From a gamma proteobacterium symbiont of Stewartia floridana (GTDB lineage: Bacteria > Pseudomonadota > Gammaproteobacteria > Chromatiales > Chromatiaceae): 64,000 nt of DNA. The stretch spans positions 248,001 through 312,000 of the forward strand of contig NAUB01000022.1 in NCBI GenBank assembly GCA_003676145.1, in the 5' to 3' direction. The translations under genes were made by a program, and so were the position numbers. This document shows positions 1 to 64,000 of this stretch, piece by piece (the stretch's first letter is position 1; each line of letters opens with the position of its first letter). A model generated the notes under the pieces. That model was given only the letters and a program-made list of their open reading frames with translations. It did no database searches and had not been told where the DNA came from.

Positions 1-559
1 CAATCTTGTCGTCTGCCACAGAGCGTCTGAAGCGGCGTGGCTCCAACGGCTCAGAATCGACTTCATGCTTGGCGATGTCTTCCGGCAACTCGATCAATAC
101 CGCGCCGGGTTTTTCGGTGCGTGCGATCCGGACCGCCTTGCGCATCACCTCCGGAATGGTGACTGCATTGTAGATACTGGTCGCCCACTTGGTAACCGGA
201 TTGAACATATCCACCACATCCATGATCTGATGGGACTCTTTATGCAATCGTTCAGTGGAGCCCTGCCCGGTAAGCACCAGCATCGGCGCACGGTCCATGT
301 TGGCATCGGCGACACCGGTGATCAGGTTGGTCGCCCCAGGGCCGAGTGTCCCCAGACAGACGGAGGGATTTCCGGTCAAACGACCATAGATTTCAGCCAT
401 GAATGCGGCACCCTGTTCATGACGGGTAAGAATGAACTTGATCTTTTCAGATTTTTCCAGAGAGAGCATGAAGTCGGCGTTCTCCTCTCCAGGCACACCG
501 AAGATATACTCGATGCCCTCTTCCTCCAGGCATTTTACGATAAGGTCTGATGCTTTCAT
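1..559 (-). CDS. Acetolactate synthase-like, thiamine diphosphate-dependent enzyme (5' part only)
   Basis: Reading leftwards from an ATG at 559, the frame stays open to the window edge (about 186 residues), so only the N-terminal PYR domain is present. The start MKASDLIVKCLEEEGI, the FGVPGEEN segment, the RHEQGAAFMAE segment (whose Glu in this family activates the thiamine diphosphate) and the GPGATNL segment are typical of acetolactate synthase large subunits. The family condenses two pyruvates to 2-acetolactate in branched-chain amino acid or acetoin metabolism. The adjoining small subunit or partner genes lie outside the window, so anabolic and catabolic forms cannot be told apart. Other members of the fold (glyoxylate carboligase, sulfoacetaldehyde acetyltransferase) remain possible. 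A purine-rich GAGAG lies about 17 nt upstream of the ATG. Confidence 0.85.
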   Translation of the reverse strand, partial: MKASDLIVKCLEEEGIEYIFGVPGEENADFMLSLEKSEKIKFILTRHEQGAAFMAEIYGRLTGNPSVCLGTLGPGATNLITGVADANMDRAPMLVLTGQGSTERLHKESHQIMDVVDMFNPVTKWATSIYNAVTIPEVMRKAVRIARTEKPGAVLIELPEDIAKHEVDSEPLEPRRFRRSVADDKI

Positions 560-1234
560 GAGCTTTGCCACTCTCTGTTTGTAGTTATAACCATATTAGT
601 ACCATTACCCATAGACAGCAGTACGCACTTTCAACGATGACACCTGGAAGTTGCCCACCAGCTGACTCTCATGGCAGAGAGTTATCTGGTCGATACTGCG
701 AGTCATCCACTGGAGATCAATGATTCGCACGGATCATGCCAGCAGCATTCGTATGAGCATAATCTGGGGCAAATTCAATCTACAGGGATTGTTGACAACT
801 ACCATCTACTCAAACCCTATACTCAATTAATCAATGTATGGATTCACTCATTGGCTATTTCCACATTCCAGTATATGTTTTAGTGAAACATTCAAAGCCG
901 CTGGGGACAGTGATTGAAGCATTGGAATGGCTCATCTCAAAGTGCGTAAAGAGAAGCAGTAATCCTGTTTGGCGCCCTTTTGGTTGAAAGCCGGAAAGGC
1001 ATAACGGGTTATGATGAACAGCTCCTGACAGTTTCACCACAAAGTCACAATTCGATCAACAAGCAAAACATAACAATAGAGTAAAATCGTCGAATAAAGA
1101 AAGCTCATGTCTACTCGGACATACGCAGTGTAAGGCGAGACACTATCCGCTATGGCACGGGTATTGCTGGCAGCTTGATAAAACAAAATCAATCTGACTT
1201 TAACATTTATATATACCAATCAAAGGATACTTCG
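560..1234. other. Non-coding interval, AT-rich
   Basis: About 675 bases between the divergent acetolactate synthase-like and CBS genes. Small open frames exist on both strands, but none has a convincing ribosome site or recognisable protein. It must hold the promoters of both neighbours; the AT-rich tract at about 1180-1215 directly before the CBS gene is the best candidate for the rightward one. I see no repeat or RNA gene. Confidence 0.5.
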
Positions 1235-1741
1235 ATGGCATGTCGTGTAGGCAAACTAATCTCAGAGCCTGTCTCATCACTGGACAGTGATACAGACATA
1301 TTGACCGCTTCACGCTTCATGGCGGATAACAACCTCGGCTCACTGGTGGTAATGGATAAACAGCAGGTTTCCGGTCTGTTTACCGAACGGGACCTTCTGG
1401 TGCGCGTTGTTGGTGCAGGCCAGGAGCCGGCCGCACTAAAACTGAGCGATGTCTGTACCAAAAACCTGGTATCGGTCCACTACGACAGCTCCTGCGCCAA
1501 TGCCATCAAACTGATGCGCAGCAATAAATGCCGGCGATTGCTGATCTATAAAAACGATGAGTTACAGGGTCTGGTGAATATTTCCGATGTGGCACATGCC
1601 CTGGCAGACCACAGTTCCGGTAAAAACATGCTGGTGAATTTTGTCGGTGGTGTCACTCTGGTCGTGGTACTGATGGTCATCGGGGTATTGATTTCTCACT
1701 TCCCCGATATGCTGCAACTGGCCGGCCACACAATGGACTGA
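1235..1741 (+). CDS. CBS-domain pair protein with C-terminal membrane anchor
   Basis: A 168-residue protein. I start it at the ATG at 1235 rather than an in-frame upstream codon at 1175, because AAAGGA sits 8 bases before it and the CBS fold begins at once (MACRVGKLISEPV). Two CBS motifs occupy about residues 8-62 and 72-127; the first contains the LFTERDLL signature. A single hydrophobic helix at about 133-155 (NMLVNFVGG...) should fix it to the inner membrane. CBS pairs usually sense adenine nucleotides, but no catalytic partner domain is attached and the neighbours do not reveal a target. Function is therefore unknown beyond likely ligand sensing. Confidence 0.8.
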   Translation: MACRVGKLISEPVSSLDSDTDILTASRFMADNNLGSLVVMDKQQVSGLFTERDLLVRVVGAGQEPAALKLSDVCTKNLVSVHYDSSCANAIKLMRSNKCRRLLIYKNDELQGLVNISDVAHALADHSSGKNMLVNFVGGVTLVVVLMVIGVLISHFPDMLQLAGHTMD

Positions 1742-1817
1742 GCATACACAGCGGCATCTGCAATCATCACTGACTCCCCTCCCCATATCAGCACTCTAAT
1801 ACATGGCCAGATAGAAT

Positions 1818-1839
1818 TTAAATCAATCGTTTGATTTAA
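1818..1839. promoter_or_regulatory. Palindromic operator candidate upstream of the TetR gene
   Basis: A perfect inverted repeat with 9-bp arms, TTAAATCAA and TTGATTTAA, around a 4-bp centre TCGT. It ends 50 bases before the TetR ATG. Size and symmetry fit a TetR-family operator. Since the regulator heads the efflux genes, it probably mediates autorepression of the whole operon (inference). Confidence 0.6.
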
Positions 1840-1889
1840 TTTTCAATCGGAACTATACTTCCTGTTCCACTCAAGATGAGTTGACAGCA

Positions 1890-2564
1890 ATGTCCAATCA
1901 ACCTGCCGAAAGCCGAAATGACACCAGAACCCGCCTGCTGGAGGCCGCTTTGGAGGCCTTCGGCAGTCGGGATTATGACGGAGTCAGTACCCGGGAAATC
2001 GTCGAGATGGCCGGCGCCAACATCTCCGCCATCTCTTACCATTTTGAAAACAAACAGGGCCTCTACCACGCCACAGTAAGCTACCTTTCAGAAACACTCA
2101 AAGCGGGTATGGCAGAGCAGCTTGAGTCACTGGAAGCATGGATGAAGCAGGCCACCGCAGAGGATTGCGCCGAAAAAGTCTGTCAATTTCTAGAGCATTA
2201 TTTTGAACATATACTGCTCGGTGAGGTCGGTAAGCATTCACCGGGCATCATCTTCCGTGAACAGAACCGGCCAACCGAGGCGTTTCAGATTCTGTTCGAA
2301 AATCTGCTCGCTCCGATGCACAAAGCCCTGGCCCAACTGGTTGCCAGGTATCGCGGTCAATCTGCAACCGAGCCCCAGGTTCTGTATATGGTCCATACCC
2401 TGCTGGGTCAGACCATCATCTTCAGGATCGCTCAGACAACCCTGTTGAAGATTCTCGAACAAAAACAGTACAACCAGGCTGATATCAACGCGATCAAAGA
2501 GCAGCTCCGGTGCCAGTGCCGAGCCATACTCGACACACAGACAATCCCCATCCACAGCGAATAA
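1890..2564 (+). CDS. TetR-family transcriptional regulator (CecR/YbiH-like)
   Basis: A 224-residue repressor. The ATG at 1890 is preferred over an in-frame TTG at 1881, because a purine-rich AAGATGAG lies about 10 bases upstream. Residues 10-60 form the TetR helix-turn-helix (RTRLLEAALEAFGSRDYDGVS, then ISAISYHFENKQGLY), and the long C-terminal half resembles the DUF1956/CecR ligand domain. It ends 15 bases before an RND adaptor gene and is followed by the pump, so it is the likely local regulator of efflux. The perfect palindrome at 1818-1839 is its probable operator. The inducing ligand is unknown. Confidence 0.88.
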   Translation: MSNQPAESRNDTRTRLLEAALEAFGSRDYDGVSTREIVEMAGANISAISYHFENKQGLYHATVSYLSETLKAGMAEQLESLEAWMKQATAEDCAEKVCQFLEHYFEHILLGEVGKHSPGIIFREQNRPTEAFQILFENLLAPMHKALAQLVARYRGQSATEPQVLYMVHTLLGQTIIFRIAQTTLLKILEQKQYNQADINAIKEQLRCQCRAILDTQTIPIHSE

Positions 2565-2579
2565 CAGGCCTTGAACATC

Positions 2580-3893
2580 ATGTCAGACCATTCATCAATT
2601 TGGCGCAAACTCCTGGTCATTCCACCGATCCTGCTCGGTATCGGGATACTGATGGTGATGGTTGGCAATAAACAGCCACCAACCACCAGCGAAGCCGGGG
2701 AACCGACCAAGCGGGTACGGGTTGTTGAGGCTCCGCAATTGGCATTGACCCCGGTCGCTGAAGGCTACGGCACCATTCAGCCAGCCAGAGTCTGGTCGGC
2801 GGTGGCACAGGTGTCTGGGCGTATCGTGGAACTCCATCCAAGATTGAGGAACGGTGAGATCATCACCAAGGAGACTCTGCTGCTGAAGATCGACCCGGTG
2901 GATTATGAACTCAATCTCGCGCAGGTCTCCGCAGAACTGGCTGAGCTGAAGGTTGAAGAGAACAACGTCAAAGCCTCACTCTCGATCGAGCAACGCAGCC
3001 TGAAGATCGCAGAGCGGGAACTGCAACGCATCACCAAACTCACCGCAAAAGGGACCGCCTCCCAGAGTGATCTGGATAATGCGGAACGGAACCTGCTGAA
3101 CAGCCGTAATGCGGTGCAGAATGTAAAAAACAGCCTGGCCCTTATGCCCACCAGACTGAAGGTCCTGGAAGCCAAGAAGCGACAGGCGGAAAGGGATCTG
3201 GAGAACACCAGTGTCTACGCACCCTTCAATATGCGGGTCGCCGACATGGGGATCGAAATTGACCAGTTTGTCAGTAAGGGGGGGCTGTTGCTGGCAGGCG
3301 ACGAGGTTGACCGGGTGGAAGTGGTGGCCCGTTTTCCCATGTCATCCCTGCGCCGCCTTTTCATCGGACGGGACGTCTCTGAATTTGAGATGCTGGGAGG
3401 GAATCTGGCCGAAGCGGTGGCCTTCGAACCACTGCTGAGACTCGACCTGGGCACTACCATAGCCGAGTGGCAGGCGGAGTTTGTCCGTTTCAGTGACAAG
3501 GTCGATCCGGACACCCGTACCATGGGTGTCGTGGTAGCGGTGGACAGACCCTTCGAAAAGGTCATACCGGGACAACGTCCACCCCTCTCCAAAGGGATGT
3601 TCGTGCAGGTGCTGCTGAAGGGTAAGACCCAGGCAGACCGGATTATCCTGCCCCGCTCCACCATCAAGAACGGCGTCGTCTATCTGGCGGACGAGAACAA
3701 CCGGTTACAGCGACAACCGGTGGAGATTCTCTATAACCAGGGTGATATCAGCGTCATCGGAAAGGGTATCCAAGCCGGACAAAGGGTTGTGATTTCCGAC
3801 CTGGTACCGGCTGTCAGCGGTATGCTGCTACAGACGGTTCCGGACCAACAGATGGAAGCACTACTGCAGCAACGCGCCCGGGGTCAGCTATGA
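2580..3893 (+). CDS. RND efflux periplasmic adaptor (membrane fusion protein)
   Basis: A 437-residue HlyD/AcrA-type adaptor. The ATG at 2580 is used; a TTG at 2571 is in frame but less likely. One N-terminal hydrophobic segment at about residues 12-29 anchors or exports it. A barrel-sandwich half-motif at about 60-100 (VAQVSGRIVELHPRLRNGE) is followed by a long alpha-helical hairpin at about 105-205, rich in Glu, Lys and Leu, then the second lipoyl half (VYAPFNMRVADMGIEIDQFV) and beta-barrel domains. Its stop overlaps the pump start by 4 bases (ATGA), so translation is coupled. No outer-membrane factor gene follows, so a TolC-like channel encoded elsewhere is implied. Confidence 0.9.
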   Translation: MSDHSSIWRKLLVIPPILLGIGILMVMVGNKQPPTTSEAGEPTKRVRVVEAPQLALTPVAEGYGTIQPARVWSAVAQVSGRIVELHPRLRNGEIITKETLLLKIDPVDYELNLAQVSAELAELKVEENNVKASLSIEQRSLKIAERELQRITKLTAKGTASQSDLDNAERNLLNSRNAVQNVKNSLALMPTRLKVLEAKKRQAERDLENTSVYAPFNMRVADMGIEIDQFVSKGGLLLAGDEVDRVEVVARFPMSSLRRLFIGRDVSEFEMLGGNLAEAVAFEPLLRLDLGTTIAEWQAEFVRFSDKVDPDTRTMGVVVAVDRPFEKVIPGQRPPLSKGMFVQVLLKGKTQADRIILPRSTIKNGVVYLADENNRLQRQPVEILYNQGDISVIGKGIQAGQRVVISDLVPAVSGMLLQTVPDQQMEALLQQRARGQL

Positions 3894-6800
3894 TCAACTG
3901 GTTTGCCCGTCATCCCAATGCCGCCAATCTTTTAATGGCAGCGATCATGCTGCTGGGGCTGACCGCCCTGCCCGGCCTGCAGCGTGAAACCCTGCCAGAA
4001 ATCGAGAACGACGAGGTCGAGGTCAGGGTTATCTACAAAGGGGCCACGGCGGAGGATGTGGAAGACGCCATCTGTCGCCGCCTGGAAGATGCGCTGGAAG
4101 GCATCAGCGATCTGGATGAGATGCGTTGTGAAGCCAGTGAAGGGGTTGGCGTGGCGACAGCAAGCATGGTCGAAGGGGCTTTGATGGCGCGCTTTCTCGA
4201 TGACGTGAAGGCGGAGATCGATGCCCTCGACGATCTGCCTGAGCAGACGGAACCCCCGATCATCAAAGAGCTCGGACGAACCGAAGCGGTCATCTCGGTG
4301 GCGATTACCGGCCCGCGGGATCCGGTCGCACTGAAAGCCTATGCGGAGAATCTGAAATCCCAGCTGCTGACCCGGGCCGATCTGGCGGAAGTCACCATCT
4401 CCGGTTTCTCCGACCACCATATCCGAATCGAAATCGCTGATTGGCGTCTGCGCCAGTTCGGTCTCTCCGCGCAGGACATCGCCAATGCGGTGCGCCGACA
4501 CAGCATCAGCACCCCGGCTGGCCGACTGGAGAGCGATCAGGAGGATATTCTGATTCGCTTCGATGATCAGCGTAAACATGCGGATGAGTTCTTCGACCTG
4601 CCGGTAATCGCCAGCTCCACCGGCGCTACCATTCGCCTCGGCGACATCGCCGGAATCACTGACCGGTTCGACCGGGATGAGGATAAAATTCTTTTCAACG
4701 GTGAGCGGGCGGCTGTCCTGAATATTGCCAAAACCCGCTCTCAGGATATTCTCGAGGTACTCTCAACCGTTGAGGGTTTCGTCGAGCAGGAGAATCTTAA
4801 TGCACCTCAAGGCATAAAACTGACCCTGACCCAGGACCGCGCCTCAGTAGTTCAGGACCGCCTCAACATGTTGGTGAAAAACGGCATCCAGGGATTGATC
4901 ATGGTATTCCTGGTGCTGTGGCTGTTTTTCAGTCTGCGTTACAGCTTCTGGGTCACCATGGGGCTGCCGGTCTCTTTTCTTGGCGCACTCTTCGTACTGC
5001 CTCTGTTCGATGTCACCATCAATATGATCTCGATGGTCGGTCTGCTGATCGGTATCGGTCTGTTGATGGACGACGCCATTGTGATTGCGGAAAACATCGC
5101 CTCACGCATGAGCAAAGGGGACAAGCCCTTACATGCCGCCATCACCGGCGTAAAGCAGGTCCTTCCCGGTATCGCCTCCTCATTCGCCACCACCCTGATG
5201 GTATTCGGATCGCTGGCATTCATCTCCGGAGATATCGGCCAGATACTGCGCATCATGCCGATTGTCCTGATCATCGTGATCAGCGTCAGTCTGCTGGAAG
5301 CCTTCCTGATTCTGCCACACCACTTGAGCCACTCGCTGGCTCATATGAAAAGTAAAAAGCTCTCCCGCTTCAGACAGGGATTCGAAGCCCGTTTCAGCAG
5401 TTTCCGGGATAACTGGTTCGGCCCCCTGGTCGATCGGGCCGTGGACTACCGCTACCTGACCCTCGGCATCGTCTTCATGATGCTGATTCTCTCCATCGCC
5501 GTGCCCGCCGGCGGCGCCTTGAAGTTTGTCGGCTTTCCCGACCTGGATGGGGATGTGCTTGAAGCGCGTATTCTGCTGCCCCAAGGTACACCCTTGTCAC
5601 GAACCGAAAAGGTGGTTGAGCATCTCACCCAGGCCCTGGAGAGAACCAACCAGGCTTTCACTTCGAACCAACCCAATCAGCAATCACTGGTCAGCAATGT
5701 CACCGTGATCTACGGGCAGAATCCGGATGCCTATGAATCGGGCCCTCACGTCGCCCGGGTTGTCGCCGACCTGCTCAGCGCCGAAATCAGGAATGCCCCA
5801 CTCGACGATGTGATCAACAAGTGGCGCGAAGAGACAGGCCAACTGACCGATGTCATCAGCATCAAATTTACCGAGCCGGCCTTTGGTCCTGGTGGACGCC
5901 CCATCGACCTGCGATTGATGGGTTATGACCTGGAGCGGTTGAAAAAAGCCTCCAATGAACTGCAAGCCTGGCTCAACGGCTACCAGGGGGTGAACGACCT
6001 GAGCGATGATCTTCGCCCGGGGAAACGGGAGTTCCGACTGCATCTCAAGGCCGGCGCCGGTGTCCTGGGTCTGGATGCACAGCAGGTCTCCGATCAGGTC
6101 AGAACCGCCTACCAGGGTATGAAGATCGATGAGTTTCAGATCGGCCCGGAGAGTTACGAAGTCAATTTGAGATTGATCGCCAGCGACCGGGTCGATGCGG
6201 AGGATCTCTACAACCTGAGCATTGCCGGCAGTGAAGGCAGACTGATCCCCCTCTCAGCGGTTGCTGAGATTGAAGAGGTGCGTGGCTGGGCCAGAATCAA
6301 CCGGGTCGACAGACAGAGGACTGTCACCGTACAGGGGGATGTGGATCGCAGCCAGGCCAACGCCCAGGAGCTGCTGGCACTGGCCCAGGCGGAGTTCATT
6401 CCGGGGCTGCTCGAACGCTATCCGGATATCCATTTCGATATCCAGGGTGAGAGTAAGGAGTCGGCAAAAACCGGCCAGTCCATCGGCCGCAATGTGCTGC
6501 TTGGTCTGATCGGGGTCTACATGCTGTTGGCGCTGCAGTTCAAAGGCTATATGGCACCACTGACCGTGATGCTGGTGATCCCCGCCGCGCTGATCGGTGT
6601 GATGTTCGGCCACCTCGCCCTGGGTCTCGATCTGACCATGCCCAGCATGGTCGGCATGGCTTCCCTGTTCGGTGTTGTGGTGAACGATTCGATCCTGCTG
6701 GTGGTCTTCATCCGGGAGGCATCCGCCAGGGGAATTGCCGTTATGAAAGCGGCCAAAGATGCCGCCAGAGCGCGCTTCCGGCCGATTCTGTTGACCTCGA

Positions 6801-7033
6801 TCAGTACCATCGCCGGACTGACGCCCCTGTTGCTGGAGAAGAGTCTGCAGGCACAGATCCTGATCCCATTGGCCGCAAGCATCGCCTTCGGCTTGACCGC
6901 AGCCACCCTGGTAGCCCTGTTCCTGGTACCGGCTGTCTACTGCATCCTCGATGATTTCGATCTTTTGGGTAGACTGCATGATGAATCAGACGAGGAGTTG
7001 GAGACGATCAGTGCATCTCAAGACCAAAGCTGA
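3890..7033 (+). CDS. RND-family efflux pump inner-membrane transporter
   Basis: 1047 residues, the usual length for AcrB-type proton-driven pumps, with the expected two-fold repeat: TM1 at residues 8-30, a large periplasmic loop, a bundle of five helices at about 335-470, TM7 at about 523-545, a second loop and a final bundle from about 865. The paired aspartates D394-D395 in TM4 (GLLMDDAIVIAEN) match the proton-relay Asp pair of AcrB. The family exports hydrophobic compounds together with the adaptor encoded just upstream. The sequence is closer to the broad 'efflux RND transporter permease' group than to AcrB itself, so drug specificity cannot be predicted. Control is probably by the TetR protein two genes upstream. 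Confidence 0.92.
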   Translation: MINWFARHPNAANLLMAAIMLLGLTALPGLQRETLPEIENDEVEVRVIYKGATAEDVEDAICRRLEDALEGISDLDEMRCEASEGVGVATASMVEGALMARFLDDVKAEIDALDDLPEQTEPPIIKELGRTEAVISVAITGPRDPVALKAYAENLKSQLLTRADLAEVTISGFSDHHIRIEIADWRLRQFGLSAQDIANAVRRHSISTPAGRLESDQEDILIRFDDQRKHADEFFDLPVIASSTGATIRLGDIAGITDRFDRDEDKILFNGERAAVLNIAKTRSQDILEVLSTVEGFVEQENLNAPQGIKLTLTQDRASVVQDRLNMLVKNGIQGLIMVFLVLWLFFSLRYSFWVTMGLPVSFLGALFVLPLFDVTINMISMVGLLIGIGLLMDDAIVIAENIASRMSKGDKPLHAAITGVKQVLPGIASSFATTLMVFGSLAFISGDIGQILRIMPIVLIIVISVSLLEAFLILPHHLSHSLAHMKSKKLSRFRQGFEARFSSFRDNWFGPLVDRAVDYRYLTLGIVFMMLILSIAVPAGGALKFVGFPDLDGDVLEARILLPQGTPLSRTEKVVEHLTQALERTNQAFTSNQPNQQSLVSNVTVIYGQNPDAYESGPHVARVVADLLSAEIRNAPLDDVINKWREETGQLTDVISIKFTEPAFGPGGRPIDLRLMGYDLERLKKASNELQAWLNGYQGVNDLSDDLRPGKREFRLHLKAGAGVLGLDAQQVSDQVRTAYQGMKIDEFQIGPESYEVNLRLIASDRVDAEDLYNLSIAGSEGRLIPLSAVAEIEEVRGWARINRVDRQRTVTVQGDVDRSQANAQELLALAQAEFIPGLLERYPDIHFDIQGESKESAKTGQSIGRNVLLGLIGVYMLLALQFKGYMAPLTVMLVIPAALIGVMFGHLALGLDLTMPSMVGMASLFGVVVNDSILLVVFIREASARGIAVMKAAKDAARARFRPILLTSISTIAGLTPLLLEKSLQAQILIPLAASIAFGLTAATLVALFLVPAVYCILDDFDLLGRLHDESDEELETISASQDQS

Positions 7034-7161
7034 GCATCAGAGACAGATTGATCTGTTCGCAGATATCCCAACACCAGTTGTAGAGAGGATTCTGACAAGC
7101 GGTTCTGGCGCCATTTTCTGATCACTCACTACAATGACTTTTAACCAAACAGGTTAGCAGC

Positions 7162-8790
7162 TCAATCGATCTTAAAACGCCCCACCAGCTGTGAAATCTG
7201 CTTGGAGATCGCCTGCATCTCCAAACCGGTCGCTTCGGTCTGGGATGTAGAGCTTTTGTTCTGCTGTGACAACGCCCCGACACTGGCAGTATTCCTTTCG
7301 ATCTCCAGCGACACCGCCTCCTGCTCCTCGGCCGCACTGGCAATTTCAACATTCATGTCCCGAATGTCTGCAACCACTCTGGTAATCTCTTCCAGTGCAG
7401 TTCCCGCCTGAGCCGCCTGCTTGAGTGTCTCCACCGCATCGTCACGACGCCCTTCCATCATACCGGCGGTATTGCGTGCACCCTCCTGCAGGCGCTCGAT
7501 AATGTCGTTGATCTCACGGGTAGAAGATTGGGTGCGACTGGCCAGGGTTCGGACCTCATCAGCCACCACGGCGAAACCTCTGCCCATTTCACCGGCACGT
7601 GCCGCTTCAATGGCGGCATTCAGAGCCAGCAGATTGGTCTGCTCGGCAATTCCCTTGATGACAGAGACCACCACACCAACCTGGGCTGTCTCCTCCTCAA
7701 GCGCCTTCATATCGTTACTGGCCTGTTCGACACCCTGGGACAGGGTCTCAATCGCATTCAGTGTCTGATCGACCACCTGACTGCCATGCTTTGCCTGATG
7801 ATCGGCGTTTTCGGCCGCTGTTGCCGCACTCGCAGCACTCCCTGCGACACTTTTAACAGTGGCTGTCATCTCGGTCATTGCGGTTGCCACCTGTCGCATC
7901 GCCTCATCCTGTTGATCAGCAGTCGCCTTTGAAGCCTGTGCGACTTCAGCCAGCTCCGCTGAGAAAGTGTTCATCTGCTGTGATGAGTCTGCAACCTTAC
8001 GCACCAGGCTCTGGGTTTCCGAGGCAAACTGATTGAAACCGCTTGCCAACCTCTCCAGCTCAACCCCACCTGCCACCGGCAGACGCTGAGTAAGATCTCC
8101 ATCTCCAGCACCAATCAACTCCAGACCATCAGCAACACGGTTGATACTGCAAATGATGTTACGGCTGATGAGAAAGTTCAGCAGCAATCCAATGGCAAGC
8201 GCGATCACCCCCAGGCCGGTACCGGTCATGAAGATTTCCGCTACCTCCGCCTTGACGGCTTGCTGGGTAATCGCGGTACGTTCCGTTTCCGCAATGATCA
8301 AAGGTTGCAGACGTTTACGGATATTGCCCCAGCTCTTTTGCACCTTAGCGGTGAACAGCCCTTTTGCCTCATCGCTCCTGCCCTCGTCGATATATTTTAT
8401 GACTGCCAGGGCATTCGGCAGACATTGCGCCCAGAGTTCTGAGATCTCTTCAATCTTGGCATACCCTGTCGGATCATCCCCATACAGGGCTTTGACGTTA
8501 TGCAGAGCCTGATCGAACTGCTCTCCAGCTTTGGCCGCAACTTTTGCCGGTGGAACCAGGCTCGGGACCATCACTTTTTTCGCTGAAGCAATAACCGCCT
8601 GGGAGCCCTCAGCCTGCATGGTACGCAACAGTTCAATGCGCTTTTGATCCTGTTCAATGAAGCTGGTGAAGTGCTGACTGACCTGATCAGTACCGGTGAG
8701 TGTGTAGTAGAGTGCAAAAATAAAGAGTGCTGACGTAAGGCCGGTTACTGCCATCAGTTTTGCACGAATAGAAAGACCAGCGCCGATCAT
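7162..8790 (-). CDS. Methyl-accepting chemotaxis protein
   Basis: A 542-residue transmembrane chemoreceptor. The ATG at 8790 is chosen over one at 8829, because GGAGG lies 9 bases before it and the signal-anchor then starts correctly ([13 protein letters not shown]). TM1 at about residues 11-33, a periplasmic four-helix-type sensor to about 185, TM2 at about 190-212, a HAMP domain to about 265, then the signalling coiled coil. The hairpin tip is the highly conserved [19 protein letters not shown] segment that binds CheA and CheW. No C-terminal CheR-docking pentapeptide is visible. The ligand is unknown, and no che genes lie nearby. It converges with the RND operon. Confidence 0.93.
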
Positions 8791-9180
8791 GGCATACCAC
8801 CTCCAAGTAAAAATAACCATCTTTGACATGTAACTGTCTATGGCTCTCTAACGGCATGCCGGATCATATCTTAAGCATGCCATCTTGCTGTAATGATGGG
8901 AAAATTCGAAAAAGATGAGCCAATCATAGTGATTGCAGATCGATGCCCTGGGTATCATCAGATGAGACCGATGAATCAACAGGCAACGGCAGATGCCGGG
9001 ATAAGGGAACTGCCTGGCGGCCGCTGGATTGCAAAAAAGGCGTGGCAGAGTGATCGATGCCAGCTGGATTGAAATGGAGACGCCTGACGAGGGATGGAGT
9101 AGGTCCCCAGAACATCAAGTCAAGGCTGGCGGCAGACCCGGCGACGGCAAGCGAACGCTTGGTCGCCGGGCTATTCCCGA
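8791..9180. other. Intergenic interval with a strong hairpin
   Basis: About 390 bases between two minus-strand genes. It holds the chemoreceptor promoter, which must lie just right of 8805, and the hairpin at 9137-9170. A 64-codon open frame on the minus strand (8924-9118) has no ribosome site and no recognisable product. Confidence 0.45.
9137..9170 (-). terminator. Long hairpin downstream of the RCC1-repeat gene
   Basis: Outer arms CCCGGCGAC/GTCGCCGGG and inner arms CAAGCG/CGCTTG enclose an AA loop, with a two-base bulge. It begins 10 bases past the stop codon of the minus-strand gene. It lacks a T-run, so it may act as a 3' stabiliser rather than a true intrinsic terminator. Confidence 0.5.
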
Positions 9181-10602
9181 TCAGTAGGAAGTGATCTGTG
9201 TAAGATCCAACAGTGTGGTCGTATCAGAATCGGCGGAGTGGGTTAAAACCACATTCAGCAGACTATCCAGTCCCAGGGTCACATCCATGGCAACCAGACA
9301 GGAGATGTTCGCCTCACCATTGGTAAAGGTGGTCATGCAATTGCGCTGCTGCAACTGGGTAGAGGGTGTGAATTCAACGGCCGCATCCACAGCAAACCTC
9401 AAATTACCATCCGTTTGCAGACTCAGTTCAACATCAAAAAGTGTACTTCCACCCAGTGAGACACAAGGCAGGCGCAGGTTACCATTCATGAAATAGGTAG
9501 GCCTGCAGGCAGTCGGGATCTGGGACTCCAGCACCGGACCAACACTCAATGAAGCGCTGTCATCCTCATTCGGGATGGCTGAAACGGTGTTGACATTGTA
9601 GGTGACCACATCCCCATCCCTGTCCATCACCAAGCCACCCAGTCCTCTACCGGTTGAGACCTGTACCGCGTTGGTGAAGCCAGCAACCTGTTCAGGAACG
9701 GAGACGAAATCGGTGATACTGCTTTTCCAGCGACCCCAGGTCCAGACACTGCCATCGGAGAGAACCGCGGCACTTTGCCGATAACCGGCCGAGATGTCGT
9801 AGGCACCGCTCAAACCCTGCACCTGGGTCGCGGTATTACTGTTATCGAAGGTGCCATTGCCGAGCTGACCATAGGCATTTTTACCCCAGGCCCAGATGGT
9901 ACCGTCAGCCTTCAGGGCCAGTGCATGATCGTAACCACCGTCGATCTGCACGATATCGGTCAGACCAGCGATCTGGGTCAGTTCATCGACCAATACCGAG
10001 TAGCCCAGCGTCTCGTCATAGACACTCACCTGCTCCCAGGTCCATACAGTGCCGTCGTTTCTTAGTACGTAGGGGCTGTTGAGGGATACGGCAACCGACA
10101 CAGCATTGTAAACCCCCTTGATCTGCCTCGGCTCGTCATCGTTGAAGACGCTGTTCAGGGCATATTCCCAAAGCGAACCGTCAGCAGCCACTGCCGCCAT
10201 CGGCCAGGGGCCTGCTGCAACATCCACGATATTGCTGAATGCCCGAATCTGATATGGCTGGTAGCGTGTCATTCGACCGAGAACGTCACCCCAGACCCAG
10301 ACTGTGCCGTCAGACAGCGCAGCAGCTGTCCATGAGTAGAAGTCATCCATGGAAATGTCGACGATATCGGCGATATCCAATGCTTTGACAGGAATCGTAC
10401 TATCCTCACCGGTGCTGTTTCCCAGTTCGCCATTTTGGTTGTCACCCCAACCCCAGGCTGTACCGTCCGAGGCACGAACCACGAAACCCACTTCATTGCC
10501 ACCTTCCAGTAACGGCTTGGCCGCATGGGCCTGACTGAGAATGGATATCGACAGAATGGCCAGAATCCCGCTTGCCACATTTTTCCAAGAGAAGACTTTC
10601 AC
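9181..10602 (-). CDS. Secreted RCC1-repeat (beta-propeller) protein
   Basis: 473 residues. I start at a GTG at 10602 because AGAGG lies 6-7 bases upstream and a clean Sec signal follows (about 27 residues, ending AHA). The next 320 residues carry about six RCC1-type repeats of the pattern 'dGTvWaWG.N..GQLGnGt', for example ALKADGTIWAWGKNAYGQLG, which build a seven-bladed-type propeller. The last 110 residues hold four cysteines in a separate beta-rich domain. RCC1 folds are usually protein-binding; exported bacterial ones are often adhesion or host-contact proteins, but no such role is shown here. No partner gene adjoins it. Confidence 0.82.
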   Translation of the reverse strand: MKVFSWKNVASGILAILSISILSQAHAAKPLLEGGNEVGFVVRASDGTAWGWGDNQNGELGNSTGEDSTIPVKALDIADIVDISMDDFYSWTAAALSDGTVWVWGDVLGRMTRYQPYQIRAFSNIVDVAAGPWPMAAVAADGSLWEYALNSVFNDDEPRQIKGVYNAVSVAVSLNSPYVLRNDGTVWTWEQVSVYDETLGYSVLVDELTQIAGLTDIVQIDGGYDHALALKADGTIWAWGKNAYGQLGNGTFDNSNTATQVQGLSGAYDISAGYRQSAAVLSDGSVWTWGRWKSSITDFVSVPEQVAGFTNAVQVSTGRGLGGLVMDRDGDVVTYNVNTVSAIPNEDDSASLSVGPVLESQIPTACRPTYFMNGNLRLPCVSLGGSTLFDVELSLQTDGNLRFAVDAAVEFTPSTQLQQRNCMTTFTNGEANISCLVAMDVTLGLDSLLNVVLTHSADSDTTTLLDLTQITSY

Positions 10603-11176
10603 TGAATACCTCTGAGTTTGGCTAATCACAAAAAGACCGTATCTCAAACAACGACCTTCACAACTATCGGAAACTTAACATCGTTTATTGAGTTTTACAG
10701 TTCGATTACTTTGTCAGACTGTTAAGTCGGTCAAATTAAGGGCATGTAGGATAAGTCAGATTCATCAGCTTTGAAATCTCGTTACTTAAAATTCTAAATT
10801 TTGCCCTGAATCCGATAGAAAAACCCCCTAGCCCCTAGTGTCGATCCGCACTTCCCGAGGCCCGCCAGGCCGTGGCTTATCCGACTTTTTTACTCAGGTA
10901 TAAACTGTTTCCATGGGGTGCAAAATCCCAAATTTTCTTTCAATTTAAGCGCGATTCCTTTACCCTTGATCTGTTCTAGAAACCGGTTTTCTAGACAAAA
11001 AAGGTATAACAACAGCTTACGACGCAGTACGACCGCGCCTCCGCAAAACCAAAAAAACAATAAAGCGTGACAACTTAAGGGCGCCAGGAAACGACCTGCC
11101 CCCCCTTATCAGGCCCCAGGTGCTGCACATCGATCAAGATGTAGGTGTAGGCCGCAAAAAGTGGGTGAATGCAATA
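10603..11176. other. Divergent control region between the RCC1 gene and the DAB operon
   Basis: About 570 AT-rich bases without a supported gene. It contains the start regions of two divergent units and one near-palindrome at 10975-10995. No attachment site or RNA gene is seen. Confidence 0.5.
10975..10995. promoter_or_regulatory. Near-perfect palindrome upstream of sulP
   Basis: TCTAGAAACC followed by GGTTTTCTAGA, symmetric apart from one extra T in the right half. It lies about 180 bases before the likely sulP start, in the only promoter-sized gap ahead of the six-gene carbon-uptake operon. It is a candidate operator for that operon; no regulator gene is adjacent. Confidence 0.4.
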
Positions 11177-12943
11177 ATGTGGGATCATATTAGAAGTTTG
11201 ATGGCGGGCTGGAAAAACGCTTTTATCCCTTATCTGCAATGGATCGGCGAACTCAAAGACAAAAAGACGATTCGGGCCGATATCATCGCGGGTATCACTG
11301 TTGCCCTGGTGCTGGTCCCCCAATCCATGGCCTACGCACAGCTGGCCGGTCTGCCCGTCTACTACGGTCTCTACGCCTCATTCCTGCCACCGATGATCGC
11401 CGCTCTGTTCGGTTCGTCGAGGCAACTCGCCACCGGCCCGGTCGCCGTGGTCTCTCTGATGACCGCCGCCGCACTGGAACCCCTGGCCACTTCTCCGGAC
11501 ACCTATTTCGCCTATGCCATGTTGCTGGCCCTGATGGTCGGTGTCTTTCAGATGTTTCTCGGTCTGTTCAAACTCGGCGTGCTGGTGGACTTTCTCTCCC
11601 ACCCGGTGGTGGTCGGTTTTACCAATGCCGGTGCTCTGATCATCGCCACCTCACAACTGGGCAAGGTCTTTGGCGTCTTTGCGGAACGGGCTGAGCACCA
11701 CTATGAGACTGTCTGGAACACGCTGCTGGCTGCGGCCGAGAGCACCCATGCGCCAACCCTGCTGATGGCGCTGATCGCGTTTGGCATCATGTGGGGAGTC
11801 AAACGCTTCTATCCGGCGATGCCCGGGGTATTGATCGCTGTGGTGGTAACCACCGTACTGGCCTGGGCTACCGGTTTTGCCGATGCCGGCGGTAAAGTGG
11901 TGGGTACTATCCCGGACGGTCTGCCAAGCTTCTCCATACCGACCTTTGAGGTAACCACCATCTGGTCCCTGATTCCGGCGGCGATCACCATCTCCCTGAT
12001 CGGTTTTATGGAAGCGATCTCCATCGCCAAAGCGATGGCAGCCAGAACCCGCCAGCGCCTCAATGCCAATCAGGAGTTGATCGGACAGGGTCTGTCGAAT
12101 GTCTTCTCAGGCGTCTTTTCCGGCTACCCGGTATCGGGTTCCTTCTCCCGCTCTGCGGTCAACATCAATGCGGGCGCGATTACCGGATTCTCTTCCATCG
12201 TCACCGGTGTGGTGGTGATGATCACCCTGATCTTTTTGACCCCACTGCTCTACCATCTGCCCCAGGCAACCCTGGCTGCGGTAATCATCATGGCGGTCAT
12301 CAATCTGATCAAGATCGACCCGATCATCCATGCCTGGAAAGCCCAGCCCCACGATGCGGTGGTTTCGGTGGTCACCTTTGTGCTGACCCTGGCATTCGCG
12401 CCACATCTCGACAAAGGCATCATCGTCGGTGTACTGCTCTCTCTGGGGCTGTTCCTGTGGCGCACCATGCGTCCCCGTTTCGCTCAGCTCTCCCGCTACA
12501 AAGATGGCACCATGCGTGACATCCGGGTGCGTAAGCTGCCGACCAGCCCGCAGATCTCGGTGGTTCGTTTCGATGGCTCGCTCTACTTCGCCAGTGCCGG
12601 TTATTTCGAGACCAAGATGCTTGGCGTAGTCGCCGCCAATCCGGAACTGAAATACATCATTCTGGATGGTGAGGGGATCAATCAGATCGATGCGACCGGT
12701 GAAGAGGTTCTGCACCATCTCTGGGAGCGACTGCAGGCTCAGGGAATCACCCTGGTGGTCGCCCGCATGAAAAAGCAGTTCATGGATACCATCCGTCGCA
12801 CCGGCTTGAAAGACAAAATGGGTGAAGAGACCTTCTACTCCCGGATTGGTCTGGCGCTCAATTATGTCTGGGATGAGCTGGGCGACAGCTACGACCGGGA
12901 TAACTGCCCACTCAGGTCACCGCTCGCCAGCAATCGAGCTTGA
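11177..12943 (+). CDS. SulP-family anion transporter with STAS domain
   Basis: 588 residues from the ATG at 11177. A GTG at 11120 extends the frame by 19 residues with no support, and an ATG at 11201 is also possible. The family signature IAGITVALVLVPQSMAYAQLAGLP lies in TM1, followed by about 12-14 membrane helices and a cytoplasmic STAS domain over the last 130 residues (DGEGINQIDATGEE core). SulP proteins move sulfate, bicarbonate or other anions, often with sodium or protons; BicA of cyanobacteria is the bicarbonate form. Its place at the head of the DAB genes favours bicarbonate, but sulfate cannot be excluded from sequence. Confidence 0.88.
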   Translation: MWDHIRSLMAGWKNAFIPYLQWIGELKDKKTIRADIIAGITVALVLVPQSMAYAQLAGLPVYYGLYASFLPPMIAALFGSSRQLATGPVAVVSLMTAAALEPLATSPDTYFAYAMLLALMVGVFQMFLGLFKLGVLVDFLSHPVVVGFTNAGALIIATSQLGKVFGVFAERAEHHYETVWNTLLAAAESTHAPTLLMALIAFGIMWGVKRFYPAMPGVLIAVVVTTVLAWATGFADAGGKVVGTIPDGLPSFSIPTFEVTTIWSLIPAAITISLIGFMEAISIAKAMAARTRQRLNANQELIGQGLSNVFSGVFSGYPVSGSFSRSAVNINAGAITGFSSIVTGVVVMITLIFLTPLLYHLPQATLAAVIIMAVINLIKIDPIIHAWKAQPHDAVVSVVTFVLTLAFAPHLDKGIIVGVLLSLGLFLWRTMRPRFAQLSRYKDGTMRDIRVRKLPTSPQISVVRFDGSLYFASAGYFETKMLGVVAANPELKYIILDGEGINQIDATGEEVLHHLWERLQAQGITLVVARMKKQFMDTIRRTGLKDKMGEETFYSRIGLALNYVWDELGDSYDRDNCPLRSPLASNRA

Positions 12944-13006
12944 TTCCTATGAGCATCTTCTGCGAATGGCACCTATACCGAGTGTCATTTTCGCAGGCAG
13001 GTCTTC

Positions 13007-14467
13007 ATGCCTAGCCTGACCTACCTTATGCTGACACCCTTTGCCGGTGTCCTGGCGATACTTTTTCTGCCCAGGGGCAGGGTGCACCTGATCCGCTACA
13101 CGGCCCTGGTTTCCTCTGCAGCGACCCTGCTGCTTGCCTGGTCCTACCTGGGTTCGTTCGATCTGCACCAGCCCGGCTTGCAGTTTGTTCACCAAACCGA
13201 GTGGAACACCCGCCTCGGCACCACTTTTACCCTCGGACTGGACGGCTTCTCCTATCCGATGGTGCTGCTCGCCACCCTGTTAAGTGTCGTCGCCCTGCTC
13301 GCCTCCAGCGCCATTCGTCAGGGGGTCAAGGGCTACTACATGCTGGTGCTGCTGCTCGAGTCGGCCATGTTGGGTGTGTTCCTGGCCCAGGACTGGTCCC
13401 TATTCTATGTATTCTGGGAGTTGACTCTGATCCCCCTGTTCTTCCTGATCGACCGCTGGGGTGGCAGCAATCGTCATGGTGCAGCGCTCAATTTTGTACT
13501 CTATACAATGGGTGGATCGGTATTCATGCTGATCAGCATCCTTGTGCTGTTCGATTCTGTTCCAGGTCACAGCTTCGCCATGGATGTAATGACCGAGACA
13601 AGTCGATTGTTGCCGCAGCAGACCCAGATATTGATCTTTCTAGGCCTGCTGATCGGTTTTGGGGTGAAAATGCCGATCTTTCCACTCCATGGCTGGTTAC
13701 CCCTGGCTCACGTGGAGGCGCCCAGTCCGGTATCGATACTGCTCTCGGGGATACTGTTGAAGATGGGCTCCTATGGTCTGCTGCGGGCAGCCAGTATGCT
13801 GCCTGATGCTGTGATGGCGCTGCAGGAGGTACTTGCCATACTCGCCTTCATCAGTCTGATCTACGGTGGCTTGCTCGCCTGGCGGCATAGCGATCTGAAA
13901 GCGATGATCGCCTACTCCTCAATCAGCCACATGGGGGTGGTGCTGTTGGGCATTGCCGCCCTAAATCTGGCTGGCCTGCACGGTGCGCTGATGCAGATGG
14001 TGGCACACGGTCTGGTTGCCGGATCGCTGTTTCTGCTGATCGGTTTGCTCTATGAGAGAACCCACACCCGCAATGTCATGGATTACAGCTCCCTGGTTCG
14101 AGTAATGCCCAGATTTGCCTTCTTTACCACTCTGGCCTTTATCGCTGCAGTCTCCCTGCCGGGTACGGCTGGCTTCATCGCAGAACTGAATACCCTTATC
14201 GGTGGATTCTCCCGTTGGGGCTGGGCGGCCGCTCTTCTGACTCTAGGCGTACTGCTCAGTGCCGCCTATGCGGTCCGCACGATCAGCCAGCTGTTTACCG
14301 GCCCAGTCCGTCCCGGAATGCAAAACGTGGAGGATCTGCGGCCCTCGGAACTGGTCGCAGCCGCGACCCTGGCGATTTTTACTCTACTGCTTGGCTTCCT
14401 CCCGGGGCCGGTATTGAATCTGGTCAACGCCTCCGCACTGCAACTCTCTGAACTGTTCAGGATGTGA
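13007..14467 (+). CDS. NuoM/MrpD-like proton-translocating subunit, DAB operon copy 1
   Basis: 486 residues, about 14 membrane helices, with the antiporter-like fold of complex I subunit M. The two functional residues of the family are present: E138 in the FWELTLIPLFFL helix and K221 in VKMPIFPLHGWLP. AGGCAGGT precedes the ATG. It follows sulP by 63 bases and precedes dabA by 8 bases. None of the complex I core subunits is near, so this is not part of a nuo operon. In this setting it is inferred to be an ion-conducting partner of DabA/DabB rather than a respiratory subunit. Confidence 0.85.
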   Translation: MPSLTYLMLTPFAGVLAILFLPRGRVHLIRYTALVSSAATLLLAWSYLGSFDLHQPGLQFVHQTEWNTRLGTTFTLGLDGFSYPMVLLATLLSVVALLASSAIRQGVKGYYMLVLLLESAMLGVFLAQDWSLFYVFWELTLIPLFFLIDRWGGSNRHGAALNFVLYTMGGSVFMLISILVLFDSVPGHSFAMDVMTETSRLLPQQTQILIFLGLLIGFGVKMPIFPLHGWLPLAHVEAPSPVSILLSGILLKMGSYGLLRAASMLPDAVMALQEVLAILAFISLIYGGLLAWRHSDLKAMIAYSSISHMGVVLLGIAALNLAGLHGALMQMVAHGLVAGSLFLLIGLLYERTHTRNVMDYSSLVRVMPRFAFFTTLAFIAAVSLPGTAGFIAELNTLIGGFSRWGWAAALLTLGVLLSAAYAVRTISQLFTGPVRPGMQNVEDLRPSELVAAATLAIFTLLLGFLPGPVLNLVNASALQLSELFRM

Positions 14468-14475
14468 GGTAGGCT

Positions 14476-17400
14476 ATGCAACAAACCAAATCATCCAGCA
14501 AGGACATCCGAGAACAGATCAGAGCGGCAATTGACCATCTCGAACACACACTGCCCAGTCAGGCTCCAATCCGGGATTTCGTGCATCACAATACGCTGCA
14601 CGGCTATCAGCATCTCCCCTTTCCTGAGGCCCTGGCAACAGCCCGGCACTTGACCGGCGCCCGGGGTTATCTTCCTGCTGAGCGCTATCAGGCATTTCTC
14701 CGCCAGGGAAGGATCACCCGGGACGAACTTCGCCACGCAATTGATGAGGAAGCCGCGTTACAGCCTCAACTGCTGCTGGCGGAAACCGATCAATACCAAC
14801 TCAAGCGCAGCGATGTCTATCTGGCGGCGATGACCATGCCCACCACGATTGTCTCCAGCTGCCAGCTCAACTGGCAGATTGAGGAGAAAGCAGCGCTGCA
14901 AAAGCTCAATTCCGAACTACCCGTAACAGCCCGCAGACAGTTATTGGCGGATGCGGAAGCTGCGGGACTGGGCAGTGAGTCAGCAGCAGTTGAGCATCTC
15001 TGGCAAGCCTGCCTGTCGGTGCTCAACCTCTCCTACGACCCCACCCACCCGGAAGAGCTATTCGACCTGGCCCCCGAACTGGCTGAAACCTTGCTTCATG
15101 ATCTGTTGGATGGCAGTGATAACAAGACCAATACTCAAAGCAGCAGCCAGCTGATGGAACATTCAGCCCTTCAGCGACTGGATGAGATGATGGCGCAACT
15201 TGGCCAGGGCAAGACCATGCGCGACCTGCTGCTCTCCCTGACCGGTGAGGATCTGCTCGACAACATCAGACCGCAACTGATCCGGGTGCTGGGAAATTTT
15301 CTCGACCAGGGGGTATCGAGCTGGCAGGCGGATTTTAGTGAGGGTGGTTTCTACCACTTCTGGCGATCCCAGGCTGCTTCCGACCCGATCTGGCAGTTGT
15401 CCGGTATCGAAGGCTGGCAGCAGCACTTTGAGCTGATGGACAACGATCCCCTGGAGACCATCATCAGCGAACTGCAACGGATGGGACTGACACAGGAGCA
15501 CTGGACTGGCTATCTGGAACGGCTGGCACTCGAACTGCCTGGCTGGTCAGGTATGGTGCTATGGCGGCATAACAATCGGGACTATGAATCCCTCGCCGCA
15601 CCGGTGGAAATGCTCGACTACCTTGCAGTGCGCCTGGTACTGGAACGCATCCATGCCCACAATCTCTGTGCCCAGCACTTCAATATCGAGTCCAGTCTCG
15701 ACATGCTGCGCTGGTATTTCCGCCATCAGTATGATGAGTTCACCGTCAGGGAGGCGCTGTTCAACAGCCGGCTTCCGGAGTATCTGGCCAGTCGCGCTCA
15801 AAGGGCCATACACGCCCCTGAGCAGGGGGAAGCCCTGGCGAATGCCAAACGCTGGAACCACCTGGCACAGCTGATCTGGACCTGGCGTCTGAGCAGTGGG
15901 CAGTCACAAGGCCAGGATCGGCCAACCCTGTGTGACGGCGCCTGGCCCCTGTTCCAGCTTGCTCAGCACCTGGGCTGGTGCGGCAACCAGGTAAGCCAGC
16001 TCAGTTTCGATCAGATCGGTATGATTTTCACTGCTCTGGGTGAACTGGATGAGGATCGTCAGGGCTATATCTGGCTGAAAGCCTACGAGAAACACTATCG
16101 GGATAATATTCTCAAGGCCCTGGCGCAGAATCATGGTCGTGGAGCCTGGAACAACCGGGAGAGAGCGCCTGCCGCGCAACTGATCTTCTGCATGGATGAT
16201 CGTGAGGAGGGGATCCGGCGTCACCTGGAAGAGATCTACCCGGAAGTTGAGACCCTGGGCGCTGCTGCCCACTTCAATGTACCTCACAACTGGCAGGGGC
16301 TGGATGATACGACCGCTGCCCCACTGGCACCGGTCATCCCGGCACCGGTGATTCCGGTCCATCAGGTATGCGAACAACCGGCGGCGGGGCTGGCTGACCT
16401 GGGTGCGAAACACAGAAAACGTAATACGCTGCTCAATCAGGGCCACCAGCGACTTCTGCAGATGACCCGCCAGGGCATTGTGCTGCCGGGTCTGCTTTCA
16501 GCTTTGGCCGCACCACTGGCCCTACCGGTTCTGCTCGGTAAGATCCTGTCTCCCGGTCTGTTTGGCCACTTTCAGCAAAAGTTGAAATCCGGCTTTGAAA
16601 AGAGTCTGCAGACCCGTATCGATTTCACCGCGCCGAATGAGAGTCCGGAGGCAACGCTGCAGGCGCCACGTCTGGGATTTACCGATGTTGAACAGGCCGA
16701 CCGGGTGCAGACCCTGCTGAAGGCTACCGGTCTCACCAGTGGCTTCAGCCGCCTTGTGATGATCCTTGGACATGGCTCCAGAAACCAGAACAATCCTCAC
16801 ACCTCCGCCTACAACTGTGGTGCCTGCTCAGGTCGCTTCAGTGGTCCCAATGCCCGTCTGGTCGCGGCCATGGCCAACCGCAGCGAGGTGCGCAAACTGC
16901 TGAGTGAACGGGGCATCGAAATCCCAGAGGAGAGCTGGTTCATCGGCGCGGAACACGACACCTGCAGCGATCAGATCATCAGCTATGACCTGGACCTGAT
17001 ACCCAGCTCACTGAAAGCAGCCGCAGGCAAACTTGACCAGGCTCTGATACAGGCGGGTAAGCGGCACGCCCGGGAACGCTGCCGACGCTTCGCCTCCGCG
17101 CCACACAAACTGACCGAACAACAGGCAATGGAGCATGTCGCTGGCCGAGCCAACGACTTCTCCCAGGCCCGCCCGGAGCTGGGTCATGCCACGAATGCGT
17201 GCGCCTTCATCGGCCGGCGCAGTCTCAGCCGGGGAGCATTTTTCGACCGACGGGCTTTTCTGATCTCCTATGATGCCAGTACCGATCCGGAAGGAGAGGT
17301 TCTGGAGCGTCACTTATTGATCAACGGTGCCGTGGGCGCCGGTATCAGCCTCGAGTACTATTTCTCCACGGTGGACAATGAAAACTATGGCAGCGGCTCC

Positions 17401-17796
17401 AAGGTCACCCATAATGTGACCGGCTTTCTCGGCGTCATGGAGGGCGCCAGTTCAGACCTTCGTACCGGTCTGCCCCGTCAGATGGTCGAGATTCACGAGG
17501 CGATGCGGCTGCTCGTCGTGGTAGAAGCCAGTACAGAGATTCTGACCACCATCTACCAGCGCCAACCACCATTGCAGCAACTGGTTGGCAACGACTGGGT
17601 ACAGCTGGTGGCCATCGATCCGCATAGTGGAGAACTGAAGCTGTTCAATCCCCGCGAGGGATGGCTACCCTGGCAGCCGGCGGATGAGCGCCCCCTGACC
17701 AGAGTGGATAGATCGGATGGCTGGTATCTGGGCTCATCAGACGCACTGCCTACCGCGCTGATCAAAACGCCGCTGGAGGATACCACTGATGGTTGA
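14476..17796 (+). CDS. dabA: DabA: DUF2309 zinc-dependent CO2-hydrating subunit of the DAB carbon-uptake system
   Basis: 1106 residues, at the long end of the DUF2309/UPF0753 family. The proposed beta-carbonic-anhydrase-like zinc site is intact: C572 and D574 in FCMDDREEG, then H766 in GHGSR and C781 in YNCGAC. The 15-residue gap between the last two equals that of Halothiobacillus DabA. Characterised DabA works with the NuoL-like DabB at the membrane, converting CO2 to bicarbonate in a direction made irreversible by coupling to the ion gradient. Its stop overlaps the dabB start by 8 bases, which suggests tightly matched synthesis. No membrane helices are evident, so it should be cytoplasmic and peripheral. 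Confidence 0.93.
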   Translation: MQQTKSSSKDIREQIRAAIDHLEHTLPSQAPIRDFVHHNTLHGYQHLPFPEALATARHLTGARGYLPAERYQAFLRQGRITRDELRHAIDEEAALQPQLLLAETDQYQLKRSDVYLAAMTMPTTIVSSCQLNWQIEEKAALQKLNSELPVTARRQLLADAEAAGLGSESAAVEHLWQACLSVLNLSYDPTHPEELFDLAPELAETLLHDLLDGSDNKTNTQSSSQLMEHSALQRLDEMMAQLGQGKTMRDLLLSLTGEDLLDNIRPQLIRVLGNFLDQGVSSWQADFSEGGFYHFWRSQAASDPIWQLSGIEGWQQHFELMDNDPLETIISELQRMGLTQEHWTGYLERLALELPGWSGMVLWRHNNRDYESLAAPVEMLDYLAVRLVLERIHAHNLCAQHFNIESSLDMLRWYFRHQYDEFTVREALFNSRLPEYLASRAQRAIHAPEQGEALANAKRWNHLAQLIWTWRLSSGQSQGQDRPTLCDGAWPLFQLAQHLGWCGNQVSQLSFDQIGMIFTALGELDEDRQGYIWLKAYEKHYRDNILKALAQNHGRGAWNNRERAPAAQLIFCMDDREEGIRRHLEEIYPEVETLGAAAHFNVPHNWQGLDDTTAAPLAPVIPAPVIPVHQVCEQPAAGLADLGAKHRKRNTLLNQGHQRLLQMTRQGIVLPGLLSALAAPLALPVLLGKILSPGLFGHFQQKLKSGFEKSLQTRIDFTAPNESPEATLQAPRLGFTDVEQADRVQTLLKATGLTSGFSRLVMILGHGSRNQNNPHTSAYNCGACSGRFSGPNARLVAAMANRSEVRKLLSERGIEIPEESWFIGAEHDTCSDQIISYDLDLIPSSLKAAAGKLDQALIQAGKRHARERCRRFASAPHKLTEQQAMEHVAGRANDFSQARPELGHATNACAFIGRRSLSRGAFFDRRAFLISYDASTDPEGEVLERHLLINGAVGAGISLEYYFSTVDNENYGSGSKVTHNVTGFLGVMEGASSDLRTGLPRQMVEIHEAMRLLVVVEASTEILTTIYQRQPPLQQLVGNDWVQLVAIDPHSGELKLFNPREGWLPWQPADERPLTRVDRSDGWYLGSSDALPTALIKTPLEDTTDG

Positions 17797-19342
17797 ACAG
17801 AGTGTATGGATGGTCCCATTCGTCTATTGGCTGGCAGCCGCCTTCATTGCACTTGGCTACATCCTCAACGTCAATCGAGGGGAAGCGGGTGAACAGCTGA
17901 CCGCCCATATCGCACTATCGGCCGCTGCCATTGCCTTTCTGATGAGTCTGGTTCTGGCCATCATGGGTTTCTGGCAGGGTCCTCCAGGACAGGTCACCCT
18001 GGGAGAGTGGTTCAGCAGCGGTGCGATCGGTCTGTGGATCAGTTTCAGTCTGGATAGCATCGGTCTGTCGCTGCTGCCGGTGATCACATTGATCGCCTTG
18101 CTGACCCTCAGATTCTCAGTCAACTACCTGCATCGGGAAGCAGGATTTCAGCGCGCCTTTTTACTGCTCAGCCTCTTTTCCGGAGCCATGTCGCTGATCG
18201 TCATCGCCGGTAATGCGGTGTTGGCTTTTGTCGGCTGGGAAATTGCCGGTGTCAGCTCCTATTTGTTGATCGGTTATGCGATCGAGCGAACCACAGCCAC
18301 CCGAAATGCGGTACGGGTATTCGTTACCAACCGTATTGGCGATGCCGGGTTCATTCTCGGTATTGCCCTCTCACTCTACTGGCTGGGTAGTGTGGAGTGG
18401 CCGGAGATCGCCCGTCACGGCAGTGATCTGGACACCCTCGCTGCCGGTGTGGTGATTATGGGATTTGTCATCGCAGCATTGGCCAAATCAGCTCAGATCC
18501 CTTTCTCCCCATGGATCTCCCGAGCCTTGGAAGGACCGACACCCACCTCGGCTATCTTCTACGGATCATTGATGGTGCATGCGGGCGTAATCCTGATGAT
18601 TCGCCTCGCTCCATTGCTGCAGCAGGCACCGGCGATCATGGTGATCATCGCCCTGCTGGGACTATTGACCGTGGCCTACGGTTGGCTCTCCGGGCTGAGT
18701 CAGACAGACATCAAAAGTTCATTGATGTTCGCCACCACCACCCAGGTGGGTTGGATGTTTTTCTGGTGTGGTATGGGCTGGTTCACTCTGGCGGCCTGGC
18801 ACCTGGCGCTCCATGCCATCTGGCGGGCTTTCCAGTTTCTCGCCTCCCCTGGCCTGGTCAACCAGATTGACAAGCCCACTCCTGCAGTACCTGTGTGGCT
18901 ATCCCGCCAACGCTGGCTGCATCGCGCTTCGCTGCAACGTTTCTGGCTCGATCCGCTGGCCGATGTGCTGCTGGTCAGACCGACCAGCTCCCTGGCCAAG
19001 GATGTACAGTATTTCGACGAGCAGGTGGTGACCCGCCTGGTCGGCCTGCCGATCTACTCCCGCAGTGTATCCTCGCTGAGCCAGTGGGAAGCGATGCAAC
19101 AGGAGAAACCGGGAGGCCAGGCGGATGTCAATCAGGCCACAGGGGTGGCCGGTCGACTGATGGCCTGGCTGGCCAACCTGCTCTACTGGTTCGAGTCCCA
19201 CCTGGTATTGCGGGAGGGCGGAGCCAGTCTGTGGGATTCGATGCGACGTATCGGCACACTGGTGGAGCGGGTTGAACAGTTACTGACTGAGCCCCGCTAT
19301 CTGATTCTGCTGATCATGGCCACCTTCGCGGTGATTCTCTAG
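17789..19342 (+). CDS. dabB: DabB: NuoL-like membrane partner of DabA
   Basis: 517 residues and about 14 helices, resembling the first part of complex I subunit L but without the long lateral helix. The family's key Glu (E151, VGWEIAGVSSYLLIGY) and Lys (K233, ALAKSAQIPFSPWI) are both present, as is the GDAGF motif. It starts 8 bases inside dabA. In the studied DAB systems this subunit supplies ion flux that drives DabA. The last 130 residues are more divergent, mostly soluble, and end in one helix. Confidence 0.9.
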   Translation: MVEQSVWMVPFVYWLAAAFIALGYILNVNRGEAGEQLTAHIALSAAAIAFLMSLVLAIMGFWQGPPGQVTLGEWFSSGAIGLWISFSLDSIGLSLLPVITLIALLTLRFSVNYLHREAGFQRAFLLLSLFSGAMSLIVIAGNAVLAFVGWEIAGVSSYLLIGYAIERTTATRNAVRVFVTNRIGDAGFILGIALSLYWLGSVEWPEIARHGSDLDTLAAGVVIMGFVIAALAKSAQIPFSPWISRALEGPTPTSAIFYGSLMVHAGVILMIRLAPLLQQAPAIMVIIALLGLLTVAYGWLSGLSQTDIKSSLMFATTTQVGWMFFWCGMGWFTLAAWHLALHAIWRAFQFLASPGLVNQIDKPTPAVPVWLSRQRWLHRASLQRFWLDPLADVLLVRPTSSLAKDVQYFDEQVVTRLVGLPIYSRSVSSLSQWEAMQQEKPGGQADVNQATGVAGRLMAWLANLLYWFESHLVLREGGASLWDSMRRIGTLVERVEQLLTEPRYLILLIMATFAVIL

Positions 19343-19350
19343 GGGGCCTT

Positions 19351-20865
19351 ATGATCATAGAAACCATCCACTGGTCGACGCAGATCGGCTACCCCATACT
19401 CTCACTGCTGCAACTGCTGCCGCTGCTCTCTCTGTTTGCCATCTGGCTGCTGAAGCGCCACCCCCTGCTGCTGCCGGCCGCTGTCACGGCCGCTTCGATT
19501 GAACTGCTGCTGGGGATCGATCTTTGGCTCCACTACGACAGCAGTGTCACCAGTATGCAGTTCAGTGAAACCGCACAGCTCTTCTCTGTGCTCAATTACC
19601 AGGCAGCGGTAGATGGTCTCTCGGTGGTATTTATCCTGCTGACCGGTCTGTTGACTCTGTTGTTGATACTCTATGCTAAGGTTCGCGAGCTCAAACCTTA
19701 CAACCACCTCTATATGGCCACTTTCGCGGTACAGGCCTGCCTGATGGGTATGTTCGTTACCCTCAACCTGCTGCTGTTTGTCCTGATCTCGGCAATTCAG
19801 ATCGGCATCGTGGGTTACATGCTGTGGCGCTGGGGCAACTCCCCGGACAAAGGCATGGCGATGCGACGTTTCTATCAGTTCATGACCATCAGCATTCTTT
19901 TGCTGTTGACCGGCACCCTGCTGCTAGGCTGGAACTACGCTGACAGTCACCAGGGGGTTTGGGCTTTCGATCTGATTCAACTGTCCAAGGCGCCAGTCTC
20001 CGAGACTTTCCGTTCGGTGGCCTTCTTTCTGCTGTTCTACGGTCTGGCCATCCGTACCCCACTGTTCCCGTTGCATGGTTGGTTACCGCTGGTTGCCGAG
20101 CATGGTAATGTGGCTGTCGCCCCTACCCTGCTACTCGGTTTGAAGATTGGCATCTATGGTCTGTTTCGATTCGTATTGCCACTACTGCCTACCGCCGTGA
20201 TCGAATGGCACAACTATGTGGTCGCCTTCGCCCTGTGCGGCATATTCTACGCCGCCTTCCTCGCCATGATGCAGGATAACCTGAGGCGTCTACTGGCCTA
20301 TGCGGTGATTTCTCATACCGGAATCCTGATACTCGGGGTCTTCAGCCTGGAGCACGCCGCCTTCATGGGCAGTGTGATCCTATCGCTTACCTTCGGACTC
20401 GCTCTGGCCGCCCTGGTTTTCACCACAGGCCTGCTCTATCGTCGCACCCATACCACCCTGCTGCCCAACTTGGGGGGATTGTTCGACAATCTGCCGTTTC
20501 TCGGCATCACCTTTCTGGTTGGTGGGCTGGCAATCATCGGTATGCCCGGCACACCGGGATTCGATGCGGTACATCTGATTCTGGAATCGGCAATCCACAA
20601 ATTCGGCGCCCTGGTGACAATCGCTTCCGCCCTGGGAAATGTGGCAGCCGCCGGCTTTCTGCTATGGGCCTTCCAGCGGGCATTTCTGGCCCCCAGACCC
20701 AATGGTGCGCAACCCTTTCAGATCATTGCCATCACCAAAGCGGAAGTGTTTGTGGTCAGCGCCCTGGTGGCCGTGCTGTTGAGTGCCGGCTTCTATATCG
20801 AACCCTGGCTGAAACTGATCGATCAACCCCTGTCGGCACTCAGTGCCCTCTACACATCCCATTGA
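19351..20865 (+). CDS. NuoM/N-like membrane protein lacking the key Glu and Lys, DAB operon copy 2
   Basis: 504 residues with about 14 helices and a clear antiporter-like fold (TPLFPLHGWLPLV). It departs from its two sister subunits at both charged positions: the helix-5 Glu is replaced (A148 aligns with E138 of the first copy), and the helix-7 Lys is an Arg (R235 in AIRTPLFP). The later LAYAVISHTGILILG and YRRTHT segments are kept. It lies 8 bases after dabB. It probably cannot pump as a normal NuoM would, and may be a structural or regulatory member of the complex (inference). Confidence 0.82.
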   Translation: MIIETIHWSTQIGYPILSLLQLLPLLSLFAIWLLKRHPLLLPAAVTAASIELLLGIDLWLHYDSSVTSMQFSETAQLFSVLNYQAAVDGLSVVFILLTGLLTLLLILYAKVRELKPYNHLYMATFAVQACLMGMFVTLNLLLFVLISAIQIGIVGYMLWRWGNSPDKGMAMRRFYQFMTISILLLLTGTLLLGWNYADSHQGVWAFDLIQLSKAPVSETFRSVAFFLLFYGLAIRTPLFPLHGWLPLVAEHGNVAVAPTLLLGLKIGIYGLFRFVLPLLPTAVIEWHNYVVAFALCGIFYAAFLAMMQDNLRRLLAYAVISHTGILILGVFSLEHAAFMGSVILSLTFGLALAALVFTTGLLYRRTHTTLLPNLGGLFDNLPFLGITFLVGGLAIIGMPGTPGFDAVHLILESAIHKFGALVTIASALGNVAAAGFLLWAFQRAFLAPRPNGAQPFQIIAITKAEVFVVSALVAVLLSAGFYIEPWLKLIDQPLSALSALYTSH

Positions 20866-20878
20866 GAAGCGAATCACC

Positions 20879-22381
20879 ATGGGCCGAATCGAAACACTCA
20901 CCAACCTGCCGCTGCTCTCAACTCTGCTGTTGTTGCCACTGCTCGGCATCGCCATGATCTGGCTGATCCCCCAGGTCAGAGCCAGGATGATCAGCCTGCT
21001 CACACTCGGCCTGGCCCTGATCCCGGCCCTCTCTGCACTGCTTCTGCTGGATAGTGCCAGCAGTGATTTCCAGATGCTGGAGACCTACCCCTGGATACCG
21101 GCGCTGGATGCCCATTTCAGATTCGGCATCGATGGCTTTTCAGCCCCCTTTCTGCCGCTGACGGTGTTGCTGTTTATCGCCGTGACCCTGGCTTCCTGGA
21201 AGCGCATCCAGAACATGCCGCGTATCTACTACAGTCTGCTGCTGATGTTCGCCACCGCCACTCTGGGTGTCTTTATCACGATCGATACCCTGGCCTTTTT
21301 CCTGTTTTGGGAACTCACCCTAGCGCCGCTCTATTTTCTCATCAGCCTATGGGGGATCGGACCACACCGGCGCTACGCCGCCACCAAGTACACCCTGTTC
21401 ATGCTGGCCGGCGGTATCCCCCTGTTGCTGGCTTTCACGGTACTCGCGATCAACCATGCTGAGATCATCGGTGCGACACCCCCGGCCGGGCTATCATTCG
21501 ACTATCTGACCCTGCTCGACACCCGCCTCCCCCCAGGCATGGAGACCATCGTCTTTGCTTTCCTGCTGATCGGTTTTGCCATCAAGACCCCACTCTTCCC
21601 ACTCCACACCTGGCTGCCGATCGTAGCCCTGGAGGGGCCGGTACCGATTGCCGCACTGCTGGTCGGTTTGAAACTCGGTGCCTACGGACTGATCCGTTTC
21701 GCCATCCCCCTGGCACCCAATGCAGCCCAGGAGTTGCACTGGTTGCTGGCCGGGCTTGGCGTGGTGGGGATACTGTATGGCGCTCTGGCTGCACTCAACC
21801 AGACCAATCTGCGGCGTATGCTCGCCTACGCTTCGATGAGCCATGTCGGTCTGGTGGTGTTGGGTGTTGCCGCCTTCAACCAGCAAGGGCTGCAGGGTGC
21901 GATGTTTCAGCTCTATAACTTTGTTCTGATTGCCGGCGGACTGTTTCTGCTCACCGGTTATCTGCACCACCGCCTGGGCTCTACCGATCTGATTCATCTC
22001 GGCGGTGCGGCCCAATCCATGCCACTGCTGGCCGCCTTCTTTATGTTTCTCGGTCTCGCCTCACTGGGAATACCCGGCACCAGTGGATTCCCTGCTGAGT
22101 TTCTGATCCTCATCAGCGCCCTGACCACCCATACGGGTGCAGGGTTGGCGGCCCTGTTCGGCATCATCATCGGAGCCGGCTATCTGCTCAACAGCTATCG
22201 ACAGAGTTTTTACGGACCGATTACCGACAATCAGGTTCGTATTGCTCAGGATCTGAAACCCAGAGAGCTGCTCACCATGCTGGTGTTTTCCCTGCTGGTG
22301 CTGATGTTCGGTCTGTTTCCTGGACAGGTACTGGATTTGACTCAGGCAACCGCAGTTGCATGGTTATCAAGGATGCAGTGA
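20879..22381 (+). CDS. NuoM-like proton-translocating subunit, DAB operon copy 3
   Basis: 500 residues. An in-frame GTG at 20843 would overlap the previous gene, but the ATG at 20879 has GAGAAG 9 bases upstream and is preferred. E145 (FWELTLAPLYFL) and K236 (IKTPLFPLHTWLP) are both present, so this copy should be competent for ion movement. The LAYASMSHVGLVVLG helix is also conserved. It is the last gene of the operon, and a perfect 23-bp-arm hairpin follows after 114 bases. Confidence 0.85.
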   Translation: MGRIETLTNLPLLSTLLLLPLLGIAMIWLIPQVRARMISLLTLGLALIPALSALLLLDSASSDFQMLETYPWIPALDAHFRFGIDGFSAPFLPLTVLLFIAVTLASWKRIQNMPRIYYSLLLMFATATLGVFITIDTLAFFLFWELTLAPLYFLISLWGIGPHRRYAATKYTLFMLAGGIPLLLAFTVLAINHAEIIGATPPAGLSFDYLTLLDTRLPPGMETIVFAFLLIGFAIKTPLFPLHTWLPIVALEGPVPIAALLVGLKLGAYGLIRFAIPLAPNAAQELHWLLAGLGVVGILYGALAALNQTNLRRMLAYASMSHVGLVVLGVAAFNQQGLQGAMFQLYNFVLIAGGLFLLTGYLHHRLGSTDLIHLGGAAQSMPLLAAFFMFLGLASLGIPGTSGFPAEFLILISALTTHTGAGLAALFGIIIGAGYLLNSYRQSFYGPITDNQVRIAQDLKPRELLTMLVFSLLVLMFGLFPGQVLDLTQATAVAWLSRMQ

Positions 22382-22495
22382 TCTGAAAATGTGGCTGGGA
22401 TGCATCGATCAACATGTATGTGAGCAGCTCCCTTTCCCATCCAGGCAATCACCATCCAAATTTCCAAATGATCAAGTATTGATCAAATCAAACCA

Positions 22496-22547
22496 GGGCC
22501 TGTTAACACTAATCCAATTGGCCGATTGGATTAGTGTTAACAGGCCC
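22496..22547. repeat. Perfect 23-bp inverted repeat (MITE-like dispersed element)
   Basis: Arms 22496-22518 and 22525-22547 are exact reverse complements, with a 6-base loop TGGCCG. Each arm begins GGGCCTGTTAACAC. Shorter or altered relatives of the same motif occur at 31802-31830, 44763-44774 and 45304-45327. It resembles the palindromic relic of a small non-autonomous element; it may also stop or protect the DAB transcript. Confidence 0.75.
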
Positions 22548-22593
22548 TAGCCTTCCTGATACTGTAATAAGCCAAGCAAGAAGAAAGTCGACT

Positions 22594-23299
22594 GTGTCGC
22601 AATGCTATTCGTCGATCTCGACCGCTGTAAGTGTTTCAGTAGCTGTTTTTTGGGGGGAATGAGTTCATGGTGATTCCGGTGGACCTGGATGACCGGGATC
22701 AAGCCACTGTAGCGGCCCGGTCTGTCGCAGACAACATCAATTACGAGTTAGCTATTAACCCGGCGACCCAATAGTTTGCTTTCAGCAGCTGGCGGTATCG
22801 CCATCTTTGCAAACGATACACTGGAAAGGGATGAAGTGGCAGTCAATGCCGACCATGCCATGTATGAGACAAAAGAGTGCCGGCGGCAGTTTTCTCTTCT
22901 GTTCCAATGAGATCAACAAGTGAGTGAAACAGACACAGCAGAGTGAACAAGATCTGCGTATCTCTATCCGGCATCGTCAAATCGTCTCCATCAACACGAC
23001 CGAGTTGTGCTGGAGCGATCATTGACTGGAACTTGAATTAACCGAATCGGCAATACTTCATGATAACAACCATACCAAAGAGGCTTTCAAACAGCTTAGT
23101 AACATCGGCATACCGCAAGCCATCGATGGCGATGTCACCGACTACTCATCAATGGGCTATCTTCACAACCTTCCGCTAAAAGAGATTAAAACCGACCGGA
23201 CTTTCATGCATCAGATTGAGTGCAACAAAACCGGGCAAGCCATCGTTTCACTCAATCAGGTGGACGGTTACACGTTTGTCGAATACTTAACCAGGCCTA
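22594..23299 (+). pseudogene. Decayed GGDEF-EAL (cyclic-di-GMP turnover) gene
   Basis: Three separate fragments in changing frames match consecutive parts of a diguanylate cyclase/phosphodiesterase. From 22594 the frame reads AMLFVDLDRCK (GGDEF core start, then a stop). Near 22775-22905 it reads GGIAIFAND...NADHAMYETKE (end of a GGDEF domain). From 23028 it reads LELELTESAILHD...AIDGDVTDYSSMGYLHNLPLKEIKTDRTF (EAL domain, with the usual DDFGTGYSSL and KIDRSF motifs eroded). Stops and deletions interrupt it throughout, including loss of the GGDEF and EAL signatures. It is a fossil rather than a working gene. Confidence 0.75.
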
Positions 23300-23305
23300 T
23301 CGGGA

Positions 23306-24370
23306 TCAGTGCTCTTTATTCATCACCTCAAGTGCCCGTGACTGCCAATTCAACACAGCGGATTTCACATGCATCTTCTCAGCCAGCTGCGGATTGCTCT
23401 GGCGAATCTCATTGGCAGCGAAATCACACAAAAAATTCGATTTCATCTTTGCCCTGGCCTGATCCACACCCACATCCTGAAACGGCACCGAGGCAAACAG
23501 CAGAAAACCATCATCCGGTATCCGGCCTGCCTTCATGTTGCTCTCAATGATACCGGCGGCTTTATGAATTGGATCGGCCAGGCTGGGACTGTATGGACCG
23601 ATGATCAGCGCAATATTCGGCATATGCAGAAAGTCGAAACCACGACCGATGCAGATCATCCACTCCCGATGCTCGATATTCAGTTCGCGGTCGACCTGCC
23701 TGGCCGCTTCGATATGTTCGAGATTGCCAGCAATCAGCGGCAGTAGATCCTCGCACATCTGCTTAGACATATCCGGAAACAGGGCTTCCAGCCGCGGTCT
23801 CAGGGTATCCCTTTCGAATGGCTTGATATCGGCCATGTTCAGCAGCTCCCCGTTGCTGCCATGCAGAATCAGGGCGTCCTCGTCGGTCTCGAAACCGCAG
23901 ACGATGGGATAGACGGTCTGGTGTCCTCCACCAAATACCGCTTCTACCTGACGTTTGATCTCGAAGGTATGGGCCTTCGCCGCCTCCGTATCGTAGTTGA
24001 ATCCGGCACACCCCCTACTTGGATCACCTTTGGAAAAGTGGTAGGTGATCAGAATCATGGTGTGGCGACCTTCGGAGATTATGTTCTGCACATAGCTGGC
24101 CAGTACTTCACCCAGATGGGGCCAGCCCAGATCGAACATGCCGCCCAGATTGCGGAAAGGCTGAATGATGCCTTTCGGGGTGTTGGTGGCAATCGGGATA
24201 TTGATTCGCCCATCCATACACTTCAGTACCGCAATCGCCGTCGGGTGCTCTGCCAGATAACGGGTACGAGCCAACCAGTTTTCCGGATTGGTGTAGTTAC
24301 AGGAGTGGTTGTGGGCGTGGTTGAACAACCAGTCAATACGTTCTTCAATCGGTTTATTATGGATATCCAT
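23306..24370 (-). CDS. Carboxysomal/beta-type carbonic anhydrase-like zinc protein (CsoSCA-like)
   Basis: 354 residues from the ATG at 24370, which has AGGAAGG just upstream; a GTG two codons earlier is less likely. It holds the zinc and catalytic dyad motif C51-x-D53-x-R55 (KCMDGRINIP), then FRNLGG, then H111 and C121 (TYHFSKGDPSRGC). A Cys...His-x9-Cys arrangement with a long His-Cys gap is the pattern of the CsoSCA branch rather than the His-x2-Cys of ordinary beta-carbonic anhydrases. The rest resembles only the catalytic and C-terminal domains of CsoSCA. No carboxysome genes are near. Next to the DAB operon, a role in CO2/bicarbonate interconversion is likely, but activity is not assured. 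Confidence 0.72.
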   Translation of the reverse strand: MDIHNKPIEERIDWLFNHAHNHSCNYTNPENWLARTRYLAEHPTAIAVLKCMDGRINIPIATNTPKGIIQPFRNLGGMFDLGWPHLGEVLASYVQNIISEGRHTMILITYHFSKGDPSRGCAGFNYDTEAAKAHTFEIKRQVEAVFGGGHQTVYPIVCGFETDEDALILHGSNGELLNMADIKPFERDTLRPRLEALFPDMSKQMCEDLLPLIAGNLEHIEAARQVDRELNIEHREWMICIGRGFDFLHMPNIALIIGPYSPSLADPIHKAAGIIESNMKAGRIPDDGFLLFASVPFQDVGVDQARAKMKSNFLCDFAANEIRQSNPQLAEKMHVKSAVLNWQSRALEVMNKEH

Positions 24371-24773
24371 GGTCACCTTCCTGCCGGAATTTTATTATTA
24401 GCCGGCGGCCCTACAGATCACTTTACAGTGATTTTCAGCACGCCTTTGGTATAGGCTTGGCTCGCCGAATCAATAGAACGTTGCACCAACTGCACCAGAG
24501 AGTCAAATATCTCTCTGCAGAAAACTATTAAGGGATTAAATACTCAACAACAGACAACGGCCGAATGACCTCCTGCTCTTCAAAAACAGAGCGAAATATC
24601 ACCCGGGTGATCAGAGAGTTGAGGCATTGATTAGCAGTCCGTATAGTGAGCCGAAGAGAGTTTCTCAACGACTTTCAGCCAGATTTCCACATTTTCCCGA
24701 TCGAAACACTCTGCCATTGGGATGCTAATCCGTGAGAAGATGGCAGCTTCTTATTGAGCAACGAGATATCGAC
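24371..24773. other. Divergent intergenic region
   Basis: About 400 bases separating the carbonic anhydrase-like gene (leftward) and the bolA-like gene (rightward), so it holds both promoters. A small AGAGA/TCTCT hairpin lies near 24500. I see no gene or larger repeat. Confidence 0.45.
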
Positions 24774-25010
24774 ATGAATGAACAAGATTTGATGCATCGC
24801 ATTAAAGCGCTCTATCCGGATGCGGAAATCAGCGTTGCCGGAGAGAGTTGCAGCTTTGAGGTCAATGTCACCACGCCTGCGTTTGCCGATATGAAAAGCC
24901 TGCAGCGCCAACGTTCCATATTAACCCTTTTCAATCAGGAGATTGCCTCCGGGGAACTGCATGCCCTCACCGTACGGGCCAAGACTCCTGATGAAGTGGC
25001 CGCCTCATAG
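24774..25010 (+). CDS. BolA/IbaG-family protein
   Basis: 78 residues from the ATG at 24774; an upstream in-frame ATG at 24732 adds an unsupported leader. The sequence fits the short BolA-like class (YrbA/IbaG): VAGESCSFEVNVTTPAFADM, then an RQRSILTLFNQEIASGELHALTVRAKTPDE helix-strand ending that matches the family's GELHAL...TPEE motif. Such proteins bind iron-sulfur clusters with monothiol glutaredoxins. No glutaredoxin is adjacent, and the gene appears to stand alone. Confidence 0.75.
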   Translation: MNEQDLMHRIKALYPDAEISVAGESCSFEVNVTTPAFADMKSLQRQRSILTLFNQEIASGELHALTVRAKTPDEVAAS

Positions 25011-25109
25011 AGAGCAAAAAGATCTGCATCAAGTGAAGGGTGATCCCGACTGGTACCAAAATTGCTCAAATGAGTACCACCAAACCAGAGTGAGATACAG
25101 TCGTCCCCT

Positions 25110-26735
25110 ATGATTGCAAACCACTCGACAGCAACCCTGGAACTGGTACGCGCCTATCATGAGCGGACCAAACACCACTTCGACCGATACGCTGCCGGCC
25201 CGGAATATCTCGACTGGGAGCAACAACCAAATCCATTCAGAGAGTTTGAATCGGCCCCTCTGATCAAACTTCCCCTGGACTTTGAAGAACTGCCCAAAGC
25301 GGGTTTCAACACTCTCAACAACCGGCAACCCCAGCTTGCCCTGAAAGATTGGGGATTGACTGAGATCTCCAGTCTGTTGCGCTTCAGCATGGGCCTGGCC
25401 GCCTGGAAGGTCTACGGACCTGATCGCTGGTCACTGCGCTGCAATCCCTCCAGCGGCAATCTGCATCCGACAGAAACCTACCTATTGGTCAGTGGCTTGA
25501 AGTCGCTGAAGGATGGCGTTTATCACTATGCGCCCTATCCCCACGCCCTGGAACTACGTGCAGAAACCGGATCAGCTTCAGCAAACCAGCCGCAGATCCT
25601 GCTGGCCTTCAGCAGCATTGCCTGGCGTGAAGCCTGGAAATATGGCGAACGGGCCTACCGCTATGTGCAGCTCGACATCGGTCATGCAATCGGTGCCCTC
25701 GCCTACTCGGCTGCCGCACTGGGAGTTTGCCTGCAACGTCTGCCACTCAGTCGCAGCGAGCTGGCCAGGCTGCTGGGGCTCGACAGGCAGGAGGATTTCA
25801 AGGATGCGGAGAATGAATACCCGGATCTGATATTCCGTCTGCGGGAACCGCCGGATCAGCCATCAGACCTGAGTAGTGGTGATGGGATGCAACTCCCCAC
25901 AGCCAAACAATGGCATGGCACCGCCAATCGACTCAGCCAGCAGCCAAGCCACCAATGGCCACTGATCGATGAGTTGGAACACCCCCTCATGGCGTGCCCA
26001 CCCTGCCGACAATTACCACTGGCGGAGTCGTTCCCGGAACCCGCCAGGGGACCGGACCAACCGATCCACCAGATCATTCTGCAGCGACGAAGTGCACAGG
26101 CCTTCAACGGCAAATCGATCCTGCCATTGAGCCACTTCTATCAGATACTCGACCACTGCCTGCCCCGAGCAACCGAACATCCATGGAAAAGCTGGCCCTA
26201 CCAGCCCCGAATACATCTGCTGCTGTTTGTCCATCGGGTGGACGGGCTGTCACCCGGTCTCTATCTGTTGCCCCGCTCGCAGCAGGCGCTTCCACTACTG
26301 AAACAGAGCCTGGATGAAGATTTCAGCTGGCAGCCTGTTGAGGGTTGTCCAGCCCATATTCTGCTCCATCAGCTGGTCACTACTGAGGTTAAAAAAGCCG
26401 CCCGAGCCCTCAGTTGCCATCAGGATATTGCGGCCAGCAGCTTCTTCAGCCTCGGCATGCTGGCGGAGTTCGACACAGCGTTACAGGCGTCAGGGCCGTT
26501 AGCCTACCCAGAGCTATTCTGGGAGGCCGGGCTGATCGGTCAGGTGCTCTATCTGCAGGCGGAGGCCCATGGGGTCAGAGGTACCGGCATCGGCTGTTTT
26601 TTCGATGATGCGGTTCACCAGGTTGCAGGTATCAAAGAGAGTGGATTGCAAAGCCTCTATCACTTTACCGTTGGCGAAGCTAAACCCGACAACAGGCTGC
26701 AGACACTCCCCGCCTACCACCATTTAGGTAGTTAA
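25110..26735 (+). CDS. SagB/ThcOx-type flavin oxidoreductase (tandem nitroreductase domains)
   Basis: 541 residues with two nitroreductase-fold halves. The first, about residues 80-235, has LRCNPSSGNLHPTETYLL and a GHAIGALAYSAAALG helix. The second, about 310-530, starts at a QRRSAQAFNGKSILP segment and ends GVRGTGIGCFFDDAVHQVAGI. SagB-like FMN enzymes oxidise azolines to azoles in peptide natural products, but stand-alone copies with no YcaO cyclodehydratase are common and have no known substrate. None is seen here. The next gene is a haem-monooxygenase-like protein 39 bases downstream, so the pair may be co-transcribed. Confidence 0.82.
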   Translation: MIANHSTATLELVRAYHERTKHHFDRYAAGPEYLDWEQQPNPFREFESAPLIKLPLDFEELPKAGFNTLNNRQPQLALKDWGLTEISSLLRFSMGLAAWKVYGPDRWSLRCNPSSGNLHPTETYLLVSGLKSLKDGVYHYAPYPHALELRAETGSASANQPQILLAFSSIAWREAWKYGERAYRYVQLDIGHAIGALAYSAAALGVCLQRLPLSRSELARLLGLDRQEDFKDAENEYPDLIFRLREPPDQPSDLSSGDGMQLPTAKQWHGTANRLSQQPSHQWPLIDELEHPLMACPPCRQLPLAESFPEPARGPDQPIHQIILQRRSAQAFNGKSILPLSHFYQILDHCLPRATEHPWKSWPYQPRIHLLLFVHRVDGLSPGLYLLPRSQQALPLLKQSLDEDFSWQPVEGCPAHILLHQLVTTEVKKAARALSCHQDIAASSFFSLGMLAEFDTALQASGPLAYPELFWEAGLIGQVLYLQAEAHGVRGTGIGCFFDDAVHQVAGIKESGLQSLYHFTVGEAKPDNRLQTLPAYHHLGS

Positions 26736-26774
26736 CTGCTATAAGCCAAGAAATCAGAACCCAAGGAGTCAAAA

Positions 26775-27089
26775 ATGTTTATTGTTGCCAACCGAGTTCC
26801 GGTCGCCGAGGCCTACGAGGAGATGTTCGAGGCCCGCTTTCAGGCTCGCAGCGGTCAGATCGAAAAACAACCCGGCTTTGTACGGATGCAGGTGTTGAAA
26901 CCAAGTAAACCGGATACACCCTATATCGTATTGACCAGTTGGCAGGACAAAGCAGCCTTCGAAAACTGGGTCGGTAGCGATGACTTTCGACAGGCCCACG
27001 CCAACCCGATGCCGAAAGAGGCCTTCAAAGGTGAGGGCGCCATAGAGATGCATGAAGTGATCATCGAGGCTGAATCTGGCAAAGCCTAG
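26775..27089 (+). CDS. IsdG/HmoA-like haem-degrading monooxygenase (ABM fold)
   Basis: 104 residues after a strong AAGGAG site. The ferredoxin-like ABM fold is complete, and the residues that define IsdG-type haem oxygenases are in place: N6 (VANRVPV), W65 (FENWVGSDDF) and H75 (RQAHAN). The W-to-H spacing of 10 equals that in IsdG. The family opens haem to release iron without a separate reductase partner being fixed. Location is cytoplasmic. Its close spacing to the SagB-like flavoenzyme raises the possibility that the latter donates electrons, which is speculation. Confidence 0.8.
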   Translation: MFIVANRVPVAEAYEEMFEARFQARSGQIEKQPGFVRMQVLKPSKPDTPYIVLTSWQDKAAFENWVGSDDFRQAHANPMPKEAFKGEGAIEMHEVIIEAESGKA

Positions 27090-27223
27090 ACGGTTCCGGT
27101 GGGGAACAATAAAAAGGATTGATAAATACATCGCTTTTAGCTTTAGAATTGACTATGCCATAAGAATGGAACTAACTATACTTATCCGGGCATCTAATAA
27201 ATTAATGGGAGGATCCAACCGCA

Positions 27224-28204
27224 ATGAAACCCGCTGTAAAAGTCACCATAACCGGCGCTGCTGGACATATCGGATACGCGTTGGCATTTCGAGTCGCTTC
27301 AGGCGACATGTTCGGTCAGGACCAACCGGTCATTCTTCGTCTGCTTGAGATCCCCCAGGCGCTCTCCTCGCTCAACGGTGTTGGTATGGAGTTAGAGGAT
27401 TGTGCCTTTCCCCTGTTGCACGATATCGTCCTCACCGATGATCCAAGTATCGGTTTTCGAGGTACCGATTACGCCATCCTGATTGGCGCAAAACCCCGCA
27501 GCAAGGGTATGGAGCGTAAGGATCTGATTACTGAAAACGCCAAGATATTCTCCAATCAGGGTAAGGCGATCAACGATTATGCCTCGCCGGATGTGCGGGT
27601 TCTGGTGGTGGGTAATCCGGCCAATACCAATGCATTGATCGCAGCGGCGAATGCACCGGACCTGAAACCCAGCCAGTTTACCGCGATGACCCGTCTGGAC
27701 CACAATCGGGCCCTGGGACAGCTGGCCAACAAGAGTAATGTTCAGGTGGCCGATATCACCAGAATGACCATTTGGGGCAACCACTCCATGACCCAATATC
27801 CGCATATCGACAACTGCCTGATCAACGGCCAGCCGGTATTCGAGCAGGTCAGTCAGGATTGGGCGATCGATCACTTCATTCCCAGGATTCAACGACGCGG
27901 TGCGGAAATCATCGAGGCCCGTGGACTCTCCTCAGCGGCCTCTGCGGCTGACGCGGTTGTTGACCATGTGCACGATTGGGCACTGGGTACAAGGGATGAT
28001 GACTGGGTCAGTATGGCGGTTCACTCCGATGGCAGCTACGGGATTGATGAGGGTGTCGTTTTCTCATTTCCGGTGAAATGTCAAGATGGTGACTACGAGA
28101 TAGTCCAGGGCCTGGAACTGGATGATTTCAGTAATGCGCGTCTGAAAGCCTCTGAAAAAGAGCTGCTCGAAGAGCGTAAGATCATCGAAGACCTTTTGCC
28201 ATAA
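27224..28204 (+). CDS. mdh: Malate dehydrogenase
   Basis: 326 residues, NAD-dependent type. GGGAGG precedes the ATG. The N-terminal Rossmann glycine motif is [35 protein letters not shown], the Arg-bearing [13 protein letters not shown] and the catalytic-His segment [13 protein letters not shown] follow the order of the cytosolic-type group (about 326-328 aa) found in Chromatiales and plants. It interconverts malate and oxaloacetate and links the TCA cycle with the glyoxylate-shunt genes about 7 kb downstream. It appears monocistronic, with its own promoter gap and a perfect hairpin after it. Confidence 0.95.
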
Positions 28205-28224
28205 CGCGGATACCATCAACCACA

Positions 28225-28253
28225 TCGAGGATGTGACAAGATCACATCCTCGA
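28225..28253 (+). terminator. Perfect 12-bp hairpin after mdh
   Basis: TCGAGGATGTGA, loop CAAGA, then its exact complement, 21 bases past the mdh stop. No T-run follows, so it is either a factor-assisted terminator or a 3' end stabiliser. Confidence 0.6.
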
Positions 28254-28350
28254 ACTCTCTGGCTGCTACTCGGTCTATTGATTTTTGCATAGCCTTTTTC
28301 TGAACCCACAGGTTCACGATAATGCGTAACGGACTCAAACCAGTATCACT

Positions 28351-29775
28351 ATGAGTAAAGCAAGCCAGAACAGGATCTCCTCAGCGACCCACAACGAAGA
28401 CAAACCGCCGATCACCCGGCTGAGCGCCACAGTCAGGCCGGGCGGCAGCCTGGAAGTACTCTCTCACCTTGAAGTCAGCGACCTGCTGGATACCAGTGCT
28501 AAGGGTCTGTATGGACTGTTTCGCCGCTGCGCACTGGCGGTGCTCAATTGTGGCAGCGAAACCGATAACGCAAAGGATATCTTCGACAGCTACCGGGACT
28601 TTGGCATCCATCTGATGCAGAGTAACCGGGGAATCCAGCTACGCCTGGAGAATGCACCGGGCAGCGCCTTCGTGGATGGCAGGATGATCCGTGGTATCCA
28701 GGAGCATCTGTTTGCCGTACTCAGAGATATCATCTACGTCCACAACGAGATTCAGAACAATCCAGCGTACGATCTGGACGACCCGGTACACATCACCTCG
28801 GCGGTATTCCATATCCTGCGAAATGCCCGGGTGTTGCACACCGGCATGGACCCCAATCTGATCGTCTGCTGGGGTGGACACTCTATTGGAAGATCCGAAT
28901 ACGACTACTCCAAAGAGGTAGGCTATCAGCTCGGCCTTAGGGGCTTGAACATCTGCACAGGATGCGGCCCAGGGGCGATGAAAGGCCCGATGAAAGGGGC
29001 GGCTCTGGGTCATGCCAAGCAGCGTATCGGCAATGGTCGCTACCTGGGTATCACCGAACCCGGCATCATTGCCTCGGAACCACCGAATCCCATCGTCAAT
29101 GAACTGGTGATCATGCCGGACATCGAAAAGCGCCTGGAAGCCTTCGTCCGCGCCGGTCATGGGGTAGTGATCTTTCCCGGTGGCGCGGGAACCATGGAAG
29201 AGCTGCTCTACCTGCTCGGTATACTGATGCACCACGACAACCGGGAGCACGCCTTTCCGTTGATCCTGACCGGGCCTGCCGAGTGCGCGGACTATTTCGA
29301 TGAAATCGACCGATTTATCGGAATCGCACTGGGTGATCAGGCGCGCCAATACTATCAGGTCATCATCGATGATTCGGAAGCCGTGGCAAAAGCCATGGCT
29401 GAGGACATGGAGCGGGTCAGAAGCTACCGGTACGACGGTAATGACGCCTTCTATTTCAATTGGCAACTGCACATAGAGACAGATCTGCAGCACCCCTTCA
29501 TCCCAACCCACAAGGCGATGGCCCGCTTGCAGCTGAACCGGCAGCAGCAGGCCCATCTGGCCGCCGCCAACCTGCGCAAAGCCTTTTCAGGCATTGTCGC
29601 CGGCAACGTCAAAGAGGACGGCATCCGTGCTGTGGAGCAGCATGGGCCATTCAAGCTGCATGGCGAGCAGCAGGTGGTGGACGCCATGGACCGGCTGCTG
29701 ATCGCTTTCGCCGAACAGAACAGAATGAAACTACAAGGGGACTACTCACCCTGCTATCATCTTGCCCTGGAGTAA
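28351..29775 (+). CDS. ppnN: Nucleotide 5'-monophosphate nucleosidase PpnN (LOG family)
   Basis: 474 residues, close to the 454 of the E. coli enzyme (formerly YgdH). An N-terminal regulatory region at about 1-145 precedes a Rossmann-like LOG core that holds CTGCGPGAMKGPMKGA and the diagnostic PGGAGTMEELLYL motif near residue 275. A C-terminal DUF3412-like domain follows. The E. coli enzyme splits AMP, GMP and other nucleotides to base and ribose 5-phosphate and is controlled by (p)ppGpp. Its ATG follows mdh after about 145 bases. The gene 3' to it is only 24 bases away, on the same strand. Confidence 0.9.
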   Translation: MSKASQNRISSATHNEDKPPITRLSATVRPGGSLEVLSHLEVSDLLDTSAKGLYGLFRRCALAVLNCGSETDNAKDIFDSYRDFGIHLMQSNRGIQLRLENAPGSAFVDGRMIRGIQEHLFAVLRDIIYVHNEIQNNPAYDLDDPVHITSAVFHILRNARVLHTGMDPNLIVCWGGHSIGRSEYDYSKEVGYQLGLRGLNICTGCGPGAMKGPMKGAALGHAKQRIGNGRYLGITEPGIIASEPPNPIVNELVIMPDIEKRLEAFVRAGHGVVIFPGGAGTMEELLYLLGILMHHDNREHAFPLILTGPAECADYFDEIDRFIGIALGDQARQYYQVIIDDSEAVAKAMAEDMERVRSYRYDGNDAFYFNWQLHIETDLQHPFIPTHKAMARLQLNRQQQAHLAAANLRKAFSGIVAGNVKEDGIRAVEQHGPFKLHGEQQVVDAMDRLLIAFAEQNRMKLQGDYSPCYHLALE

Positions 29776-29799
29776 AGGAAAGCTGCTGAGTGTTGCCCT

Positions 29800-31170
29800 A
29801 TGATGATAAAACCAACTGTACTGCTTTTTCTGCTCTCGCTGCTGTTCGTCAGCCTGCAGGCGAATGCCAAACCCCATGAGCGGGAGTGGTATGAGCCGGA
29901 GAGGGTATTCGGTGGCCAGGTCTATCTGAGAACCGCTGGAAATCCGAACAAACCCGCCGTTGTGATGGTTCACGGTCTTGGGGATGAGGCCTCGACCTGC
30001 TGGGAGGATATCCTGCAGCGGCTGAAAAAGGACTATTTCATCTTCACCTTCGATCTGCCGGGGTTTGGCCGCTCGACCAAGCAGAATGCCCTCTACTCAC
30101 CGGTCAACTACGCCCGGCTGATCCATCAGCTGACCGACAAACATGTGGGCAAACCATTTCATCTGGTTGGTCACTCCATGGGCGGTGCGATCAGCCTGCA
30201 GTTCACCCACAGCTACCCGGCAGCGGTGAAGACTCTGACCCTGATCTCTGCCGCCGGCATCCTGCATCGACAGGCCTATACCAAGTATCTGGCTCCACTG
30301 GGCGTCGATAAGGTGCTCAATCAGTACAATGTTTTCAATGAGCGCAAGGTCACCGATCTGGCGGGCACCCTGATGAGCGCCCTGGAAAAGCGCTATCCGG
30401 TTAACATGGATCTACTCATCAATCTGGAGCCATTCCGCAACAAGGTACTGCGCGGCGACCCGTCTGCCATTGCCGGACTGGCACTGGTGCAGAATGATTT
30501 CAGCCGGATTCCGGAGACCGTTCACCAGCCGACCCTGATCGTCTGGGGAGAGCAGGATAAGATCGCCCCCGTGCGCACCGGTTATGTGCTCGAATCGCTG
30601 ATGCCCGATGCGCGTCTGGAGTTGATTCCAAACGGCGGCCACGTGGCCTTTATCGATCAGCCTGAACTGTTCCACGATATGCTCAGGCCACACCTTAGCC
30701 AAAGCACCAAGGCAAAAGCCAAATCAAGTACCAAACAGGCCGCTCCGCCTTTCCGTCAGACGGTGCAGTGCAACAGTGAGTCGGGCCATGTGATCAGCGG
30801 ACGCATCGGCAGTCTGCTGATACAGAGCTGTGAAGATGTGGTGGTCCAGGATGCGGAAATCAATAACATTGTCATCATCGATTCCAATGTCAGCCTGCGC
30901 AACACCCGGGTGATTTCCATGGGTACCGCTCTGAAGACACGCAATTCGAACGTCACGATCACCGGCGGACATCTTGAAGGGGAAGTGGCAATCGAAGCCA
31001 ATAACAGTCGACTCGACATTGCAGGCACGCAACTGGTGGGACATCAGGCCGCCGTCAAGGCACCGCAGGACTCGACCCTGATCTTTTCGTTGGGACGCAT
31101 TGACAGTCCACTCTACGACGATCTGGTGATCCATGGCATGAAAGTGGTCGCACCGGGTTCCTACCTGTAG
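29800..31170 (+). CDS. Exported alpha/beta hydrolase with C-terminal beta-helix-like domain
   Basis: 456 residues. The first 23 form a Sec signal ending ANA. Residues 45-300 are an alpha/beta hydrolase: oxyanion VMVHGLGDE, nucleophile elbow GHSMGG, acid region WGEQDKIAP and catalytic NGGHVAF are all visible, so an esterase or lipase role is credible. After a Lys/Ala-rich linker at about 305-315, the last 140 residues show short repeating strands (VVVQDAEINNIVIIDSNVSLRNTRVI) that look like a small right-handed beta-helix. This add-on is unusual for the family and may bind polysaccharide or a surface. A phospholipase A2-like gene follows by 28 bases. Confidence 0.8.
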   Translation: MMIKPTVLLFLLSLLFVSLQANAKPHEREWYEPERVFGGQVYLRTAGNPNKPAVVMVHGLGDEASTCWEDILQRLKKDYFIFTFDLPGFGRSTKQNALYSPVNYARLIHQLTDKHVGKPFHLVGHSMGGAISLQFTHSYPAAVKTLTLISAAGILHRQAYTKYLAPLGVDKVLNQYNVFNERKVTDLAGTLMSALEKRYPVNMDLLINLEPFRNKVLRGDPSAIAGLALVQNDFSRIPETVHQPTLIVWGEQDKIAPVRTGYVLESLMPDARLELIPNGGHVAFIDQPELFHDMLRPHLSQSTKAKAKSSTKQAAPPFRQTVQCNSESGHVISGRIGSLLIQSCEDVVVQDAEINNIVIIDSNVSLRNTRVISMGTALKTRNSNVTITGGHLEGEVAIEANNSRLDIAGTQLVGHQAAVKAPQDSTLIFSLGRIDSPLYDDLVIHGMKVVAPGSYL

Positions 31171-31198
31171 CCCTTGACCATCCCGAGGAGTAACAGGA

Positions 31199-31657
31199 TT
31201 GAATGGAATCAACAAAAGTGTCTTGCTATTGATTCTGATGCTGCTGCCCGGCTTGAATCTGATCGCCGAGGGGAACACTGAGAACCCCTCATCACTGATG
31301 CCGCAATATGGCAACTGGTGTGGTTTGAATCACCCGACAAACCCCAAAACCGCTGAACCCCCAATCGATATCCTGGATGCGATCTGCAGACAACATGACA
31401 TCTGTTATCTCATAAGAGGTCACATGGACTGTGAATGCGACAGTGAATTCAATCGGGCCGTTGTGGCGAACAAGGAGAGATTTTCAGCCACTGAAAGATT
31501 TGTAGCCGGCACTTTCAGAATCTACTTCAGAGGATCACCCTGCTACGGCGATCAAAGGGAGAAGGTGCCAGCGACGAGAGTGATCACCGGTATTGTTGAA
31601 AAAGCAGATACCAGAACCAAACAGGTGATACAGAGATTCAAGGCAGTTACCGAGTAA
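31199..31657 (+). CDS. Secreted phospholipase A2-like protein
   Basis: 152 residues from a TTG codon, chosen because GAGGAG sits 9 bases upstream and a hydrophobic signal (KSVLLLILMLLPGLNLIAEG) follows at once; the only nearby ATG is out of frame. The mature part has the calcium loop YGNWCG and the catalytic helix AICRQHDICY with its His-Asp pair. Further cysteines at CECDSEFNRAV and SPCYGD match the disulfide plan of PLA2. These enzymes release fatty acids from the sn-2 position of phospholipids in the presence of calcium. It is probably co-expressed with the exported hydrolase upstream. Confidence in activity is moderate, as homology is confined to the core. Confidence 0.75.
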   Translation: MNGINKSVLLLILMLLPGLNLIAEGNTENPSSLMPQYGNWCGLNHPTNPKTAEPPIDILDAICRQHDICYLIRGHMDCECDSEFNRAVVANKERFSATERFVAGTFRIYFRGSPCYGDQREKVPATRVITGIVEKADTRTKQVIQRFKAVTE

Positions 31658-31722
31658 CCAGGAACTGCCAAGCGCTCATCGCTTAATCGCACAGAGTGCC
31701 GCTATACGATGAGGATCTCTTG

Positions 31723-31779
31723 GAACTAGCGAACATTACATCCATTGGTGAGTCGATCATCCGTAGAGCGATATCCTTA
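31723..31779 (-). pseudogene. Decayed copy of the 3' end of the downstream lipoprotein gene
   Basis: These 57 bases align with 32192-32249, the last 19 codons of the minus-strand lipoprotein gene, with about 75% identity and one gap; the GATCATCC and AGCGATATCCTTA blocks are exact. The rest of the copy has gone. It records an old tandem duplication. Confidence 0.6.
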
Positions 31780-31801
31780 GAATTTATCAAACCGTGCACC
31801 A

Positions 31802-31830
31802 GGGCCTGTTTGCACTGATCCAATAGGCCC
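31802..31830. repeat. Shortened relative of the GGGCCTGTT palindromic repeat
   Basis: Starts GGGCCTGTTTGCACTGATCC and closes with AGGCCC, which pairs with its first six bases. It matches the left arm of the 22496-22547 element except for three changes, after which the right arm is almost fully lost. It sits 16 bases upstream of the small lipoprotein start, so it may carry its promoter or leader. Confidence 0.55.
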
Positions 31831-31845
31831 CAGGGAGGAAGACAG

Positions 31846-32064
31846 ATGAAGTTTGCCTTACTGACGGTAACAGTCCTGTTATCCAGCTGTTCGGAATCAG
31901 TGGACGTAGAACTGTTTAATTACCAGGCTTGCCGAAAAGATATGACAGAAGAGTATATCAGCCAGGGGATTGACCCTGTTGCGGCCAATATGAAATCCAA
32001 AGCTTATTGTAAGGAACAGCAGGCAGCCAGGCAGCCAGGCAGCCAGGCAGTAACTCAAGGATAA
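31846..32064 (+). CDS. Small lipoprotein, uncharacterised
   Basis: 72 residues with GGGAGG upstream. The signal MKFALLTVTVLLSSC has a usable lipobox with C15 as the lipidation site. The mature part is about 57 residues, polar, with two further cysteines (YQACRKD and AYCKEQ) that could form one disulfide. The 3' end contains a short tandem repeat (see 32022-32050) that encodes ARQPGSQ. I do not recognise a family. Confidence 0.6.
   Translation: MKFALLTVTVLLSSCSESVDVELFNYQACRKDMTEEYISQGIDPVAANMKSKAYCKEQQAARQPGSQAVTQG
32022..32050 (+). repeat. 8-bp tandem repeat inside the small lipoprotein gene
   Basis: The unit GGCAGCCA is present 3.6 times without mismatch. As 8 is not a multiple of 3, gain or loss of one unit would shift the reading frame and change the last dozen residues. 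Confidence 0.85.
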
Positions 32065-32188
32065 AAACCGCTCTAATGCAACTGAACGGTTTAGCTTGAG
32101 TATGATGCAGTGGCGATCGAAATCAAATCCTATCGGCCAATTGTCACTGCACCATACCCATCACTCAGATCAAACTGAACCTGACGAT

Positions 32189-32761
32189 TTAGAACTCGCC
32201 AATCATCGCATCCATGGTCGGATCGATCATCCATAAAGCGATATCCTTACCCAGCGCTTTGACACAACGATCCAGAATCTTACAGGTACCCTTGTAGGCA
32301 CCGAAGAAACCACCGCCGGATGTACGGCGCCCATTGAAACTGCCGATCTTTTTGCCGTTCTCGAACAGCTCACCTTTTACAGCAACAAACTTCGCGCCGC
32401 TCCAGGCACCACCGCCGGCTCCAACCACATTGCTGAACTCAACATTCAGCACCCTGCCCTTGGCTTTCTGATTGACCGCACCATCCTTCAGATTGACGGC
32501 AGTATCAGTTTCAGCAGCAAAGGTTTTGATGTAGGCAGGCAGTTGGGTATCCAAGTTACACTCTGCCTTAACCTTATCGGGCACATTGGAGTGCTTACCA
32601 TATTTGATCCGCTTGGTGACACTCACAGCAGGCCCACCAGAGGCAACGCTCACCGCGCTCTGTTTTGTTGCAGTTGCAGCCGGCTTTGTACCACCTGTGG
32701 TACCGCCACAGCCACTCATCGCAATAATCAACATGATTCCAATAGATACAACTCGATACAT
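32189..32761 (-). CDS. Putative lipoprotein, uncharacterised
   Basis: 190 residues from the ATG at 32761, which has AAAGGA 8 bases upstream; an ATG three codons earlier overlaps that site. The signal ends IIAMSGC, giving C18 as the lipid-modified residue. A low-complexity Thr/Ala/Ser linker follows to about residue 45. The folded part includes NLDTQLPAYIKTFA and a glycine-rich VVGAGGGAWSGAKFVAVKGELFENGKKIGSF strand pair, plus two cysteines near the end. The pattern recalls periplasmic lipoproteins of the DUF4410 kind, but I cannot assign a family. A decayed copy of its 3' end lies at 31723-31779. Confidence 0.65.
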   Translation of the reverse strand: MYRVVSIGIMLIIAMSGCGGTTGGTKPAATATKQSAVSVASGGPAVSVTKRIKYGKHSNVPDKVKAECNLDTQLPAYIKTFAAETDTAVNLKDGAVNQKAKGRVLNVEFSNVVGAGGGAWSGAKFVAVKGELFENGKKIGSFNGRRTSGGGFFGAYKGTCKILDRCVKALGKDIALWMIDPTMDAMIGEF

Positions 32762-33052
32762 TCGACTCATCCTTTATTTCCTTTTTTAGACATGCTTACG
32801 AATCTCTAAGTGTAATCTAGGAATCCCCTGCTTGCAGGGTCATTTCTATGACCAGGAATTCGATCCTCGTCTCTTATCAGAGTTATTGGAATAGTCAGGG
32901 TGAATGGTTGCCATCGGTGGTTGGATCTTTCCACCATCTGCCGCAGATCTGAATCAGTAGAAATTGTTCCACACAGTCATGAGCACTCAGCGAAGTGACA
33001 AACAGCATGCTGAACCATCGATGAGAAATAACTCGAATTACCCAGACAATGA

Positions 33053-34108
33053 CTAACCCTGATCTTCGATATCGATCCCCATATCCGCAGCCCGCTTTTT
33101 CCATAAGCGTCTGGCCAGTTTACGCATATCCTCGATCTTGTCTCCCTCATCGACGATCTCTATCCCGAGCAGAGTCTCGACAATATCCTCAAGTGTGAGA
33201 ATACCCTCCATACTGCCATACTCATCCACCACCAACATGATATGGCTGCGCTTCTCCATGAAGGTTTCAAAGCTAGCCTGAAGAGAGCTGCTGTTGGGCA
33301 CGGCAATGATCTCTCTTCGATAGACTGTCAACGGGTTGTCTGAATTGCCCCTTGCATGGGAGAGCAACAGGTCACTGCGCAGCACGAATCCGGTAACATG
33401 GTCACGGTTGTCCTTGTAGACGGGAATCCGCGAGAAGCGGCTGCTGTTGTGCTGCTCCAGGTAGTCATCGACCGACATATCCTCATCCAGTGAAAAGACC
33501 ACTGTTCGCGGGGTCATGACATCACTCACCCGGGTCTCCCTTAACAGCAGCAGGTTTTTCAGGATCAGGGATTCATGTTGTTCCAGCTTACCCTCGTCGG
33601 CACCCGCCTGAGCCATGGCGGCAAACTCATCCCTTCTGAACTGTCCATGACTGTGGCCGCCGGAAAGCAGCCTGGTCAAAATCGCCGACATCCAGATAAA
33701 AGGATAGAGAATCCAGATCAGGAACTGCAGCACATAGGCGGTGATCGGCGCCAGTTGGCGCCAGTAGTGAGCACCGAGAGTCTTCGGAATGATCTCGGAG
33801 AAAATCAGGATCATCAGGGTCAGTACCGCTGAGGCAACACCCACATAGGCGTTGCCGAATACCGCAGCAGCCTGGGCACCGGCGCCGGCGGCACCAATGG
33901 TATGGGCGGTGGTATTGAGGGTCAGAATCGCAGCCAGGGGATCATTGATGTTCTGCTTCATCTTGCGCAGTAGATAGGAGGCATTGTGTCCCTCCTTCTC
34001 CAACACCGAGATATAGGGATGAGTGACACTCAGAATCACCGCCTCGGCTACCGAGCAGAGAAAGGAAAAACCCAAGGCTATGGAGACATAGACGATCAGT
34101 AAAACCAT
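33053..34108 (-). CDS. DUF21-CBS membrane protein (CNNM/CorC family), short form
   Basis: 351 residues. Three or four helices of the CNNM (DUF21) domain fill about residues 1-150, including NTTAHTIGAAGAGAQA and the IFSEIIPKTLGA motif. A CBS pair at about 195-320 has the typical MTPRTVVFSLDEDMSVDDYL and LVVDEYGSMEGILTLEDIVETLLG segments. Archaeal and bacterial relatives move magnesium, with sodium as counter-ion. This copy ends shortly after the CBS pair and lacks the C-terminal CorC/HlyC domain of the usual 420-440 residue forms. It is apparently single-gene. Confidence 0.85.
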   Translation of the reverse strand: MVLLIVYVSIALGFSFLCSVAEAVILSVTHPYISVLEKEGHNASYLLRKMKQNINDPLAAILTLNTTAHTIGAAGAGAQAAAVFGNAYVGVASAVLTLMILIFSEIIPKTLGAHYWRQLAPITAYVLQFLIWILYPFIWMSAILTRLLSGGHSHGQFRRDEFAAMAQAGADEGKLEQHESLILKNLLLLRETRVSDVMTPRTVVFSLDEDMSVDDYLEQHNSSRFSRIPVYKDNRDHVTGFVLRSDLLLSHARGNSDNPLTVYRREIIAVPNSSSLQASFETFMEKRSHIMLVVDEYGSMEGILTLEDIVETLLGIEIVDEGDKIEDMRKLARRLWKKRAADMGIDIEDQG

Positions 34109-34230
34109 ACAGACACCATCGTTTGGTTGGATATTGAATGCAGGTTATACCGTGATCCGCCGGGGAATTCACTAGGCAACTTATGAATCAACCCGGGCCG
34201 AATCGACTAACGATTACAAAAAACACCAAC

Positions 34231-34725
34231 TTAAGTCGCCTGATGATCAAGCACCACAATGCCGTCTTCATCCGCATAGAGCCACTCACCGGGTTTGAAA
34301 CTTACCCCGGCGAAATAGACCTCACCGCCCACTTCTCCGACACCTTTTTTTACACTTTTTCGTGGATTGGTGGCGAGTGCCATAACCCCCAGAGGCATCT
34401 CACCGATTTCAGCCGCATCCCGAATACAGCCATTCATGATGATCCCGGCCCATCCATTGTCCACCGCCATCTGCGCCAGGATGTCACCCAACATGGCACA
34501 ACGAAGCGAGCCGCCGGCATCCACAACCAATATCCTGCCCTGCCCTGCCTGGTCCAACTGTTCCCGCACCAACGAATTGTCTTCGAAGCACTTCAGGGTT
34601 GCGATGGGGCCGCTGAAGGCATGTTGTCCCCCATAGTGGCGAAATCCGGGATAGCAGATCTGTAACGACTCTTCATGTATGTCATATAGATCGGCTGTCT
34701 TCAGGGTGCTTTCACTGGTAGTCAT
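34231..34725 (-). CDS. rraA: RraA-family protein (RNase E regulator / HMG aldolase fold)
   Basis: 164 residues from the ATG at 34725 with GGAGAG 5 bases before it; a GTG two codons upstream is also in frame. The whole RraA fold is present: TADLYDIH, AFSGPIATLKCFEDN, GRILVVDAGGSLRCAMLGD, and GIIMNGCIRDAAEI with the Arg-Asp pair that binds metal and substrate in aldolase members. E. coli RraA inhibits RNase E; others are 4-hydroxy-4-methyl-2-oxoglutarate or oxaloacetate lyases. The length and start are nearer to RraA, but an enzymatic role remains possible. Confidence 0.85.
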   Translation of the reverse strand: MTTSESTLKTADLYDIHEESLQICYPGFRHYGGQHAFSGPIATLKCFEDNSLVREQLDQAGQGRILVVDAGGSLRCAMLGDILAQMAVDNGWAGIIMNGCIRDAAEIGEMPLGVMALATNPRKSVKKGVGEVGGEVYFAGVSFKPGEWLYADEDGIVVLDHQAT

Positions 34726-34814
34726 CTCCACTCTCCAATCTGTTTCTTCTTTTGTTATATCAAGTTATAGCACTTACTCATGTCCAGTAACGCCAGCCCG
34801 GCCACCCTTTCCGG

Positions 34815-34847
34815 AAAGAAAAAAAAGCCGTGCCAGGAGGCACGGCC
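34815..34847 (-). terminator. Intrinsic terminator of the aceBA transcript
   Basis: Read on the minus strand, GCCGTGCC, loop TCCT, GGCACGGC, then an almost unbroken run of T (34815-34826 on the opposite strand). It lies about 80 bases beyond the aceA stop. Confidence 0.85.
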
Positions 34848-34873
34848 GAAGGGCAGAAAACTGGGTAGCAGCT

Positions 34874-34918
34874 GTGTGATTCAGCGGTTGAAGGGATCAC
34901 TCAACCGCCGAATCACAC
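34874..34918 (-). other. Large stem-loop just after aceA
   Basis: Arms of 18 bases (outer GTGTGATTC, inner GCGGTTGA) pair with a single mismatch around a 9-base loop. It starts 10 bases from the aceA stop, ahead of the true terminator. It could protect the 3' end of the mRNA. Confidence 0.65.
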
Positions 34919-34928
34919 GCTGGAGAGA

Positions 34929-36251
34929 CTACATGCTTGCCGCGCTGTCGAATTGCTCTTCTTCAGTGGAACCGGTCAAAGCGGTCACGGAGGAGGCGCC
35001 ACCCTGAATCACGGTGGTGACATCATCGAAGTAGCCAGCGCCGACTTCCTGCTGGTGAGAAACAAAGGTATAGCCTTTGTCGCGGGCTGCGAATTCAGGC
35101 TCCTGAACCTTCTCAACGTAGTGCTTCATGCCTTCACCGCGGGCGTAGTCATAGGCCAGGTCGAACATGTTGAACCACATGTTGTGGATACCCGCCAGGG
35201 TAATGAACTGATATTTGTAACCCATGTCAGCCAGCTCATCCTGGAATTTAGCGATGGTGCTGTCATCCAGGTTCTTCTTCCAGTTGAAAGAAGGTGAGCA
35301 GTTATAGGCCAGCAGCTTGTTTGGATTCTCAGCCAATACCGCCTGAGCGAATTCACGAGCAAAACCCAGGTCCGGAGTACCGGTTTCACACCACACCAGA
35401 TCCGCATAAGGTGCATAGGCAAGTCCGCGGGAGATGGCCTGTTCCAGACCGTTCTTGACCCGATAGAAGCCCTCGGCGGTACGCTCACCGGTGAGGAACG
35501 GCTGATCGTTGGCGTCCACATCGGAGGTCAACAGATTGGCTGCCTCGGAATCGGTTCTGGCCAGTACCAGGGTGGGCACGCCCATCACATCCGCTGCCAG
35601 ACGGGCGGCGATCAGTTTCTGCACCGCTTCCTGAGTCGGTACCAGTACCTTGCCACCCATGTGACCACACTTCTTTACCGCCGCCAGCTGATCTTCATAG
35701 TGAACACCGGCAGCACCGGCAGCGATCATGTTTTTCATCAGTTCGAAGGCGTTGAGTACGCCACCGAAACCGGCTTCCGCATCGGCCACGATGGGAAGGA
35801 AATAGTCCACGTGACCTTCATCACCGGGGTTGATATCTCTTGACCACTGGATCTCGTCAGCACGCTTGAAGGCACTGTTGATACGACGCACCATGGTGGG
35901 TACCGAGTCATAGGCGTAGAGAGACTGGTCTGGATACATGGTTTCGGAAGTATTACCGTCGGCGGCAACCTGCCAACCCGACAGATAGATCGCCTCGATA
36001 CCGGCCTTTGCCTGCTGCATCGCCTGACCACCGGTGATCGCGCCCATGCAGTTCACGTAGCCTTTCTTGGCATCGCCGCGAACCAGGTCCCAAAGTTTTT
36101 CGGCACCTTTCTTTGCATAGGTGTATTCGGGTTGAACCGAGCCGCGCAGACGGACTACGTCCTCAGCGCTGTAACCGCGTTTGACGTCTGTCCAACGGGG
36201 ATTTTCTGCCCAATCCTTGTTCAACGCTTCGATCTGTTCTTTACGTGTCAT
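34929..36251 (-). CDS. aceA: Isocitrate lyase
   Basis: 440 residues from the ATG at 36251. An ATG three codons earlier is in frame, but GGAG then abuts it, whereas it lies 9 bases before the chosen codon. With this start the catalytic cysteine of the KKCGH motif is C195, the same number as in E. coli, and the beginning [14 protein letters not shown] also fits. The enzyme splits isocitrate to glyoxylate and succinate, the entry to the glyoxylate shunt. Segments [22 protein letters not shown] and [13 protein letters not shown] are intact. It forms an operon with aceB, 55 bases upstream, and ends with a stem-loop and an intrinsic terminator. Confidence 0.96.
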
Positions 36252-36306
36252 TTGTGTCATCTCCAGTCATGTCTCAATTTTGTTTTGGTGGTATCGCTAC
36301 GACCAA

Positions 36307-37920
36307 TCAAGTTAGTTGCTCGTAAGCCGGTAAGGTGAGGAACTCCTCAAACTCATCGTTGGCAACGATCTGTTTCAACAGCTCAGCTGCCTGTTCAAAG
36401 TTGCCCGACTCATAGGCCAACTCTCCGAACTCCTGTCTGATCTCATGAAGTTCGTCCTTAACGGCCTGTTCGAAAATCTGATAGGTGACCTTGCGGCCAT
36501 CACTCAGAACACCTTTCGGATAGCGGATCCACTGCCAGATCTGGGATCTGGCGATTTCGGCAGTAGCCGCGTCTTCCATCAGGTGGTGAATCGGTACTGC
36601 ACCGCGGCCACCGATCCAGGCGGCGGTATAGCGCAATGCGGCACTGACATTGTTGAGTAATCCGGCTTCGGTGATTTCACCTTCAGGCACCGCCAGCAGA
36701 TCAGCTGCTTTGACCGAGAGTGACTCATCGATGCGATCGAGCTGATTGGCCTCAGGCATGTGGTGGTTGAAAACTTCCATCGCCACAGGAACCAGTCCCG
36801 GATGCGCCACCCAGGTACCGTCATGGCCATCTGTCGCTTCCCGCTCCTTATCCTGTCTGACCTTCTCTTTGGCCGCTGCATCCGCTTGTGGATCGTCGCG
36901 AATCGGGATCTGTGCCGCCATACCGCCCATCGCATGGGCGCCACGACGATGACAGGTATTGATCAGCAGCTTTGAATAGGATCTGAGGAAAGGCACGGTC
37001 ATGGTGACCTGGCTGCGGTCCGGCAGGACGAATTCCGGATTGGCGTGAAAACGTTTGATGAAGCTGAAGATGTAGTCCCAACGGCCACAGTTGAGACCGC
37101 AGATGTAGTCTCTCAACTCGTAGAGGATCTCATCCATCTCGAAAACCGCAGTGATGGTTTCGATCAGTACGGTACAGCGAATGGTGCCCTGGTCGAGACC
37201 GAGCTCCTGCTCTGCCCAGGCGAACACATCACGCCAGAGCCGAGCCTCCAGGTAGCTCTCCATTTTCGGCAGGTAGAAATAGGGGCCACTGCCCATCTCC
37301 AGCAGGGTTTTGGCGTTATGGAACAGATAGAGCCCGAAATCGAAAAAGGCGCCACTGATCCGTCGGCCGTCCACACTCATGTGTTTCTCTTCCAGATGCC
37401 AGCCACGGGGACGTACAATCAGGGTGGCGAGCTCATCACCGAGCTGGTACTGCTTGCCTTCCGGACTGGTGAAACTGAGTGTGCGGTTGACCGCCTCACG
37501 CAGGTTGATCTGCCCTTCGACAGTGGTGCTCCAGTGAGGCGAGTGGGCATCCTCGAGGTCCGCCATAAAACATTTTGCCCCGGAATTGAGGGCGTTGATC
37601 AGCATCTTGCGATCAACCGGACCGGTAATCTCCACCCGTCGATCCTGCAGATCCTTTGGCGCCGGACGAACCGTCCATTCAGACTGCCGGATTCCGCTGG
37701 TCCCTTCCAGAAAATCGGGGAGTTGACCCTGGTTGAGCAGTTGCTGGCGTTGTGAACGGCTCTTCAGCAGCTCACGTCTGGTTTCGCCAAACAGACGCTC
37801 CAGCTCAGCAACGAAGTGAAGTGCCTCCGGTGACAGTATCTCCTGATACTCCGACTTCATCTCGCCGGTGATTCTGACCTCTTGTGCCTGATGCCAGAGG
37901 GTCGATGTGGTACTAGACAT
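36307..37920 (-). CDS. aceB: Malate synthase A
   Basis: 537 residues, similar to E. coli AceB (533). The ATG at 37920 has GAGGAG 10 bases upstream and is preferred over an ATG six codons before. The A-type features are all here: FMADLEDAHSPHW, LIVRPRGWHLEEKHM, the GAxxxMGGMAAQIPI block and the C-terminal catalytic region near GVLSDGRKVTY. It condenses glyoxylate with acetyl-CoA to malate. It is the first gene of aceBA. The 261-base gap to the divergent aceK holds the control region. Confidence 0.95.
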   Translation of the reverse strand: MSSTTSTLWHQAQEVRITGEMKSEYQEILSPEALHFVAELERLFGETRRELLKSRSQRQQLLNQGQLPDFLEGTSGIRQSEWTVRPAPKDLQDRRVEITGPVDRKMLINALNSGAKCFMADLEDAHSPHWSTTVEGQINLREAVNRTLSFTSPEGKQYQLGDELATLIVRPRGWHLEEKHMSVDGRRISGAFFDFGLYLFHNAKTLLEMGSGPYFYLPKMESYLEARLWRDVFAWAEQELGLDQGTIRCTVLIETITAVFEMDEILYELRDYICGLNCGRWDYIFSFIKRFHANPEFVLPDRSQVTMTVPFLRSYSKLLINTCHRRGAHAMGGMAAQIPIRDDPQADAAAKEKVRQDKEREATDGHDGTWVAHPGLVPVAMEVFNHHMPEANQLDRIDESLSVKAADLLAVPEGEITEAGLLNNVSAALRYTAAWIGGRGAVPIHHLMEDAATAEIARSQIWQWIRYPKGVLSDGRKVTYQIFEQAVKDELHEIRQEFGELAYESGNFEQAAELLKQIVANDEFEEFLTLPAYEQLT

Positions 37921-38181
37921 AATTTTCAATCTCCTCATATTCTTCGCCGCGCACTTGCTTGGTGCGGTCGTAACGGCTGAAAAATCGCACTGCCATTCTC
38001 TGAGGCGTGTTCGACTTTTTGTGCACTGCGTTAAAGCATAGTGAAAAGGTCAACATTATTTTCAAAAAAATCTCAATAGTTAGCTTTGACAAAAAAAATA
38101 GTGCACCGCAATAAAAATCTGCTAAACCTTACCTAAACGCTCAGATATAACGACCAAACGAAAAAACGACGCACCAAAACA
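37921..38181. promoter_or_regulatory. Shared aceB/aceK control region
   Basis: Divergent promoters are expected here. A rightward candidate is TTGACA (38086-38091), an 18-base spacer and AATAAA (38110-38115). GTGCAC(T/C)GC occurs at 38021 and 38101, and a third GCACTGC at 37987, which may be regulator contacts. A-tracts near 38063 and 38091 suggest bent DNA. Confidence 0.45.
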
Positions 38182-39948
38182 ATGCAGAACCAGCCCCAAC
38201 AGATCGCTCGCTCGATCCTGACCGGATTCGAGAGACACTTCTCCTTCTTTCAGGAGATCAGCAGCGCTGCCCGTCAACGCTTTGAACATGCGGACTGGCA
38301 GGCTGTGCGTGAGGCGTCGGCGAAGCGCATCAGCTTCTATGACATGCGTGTCAAAGAGGCGATCGAACGACTCAAGTCGAGCTTTGACATTGAGGTACTG
38401 GATGAGGGGCTGTGGCAGGATGTAAAACAGATCTACGGCAAACTGCTGCGTACTCACAGCCGTCCTGAACTGGCTGAAACTTTCTATAATTCAGTATTTT
38501 GCAGGCTCTTTGACAGACGTTACTACGATAACGACAAGATCTTCATTGAATCTCAGGTGGATCGTCAGGGCCTCTCCGAACGCTACCAGGTCTATATGTC
38601 GTTCCACCTGGACGAGGGGAATCTGCAGGGCTGCATCTGGGACATGCTCTCCGCCTTCTACTTCTCCCTGCCCTACGAGGACATCGACAGGGATTGCAAA
38701 CTGCTGGCCGAGTCGCTGATCGAGCAGGCCGGATTCGACAACCTCCCGCAAGATCTGCGCTTCGATATCCTCGAATCACCCTTCTACCGCAACAAGGCGG
38801 CCTATCTGATCGGCAGAATGGTCTATGGGGATAGAATCCGTCCGTTCATCATCCCGCTGATCAACAATGAAGAGGGAGCCCTGTTCGTCGATGCCCTGCT
38901 GATCCGCAGCCGACATGTGGAAGCCCTGTTCAGCTTTGCCCGGGCCTACTTCATGGCCAAAACCCCGGTCCCCACCGCCACGGTCGCTTTTCTGAAAAGC
39001 ATCATGCCCGATAAAACCCTCTCTGAGCTCTATATGAGCATTGGGCTGCACAAACAGGCGAAGAATGAGTTCTACCGGGATCTGCTCAACCATCTCGACG
39101 ACAGCGAGGATAAATTCATCCTTGCCGCCGGCACACCCGGACTTGTGATGCAGGTCTTTACCCTGCCATCCTTTCCCTATGTATTCAAAGTGATACGTGA
39201 CCAATTTCCACCCCAGAAAGAGGTTACCCACAAACTGATCAAAGAGCGCTATTTTCAGGTCAAGAAACATGACCGTATCGGCCGTATGGCGGACACCCTC
39301 GACTTTGCCGAAGTGGCCCTGCCAATCGATCGGTTTGAACCGAAATTACTCGAGGAGTTGCAGAACACCATCGCCGATCAACTCGAAATCGACGATGACA
39401 AACTGGTGATCAAGCATCTCTATATCGAGCGCCGCATGAAACCTCTCAATCTCTATCTGGAAGAGACCGATGAAGAGATGGCGCGAAAGATCCTCGATGA
39501 CTGGGGACTGGCGCTGAAACAGCTGATGGGCGTGAACATCTTCCCCGGCGACCTGTTGTTCAAAAATTTTGGGGTCAATGACCAGGGGAAAGTGGTGTTC
39601 TACGACTATGATGAGATCTGTTATCTCAGTGAATGTAACTTCCGCAGAATCCCGCCGCCAAGAAGCTCTCTCGATCTGTTCAGAGATGAGCCCTGGTACA
39701 GTGTCAATCCCAATGACATATTTCCTGAAGAGTTCATCACTTTCATCAGCACGGATCCAAAAATCCGTAAAATGCTGATGGAATTGCATCCGGATCTGTT
39801 TCACATCAGCAGTTGGCAGAATGCCCAGGAGAGCCTGGCAGCCGGTAGACAGGCGGATGTCTTCCCCTATCCTCAGAAGTTGAGGTTTTCCCGCAAACTC
39901 CAGAGTAGCGAGCGATCGGGTCAACTGCTAGCGGCGGCTGCAGTTTAA
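38182..39948 (+). CDS. aceK: Isocitrate dehydrogenase kinase/phosphatase
   Basis: 588 residues, a typical length (E. coli 578). The regulatory half contains FYNSVFCRLFDRRYYDN. The ATP-binding segment is AAGTPGLVMQVFTLPSFPYVFKVIRD. The catalytic region near the C terminus reads FPGDLLFKNFGVNDQGKVVFYDYDEI, with the metal-binding DYDE. AceK phosphorylates isocitrate dehydrogenase to divert carbon into the glyoxylate shunt, and reverses that step. In E. coli it is the third gene of aceBAK; here it is turned round and transcribed away from aceBA, so its level can be set separately. No convincing ribosome site is seen at the ATG. Confidence 0.95.
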   Translation: MQNQPQQIARSILTGFERHFSFFQEISSAARQRFEHADWQAVREASAKRISFYDMRVKEAIERLKSSFDIEVLDEGLWQDVKQIYGKLLRTHSRPELAETFYNSVFCRLFDRRYYDNDKIFIESQVDRQGLSERYQVYMSFHLDEGNLQGCIWDMLSAFYFSLPYEDIDRDCKLLAESLIEQAGFDNLPQDLRFDILESPFYRNKAAYLIGRMVYGDRIRPFIIPLINNEEGALFVDALLIRSRHVEALFSFARAYFMAKTPVPTATVAFLKSIMPDKTLSELYMSIGLHKQAKNEFYRDLLNHLDDSEDKFILAAGTPGLVMQVFTLPSFPYVFKVIRDQFPPQKEVTHKLIKERYFQVKKHDRIGRMADTLDFAEVALPIDRFEPKLLEELQNTIADQLEIDDDKLVIKHLYIERRMKPLNLYLEETDEEMARKILDDWGLALKQLMGVNIFPGDLLFKNFGVNDQGKVVFYDYDEICYLSECNFRRIPPPRSSLDLFRDEPWYSVNPNDIFPEEFITFISTDPKIRKMLMELHPDLFHISSWQNAQESLAAGRQADVFPYPQKLRFSRKLQSSERSGQLLAAAAV

Positions 39949-40023
39949 TGCATCGATCGGTAACCGACTGAGGATTGGAGCCAGCAAAAGCTGGTTCATC
40001 CGGCGCATCTGCAGATTGAGTTG

Positions 40024-43000
40024 TCAATCCCGACTGGAGTGCTCCATCAGTTCATTCAACAGCAGCAACAACTCATCCCGATGGGATTCAAATGTCTCGA
40101 TTTCACTCAAGAAATCCTTCACCTCGACACCGATCTTTTGATTGACAAGCTGCTCGGCCGAGTCATGAATCGATTCGTGAATTGAAATGATCTTTTGCAA
40201 CATTGGAGAATCGGCCAATCGGGTATTGGCTTGCCCATCCAGCCATTGACCAAATCGGCACTGATGTCTATCCAAAACCGGTGGAGCCAGCTTCTCACCT
40301 TGCGCATACTGCAACAGGTGAGCGATCCAGGCCCGATGTTCTACCGCAGCAAACAGCAAGGGTTGATCGTCCCGGCTGAGTCGGACTGTCTCACTCCAAA
40401 GCTGATCTGGTTGCCAATCGCTTAGCCACTGCAGAACCTCCTCCGATGGCATGGGTCGGGCGATTGCGTATCCCTGCCCATACTGACATCCCAGTTTCAG
40501 CAGCATCTCACCATGCGCCAGGGTTTCAACCCCTTCGGCGATGGCGTTGCGACTGAAGGCGGATGCCAGACCAAGCACCCCTTCCAGTATTGCAAGGTCA
40601 TCCGGGTCATCCAGCATATCCCGCACAAAACTCTGATCGATCTTGAGCAACCCGGCTGGTAATCGCTTCAGATAGGTCAGAGAGGAGTAACCGGTACCAA
40701 AATCATCCAGCGCAAAACCAACACCCAGGTTACGACAATCACGTATGATTTCCGAGACCTGATCGATCTCATCCAGAGCACTGGTCTCCAACACCTCGAG
40801 TTCCAGGTCGCCGGGCTCTACATTGGGATGTTTTGCCAGCAGATAACGCAGTCGGGTGACAAAATTGGGTTGTTGCAGATGCATGGCATCGATGTTCACA
40901 CTGACCTGCAAAGGTACCCCGGCCCGTCGCCACTCAGCGATCTGTGCGAGTGCGGTATCCAGCACCCACTCCCCCAGCTCGACCGAAAACGGATGCTGCT
41001 CAATGACAGACATGAAAGCACCGGGTAACAGCAATCCTCGTTGTGGATGCTGCCAGCGAATCAGTGCCTCCATACCCAAAACGCTACCGCTCTGCATATT
41101 CACCTTGGGTTGATAGTAGAGCACCATCTCACCACTTTTCAGGGCAATGCGAATCCGTTCCAGGCTCTCATGATAGCCCCGCACCGTCCGGTCGTGTTCA
41201 GCGTCGAAGATATGGTAGCGATTCTTGCCTGCCTGCTTGGCCTGATACATGGCCTGGTCCGCCTGTCGCAGCAGTTGATCCGCATCCAGCAGTTCTGCCT
41301 GAGGAAAGAAGGTCACGCCAAGACTGGCGGAGACTTTCAGCTCCATACCTTTGATGTGTATCGGTTCCGCTGCCGATGCCATCAAGCGCTCAATAATATT
41401 GACACTCGCGGCATGATCCACAAGGTCCATCAACACCGCGACAAACTCATCCCCACCCAGGCGAGACAGGGTATCCCCTTCACGTAAGGCGTGTTTCATG
41501 CGTTCCGCAAGCTGAATCAGAAACAGATCCCCCACATCGTGACCATACGCATCATTGATCTGCTTGAAGCCATCCAGGTCCAGATAGACGATACCCACCA
41601 GTGTGTTGCGCCGTTGTGCCTGAAGCATCGCCTGATAGAGCCGATCAGCCAACAAAACCCGGTTCGGCAGACCGGTCAGCACATCGTAGTGGGCAATCCG
41701 CTCCAGTTTTCTCTGCTGCTCTTTGAGTGGTGTGATGTCGGAGAAGAGTCCCACATAGTATTTGAGGCTGCCCTGCTCATCATAGACATTGCTGATGGTC
41801 AGCATTTCAGCGTAGACCTCACCATTCTTTCGCCGGTTCCAGATCTCTCCCGACCAGTGACCGTGCTTCAGCAACTCCTGCCACATGCCTGCGTAGAAGG
41901 CCGTGTCGTGACGCCCGGAAGCCAACAACCTGGGATTCTTGCCCAGCACCTCCTCGCGACTGTAATCGGTGATTCGACTGAAAGCACTGTTGACATCCAG
42001 AATAGTGCCGTCAGGACCGGTGATCATGATCCCCTCACGGGCTGAGGCGAAAACGCTGGCGGCCTGACGCAATTGGTCTTCACTCTTTCGACGCTCAGTA
42101 ATATCGTGTCCAATGCCAAGGATTCCAATCAGATTCCCCTGCTCGTCATACATCGGTGTCTTGGTGGTCTCCAGCAGTTCACGATGAGTGTCTGCAAATG
42201 TGACCCACTCTTCATACACCTTCGGACCACCCTGTTCGATAACTCTCTGATCACGCTCTCGATAGGAGTCCGCCTTTTCCGCCGGCATGAAATCCGCATC
42301 CGCCTTGCCCAGAATTTCATCCTCTGAAGCACCAAAATATCCCTCAAACCTTGGATTACAGGCCAGATAGGTTCCATCAGGATCTTTCAACCAGATCAGA
42401 TCGGGCAAGGTCTGTATCAGTACTTTGAGAAAACCGCTCTGGCGCAGCAGTTTCGTCTCGAGTTGTTTCTGCTGCACCAGCTCCTGCATCAGTCGCAATG
42501 TGTTGCTGGAGAGAATCCCGTAGCTGGAGAGGATGATATCGATCATCTTGCGGGTAAACCCACTCATCTCTTCGAGCGCATAGTGCTTGGCCTCTTCCAG
42601 CGCAAGGCCTTGGCGCAGGCCCAGGATGATATAGGAGAGATGTCGATCGGACTCGAGTATGTGGGAGGCCAGCCAGCGAACCAGAAATTCCAGGGTCTTT
42701 TCAGCAACCTGATGTTTGGAGCCCAGATCTGACTGATTGATCAAAGCCTGCAACTGATCGATAAAAGCCTGATGGGATTCCCGATGAGACGCCTCCAGTG
42801 ATTCATCCGGCAGATATTTTCGCCAGATGGCCTCTTCTGTCTCGAAGTGATAGACCGTGTACTCCAACAGCCCATCGAATACCTTGCTGAGGTCGATCTG
42901 CTCCGATTCGAACGCAAACTGGGATGCCAGCTCATTCAACATCCGCACCAATTGACGGTGCTGCTCATCGACCGTGGGAAGACCAGTATTGAAATTATCG

Positions 43001-43029
43001 TCCCAGGGAAAGATGTCGATACGTTTCAT
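40024..43029 (-). CDS. Haemerythrin-PAS-PAS-GGDEF-EAL-CZB sensor for cyclic-di-GMP turnover
   Basis: 1001 residues, soluble, with no membrane helix. Domains in order: bacteriohaemerythrin (about 8-140, VDEQHRQLV, HFETEEAIW and SHRESHQAF carrying the di-iron ligands), a linker helix, PAS (about 210-325), PAS-PAC (about 335-450), GGDEF with the intact motif at 525-529, EAL with E654 in MEALIRW and DDFGTGYSSL, then a C-terminal CZB domain (EHRAWIAHLL, CRFGQWL, HESIHDSAEQL), the zinc-binding module of chemoreceptors. The protein should read oxygen or redox state and perhaps zinc or hypochlorite, and set cyclic-di-GMP. Both catalytic signatures are complete, so either activity may dominate. It converges with aceK. 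Confidence 0.92.
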   Translation of the reverse strand: MKRIDIFPWDDNFNTGLPTVDEQHRQLVRMLNELASQFAFESEQIDLSKVFDGLLEYTVYHFETEEAIWRKYLPDESLEASHRESHQAFIDQLQALINQSDLGSKHQVAEKTLEFLVRWLASHILESDRHLSYIILGLRQGLALEEAKHYALEEMSGFTRKMIDIILSSYGILSSNTLRLMQELVQQKQLETKLLRQSGFLKVLIQTLPDLIWLKDPDGTYLACNPRFEGYFGASEDEILGKADADFMPAEKADSYRERDQRVIEQGGPKVYEEWVTFADTHRELLETTKTPMYDEQGNLIGILGIGHDITERRKSEDQLRQAASVFASAREGIMITGPDGTILDVNSAFSRITDYSREEVLGKNPRLLASGRHDTAFYAGMWQELLKHGHWSGEIWNRRKNGEVYAEMLTISNVYDEQGSLKYYVGLFSDITPLKEQQRKLERIAHYDVLTGLPNRVLLADRLYQAMLQAQRRNTLVGIVYLDLDGFKQINDAYGHDVGDLFLIQLAERMKHALREGDTLSRLGGDEFVAVLMDLVDHAASVNIIERLMASAAEPIHIKGMELKVSASLGVTFFPQAELLDADQLLRQADQAMYQAKQAGKNRYHIFDAEHDRTVRGYHESLERIRIALKSGEMVLYYQPKVNMQSGSVLGMEALIRWQHPQRGLLLPGAFMSVIEQHPFSVELGEWVLDTALAQIAEWRRAGVPLQVSVNIDAMHLQQPNFVTRLRYLLAKHPNVEPGDLELEVLETSALDEIDQVSEIIRDCRNLGVGFALDDFGTGYSSLTYLKRLPAGLLKIDQSFVRDMLDDPDDLAILEGVLGLASAFSRNAIAEGVETLAHGEMLLKLGCQYGQGYAIARPMPSEEVLQWLSDWQPDQLWSETVRLSRDDQPLLFAAVEHRAWIAHLLQYAQGEKLAPPVLDRHQCRFGQWLDGQANTRLADSPMLQKIISIHESIHDSAEQLVNQKIGVEVKDFLSEIETFESHRDELLLLLNELMEHSSRD

Positions 43030-43268
43030 TGCACAGGATCGCTTTTAGTGTTTTATCTAACGGGCACAACATCACCCAGTGATCAGCGATCCTGCTGTTA
43101 CAGCTCCGAAATTCTGATGCGGCTGAAGCCCTTAGCTTCTTTTGATGATATACCATGGTAGCTATCGGACAAGGCTATTTCATGCCTGACTCCGGAATCC
43201 ACGGTGATTTGAGAAAACAGTGAATTCAGAATCTTGAAATCAGTGGATTTGGTATTCGATCAGATTGC

Positions 43269-44660
43269 CTATTGGGCACCCTTGCCAAGCAGCACCACTT
43301 CTATGGTTTGCAAGAGGATAACGAAGTCGAGCATGGTGCTGGCATTTTTAACATAGTAGAGATCGTACTCAAGCTTTCGCTTGGCGTCCTCTTCAGACGC
43401 ACCATAGGGATAGAGCATCTGCGCCCAGCCGGTCAGGCCTGGTTTGACCCAATGACGTTGAGGATAGTAAGGAATGTCATTCGACAGCTGCATGACGAAT
43501 TCCGGCCGCTCCGGTCGTGGTCCGACCAGGCTCATATCCCCATTCAGAATGTTGTAGATCTGCGGTAACTCATCCAGCCGGGTTTTACGCAGGAAACCAC
43601 CCAGCTTGGTAATGCGGGCGTCATTTTTGGTCGCCCACCTGGCCACACCATCCGCCTCGGCATCGGTACGCATACTGCGGAATTTGTAGACTTTGAACAG
43701 TTTGCCGTTCTTGCCGACACGAACCTGACTGTAGAGAATCGGATCCCGGCCCGCTGATTCGATCAGACTTGCGATGGTGACCAGAACCATCAGTGGTGCG
43801 GCAAACACAAAAATAATAATGCCCACTGACATATCGAAGGCTTTTTTGATCGCCCGGTTCAAGGCCCTCTGACGGTAGCCGTCGGTGTAGAGCATCCAGC
43901 TGGGATAGAGCAGATCGATATTGATGATCGAGAGCTCTTTTTCAAAGAAGGTCAGCAGATCGAGTATCCTGACTCCCTTGATCTTGCACTCAAGTAACTC
44001 GTGGTTTGGCAGTTTCTTGCGTCGATCATCCACTGCCACCACAATCTCATCCACTGCCAGACGGTTGGATATCTCCAGCAGTGATTGGTCCTTGATGATC
44101 TGCCTGTCCTTGTCGATCAGTTCAATCCTGTCACCGAGATTGACATAGGCCACTACCACGATACCCAGTGTATCTTTGTTTCTAACCGACTCCTCGATGC
44201 GATCCGCATTGATTCCCACACCCAGAACCAGCACTCGGCGCTTCAGAATCTTATCGGAAGTCACCCGAACGAAAATCGTCCGCGCCAGCAGAATACCCAG
44301 CAGTGACAGGGCCAAACCGTAACTGAGTACCGATTGGCCATGATCGACGAACACGGGAGCGACAGCCAATAACAGCAGCATGGCCACACCACCGACCAGA
44401 AAGGCCAGGATGATCCGTAACAGAAAACCTGATGAGGTAGCCATCGAGCCTTTCTGGTAGAGACCCAGGGCGGTCATTGCGGAAAACATCACCAGTGCGA
44501 AAATCACTGGCATGTTGCTCTCCAGATGGGAGACTGTCTCGTTGATGACTTGGTGGAACAGCAGAATGGCGCCATGCATCGAGGAGACAAATATCAATAC
44601 CTCCGCAACGGCCAGCAGTACGACGGCCTTAGAGATATAGATTCCAAAAAGCTTGATCAT
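43269..44660 (-). CDS. Undecaprenyl-phosphate sugar phosphotransferase, XrtA/PEP-CTERM type
   Basis: 463 residues. Four or five N-terminal helices to about 130 and a Rossmann-like central region (RVLVLGVGINADRI) precede another helix and the bacterial sugar-transferase domain (about 265-455), with KVYKFRSMRTDAE, RKTRLDELPQIYNILNGDMSLVGPRPERPEF and a YGASEEDAKRKLEYDLYYVKN ending characteristic of the TIGR03013 group. These enzymes place the first sugar on undecaprenyl phosphate for exopolysaccharide made alongside exosortase systems. No other polysaccharide or exosortase gene is in the window, so it appears to be detached from its locus. Confidence 0.88.
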   Translation of the reverse strand: MIKLFGIYISKAVVLLAVAEVLIFVSSMHGAILLFHQVINETVSHLESNMPVIFALVMFSAMTALGLYQKGSMATSSGFLLRIILAFLVGGVAMLLLLAVAPVFVDHGQSVLSYGLALSLLGILLARTIFVRVTSDKILKRRVLVLGVGINADRIEESVRNKDTLGIVVVAYVNLGDRIELIDKDRQIIKDQSLLEISNRLAVDEIVVAVDDRRKKLPNHELLECKIKGVRILDLLTFFEKELSIINIDLLYPSWMLYTDGYRQRALNRAIKKAFDMSVGIIIFVFAAPLMVLVTIASLIESAGRDPILYSQVRVGKNGKLFKVYKFRSMRTDAEADGVARWATKNDARITKLGGFLRKTRLDELPQIYNILNGDMSLVGPRPERPEFVMQLSNDIPYYPQRHWVKPGLTGWAQMLYPYGASEEDAKRKLEYDLYYVKNASTMLDFVILLQTIEVVLLGKGAQ

Positions 44661-44762
44661 GGCTTAGCTATTGCTATCTCTCGATGGTACTAACAGACGT
44701 CATCCAATTTACATCAGAAATCCAATCCGTCGAATTTTACATTATCCTTGCGTTGACAGACC

Positions 44763-45327
44763 AGGGGCTGTTAATCCGCCAAGCATAACAATTTCTGCAC
44801 AAGAATGCTGTTGTTGTGTGGAATTTTTACTATCGAGGGGTATCGCCCCGGTAGGCATAGTAGTCCTGCTTGGATTTGAGCACGAATGCCACATTGGCTT
44901 CACCATCAATCTCGGGGACTGCCTGTAAGGTGATTGGTGCTTCCAGTGCGCAGTCTTCTGCTTCGACTGTGTTGTCTCCATCCCAGATCAGTATTGAGTA
45001 GATCGAACGATCCTCCAGATTGTAGCTGGCTTCGGCATACACCTCTTCACCAACCACGGAGAGGAGTATTTTGGCATGGTTGAATTCAGGACTGAGATTC
45101 CTGGTATTCAGGAGCGGCGTGAGAAACTGTCTCTCTCCACTGTCAGTATCATGCATCGCCCAGACCAGAATCGGATTCTGTTTCAGATCATCCAGAGTAT
45201 ACTCTTCGAGCATGTAGGGATTACCAAACTCAGGCATAGAAACCTCTCCTCGTTGCAATCAAGGGATAATAGCCCGAATTCACAATCAGTGCTGCCAGGG
45301 CGTATTGGATTCGTGTTAACAGCCCCT
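44763..45327. repeat. 12-bp inverted repeats bracketing an orphan gene
   Basis: AGGGGCTGTTAA at 44763-44774 and TTAACAGCCCCT at 45316-45327 are perfect inverted copies 541 bases apart. The right end, extended leftward to 45304, matches the arm of the 22496-22547 palindrome with two differences. The pair encloses exactly one gene (44830-45237). No transposase and no clear target-site duplication is visible. Confidence 0.55.
44830..45237 (-). CDS. Uncharacterised small protein bracketed by repeats
   Basis: 135 residues from the ATG at 45237, which has a strong GAGGAGAGG just upstream; an earlier in-frame codon at 45258 overlaps that site. The protein is acidic and soluble, with beta-rich segments such as KILLSVVGEEVYAEASYNL and IYSILIWDGDNTVEA. 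It has no signal, membrane segment or metal motif, and only one cysteine. I do not recognise a family. It is enclosed by a 12-bp inverted repeat pair, which may mean it arrived with a small mobile unit. Confidence 0.65.
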   Translation of the reverse strand: MPEFGNPYMLEEYTLDDLKQNPILVWAMHDTDSGERQFLTPLLNTRNLSPEFNHAKILLSVVGEEVYAEASYNLEDRSIYSILIWDGDNTVEAEDCALEAPITLQAVPEIDGEANVAFVLKSKQDYYAYRGDTPR

Positions 45328-45338
45328 AAAACAGACAA

Positions 45339-45355
45339 CCCGCTCAGAGAGCGGG
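45339..45355 (-). terminator. Probable adk terminator
   Basis: CCCGCTC, loop AGA, GAGCGGG, some 50 bases past the adk stop. Leftward of the stem the minus strand reads GTCTGTTTTA, an imperfect T-rich tail. Confidence 0.6.
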
Positions 45356-45403
45356 CTGGCTGTTGCAATGGGCTGACTACGCCGCCACCTTAGCGGGGCC
45401 TGT

Positions 45404-46045
45404 TCAGCCGTTCAATCTCTCCTGAATCGCATTCACTACCGCCTCACTGGAGGTAGCGCTGACGGTCAACAGCATCTCTTCATTGCTGTAGTATCCGACC
45501 AGCGGTGCGGTCTTTTCCTGATAGACGTCGAGACGGTTTGAGATCGCCTCTTCCGTTTCGTCATCCCGCTGAACCACATTACCACCGCATTTGTCGCAGA
45601 CACCCTCGACCTTGGTCGGCATGCTTTTGACATTGTAGATGGCACCGCACGCTTCACAGGTTCTGCGGGTGGTCAGGCGATCCAGGATCACCTCTCTGGG
45701 CACATCGATCTCCACCGCGAAGTCGAGATCCACACCGATCTTTTTCAGCAGTTCACCCAGCGCCTCAGCCTGAGGAATGGTGCGGGGAAAACCGTCCAAC
45801 AGAAATCCCTTCTCACAATCCGGTTCCTGCAGGCGCTGTTCCATGATGCCCATGATCAGATCATCGGGCACCAGGTCACCGGCCTTCATAAAGGCTTCGG
45901 CCTGTTTGCCAAGTTCTGTGCCGGCCTGGACCGCACCACGTAGGATGTCACCGGTGGAAATCTGAACTGAACCGTCCAGCTTGGTCAATTCCTTGGCAAC
46001 CGTGCCCTTGCCCGCACCGGGCGCACCTAAAAGTATCAGCTTCAT
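45404..46045 (-). CDS. adk: Adenylate kinase, zinc-lid form
   Basis: 213 residues with AGGAG 11 bases upstream. The P-loop GAPGAGKGT is at residues 7-15, and FLLDGFPRTIPQAEAL and the DRLTTRRTCE segment follow. The LID carries four cysteines (CEAC and CDKC), so it binds structural zinc, unlike the E. coli enzyme. It equilibrates 2 ADP with ATP and AMP. It sits alone between the orphan gene and a divergent lipoprotein gene. Confidence 0.97.
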   Translation of the reverse strand: MKLILLGAPGAGKGTVAKELTKLDGSVQISTGDILRGAVQAGTELGKQAEAFMKAGDLVPDDLIMGIMEQRLQEPDCEKGFLLDGFPRTIPQAEALGELLKKIGVDLDFAVEIDVPREVILDRLTTRRTCEACGAIYNVKSMPTKVEGVCDKCGGNVVQRDDETEEAISNRLDVYQEKTAPLVGYYSNEEMLLTVSATSSEAVVNAIQERLNG

Positions 46046-46218
46046 AATATGATCGCTCCTGAAAGTTGTCTTTCTAAAATCGTGTTTTTCTTGTTAAGGC
46101 CGGCACAAAAATACCCGATAACGGGATCGTTACACTCTGCCTATGGTCAAAACCGGCGCTATTATACGTGACAAGAACCCGGCAGTCCTGCAGGATAGGC
46201 CAGCAACTCAGGCAGAAC

Positions 46219-46854
46219 TTGAGGTACCAAGTTATTTTCAAGCAAAAAGAAAAACTTACTGTGGCTTTTTCAGCTTCACTCTTATTGCTTAACAGCTGCT
46301 CGAGCTCGCCCCCGAAAAACACCGCTGACGCCTGCCATATCTTTGAGGAGAAAAGTGACTGGTACGAAGCCTCCCAATCGTCGTTTGAAAAATGGGGCGT
46401 ACCGATTCATCTGCAACTGGCGTTCATCCATCAGGAGTCCAGGTTCAGGCACGATGCCAAGCCGCCGAGGGAGAAGCTGTTCTGGTTCATCCCCTGGTTT
46501 CGTAAATCCTCCGCCTATGGTTATGCCCAGGTCAAAGACTCCACCTGGGACTGGTACCGGGAGAAGACGGGTAACCGCTGGGCAGACCGGGATGACTACG
46601 AGGATGCGGTGGATTTCATCGGCTGGTATGTGAAAACCACCCACAGCAAACTCGGTATCTCGAAATGGGACCCGTACCGACAGTACCTGGCCTACCATGA
46701 GGGGCACGGCGGTTACGCAAAAGGCAGTTACAAGAAAAAACCCTGGCTGACCAAGGTCGCCCGCCGGGTCGAGAGTAATGCAAAACGCTATCGTCAACAG
46801 ATTGCCAGTTGCCGCAGCAGACTTGAAAACGGCTCGGGATGGTGGCCCTTTTGA
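46219..46854 (+). CDS. Lytic transglycosylase-like lipoprotein (SLT fold)
   Basis: 211 residues if begun at the TTG at 46219, which places the lipobox cysteine (LLLLNSC) at residue 27. A GTG at 46168 gives an overlong leader, and a GTG at 46261 an overly short one, so the start is uncertain. The mature part has the SLT catalytic glutamate in LQLAFIHQESRF, the SAYGYAQVKDSTWDWY helix and a YLAYHEGHGGYAKGSY ending, as in peptidoglycan-cleaving goose-lysozyme-type enzymes. A VWxI-like insertion FWFIPWFRK separates the first two motifs. It is probably an outer-membrane-anchored murein hydrolase. Confidence 0.75.
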   Translation: MRYQVIFKQKEKLTVAFSASLLLLNSCSSSPPKNTADACHIFEEKSDWYEASQSSFEKWGVPIHLQLAFIHQESRFRHDAKPPREKLFWFIPWFRKSSAYGYAQVKDSTWDWYREKTGNRWADRDDYEDAVDFIGWYVKTTHSKLGISKWDPYRQYLAYHEGHGGYAKGSYKKKPWLTKVARRVESNAKRYRQQIASCRSRLENGSGWWPF

Positions 46855-47104
46855 GTCAACGGCGCCACTCACCGTCCCAATCGCCAGCAGACTCAGACCG
46901 ACAACCGGAATGGTTACCTGAAAAACCGCTGAAAGATACTATAACACCACTTTTTTCAGGTTAAATTTCAGCCCACCCCGCCGATACTTTTTCTGATAGG
47001 CCAGCATGGTTGAAATCCTATGCCTTGGGTATAGAGTTGAGTGTAGGGATTGGTGTCAATCAATCAGAGCACTTATGTACTCATTAATTTTTTGAATGCT
47101 AATG

Positions 47105-47209
47105 AAGTATTTAGATATATTAATACTTTCTATTTAACCCATTCCATAGACCAATACTAACCCCAACATTAAACTATGTAAGGTTTCTAAAGGGTTTCAG
47201 TTAGGTTTC
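47105..47209 (+). promoter_or_regulatory. Repeat-rich control region upstream of rnfB
   Basis: Two elements precede the rnf-nifJ operon. AAGTATT (47105-47111) and AATACTT (47122-47128) form an inverted repeat with a 10-base AT-only centre apart from one G. GGTTTC recurs at 47182, 47193 and 47204, i.e. three copies exactly 11 bases apart on one face of the helix, ending 25 bases before the rnfB ATG. The remaining intergenic DNA from 46855 holds no gene. Confidence 0.5.
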
Positions 47210-47234
47210 ACAGGCATGACATCGGGTATTGGAA

Positions 47235-48113
47235 ATGGATATTGAGATCGCACTTAACGTCACGACCGCTATCCTTTTTATGGGCATTCTTGGCCTGCTA
47301 CTCTCTTCCATGCTGGTATTTGCCAACAAAAAACTCTGGGTATTCGAAGACCCACGAATCGATGACCTGGAAGGCATGTTGCCCGCCACCAATTGTGGTG
47401 CCTGTGGCAGTGCCGGATGCCGTCCCTTCGCCGAGGCACTGATCTCCGGCGAGGTCACTCCCGCTCAATGTACCGTCAGCAACGCCGAAGCGATCGAGGA
47501 GATCGCCGACTACCTGGGCGTGGAGAGTGGTGATGTGGCGAAACGGGTAGCCCGTCTTGCCTGCGCCGGTGGCAATCATGTCGCCCGTATGCGCGCCCAT
47601 TATAAAGGTCTCGAGAGCTGCCGTGCAGCCGCCGTCGTCTCCGGCGGCCCGAAGAGCTGTACCTGGGGCTGTATCGGTCTGGCCGATTGCGCGGATGTGT
47701 GTGAGTTCGATGCGATCACCATGGACCACAACGGATTACCCATCGTGGACAACGCAAAATGCACCGCTTGTGGCGATTGCGTCGATATCTGTCCCAAGGA
47801 TCTGTTCTCAATTCAGGACGCTGCCCATCGCTTGTGGGTGGCCTGTAAAAATCTGCAACATGGTGACACTGCAGAAGACGATTGCGAAGTCGCCTGCACC
47901 GCCTGTGAAAGATGTGTCAAAGACTCCCCGGAAGGATTGATTAGTATTCAAGACAATTTGGCTGTAATCGACTATAACAAGATTAGTTTAGCCTCCCCTA
48001 TAGCTACTGAGCGTTGCCCGACCGGGGCAATTGTATGGCTTGATGAATCCCTGGGAGTCATCAAAGGGCAACAAGCCAAGCGCATAGTACGTAAAGAAGC
48101 ACTGCCTTTCTGA
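47235..48113 (+). CDS. rnfB: Rnf complex subunit B (ferredoxin-like electron entry subunit), long form
   Basis: 292 residues from the ATG at 47235 (a TTG two codons earlier is in frame). One N-terminal helix at about 10-30 anchors it. Next comes the four-Cys Fe-S domain ATNCGACGSAGCRPFA, then CAGGN, two ferredoxin-type motifs (CTWGCIGLADCADVC and CTACGDCVDICP) and a further CTACERCV set before CPTGAI. Gammaproteobacterial RsxB is about 190 residues; this longer, cluster-rich type is nearer to those of anaerobes. It is the likely docking site for ferredoxin. It heads the operon and is separated from the other rnf genes by nifJ. Confidence 0.93.
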   Translation: MDIEIALNVTTAILFMGILGLLLSSMLVFANKKLWVFEDPRIDDLEGMLPATNCGACGSAGCRPFAEALISGEVTPAQCTVSNAEAIEEIADYLGVESGDVAKRVARLACAGGNHVARMRAHYKGLESCRAAAVVSGGPKSCTWGCIGLADCADVCEFDAITMDHNGLPIVDNAKCTACGDCVDICPKDLFSIQDAAHRLWVACKNLQHGDTAEDDCEVACTACERCVKDSPEGLISIQDNLAVIDYNKISLASPIATERCPTGAIVWLDESLGVIKGQQAKRIVRKEALPF

Positions 48114-48219
48114 TGTTGGCAGTCAAAACCTTAAGCCTATGCTTTCTGTTTCCTCTATATAGATATACATCGACATAGCGGTAGAAAGTAAATTGCAAAC
48201 CTAGCAAAGAGAAGTTTCC

Positions 48220-51200
48220 ATGTTCGGTAAGAAAGAAGAGAAGAGCTTCAAATACCCTGGTATCCGTATGGCAATGGACGGTAACGGGGCAGTCATTATG
48301 TGTGAGAGGGAAGCCTCTGACGCCGCTGGTGCATATCCCATCACCCCATCCACCCAAATGGGTGAATATTGGGCCGAAGAGACCGCCAAAGGGCATGTCA
48401 ATGTTTCCGATCGGTCACTGATCTTTATCGAACCGGAGTCGGAGCACGCGGCTGCAGCGGTTACCGCCGGCATGTCCATGACAGGCTTGCGTGCCACCAA
48501 CTTCTCCTCTGCCCAGGGTATTGCATTCATGCATGAATCCCTCTATGCGGCAGTGGGCAAACGCCTCCCCTATGTGCTGAACATCGGCTGTCGCGCGATT
48601 ACCAAGGCCTCACTCAACGTTCACTGCGGCCATGACGATTTCCACTGTATCGACGATACCGGCTTTTTCCAGGTCTTCGCCAACAACGCTCAAGGTGCCG
48701 CCGACCTGAACCTGATCGGCCGCAAGATCGCCGAGCTTTCGCTGACTCCGGCGGCGGTTGCCCAGGACGGCTTTCTGACCACCCATCTGATCGAACCCCT
48801 GCAGGTGCCTGAACGGGAGCTGATCGCTGAGTATCTGGGTCGTCCGGATGATGAGATCGAATGCCCCACCCCGGCACAGAAGCTGCTGTTCGGTGAGACC
48901 CGTCGCCGGGTACCGGCGATCTGGGATGTGGACAATCCCATGCTCTCAGGCTCGGTGCAGAACCAGGATGCCTATATGCAGACTACCGCTGCACAGAGGC
49001 CCTATTTCTTCCAACACATTCCTGAAATCACTGACAAGGCGATGGATGAGTTCTATGAACTCACCGGGCGTCGTTACAACCGCATCGGCACCTATAACAC
49101 TGAGAAAGCCGACTACTTGATCGTCGGCATGGGTTCGATGATCGTTCAGGCCCATGGCCTGGCCGACTATCTGGAAAAGACCCGCAAACTGAAGGTCGGC
49201 GTGGTCGACATCACCATGTTCCGCCCCTTCCCGGGTGACCAGCTGGGTCAGATCCTGAAGGGTAAAAAGGGTGTCTGCGTACTGGAGCGTACCGACCAGC
49301 CGCTTGCGGAAGACCTGCCCCTGATGCGTGAAGTCCGCTCGGTGGTCTCCAAATGTATTGAAAACGGTCAGGCAAAAGCCGGCAAACTGGCACTGCCCTA
49401 CGCAAAGTATGACTGCTACAGCAGCTTTGCCGATGCCCCTCACCTCTACTCCGGCGCCTATGGGCTGGGTTCCCGTGACCTGCAGCCTGAGGCACTGATC
49501 GCAGCGGTAGAGAATATGCTGCCTGACGGCAGCCAGCGCAAGTTCTTCTACCTGGGTATCGATTTCGTGCGCGATGCGGACACACCCAAGCAGGAGATCC
49601 ATATCCAGAAACTGCTCGAAGCCTATCCGAACATCGGCGAGATGGCGTTGCGCGGTTCGGAAAATCCGAATCTGATGCCGGAAGGCTCGATTACCGTAAG
49701 AATGCATTCGGTTGGCGGCTGGGGTGCCATCACCACCGGTAAGAACCTGGTCATGACCCTCTATGATCTGCTCGGTTACGAGATCAAAGCGAATCCGAAA
49801 TATGGTTCCGAGAAGAAGGGTCAGCCCACCACCTACTACCTCTCTGCGGCACCGACACCGATTCCGCTGAACTGCGAGTATCACTATGTGGATGTGGTCT
49901 TGAGCCCGGACGCAAACGTGTTCGGTCACTCCAATCCACTGGCCGGTCTGAAACAGGGAGGCACCCTGATCATCCAGTCGGACCTGGGTTCGGCGGATGA
50001 GGTATGGGAATCCTTCCCCCGCTGGATGCAGCAGCAGATCATCGACAACGAGATCCACGTCTTCTATGTGGACGGTTTCAAGATCGCCAAAGAGGAGGCC
50101 TCCGACGCCGAACTGCAACTGCGTATGCAGGGTAACGCCTTCCAGGGCGCCTTCTTTGCCGGCTCTCCGCTGATGGAGATGGCGGGACTGGACGAGAAGA
50201 AACTGTTCGGCGCCATCGAGAGTCAACTTGTCGCCAAATTCGGCAGCAAGGGTCGCCGGGTGGTTGAAGACAACCTGCGGGTTGTACGCCGCGGTTTCGA
50301 TGAGATCCACGAGATCACAAACAAAGTCATCGGCAGCAGCGCTCAACTGCCGGTGAAGAAAGAGATCGGCATGCCGGTGATGCTCAAGCAACTGCCTGAA
50401 GCGGACGGCGGCATCTCCGATGTACACCGTTTCTGGGAACAGACCGGCAGTTTCTACGCCTCCGGTAAGGGCAATGAGAATCTGGCCGATCCTTACCAGG
50501 CTCTGTCACTGATGCCAGCCTCAACCGGTGTCTTCCGTGACATGACCCAGATCCGTTTCGACTATCCGAAATGGGTTGCGGAAAACTGTACCGCCTGTGG
50601 CGACTGCTACACCATCTGTCCCGACAGCGCGATCCCCGGCCTGGTCAACAAGGTCAGCGATGTATTCGCCACCGCGATCAACCGCATCGAAACCGCTGGC
50701 CGTCCGACCCAATACCTGCGTAAAGAGAGCCGCAACGTGGAGAAACGTCTGCGTGCACTGCTCGAAGAGGCCGGCGAAGCGGCCAATGTGCGGACTGTCC
50801 TGGATCAGGCGGTACTCGAGACCATAGCGGCCGCCGAGATTGAAGAGGATGCACGGGCTACCCTGGAAGAGGAGTTCGGTCTATTCCTGCAGGCGATGGG
50901 TGAGTTCGATTTCTCCATCACCAAGCCCTACTGGAACAACATGGAGAAGAAGAGCAAGAACAGTGGTGGTCTCTTCTCCATTACCGTCAACCCATACACC
51001 TGTAAGGGCTGTATGGAGTGTGTCACCATCTGTGAAGACGACGCATTGGTCGCCACCCATCAGGACGAAGCCGCAATTACGCGTATGCGTGACGACTGGA
51101 ATTTCTGGCTCGACCTGCCAACCAGCGATCCTTCCTTCAATCGCATCGACGACCTGGACGAAAAGATCGGCGCACTGCAGACCCTGCTGATGGACAAGGA

Positions 51201-53157
51201 GAACTACAACTCCCTCTCCTGTGGCGACGGCGCCTGCCTGGGCTGTGGTGAAAAGACCATCATCCATCTGTTCACCTCAACCGTCACTGCACTGATGCAG
51301 CCACGGGTCAAACAGCAGATCGAAAAGATCGACAAGCTGATCGAACAGCTGGAGCAGCACATCCGTCTGAAACTGGCCGAAGGTGTGGATCTGAGCAGCT
51401 CGAAAGCGATTTCGGAAGCGATGTCCGGCAGTGAAGAGAGTGATCTGACCCTCTCCGGGCTGAGCGAGAATCTGGACAGCGACCACGAGAAGACGGTCAT
51501 CGATCGCGAATGGCTGCAGTCCGCGACCCAGTTGCTGGATGAACTGAGAGACCTGAAGTGGCGTTACACCGAGGGTGAGACCAACAACGGTCGCGCCGAG
51601 ATGGGTATTGTCAACGCCACCGGTTGTACCTCTGTGTGGGGCTCCACCTACCCCTTCAACCCCTATCCGTTCCCCTGGGCCAGCCATCTATTCCAGGACA
51701 GCCCATCGGTCGCCATGGGTCTTTTCGAAGGCCACATGCGTAAGATGGCAAACGGCTTCGCCACCATTCGTAAAGCGGAACTGGAGCTGGCCGGCAAGTA
51801 CAATGCGATCGAGCATGGCGCCTTCTTCCAGCAGTTCAACTGGAAGCAGTTCAGCGAAGAGGAGTGGTTGCTCTGTCCACCGGTGGTATCGGTCGGTGGT
51901 GACGGTGCGATGTATGACATCGGCTTCCAGAACCTCTCCCGTGCCCTCGCCTCCGGCATGCCGGTGAAAGTCCTGGTTCTCGATACCCAGGTCTACTCGA
52001 ACACCGGTGGCCAGGCCTGTACCTCCGGCTACATCGGCCAGGTTGCGGATATGAGTCCCTACGGTAAAGCCTGGAAAGGTAAGGAAGAGATTCGCAAAGA
52101 GGTCTCGCTGATCGGTATCGCCCATCGCACGACCTACGTCCTGCAGGGCACCATCAGTAACACCACCCACCTGCTGGAAGGTTACATCGATGGCCTGAAC
52201 AGCCGCCGTCCGGCACTGTTCAACATCTATGCGGTCTGTCCTCCGGAGCATGGTGTGGGTGACGACATTGCATTCAGACAGTCGAAAATGGCTGTGGAGT
52301 CGAGAGCCTATCCATTGATGAAGTACGACCCGGATGCGGGTGAGACCATCGAGGAATGTATCGATCTGGATGGCAACCCTTCACTGGACGATGACTGGCC
52401 TACCTATACCATCGACTACCAGGATGACAAGGGTGAAGCGTGTAAACTGGAAGTACCCATGACCTTCGCCGATTTTGCCGTCACCGAAGGGCGTTTCCGC
52501 AAGCAGTTCCGCATGGCGCCTCCTGAGACCTGGAACGATGAGATGGTCCCCATGCATGAGTTCCTGGAGATGGATGAAGATGACCGGGAAGGCAAATTCC
52601 CTTACATCTGGGGTGTGGATCGCAAGAACCGCCTGATGCGTATCATCTGTGCGCAGGAGATTGCCAAATCCTGTGAAGAGCGCCGACAGTTCTGGCGTCA
52701 GCTGAAAGGTGTCGCCGGTGAGATGAACAAAGTGGATGTGGATGCCCTGGTCGATCAGGCCAAGGTCGATATGGCCAACCGCCTCAGTTCCACCCTGCTC
52801 TCCATGGCAGCCAGCGGTAACGCGGACGCCCTGGCAGGTTCCATCTCTGCCAATGGCAGCAATGGCGCGGCCGCTGCGGCAGGAGGTAACGGCGCTGCCG
52901 CAGCGGATTACGAACCGGTATGGATCGAAACCCCGGAATGTACAGCCTGTGATGAGTGTATCGAGATCAATCCGAAAATTTTCGCCTACAACGACGAAAA
53001 GAAAGCGATTATCAACGATCCAAAGGGTGGTCAGTTCAAGGATATCGTGAAGGCTGCCGAGAAGTGCACGGCGGCCTGTATCCATCCGGGAACACCTTGG
53101 AACGCTACTGAAAAAGACCTGGAAAAGTTCGTCAAACGTGCAGCGAAATTTCAGTAA
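48220..53157 (+). CDS. nifJ: Pyruvate:ferredoxin (flavodoxin) oxidoreductase with insertions and a fused C-terminal ferredoxin
   Basis: 1645 residues, against about 1170-1230 for ordinary one-chain enzymes. All core parts are present: domain I (AYPITPSTQMGEYW), the CoA-binding region, gamma domain (RMHSVGGWGAITTGKN), 2x[4Fe-4S] ferredoxin domain (first Cys C790, second set from C928) and the thiamine diphosphate domain (C1006, C1009, C1136; GGDG with D1228; YSNTGGQ). Two extra helical stretches explain part of the size: about 80 residues between the ferredoxin motifs and about 100 between C1009 and C1136. After an Ala/Gly/Asn linker (about 1541-1563) a separate ferredoxin follows (CTACDEC from C1574). 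It interconverts pyruvate + CoA with acetyl-CoA + CO2. Sitting inside the rnf genes, it is expected to share ferredoxin with them. Confidence 0.94.
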   Translation: MFGKKEEKSFKYPGIRMAMDGNGAVIMCEREASDAAGAYPITPSTQMGEYWAEETAKGHVNVSDRSLIFIEPESEHAAAAVTAGMSMTGLRATNFSSAQGIAFMHESLYAAVGKRLPYVLNIGCRAITKASLNVHCGHDDFHCIDDTGFFQVFANNAQGAADLNLIGRKIAELSLTPAAVAQDGFLTTHLIEPLQVPERELIAEYLGRPDDEIECPTPAQKLLFGETRRRVPAIWDVDNPMLSGSVQNQDAYMQTTAAQRPYFFQHIPEITDKAMDEFYELTGRRYNRIGTYNTEKADYLIVGMGSMIVQAHGLADYLEKTRKLKVGVVDITMFRPFPGDQLGQILKGKKGVCVLERTDQPLAEDLPLMREVRSVVSKCIENGQAKAGKLALPYAKYDCYSSFADAPHLYSGAYGLGSRDLQPEALIAAVENMLPDGSQRKFFYLGIDFVRDADTPKQEIHIQKLLEAYPNIGEMALRGSENPNLMPEGSITVRMHSVGGWGAITTGKNLVMTLYDLLGYEIKANPKYGSEKKGQPTTYYLSAAPTPIPLNCEYHYVDVVLSPDANVFGHSNPLAGLKQGGTLIIQSDLGSADEVWESFPRWMQQQIIDNEIHVFYVDGFKIAKEEASDAELQLRMQGNAFQGAFFAGSPLMEMAGLDEKKLFGAIESQLVAKFGSKGRRVVEDNLRVVRRGFDEIHEITNKVIGSSAQLPVKKEIGMPVMLKQLPEADGGISDVHRFWEQTGSFYASGKGNENLADPYQALSLMPASTGVFRDMTQIRFDYPKWVAENCTACGDCYTICPDSAIPGLVNKVSDVFATAINRIETAGRPTQYLRKESRNVEKRLRALLEEAGEAANVRTVLDQAVLETIAAAEIEEDARATLEEEFGLFLQAMGEFDFSITKPYWNNMEKKSKNSGGLFSITVNPYTCKGCMECVTICEDDALVATHQDEAAITRMRDDWNFWLDLPTSDPSFNRIDDLDEKIGALQTLLMDKENYNSLSCGDGACLGCGEKTIIHLFTSTVTALMQPRVKQQIEKIDKLIEQLEQHIRLKLAEGVDLSSSKAISEAMSGSEESDLTLSGLSENLDSDHEKTVIDREWLQSATQLLDELRDLKWRYTEGETNNGRAEMGIVNATGCTSVWGSTYPFNPYPFPWASHLFQDSPSVAMGLFEGHMRKMANGFATIRKAELELAGKYNAIEHGAFFQQFNWKQFSEEEWLLCPPVVSVGGDGAMYDIGFQNLSRALASGMPVKVLVLDTQVYSNTGGQACTSGYIGQVADMSPYGKAWKGKEEIRKEVSLIGIAHRTTYVLQGTISNTTHLLEGYIDGLNSRRPALFNIYAVCPPEHGVGDDIAFRQSKMAVESRAYPLMKYDPDAGETIEECIDLDGNPSLDDDWPTYTIDYQDDKGEACKLEVPMTFADFAVTEGRFRKQFRMAPPETWNDEMVPMHEFLEMDEDDREGKFPYIWGVDRKNRLMRIICAQEIAKSCEERRQFWRQLKGVAGEMNKVDVDALVDQAKVDMANRLSSTLLSMAASGNADALAGSISANGSNGAAAAAGGNGAAAADYEPVWIETPECTACDECIEINPKIFAYNDEKKAIINDPKGGQFKDIVKAAEKCTAACIHPGTPWNATEKDLEKFVKRAAKFQ

Positions 53158-53165
53158 ACCCACGG

Positions 53166-53233
53166 CGACCATCCGGCACAGCCAGGATGGTCGATTTGGC
53201 TAACAGTGTGCGGAGCTTCGGCTCCGCCTGTTA
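53166..53233 (+). other. Two tandem hairpins between nifJ and rnfC
   Basis: First: CGACCATCC / GGATGGTCG (53166-53193), loop of 10. Second: GCGGAGC, TTCG tetraloop, GCTCCGC (53210-53227), extended by TAACAG/CTGTTA across a 3-base bulge to 53201-53233. Neither has a full T-run. They suit partial termination or mRNA end protection, which would give nifJ and rnfB a different level from rnfCDGEA. Confidence 0.7.
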
Positions 53234-53359
53234 AATCTCGATTCTGCAATTGGTGGCTACGATCCGGCGCATGGATCCTGTTATGGCAAACCCGATAATG
53301 GATTTCCCACAACACCGTGTTCAATTGCGAACTCAAGGTTAAACGAGATCAGAGAGACT

Positions 53360-54700
53360 ATGGGATTGTTCAACCTGCTGTTTGGGCAGAAAGGCTTTAC
53401 ACACGGCATCCATCCACCCTATCACAAGGATACGGCGGATAAACCGATCCGCCGTCTTCCCTTCCCCCCGCAACTGGTGTTGCCGCTGGACCAGCATATC
53501 GGCAAACCGGCGATACCTCTGGTTGTCAAAGGCCAGGAGGTGGTTCGGGGTGAACCGATTGCCAAAGCGGACGGAAACTTTTCGGTCCCTCTGCATGCCC
53601 CGGCGACTGGCCGAATCGCCGGTATCGAACTGATGCCGACTCCGAAGGGCCCGAAGACCAATGCGATCCTCATCGATGTCTATGAAGGCTCGACTCAGGA
53701 GGTGCTTTGGGAACAGCCGCGGGAGATGAGTGAACTCTCCCCGCAAGAGATCATCCAGGCAATCCAGGACAGCGGCATGGTGGGACTTGGCGGCGCCGCC
53801 TTCCCCTCCCATATGAAGCTCTCGATACCTCCAGACAAACAGGTCGATACCCTGATCGTCAACGGTTGCGAATGTGAGCCCTACCTGACCTGTGACCACA
53901 GGATCATGCTGGAACACCCCAAAGCTCTGTTGCGTGGCATTCGTTACGCGATGCGCGCCACCGGTACGGAAAAGGCGATCATCGGTATCGAAGACAATAA
54001 AATGGACGCGGTGGAGCTGCTTAAGAGCCATCTATCCAAAGGCAGCCCGGTGGAGGTCAAAGCGGTAGAGACCAAGTACCCTCAAGGCTCTGAAAAGATG
54101 CTGATCAAATCGGCTCTCGATCGGGAGGTACCCACAGGCGGTCTGCCCGCCGATGTGGGCGTAGTGGTCAACAATGTGGGCACCCTGGCCGGTCTGGGGG
54201 ATCTGTTGCCCAAAGGACGGGGGTTGATCGAACGGGTGATCACCGTCGCAGGGCCCGGCATCGCCAAGCCGGCCAACTACCTGGTGCCACTGGGTACCCC
54301 GATCCGATATATTCTCGATTATGTGGGTTATGAGGGTGCTCGTACTGAGTTTATACTGGGTGGTCCGATGATGGGGCCTGCCGTCTCCGCGCTGGATACC
54401 CCGATTACCAAGGGCACCTCCGGACTGCTGGTCCTGAACGAACCCTCCATCGAGGAAGAGAGCCACAAAATCTGGCCCTGTATCCGTTGTGCCCGTTGTG
54501 TCAGTGCCTGCCCCATGCATCTCAATCCCTCGATGCTTGGACAACTGGCAGCGAAGCGTAAATATGAGGAGATGGCTGAAGAGTATCACCTGACCGACTG
54601 TTTCGAGTGTGGCTGCTGCTCCTATGTCTGCCCCTCGAATATTCCCCTGGTGCAGTATTTTCGGATCGCCAAAGCGATCAACCGGGAACAGGCTGCCTAA
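53360..54700 (+). CDS. rnfC: Rnf complex subunit C
   Basis: 446 residues, the compact form without the long Ala/Lys-rich tail of E. coli RsxC. The NADH/FMN-binding Rossmann region, related to NuoF, contains SGMVGLGGAAFPSHMKL and VNGCECEPYLTCDHRIM. Two [4Fe-4S] motifs near the end read CIRCARCVSACPMHL and CFECGCCSYVCPS. RnfC is the peripheral subunit that exchanges electrons with NAD(H). A purine-rich GAGAGA lies before the ATG. Confidence 0.95.
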   Translation: MGLFNLLFGQKGFTHGIHPPYHKDTADKPIRRLPFPPQLVLPLDQHIGKPAIPLVVKGQEVVRGEPIAKADGNFSVPLHAPATGRIAGIELMPTPKGPKTNAILIDVYEGSTQEVLWEQPREMSELSPQEIIQAIQDSGMVGLGGAAFPSHMKLSIPPDKQVDTLIVNGCECEPYLTCDHRIMLEHPKALLRGIRYAMRATGTEKAIIGIEDNKMDAVELLKSHLSKGSPVEVKAVETKYPQGSEKMLIKSALDREVPTGGLPADVGVVVNNVGTLAGLGDLLPKGRGLIERVITVAGPGIAKPANYLVPLGTPIRYILDYVGYEGARTEFILGGPMMGPAVSALDTPITKGTSGLLVLNEPSIEEESHKIWPCIRCARCVSACPMHLNPSMLGQLAAKRKYEEMAEEYHLTDCFECGCCSYVCPSNIPLVQYFRIAKAINREQAA

Positions 54701-54735
54701 CCCTCCGGCCTATGTTGTATAGCTGAAAAACAAAC

Positions 54736-55782
54736 ATGAGTAAAAAACCCACCATTGAACTGCGTACCTCACCTCATGCCCATGCCGGGGAGGATGTGGT
54801 CGTCATCATGCGCAATGTGGTCTACGCCCTGCTACCGATCTGTGCATTCACTGTCTGGCAATTCGGTATCAGCGCACTGGCACTGCTGGTGGTCGTCACC
54901 CTGACCTGCCTGTTGAGTGAGCGTATGTTCAATGCGCTGAGCGGTAAGCCCAGTTCCCTGGGAGACTGGTCCGCCACCATCACCGGCCTGTTGCTGGCGA
55001 TGACCCTGCCGCCGGGTTTCCCCCTCTGGATGGGTGCGGTTGCCGCTTTCGTCGGTGTCGCGCTGGGCAAGGCGATGTTCGGTGGACTGGGCATGAATGC
55101 CATGAATCCCGCACTGATCGGGCGTGCCTTTGTTCAAGCCGCCTTTCCGGTTGCCATCACCACCTGGACACCGGCCTTTTTCGATGGTCGCTTCAGCCAG
55201 TTCATCCCCACCACACTGACGCCCCCATTCCTACAACCCCCCGCTGTGGGCGACTGGGTCTCGGAAGTCACCGTGGATGCCTTTTCCGGTGCCACCCCGC
55301 TGGCGCTGCAGAAATTCGAAGGTGTCGTGACCGACCACATGGATATGCTGCTCGGTACCACTGCCGGTTCCGCCGGCGAAACCTCCGCGCTGCTGATTCT
55401 GGCCGGAGGTCTCTATCTGGCGGCAAGACGGATGCTCGATTGGCGCATTCCGGTGCTGGTCCTGCTCAGCGCCGCAGTGACTGCCGGTATCTTCTACATG
55501 ATCGATCCGGCCAAATATCCGGACCCACTGTTCGTGGTACTCTCCGGCGGCCTGATGCTCGGCGCCTGGTTCATGGCCAGTGACATGGTCGGTTCACCGG
55601 TTACCCCACTCGGGGTGGTGATCTATGCCGTGATGATTGGCGTTATCACCGTGATCATCCGACTCTTCGGCGGTCTGACCGAAGGGGTGATGTATGCCAT
55701 CCTGCTGGGCAATGCGGCCACACCGTTGATTGATCAGATCACCCAACCCAGGGTATTCGGCGAGCAGAGGGCAGGCAAATGA
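54736..55782 (+). CDS. rnfD: Rnf complex subunit D
   Basis: 348 residues and about nine membrane helices. The covalent FMN site lies in SGATPLALQ, with T187 as the acceptor, the same residue number as in E. coli RsxD. LLLAMTLPPGFPLWMG and GGLGMNAMNPALIGRAF are conserved family blocks. It carries electrons across the membrane and is part of the ion path. Its stop overlaps rnfG by 4 bases. Confidence 0.95.
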   Translation: MSKKPTIELRTSPHAHAGEDVVVIMRNVVYALLPICAFTVWQFGISALALLVVVTLTCLLSERMFNALSGKPSSLGDWSATITGLLLAMTLPPGFPLWMGAVAAFVGVALGKAMFGGLGMNAMNPALIGRAFVQAAFPVAITTWTPAFFDGRFSQFIPTTLTPPFLQPPAVGDWVSEVTVDAFSGATPLALQKFEGVVTDHMDMLLGTTAGSAGETSALLILAGGLYLAARRMLDWRIPVLVLLSAAVTAGIFYMIDPAKYPDPLFVVLSGGLMLGAWFMASDMVGSPVTPLGVVIYAVMIGVITVIIRLFGGLTEGVMYAILLGNAATPLIDQITQPRVFGEQRAGK

Positions 55783-56507
55783 GTACACCGGAAGCTCAAG
55801 CCATCCAACCGTCCACGCCGACGGGCCCGATGATTCGCACCCTGATGGGAATCGCCATGTTGTCGGGTTTTCTGGTGGTACTCACCTACCAGCTGACCAA
55901 ACCGATTATCGCGGAAAACCAGCGGCGCGCCATCGAGACCGCGGTATTTCAGGTGATCCCGGGTGCGGTTGCCCGACGTGATTTCCTGGTCACTGAATCT
56001 GCGGTGACGCCAGTCAGCCCGGATGGTCCCACTGAGGGGGTACTGGTCTACGCGGGTTACGATCAACAGGGCAACCTGAAAGGTGTTGCCGCCAAGGCCG
56101 GCGCTCAGGGCTATGCGGATATGATTCACCTGCTGTATGGCTACGATCCCGATTGTGAATGCGTCCGTGGGATCAAAGTGCTCAAGCTGGCAGAAACCCC
56201 GGGGCTGGGTGACAAAATCATCACCGATGCCAACTTTGTCGCCAACTTTGATGCACTGGAGGCAAAGCTGAATGCGGCCGGCGACGCACTGGCCAATGAG
56301 ATTGTCACCGTCAAAGCGGGCACCAAACAGAACCCTTGGGAGATTGATGCAATATCCGGTGCGACCATCTCCGCAAAAGCGGTGGGCAAGGCGCTGAATC
56401 AATCCACTCAGCAATTACTGCCCCAGTTGATGCCACACATTGATGTGATACGCAATGCGCCACCGCCGCCAAGCGAACCTGAAACACCGGACAACGGGAC
56501 GCAGTGA
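55779..56507 (+). CDS. rnfG: Rnf complex subunit G
   Basis: 242 residues. One N-terminal helix (about 18-38) leaves most of the protein on the periplasmic face. The flavinylation motif DAISGATIS puts FMN on T196 (S193-G194-A195-T196). ETPGLGDKI is the second conserved block. Attachment of FMN needs ApbE, which is not in the window. The extreme C terminus is Pro/Glu-rich and probably disordered. Confidence 0.94.
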   Translation: MSTPEAQAIQPSTPTGPMIRTLMGIAMLSGFLVVLTYQLTKPIIAENQRRAIETAVFQVIPGAVARRDFLVTESAVTPVSPDGPTEGVLVYAGYDQQGNLKGVAAKAGAQGYADMIHLLYGYDPDCECVRGIKVLKLAETPGLGDKIITDANFVANFDALEAKLNAAGDALANEIVTVKAGTKQNPWEIDAISGATISAKAVGKALNQSTQQLLPQLMPHIDVIRNAPPPPSEPETPDNGTQ

Positions 56508-56591
56508 AGAATGCCTGATTTAATTGATCATGCGCAAAGTAAGACCGAGTCCGATTGATTGACAATAACTGAATTGAACTAACTGATAACC

Positions 56592-57236
56592 ATGGCGAAA
56601 AAACAAGACAACACCATCACCTGGGACACCTTCAGTGAAGGTTTGTGGCGTGAGAATCCTGTGTTTGTCATGCTGCTGGGCATGTGCCCGGTACTGGCAG
56701 TGACCAACTCGGCAATCAATGCCCTGGCGATGGGTATTGCGACACTTTTCGTACTGCTCGCCTCAGGCACTTTGATCTCGCTGCTGCGCAACAGCATTCC
56801 GAAGCAGGTGCGCATCGCCACCTACATCGTCATCATCGCCACCTTCGTCACCATTGTCGACTACACCATCCAGGCGATCTCCCTGGATCTCTACAATGCA
56901 CTGGGCGCATTCATCCAGCTGATCGTAGCCAACTGCATGATACTGGGCCGGGCCGAGGCCTACTCTTCCAGGAATCCGCCTTTGAAGTCGATCGTCAACG
57001 CCACCGGCATGGGACTGGGCTTTACCCTGGCCCTGCTCTGCCTTGGCGTGGTGCGCGAGATCCTTGGTGCCGGCAGCTTGTTCGGCATCGATCTGTTCGG
57101 CCCCAGATTCGAACCCTGGGTGGTGATGGTGCTGCCCGCCGGCGGCTTTCTGGTACTGGGTGCCTGGCTGCTGCTGTTCGAGTGGCTGAAGCAGCGCAAA
57201 TCCGAGACTGAACTGAATCCGGCGGCAGAATCATGA
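56592..57236 (+). CDS. rnfE: Rnf complex subunit E
   Basis: 214 residues, six helices, homologous to NqrD. The conserved cysteines in LGMCPVLAVTNSA and IVANCMILGRAEA belong to the set that, with RnfA, holds an intramembrane iron-sulfur centre in Rnf/Nqr structures. The Arg/Lys-rich ending WLKQRKSET faces the cytoplasm. Its stop overlaps the ATG of a 27-codon open frame. Confidence 0.94.
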   Translation: MAKKQDNTITWDTFSEGLWRENPVFVMLLGMCPVLAVTNSAINALAMGIATLFVLLASGTLISLLRNSIPKQVRIATYIVIIATFVTIVDYTIQAISLDLYNALGAFIQLIVANCMILGRAEAYSSRNPPLKSIVNATGMGLGFTLALLCLGVVREILGAGSLFGIDLFGPRFEPWVVMVLPAGGFLVLGAWLLLFEWLKQRKSETELNPAAES

Positions 57237-57316
57237 ACGACAGAATCGATCAGATGAAATTGGTTCAGATCCCTGCAGGCGGTTGCAGCCCGCTCTCCTC
57301 AAACATCATTAAGTGA
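57233..57316 (+). CDS. Possible 27-residue peptide between rnfE and rnfA
   Basis: An ATG overlaps the rnfE stop (ATGA), and the frame runs to a TGA 5 bases before the rnfA start, so it fills the whole 85-base gap between the two genes. The peptide begins MNDRIDQMKLVQIP and has one cysteine (GGCSP). No homologue is known to me. It may be a coupling ORF that carries ribosomes to rnfA, or simply chance. Confidence 0.25.
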   Translation: MNDRIDQMKLVQIPAGGCSPLSSNIIK

Positions 57317-57321
57317 CCACG

Positions 57322-57903
57322 ATGGCGACAGAAACCCTAAGCTTTATCTTTCTCAACGCGGTACTGGCAAACAACTTTGTACTTGCCCTGTTTCTCGGCC
57401 TGTGCCCGTTCCTCGGTGTCTCGGGAAAGATCAATACCGCCGTACCAATGGGCCTGGCAACCCTGTTCGTAATGCTGGTCAGTTCAGTCTGTGCGTTTCT
57501 GATCAATGAGGTGCTGGTCGCCTTTGAGATTGAATTCCTGCGCCTGATCGCCTATATCGCGGTGATCGCCAGTGCCGTACAATTGGTGGAGATGACTCTG
57601 AAAAAATTCAGCCCTGCCCTGTTTCGCTCATTGGGCATCTTTCTGCCGTTGATCACCACCAACTGTGCGATCCTTGGTCTGGCCCTGTTCCAGACATTCA
57701 AGGAGTACAGTTTCCTGCAATCCCTGGTCTATGCACTGGGCGCCGGAGTCGGTTTTATCCTGGCGATCCTGCTGATGGCCGGTCTGCGCGAGAAGCTTGA
57801 GCTTTCGACCATGCCGAGCATCACCCAGGGTGCCGCCGTGAGTCTGATGCTGGGTGGTCTGCTTTCACTCTCGTTCATGGGCTTTGCCGGACTTGGAGGT
57901 TGA
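57322..57903 (+). CDS. rnfA: Rnf complex subunit A
   Basis: 193 residues from the ATG at 57322 (a GTG three codons earlier is in frame). Six helices, homologous to NqrE. The cysteines in LGLCPFLGVSGK and ITTNCAILGLALF are the partners of those in RnfE for the membrane iron-sulfur centre. In E. coli and Rhodobacter rnfA is the first gene; here it is last, giving the order B-C-D-G-E-A. Confidence 0.95.
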   Translation: MATETLSFIFLNAVLANNFVLALFLGLCPFLGVSGKINTAVPMGLATLFVMLVSSVCAFLINEVLVAFEIEFLRLIAYIAVIASAVQLVEMTLKKFSPALFRSLGIFLPLITTNCAILGLALFQTFKEYSFLQSLVYALGAGVGFILAILLMAGLREKLELSTMPSITQGAAVSLMLGGLLSLSFMGFAGLGG

Positions 57904-57907
57904 TACG

Positions 57908-58105
57908 ATGCTCGACTATCTCATCGCCATGACCGTGATACCGATTCTGTTGTTGGGCTGGTTGATCGTCCAGTCCATCACCCGACGCTTTTCTAAACTG
58001 CATCCTGAGTTTGGTCCTCATAAGGAAGAGGGCACAGGCTGTGGTAAAAGCTGTCTGTGCAGCGGAAACAGCTGCCAACGTCAAGGAGACCACCTCAGAG
58101 GTTAA
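57908..58105 (+). CDS. Small membrane protein with Cys-rich tail, NqrM-like candidate
   Basis: 65 residues, starting 5 bases after rnfA. One helix (about 4-22, [19 protein letters not shown]) is followed by a basic RRF, a short polar stretch and a cysteine cluster [13 protein letters not shown] (five Cys within about 14 residues). Size and plan match NqrM (DUF539), a one-helix protein with four Cys needed to deliver iron to the NqrD/NqrE centre. As RnfE and RnfA are the homologues of those subunits, a corresponding maturation role is reasonable, but sequence identity to NqrM is too low for me to be sure. The last codons are just ahead of ppsA. Confidence 0.7.
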
Positions 58106-58109
58106 AACA

Positions 58110-60521
58110 ATGACTGATCCATCCAATCAATCCACAAGCCGAGGGCAAGCGGTGAATGAACAAATAATCTGGTTTGAAAACCTGAAAATGCATGATGTCG
58201 ATCAGGTCGGCGGTAAGAACGCATCTCTTGGTGAGATGATCAGCGGTCTTGCCGATGCCGGCGTCTCCGTTCCCGGTGGCTTTGCCACCACAGCCCATGC
58301 CTATCGTGAGTTTCTGCAACACAACCGCCTTGCGGAGCGAATCGACCCGCTGTTGCAGCAGCTCGATGTGAGCGATGTCACGGCACTGGCGGAAGCGGGC
58401 AAGACAGTGCGTGAATGGGTGGTCGAAGCCGAGTTTCCGGAAGAGCTGGAGAATGCTGTCACCGCGGCCTACAAGAAGCTGGTGGGTGATGCAGAGGAGG
58501 TTCCCTCTGTCGCGGTGCGCTCCTCAGCGACGGCTGAAGACCTGCCCGACGCCTCCTTTGCCGGACAGCAGGAGACCTTTCTCAACGTACAGGGTCTGGA
58601 TGACGTAATGATCGCGATCAAAGAGGTATTCGCCTCTCTGTACAACGATCGAGCCATCTCCTATCGCGTTCACCAGGGATTCGCCCATGAGGATGTGGCA
58701 CTCTCTGCAGGCATCCAACGGATGGTGCGCTCCGACGTCGGCTCAGCCGGGGTCATGTTCACCCTCGACACCGAATCCGGTTTCAAGGATGCGGTATTCA
58801 TCACCAGCTCCTACGGCCTGGGTGAGACCGTGGTACAGGGTGCCGTCAATCCCGATGAATTCTATGTGCACAAAGGCAATGTGGAAGCCGGCAGACCCGC
58901 TATTCTGCGCCGCAACCTGGGCAGCAAGGCGATCAAGATGGTCTATGGCCAGGAAGGTGAGGAGCGGGTCAAGACGGTCGATGTGGAACCACAGGATCAA
59001 ACCAGTTTCTCCCTCACCAGCGAGCAGGTCGAGAGCCTGGCCCAGATGGCGATCACCATCGAGAAACACTACCAGCGTCCGATGGACATCGAATGGGGTC
59101 TGGACGGTACCGACGGCCAGCTCTACATCCTGCAGGCACGTCCGGAAACTGTAGAGAGCCGGGTCGACACCGCCTCCGTCGAGCGTTTCAAGTTGGAACA
59201 GAGAGACGGCAAAGTGCTGGCTCAGGGTCGCGCCATCGGACAGCGTATCGGCAGCGGCGTCGCCAAGGTGATTGCGGATGCCAGTGAGATGGCCAAAGTG
59301 GAAGCCGGTGATGTGCTGGTTACCGATATGACCGATCCTGACTGGGAGCCGGTAATGAAAAAAGCGTCGGCGATCGTCACCAACCGGGGCGGTCGCACCT
59401 GCCATGCGGCGATCATCGCCCGCGAGCTGGGCATCCCCGCGGTGGTCGGCTGTCATGATGCGACGGAGAAGCTCCAGGAAGGCCAGGAGGTGACGGTCTC
59501 CTGTGCGGAAGGGGATGACGGCTTCATCTATGAGGGTCTGCTGAAATATTCGGTCACCCAGGGTGATGTCACCAGTCTGCCGGAAGCACCGGCCAAGATC
59601 ATGATGAATGTGGCCAATCCGAGCCGCGCCTTCGCCTTCAGCCGAATTCCCAATGGGGGTATCGGTCTGGCCCGGCTGGAGTTCATCATCAACACCACCA
59701 TCGGTGTCCATCCGCGCGCACTGATGGAGTTCGACAAACTGCCTGAGGATATCAAGGCGGCCGCACAGAGCCATATGAACGGCTATGACGATCCGGTGGG
59801 GTTCTATGTGGAGAAGCTGGTGGAAGGCATCTCTACCCTGGCAGCCGCATTCGAGGGCAAGCCGGTCATCGTGCGCATGTCCGACTTCAAATCGAATGAG
59901 TACGCAAACCTGATCGGCGGCAAGCTCTATGAGCCCTCCGAAGAGAATCCGATGATCGGTTTCCGTGGTGCTTCGCGCTATATCTCCGAGAGCTTCAGAT
60001 CCTGCTTTGAGCTGGAGTGCCGCGCCCTGAAACGGGTTCGCGAAGAGATGGGCTTCAGCAATGTTGAGATCATGATCCCCTTCGTCCGCACCCTGGATGA
60101 AGCCGCTGGCGTGATCAGCCTGCTGGAACAGAATGGCCTGAAACGGGGTGAAAACGACCTGCGTGTCATCATGATGTGCGAACTGCCATCCAATGCGGTG
60201 TTGGCAGAAGAGTTCCTGGAGTACTTTGACGGCTTCTCCATCGGCTCCAACGACATGACCCAGCTGACCCTGGGACTGGACCGGGATTCCGGGCTGGTTG
60301 CCGGCAGCTTCGATGAGCGCAACCCGGCGGTCAAGCGGATGCTCAGTATGGCAATTCAGGCCTGTAACAAGGCGGGCAAATATGTCGGTATCTGCGGTCA
60401 GGGACCATCCGATTACCCCGACCTTGCAGAATGGCTGGTGGAGCAGAAGATTACCAGTGTATCCCTGAACCCTGACACGGTTGTCGATACCTGGAGGCTG
60501 TTGACCGGCTTGAGTGACTAG
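58110..60521 (+). CDS. ppsA: Phosphoenolpyruvate synthase
   Basis: 803 residues from the ATG at 58110, which has AGAGG 9 bases upstream; the frame is open further 5' but that part overlaps the Cys-rich gene. Order of domains: ATP-grasp ([34 protein letters not shown]), phosphohistidine domain with H432 in [15 protein letters not shown], and PEP/pyruvate-binding barrel with ARLEFIIN and [19 protein letters not shown]. It makes PEP from pyruvate, ATP and water. Directly behind nifJ-rnf it completes a route from acetyl-CoA to PEP. A hairpin and its own regulator gene follow. Confidence 0.96.
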
Positions 60522-60527
60522 TGTGAA

Positions 60528-60552
60528 GCGGGGAGACCGTCGGTCTCCCCGC
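60528..60552 (+). terminator. Strong hairpin between ppsA and ppsR
   Basis: GCGGGGAGACC, loop GTC, GGTCTCCCCGC: 11 perfect pairs beginning 7 bases after the ppsA stop. The tail CACCTTTCTCC is only partly T-rich, so read-through into ppsR is likely. Confidence 0.7.
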
Positions 60553-60590
60553 CACCTTTCTCCATCAGCGTAGAGTCATCTGAAATCCCA

Positions 60591-61400
60591 ATGAAACGCA
60601 CTGTCTATTTTCTGGCCGACCATACCGGTATCACTGTCGAAGCGATGGGGCGCTCACTGCTGAGTCAGTTCGACGGTTTTGAATATGAGACCGTGCATTG
60701 GCCGTTCATAGACAGTCTGGATAAGGCCCGCCGGGTGGCTGAGCGGATCAACCACACGACCATCGAATCGGGACAGAAACCGATCGTCTTCACCACCCTG
60801 GTGGATCCCTCGATCCGTGACTACTTCAAAACCCTGGATGTACCGGTGATGGATTTCTTCGAAACCTTCACCACCCGCCTGGAAGAGGAGCTGGGACTAC
60901 CCTCCTCCCACGCCCTGGGGCAGTTCCATACCACCAAGAACGGTCGCGCCTATGACCAGCGTATCCACGCGGTCAATTTCGCTCTCAACAATGACGATGG
61001 TGCGATTACCAAGAACTATGAGACAGCCGACCTGATTCTGGTTGGTGTCTCACGCAGCGGCAAAACCCCGACCTGCCTCTTTTTGGGCCTGCAGCACAGC
61101 GTCCTGGCCGCCAACTACCCGCTCACGGATGATGATCTGCACAGCGACCTGCTGCCGAAGATCCTCTCCAAGTACAAGGATAAGCTGTACGGTCTGACCA
61201 TCGACCCACATCAACTGCAGCGTATCCGCCAGGAGAGACGCCCGGACCGGCGCTACTCCTCTCTTGAACAGTGTAAAATGGAGGTCAAACTGGCTGAGGG
61301 CCTGTTCAAGCACTACAACATCCCCTATCTGGAGACCACCTCCATGTCGATCGAGGAGATCTCAGCGAGACTGATTCAGCACATCAAACGGGTCGCCTGA
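60591..61400 (+). CDS. ppsR: PEP synthase regulatory protein (kinase and pyrophosphorylase)
   Basis: 269 residues (E. coli YdiA 277). The P-loop GVSRSGKTP is at about 152-160, and YLADHTGITVEAMGRSLLSQF opens the protein, both hallmarks of the DUF299 family. It inactivates PpsA by ADP-dependent phosphorylation of a Thr next to the active-site His, and reactivates it with phosphate. Its presence immediately after ppsA is the usual pairing. Confidence 0.95.
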   Translation: MKRTVYFLADHTGITVEAMGRSLLSQFDGFEYETVHWPFIDSLDKARRVAERINHTTIESGQKPIVFTTLVDPSIRDYFKTLDVPVMDFFETFTTRLEEELGLPSSHALGQFHTTKNGRAYDQRIHAVNFALNNDDGAITKNYETADLILVGVSRSGKTPTCLFLGLQHSVLAANYPLTDDDLHSDLLPKILSKYKDKLYGLTIDPHQLQRIRQERRPDRRYSSLEQCKMEVKLAEGLFKHYNIPYLETTSMSIEEISARLIQHIKRVA

Positions 61401-61560
61401 TCGATTAAACCGGCGCTGCTCTTCAAGCTGATCGATAATATCGACAGGGTCTACGACAGCGTGAGTAAATAGGGTTATAATCTCGCTCCCGGATTGCCCT
61501 GAAATCCTCTTTAAAACCAATATAAACATCCCACTCCACTGACTATATTGGATTATTGTC

Positions 61561-63006
61561 TTGTTAAACTGGTTGGTTCGACTATTTCGTAAAGCACCTG
61601 TACCGATCTCCATCAAATGGACGATCTATATCGGCACCCTGATCACCCTGGTCATGGGCGTTCTCGGCTGGTTTCTGATCACCCAGCAGACCAGCTTCCA
61701 CATGCGCGAAGTGAGAGGCTTCGGTGAGGTGCTGGTTGAACAGCTGGCCCACTCGGCGAGCGAACCCCTGCTGGCGGAAGACCAGTTCAACCTGCAGGGC
61801 CTGGTCAGTCGTCAGACTCAGAATGACAATGTGGTGGGTGCGGCCATCGTACCTTCGGAAAAGCCCTGGGTGATCTCGGGCAATGTCCCCCATCAGCTGC
61901 CGACCACGGAGGAGCTCACGCCAATGATCTGGTCCTGGCGGGATGAGCAGAACACCCGGCATCCGGCAATCACCTTCTTCAGCCCCATCCATTTTCGGGA
62001 TGTCATCGCGGGACACGCTGTGATCACCCTGGATCGGGCCTTTCTCGACCGCAACCAGAAACGCACCATTCGTATTATCAGTTTCGCCACCATCGGCCTG
62101 ATCCTGATTGCCGCAATTCTCTCCTATGTCCTGAGCAAGCGCCTCAGCCGACCGATCACCCTGCTTGCCCAGGCGGGCCATCAACCGGAAGCGGGGATGC
62201 TGATCTCCCAGGGGGATGAGGACCGAAAGGATGAGATCGGACAGGTCTACGCCCACTTCGAGCGGATGTCTGCCGGGATGCTGGAAAAACGCCAGGTGGA
62301 GGATGCCCTCTCCCGCTATGTCTCACCGGTGGTGGCGGACAAGATCCTCTCCAATCTCTCCCAGCCCCGTCTCGCCAACCAGGAGATGGAGGGCAGCGTG
62401 CTATTCTGTGACATCGTGGGTTTCACCCAACTGTCGGAAGATCTGCCGGCGGATGAGGTCGCCTCGCTGCTGAATCTCTATCTCGGTGCGATTGCCGATG
62501 CGGCCCATCGCTGTCGGGGGGTGGTGGATAAATTCATCGGTGACAGTGCTATGATCCTATTTGGCGTCCCCGAAGCGGACGACGAGCATGGCCAACAGGC
62601 CGTTCGATGCGCCTGGCTGATCCAGGCCCTGGTGCGCCATATCAACAAACAGCGCCGGCAAGAGGGAAAAGAGCCGATTATGCTGCGTATCGGAATCAAC
62701 AGCGGTGTCATGCTGGCCGGCAATATCGGGATTCCCGACCGGCTGGAGTATACCGTGGTTGGAGACAGTGTGAATCTGGCCTCGCGACTCTGTGGTGCCG
62801 CTCCGGCCGATGGCATAATGATGAGTGAGACCACTGCGGAGTTTCCTGGAGTCAATGAGATGGTTGAGCTGCACCGACAGCCGGAACTGAAAATCAGAGG
62901 CAAAAAAAATCGGGTTTCTCCCTCCATCGCGGGAACACCGTCGCGAGAATTTGGTCAATGGTTGATGCGCACCATGGCCCATATCCTGAACAAACACCCT
63001 GGATGA
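61561..63006 (+). CDS. Class III adenylate/guanylate cyclase, membrane sensor type
   Basis: 481 residues from a TTG; no good ribosome site is seen and the start is not secure. TM1 at about 20-42, a periplasmic sensor of about 130 residues, TM2 at about 175-197, a HAMP-like stretch to about 250 and the cyclase domain at about 275-445. Catalytic features: the metal-binding Asp pair in FCDIVGFTQL and VDKFIGDSAMILFG, and the NLASRLCGAA helix with its Arg. The substrate-selecting region gives no clear call between ATP and GTP, though ATP is usual. The next gene overlaps by 4 bases. Confidence 0.88.
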   Translation: MLNWLVRLFRKAPVPISIKWTIYIGTLITLVMGVLGWFLITQQTSFHMREVRGFGEVLVEQLAHSASEPLLAEDQFNLQGLVSRQTQNDNVVGAAIVPSEKPWVISGNVPHQLPTTEELTPMIWSWRDEQNTRHPAITFFSPIHFRDVIAGHAVITLDRAFLDRNQKRTIRIISFATIGLILIAAILSYVLSKRLSRPITLLAQAGHQPEAGMLISQGDEDRKDEIGQVYAHFERMSAGMLEKRQVEDALSRYVSPVVADKILSNLSQPRLANQEMEGSVLFCDIVGFTQLSEDLPADEVASLLNLYLGAIADAAHRCRGVVDKFIGDSAMILFGVPEADDEHGQQAVRCAWLIQALVRHINKQRRQEGKEPIMLRIGINSGVMLAGNIGIPDRLEYTVVGDSVNLASRLCGAAPADGIMMSETTAEFPGVNEMVELHRQPELKIRGKKNRVSPSIAGTPSREFGQWLMRTMAHILNKHPG

Positions 63007-63932
63007 AGTCTTCACTGACCCTAATTACAGTCTGTATCTGTCAGTTACTGCTGAGCGGATGCCAGCTGCTGCAGCCAAGAGAGACCCCTGCACCGGTCAA
63101 AGATGATTCGCTTGAATACAGCCGGCAGCTGGTCGCCAAAGGGCGCTACAGTGAGGCCATCCAGCTCCTCAATCAGGCCAGCGTAGGCACAAAAAAGAAT
63201 CAGAGCTACATTCAGGAGCTGAAAAACCTGCGTGGACAGCAGAAAATCGTCGAGGAGGAGCTGAACGATCAGCTGCTGATCAGCAACACCTCGGCACTGA
63301 AAAATCAGCTGCCGATCCTGGTGAAGCTGACCAAGTCCAGCGACAACCCCCAATACCTGCAACTGCTGGAGCAGACCCAGGCGCAACTGCAGAGTATGCG
63401 CCTCGCCCTGTCAGACTGCGGTTGGCGACACTACAAGCGGAATAATGCACTGGCCAAGGATTGCCTCAGTATCGCGCTCTCACTGAAGCTGGACGAATCG
63501 GATCAAAACCTGATGGACCACCTGCTGAAGGAGCAGAGCGAAAGCAAGAAGGCACTGGAGAAGAAAGAGAAATCCGCCCGCCAGAAGCGCTGGAAAGAGA
63601 AGCTGGACAAGCGTCTGGCGGAAGCCAACCGGCTGCTGGAGAGTGGCCAGCTGCGGGATGCCAAGCACGCTCTGCAGAAAATTCTCAAAGATGTACCGAA
63701 AAACAGCCGTGCCAAAGAGATGCTGGCGAAGGTCGACCGGCAACTGCAACGCTATATCGACAATCTTCTGAGTGCGGGAGACCGGCTCTACCGGGATGGT
63801 GAAATCGAAAGCGCAAAGGCAACCTGGCGGGCGGCACTGGCGCTCGATCCCCAGGACCAGCGGGCACGGGAGAAGATTCAACGTGCCCAGCGGGTATTGA
63901 ACAATCTGGAAAACCTGCGCAAAACCAACTGA
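63003..63932 (+). CDS. TPR-containing lipoprotein
   Basis: 309 residues from the ATG at 63003, which overlaps the cyclase stop; an upstream ATG at 62958 lies inside the cyclase and gives no signal. The leader ends QLLLSGC with C20 as the lipid site. Residues 45-75 look like one TPR-type helix pair (YSRQLVAKGRYSEAIQLLNQA). A highly charged coiled coil follows at about 175-215, then two more TPR-like units (LLESGQLRDAKHALQKIL and RDGEIESAKATWRAALALDP). Such proteins are assembly scaffolds. Coupling to the cyclase hints that it serves the same signalling or envelope process, which is inference. Confidence 0.8.
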   Translation: MKSSLTLITVCICQLLLSGCQLLQPRETPAPVKDDSLEYSRQLVAKGRYSEAIQLLNQASVGTKKNQSYIQELKNLRGQQKIVEEELNDQLLISNTSALKNQLPILVKLTKSSDNPQYLQLLEQTQAQLQSMRLALSDCGWRHYKRNNALAKDCLSIALSLKLDESDQNLMDHLLKEQSESKKALEKKEKSARQKRWKEKLDKRLAEANRLLESGQLRDAKHALQKILKDVPKNSRAKEMLAKVDRQLQRYIDNLLSAGDRLYRDGEIESAKATWRAALALDPQDQRAREKIQRAQRVLNNLENLRKTN

Positions 63933-64000
63933 CGCTCAAATCCCACAATTGCAGTGGGCGCCCGCCCCCCAATCCGCTATAATCGCGCGGTTTGACGATC

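Follow-up and report, generated by a model that had tools for sequence, protein, structure and literature searches.

What kind of machine is encoded when a dabA and a dabB gene lie among three further antiporter-like genes and a SulP carrier? The question is raised by a tight operon in a stretch of 64,000 nucleotides (the window) from a relative of Candidatus Thiodiazotropha, in which SulP, M1, DabA, DabB, M2 and M3 follow one another on the plus strand (11177-22381) with spacings of 63, 8, -8, 8 and 13 bases, all six genes being present as the earlier note had said. The SulP-family anion carrier with its STAS domain (11177-12943, the frame being open from a GTG at 11120) matches PF00916 with 375 bits and PF01740 with 62 bits and lies above the cut-off of TIGR00815; with the NCBIfam equivalog model for BicA it reaches 148 of 880 bits, far below the cut-off. 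M1 (13007-14467), M2 (19351-20865) and M3 (20879-22381, starting with an ATG at 20879) are NuoM-like subunits that match PF00361 with 226, 120 and 200 bits, respectively, and all exceed the cut-off of the NCBIfam NuoM model, TIGR01972. DabA, the β-carbonic-anhydrase-like cytoplasmic subunit (14476-17796; 1106 aa), scores 775 bits with PF10070 against a cut-off of 25, and DabB (17789-19342; 517 aa) is a truncated NuoL-like subunit (PF00361, 126 bits; PF00662, 33 bits) whose best NCBIfam model is that for NuoL, TIGR01974, yet below the cut-off. Scans for promoter patterns (4 against 7.0 expected) and terminator patterns (14 against 9.7 expected, sd 2.9) gave no clear signal.

Five of the six genes form a constant core. 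The order M1-DabA-DabB-M2-M3 is identical in all 49 loci long enough to show their flanks, and is therefore more than chance; the median gaps across five-gene loci are 1, -8, 9 and 2 bases. Among 398 genomes drawn from the phylum, orthologues of the five-type DabA and of M2 occur in the same 36, the window's own genome included, and the remaining 32 DabA-bearing genomes have no M2. The five-gene records come from lucinid clam symbionts, Thiotrichaceae, Magnetococcales, Rhodocyclaceae and methanotrophs. M1, M2, M3 and the five-type DabB each form a clade of their own (support 100, 100, 99 and 99), as does the five-type DabA (100), and the M1 clade groups with complex-I NuoM (95). In the window's own genome, which contains 15 PF00361 genes, NuoL, NuoM and NuoN of complex I lie on another contig. 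The separate clades and the co-occurrence with this type of DabA rule out that M1-M3 are merely stray complex-I genes.

What happens, then, when the operon breaks? Reading the sequences reveals that the parts are dispersed without being lost. In G330, M1-DabA stay together, DabB is found 36 kb away and M2-M3 are on another contig; in G074, DabA is separate from an M1-DabB-M2-M3 cluster; and in G068 and G199, DabB and M2 are fused into a protein of 1045 aa that accompanies DabA, M1 and M3 being encoded at other sites. DabB and M2 form a single protein in L130 and L259, and two sister genomes of one lineage show this fusion. G070 (78% complete) encodes a related DabA and a related DabB beside a single antiporter-like protein that is very divergent, and no clear M1 or M3 was found among its PF00361 genes. 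The earlier note had grouped the additional antiporter-like genes with DabA and DabB, and had suggested gene order and co-conservation across genomes as a check. With 49 of 49 loci and 36 of 36 genomes in agreement, clades distinct from complex I, retention in broken operons and the DabB-M2 fusion, this idea stands; co-conservation with complex I only, one of the findings that the note had named as speaking against it, is not what the genomes display.

The same does not hold for SulP as a constant member of a six-gene unit. In 50 loci with at least 6 kb of upstream sequence, a SulP gene is a direct same-strand neighbour of the block in 20, lies 1.5-2.5 kb away in two, is divergent in four and is not seen in 24, which excludes it as a fixed subunit and leaves the core of five genes from the unit first proposed. 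Where present, this optional neighbour perhaps brings in bicarbonate. A convergent gene downstream (23306-24376, minus strand) encodes a CsoSCA-like protein, possibly a stand-alone carbonic anhydrase, whose best PDB matches are CsoSCA chains, though weak ones (E 0.0007), and which scores 35.5 bits with TIGR02701 (cut-off 241). It is an occasional companion, not a core part: relatives occur in 18 of 88 five-gene loci, G000 and G350 alone among 59 genomes have a full-length version, and none was found in the nearest relatives, L032 and L033.

To compare the subunits with those of known pumps, we counted residues over non-redundant sequences, clustered at 99.5% and 80% identity because some loci of the two collections represent one genome (for example L105/G233 and L037/G350). 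Numbering follows DabA2 (from alignment to 9rd0_A), DabB2 and, for M1-M3, E. coli NuoM. L057 and L130 were counted as five-type, L153 (a divergent five-type relative) and L167 (DabA in an Mrp-like operon) were excluded from the residue counts, and all four stand outside the two-gene residue and transmembrane (TM) counts. The DabAs of L057, L071, L092 and L100, where contigs end, were assigned to the five-type from sequence similarity, with little or no flank to go by, and that of L158 is two-gene on the same kind of basis. L002-L031, which overlap later regions or were not needed, were excluded, and L001, the window's own DabA, was counted. Typing by scores was borne out by reading the sequence in G233, G330, G074, G068 and G199. 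Signature counts are not independent events, since the signatures are inherited within one clade.

The catalytic core of DabA is untouched: the zinc ligands and Asp-Arg dyad (C351, D353, R355, H524 and C539) are each present in 90 of 90 five-type sequences. Around it, the two families part. Position 356 is Glu in all 90 five-type DabAs and Ser in all 45 two-gene ones, and position 658, occupied by Gln or His in canonical β-carbonic anhydrases, is His in 90 of 90 against Leu in 45 of 45. In DAB2 of Halothiobacillus neapolitanus (DabA2-DabB2; PDB 9rd0), whose structure appeared in 2026, protons are believed to pass via DabB and the DabA finger with its Glu444, and both E444A and E444Q abolish function (PMC13144422). 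At this finger position, which lies within a variable hairpin, the least certain part of the alignment, Glu is found in 45 of 45 two-gene DabAs and in 0 of 90 five-type ones (0 of 96 rows). The acid is not always lost, since six of the 90 have Asp (Methylobacter L108, L110 and L111, as well as G136, G068 and G051), and some acid occurs within 12 columns in 11 of 89 five-type fingers. The window's DabA has Glu356, His658 and Ala at 444. His658 need not mean more activity, because DabA2 remained functional in cells when Leu658 was replaced by Gln, Asn, Ala or Gly, and L658Q had no free carbonic anhydrase activity (PMC13144422); we did not adopt it as proof of such activity.

DabB has changed as well. 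H260A and K347A impair DAB2 (PMC13144422); position 260 is Tyr in 75 of 75 five-type DabBs and His in 43 of 43 two-gene ones, position 347 is Arg (75/75) instead of Lys (43/43), and Glu occupies position 151 in 74 of 75 against 0 of 43. Past position 347, five-type DabBs have one TM-like segment (73 of 78) or two (5 of 78), whereas two-gene DabBs have four (38 of 43), three (3 of 43) or eleven (2 of 43), leaving the five-type protein short of about three TM segments. The window's DabB has E151, Y260, R347 and a single TM-like segment past 347. Part of the channel is retained, as K310, H343 and S256 are kept in 75 of 75 sequences, H339 in 65 and S316 in 45.

Are the missing elements supplied by M1, M2 and M3? 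The residues E144, K234, K265 and E407, which we take to serve pumping in complex-I NuoM, are conserved in eight of eight complex-I NuoM rows. M1 has all of them, together with H322 and H348, in each of 77 non-redundant sequences. M3 keeps E144, K234, K265 and H322 in 65 of 65 and E407 in 64 of 65, with one gap, and has lost H348. M2 is rewired: Glu144 is found in 0 of 74 and Glu407 in 0 of 69 sequences, position 234 is Arg in 69 of 69, and a new D405-H408-E412 motif sits at the NuoM E407 site, with its acid, His and acid in 69, 69 and 68 of 69. Since the NuoM pump residues are kept only in M1 and M3, the three are not equal pumps, and the earlier notion of several pumping subunits needs changing accordingly.

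Based on these patterns, we propose with moderate confidence that M1-DabA-DabB-M2-M3 works as one unit: a relative of DAB, coupled differently, that would be a vectorial carbonic anhydrase of five subunits with ions passing via M1 and M3. DabA would hydrate CO2 at the zinc site on the cytoplasmic face. DabB lacks TM segments of the second half-channel, has Tyr for His260 and Arg for Lys347, and meets a finger without Glu, which points to an ion path most likely through M1 and M3. The truncated DabB and the rewired M2 would be the link that passes ion movement to DabA. At least two protons (or Na+) entering per turnover, presumably driven by the proton motive force, would push CO2 to bicarbonate against the gradient, in cells without carboxysomes. 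The use of different ions, or of more energy per CO2, as raised by the earlier note, may be a further feature. Judged from the sequences, a proton path that the small DAB builds from two parts may have passed to the three additional ion-channel-like subunits.

Alternatively, there could be two machines, with DabA-DabB a complete pump and M1-M2-M3 a separate, co-expressed antiporter that, for example, resets ion gradients. M1-M3 belong to the NuoM family, M1 and M3 or M2-M3 can stand elsewhere (G068, G199, G330), and DabB keeps S256, K310 and H343, all of which would fit. However, L130 and L259 encode DabB and M2 as one protein, and co-occurrence is 36 of 36. DabA-DabB alone also looks incomplete, because TM segments are missing from DabB, channel residues that DAB2 needs are changed and DabA is without Glu444. 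We therefore think two machines improbable.

The genomic context bears on the direction of the reaction. Carboxysome shell genes are found in 0 of 18 five-type genomes, as opposed to 26 of 26 genomes with long two-gene DABs, and RuBisCO is present in 14 of the 18; in the other four (G068, G199, G051 and G070) it was not found. Protons entering via M1 and M3 could drive bicarbonate dehydration at DabA, with SulP supplying bicarbonate and the CO2 going to cytosolic RuBisCO, a way of concentrating CO2 without carboxysomes. In line with this are the SulP gene that borders the block at 20 of 50 loci and the canonical β-carbonic-anhydrase His, which is joined at the zinc site by an additional Glu. 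Yet the characterised DAB2 takes up CO2 (PMC13144422). CO2 produced in the cytosol would be lost by leakage, no SulP is seen near the block in about half of the loci, and RuBisCO was not found in the four genomes named, so we give the reverse direction little credence.

The energy of CO2 hydration is too small to pump several ions. This, together with the invariant zinc ligands and Asp-Arg dyad of the β-carbonic-anhydrase-like site, makes it highly improbable that DabA runs an energy-yielding reaction while the array pumps ions out, as a 2017 paper suggested for all members of the family from gene neighbourhoods (PMC5700660), even if the presence of full sets of pump residues in two subunits would suit it.

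Returning to the single five-subunit carbonic anhydrase, a more specific form can be imagined, a CO2-concentrating device for bacteria without carboxysomes, in which two NuoM-type channels feed the zinc site with outside protons for either dehydration of SulP-imported bicarbonate towards cytosolic RuBisCO or multi-proton hydration of CO2, DabB is a non-conducting connector and M2 carries a new intramembrane Asp-His-Glu site. In this detail the scheme is unlikely, though either way its coupling would be unlike that of DAB2. The DAB2 proton path is no rule for all DabA proteins, since a widespread five-gene sister family lacks residues of that path. With this family, nature provides a way to probe how a carbonic anhydrase is driven by ion flow and what DABs do in autotrophs without carboxysomes, and clear single-gene and single-residue predictions follow.

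Finally, we would place the five-gene system beside those already known. In a DAB2-type locus, a single NuoL-like DabB lies next to DabA without other antiporter-like genes, and the window's operon is not of this kind. Both systems share the PF10070 cytoplasmic subunit, the zinc ligands, the Asp-Arg dyad and a NuoL-like partner; they differ in subunit number (two versus five), in S356, E444 and L658 of DabA2, replaced by Glu, no Glu and His, and in I151, H260 and K347 of DabB2, replaced by Glu, Tyr and Arg. The long two- or three-gene DABs also have a long DabA (about 1040 aa) and a NuoL-like DabB, but in the opposite order, with DabB first and usually an ORF of 247-292 aa between the two; they keep E444, S356 and L658, and none of M1-M3 was found in the regions read. 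DAB1, to which they may correspond, has been described as a three-gene system (PMC13144422). The membrane arm of complex I and NDH-1 has NuoL- and NuoM-type subunits in common with the five-gene system, and the window's operon has none of the redox subunits; complex-I NuoL contains a segment (about 358-528) that the five-type DabB lacks. In cyanobacterial NDH-1MS, several NuoL/M-type subunits serve CO2 hydration with a different carbonic anhydrase subunit. That complex is driven by ferredoxin oxidation (PMC13144422), whereas the five-gene operon has no redox parts. Mrp antiporters likewise unite several PF00361 subunits in one operon; their small subunits B, C, E, F and G are absent from the window's operon, whose gaps of only -8 to 63 bases leave no room for them, and at L167 a DabA lies inside a full Mrp-like operon. 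Our literature search, in the sources as far as available, found no description of the residue or TM differences of the five-gene DAB. The enlarged arrangement, taken as unreported by the earlier note, is partly in print already: the accessible part of the 2017 COGNAT paper, which predates knowledge of DAB function, places DabA/YbcC upstream of NuoL with SulP and NuoM, and its 'clade C' with COG0659 and COG1008 (PMC5700660). That part contains no NuoM count and no residue, TM, co-occurrence or carboxysome analysis, but gene order, SulP and NuoM neighbours match, so that 'clade C' very likely comprises the same operons. The paper also raised the possibility that a larger number of membrane genes goes with more ions.

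SulP, M1, DabA, DabB, M2 and M3 (M1 to M3 being our working names for the three NuoM-like genes around DabA-DabB) follow one another in this order on the + strand at 11177-22381, with intergenic gaps of 63, 8, -8, 8 and 13 bases, as an earlier note on this DNA had described. The window is part of contig C13 of a 4.55 Mb genome. This genome has a single DabA; its PF00361 genes number 15, and NuoL, NuoM and NuoN are encoded on a different contig. A CsoSCA-like protein is encoded on the minus strand (23306-24376) in this genome without carboxysome shell genes; of 88 five-gene loci, 18 have a relative of it close to the block, Rhodocyclaceae and Sulfuricellaceae among them. The window also holds a 541 aa SagB-type nitroreductase-family protein with two nitroreductase stretches (25110-26735, +), grouped genes for isocitrate lyase, malate synthase and AceK, a glyoxylate shunt (34929-39948) in a symbiont genome that has RuBisCO, and a pyruvate:ferredoxin oxidoreductase ORF that is very long (1645 aa), with Rnf genes downstream of it (48220-57900, +).

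All six genes had been taken for one unit, a view that stands for five of them. Named genomes were scanned for DabA and the best 80 of 297 loci kept, with record titles from Thiodiazotropha, Thiobacillus, Sulfuricellaceae, Rhodocyclaceae and Thiotrichaceae to Venteria, Leucothrix, Methylobacter and Magnetococcales; among these, the nearest named record for our DabA is Candidatus Thiodiazotropha sp. 'RUGA' (98% identical). Within this set, the order M1-DabA-DabB-M2-M3 was found in 49/49 loci with at least 1.8 kb upstream and at least 6 kb downstream of DabA (score thresholds of 400 bits for DabA and 300 for the other four proteins). SulP, assessed in the 50 loci of this set with at least 6 kb upstream, is the block's immediate same-strand neighbour in 20, 11 of them Thiodiazotropha or clam-symbiont records; it lies at 1.5-2.5 kb in two and is divergent in four, and none was seen in 24. 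The unit is thus M1-DabA-DabB-M2-M3. Two loci depart in detail: in Thiothrix sp. STA_22 (L089, 9941-23111) the DabA-DabB pair occurs twice in tandem between M1 and M2-M3, and in Methylobacter tundripaludum SV96 (L110, 13554-16087) DabB appears as two ORFs about 0.9 kb apart, the gene looking interrupted in the record.

The earlier note had also proposed a test of co-conservation, and M2 is indeed inherited together with this DabA type. A single sample of 398 genomes from the phylum, own genome included, has M2 orthologues (at least 276 bits; top match in a genome outside the set, 179) in 36 and the five-gene DabA type (at least 494 bits, next 438; split genes scored by the larger piece) in 36, and the sets are identical; M2 is absent from the other 32 DabA-bearing genomes (Fisher p ~1e-32, uncorrected for kinship). 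DabA and M2 lie on separate contigs in G508 and G512. The parts stay in genomes where the operon is broken. One genome (G074) has DabA on one contig and M1-DabB-M2-M3 consecutively on another; and in G330, M1-DabA are adjacent, DabB lies 36 kb off and M2-M3 are on another contig. In two sister genomes, G068 and G199, DabA is followed by a single 1045 aa ORF, the first half DabB and the second half M2 (L130 11342-14476 and L259 2356-5490, both minus strand), with M1 and M3 located elsewhere; each half of the G068 fusion is 43% identical to its window counterpart. This natural fusion points to direct contact between DabB and M2. A divergent locus (L153, 2750-8624, minus strand, genome G070) has DabA and DabB related to the five-gene type and, next to them, a single antiporter-like gene that has diverged strongly (PF00361, 48 bits); neither M1 nor M3 could be clearly recognised in this genome, which is 78% complete.

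In a quick tree of antiporter subunits (144 rows), M1, M2, M3 and five-gene DabB form clades with support of 100, 100, 99 and 99. M1 joins complex-I NuoM (95), M2 and M3 are sisters (93), as are five-gene and two-gene DabB (86). A quick DabA tree (57 rows) supports the five-gene family at 100, with the divergent L153 inside.

Residues were compared in clusters at 99.5% identity, with the divergent relatives L153 and L167 set aside and in DabA2, DabB2 and NuoM numbering; at 80%, invariant positions remained invariant. Zinc ligands and dyad are invariant in both DabA types (90 five-gene, 45 two-gene), whereas position 356 is Glu in 90/90 versus Ser in 45/45 and position 658 His in 90/90 versus Leu in 45/45. 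This His is the canonical beta-CA residue; L658 variants of DabA2 indicate that the position is not decisive in DAB2 (PMC13144422). Glu444 is found in 0/90 five-gene DabAs (0/96 rows unclustered; Asp in 6) and in 45/45 two-gene ones. DabB (75 versus 43) carries Glu (74) or Lys (1) at 151, with no Glu in two-gene DabB, Tyr (75/75) instead of His (43/43) at 260 and Arg (75/75) instead of Lys (43/43) at 347; S256, K310 and H343 are retained in 75/75, H339 in 65/75 and S316 in 45/75. Five-gene DabB is also shortened: HHalign aligns it to NuoL 3-357, with only a low-probability second alignment of residues 375-406 to NuoL 529-560. By a simple hydropathy rule rather than a topology program, TM-like segments after 347 number one in 73/78 and two in 5/78 five-gene DabBs; of the 43 two-gene DabBs, 38 have four, 3 have three and 2, both long ORFs, have eleven, and NuoL has six. 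M1 has E144, K234, K265, H322, H348 and E407, each in 77/77. M3 (n=65) has the same set except H348 (Phe 63, Leu 2), with one gap at E407. M2 lacks Glu144 (0/74 rows); it has Arg234 (69/69) and Lys265 (69/69), no Glu407 (0/69), and new residues at 405 (Asp/Glu, 69/69), 408 (His, 69/69) and 412 (Asp/Glu, 68/69), none of which occurs in 8 complex-I NuoM rows, E. coli included.

The host genomes differ as well. DabA occurs in 83/369 genomes of the class, of which 59 were screened for RuBisCO and the carboxysome carbonic anhydrase CsoSCA, and 44 for BMC shell proteins. The 18 five-gene genomes, including the divergent G070 and two (G051, G319) typed on contigs ending inside DabB, have RuBisCO in 14, a methane/ammonia monooxygenase gene in one (G136), and CsoSCA and BMC shell proteins in 0/18 each. 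The 26 long two-gene genomes have CsoSCA in 24 and RuBisCO and BMC shell proteins in 26 each (kinship uncorrected); the remaining 15 carry short DABs, with CsoSCA in 3.

The arrangement is not new, and neither is the idea of more ions: COGNAT reported in 2017 that ybcC (DabA) upstream of a nuoL homologue often has COG0659 (SulP) and COG1008 (NuoM) nearby, and raised the possibility that how many ions are moved is linked to how many membrane genes are present (PMC5700660). In the literature searched, we found no description of the residue and TM signatures or the carboxysome split. The DAB2 structure paper deals with a two-gene system and describes DAB1 as having three genes; the portion consulted yielded no mention of operons with NuoM genes (PMC13144422).

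A second enlarged form recalls Mrp antiporters. At L167 (G025:C1:74330-93074, 544-12451, minus strand), an eleven-gene operon places DabA inside a complete Mrp-like gene set: SulP-DabA, then MNHE/MrpE, MrpF, MnhG/MrpG, MbhD/E-like, MnhB, NuoK/MrpC-like and three PF00361 genes. This DabA is sister to that of the five-gene family (89, 57-row tree), and relatives at E 1e-150 or better, a threshold admitting close relatives only, occur in 1/339 genomes.

The five-gene family is described here by sequence and gene order; that its products form a complex is inferred, as are the ion, its path and direction, and the stoichiometry. The proposed proton route of DAB2 leads through DabB and the finger of DabA; activity was lost in the E444A and E444Q variants and reduced in H260A and K347A (PMC13144422). 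The five-gene family lacks E444, H260, K347 and part of the helices, and M1 and M3 carry full pump residue sets, which leads us to place the ion path in these two NuoM-type subunits: ions would cross the membrane through M1 and M3, with DabB and M2 acting as connectors. Unlike DabB2, five-gene DabB has Glu151, the counterpart of NuoL Glu144, which belongs to an ion pair close to where membrane subunits meet (PMC13144422). The five-gene family is a real, widespread and rewired five-subunit relative of DAB.
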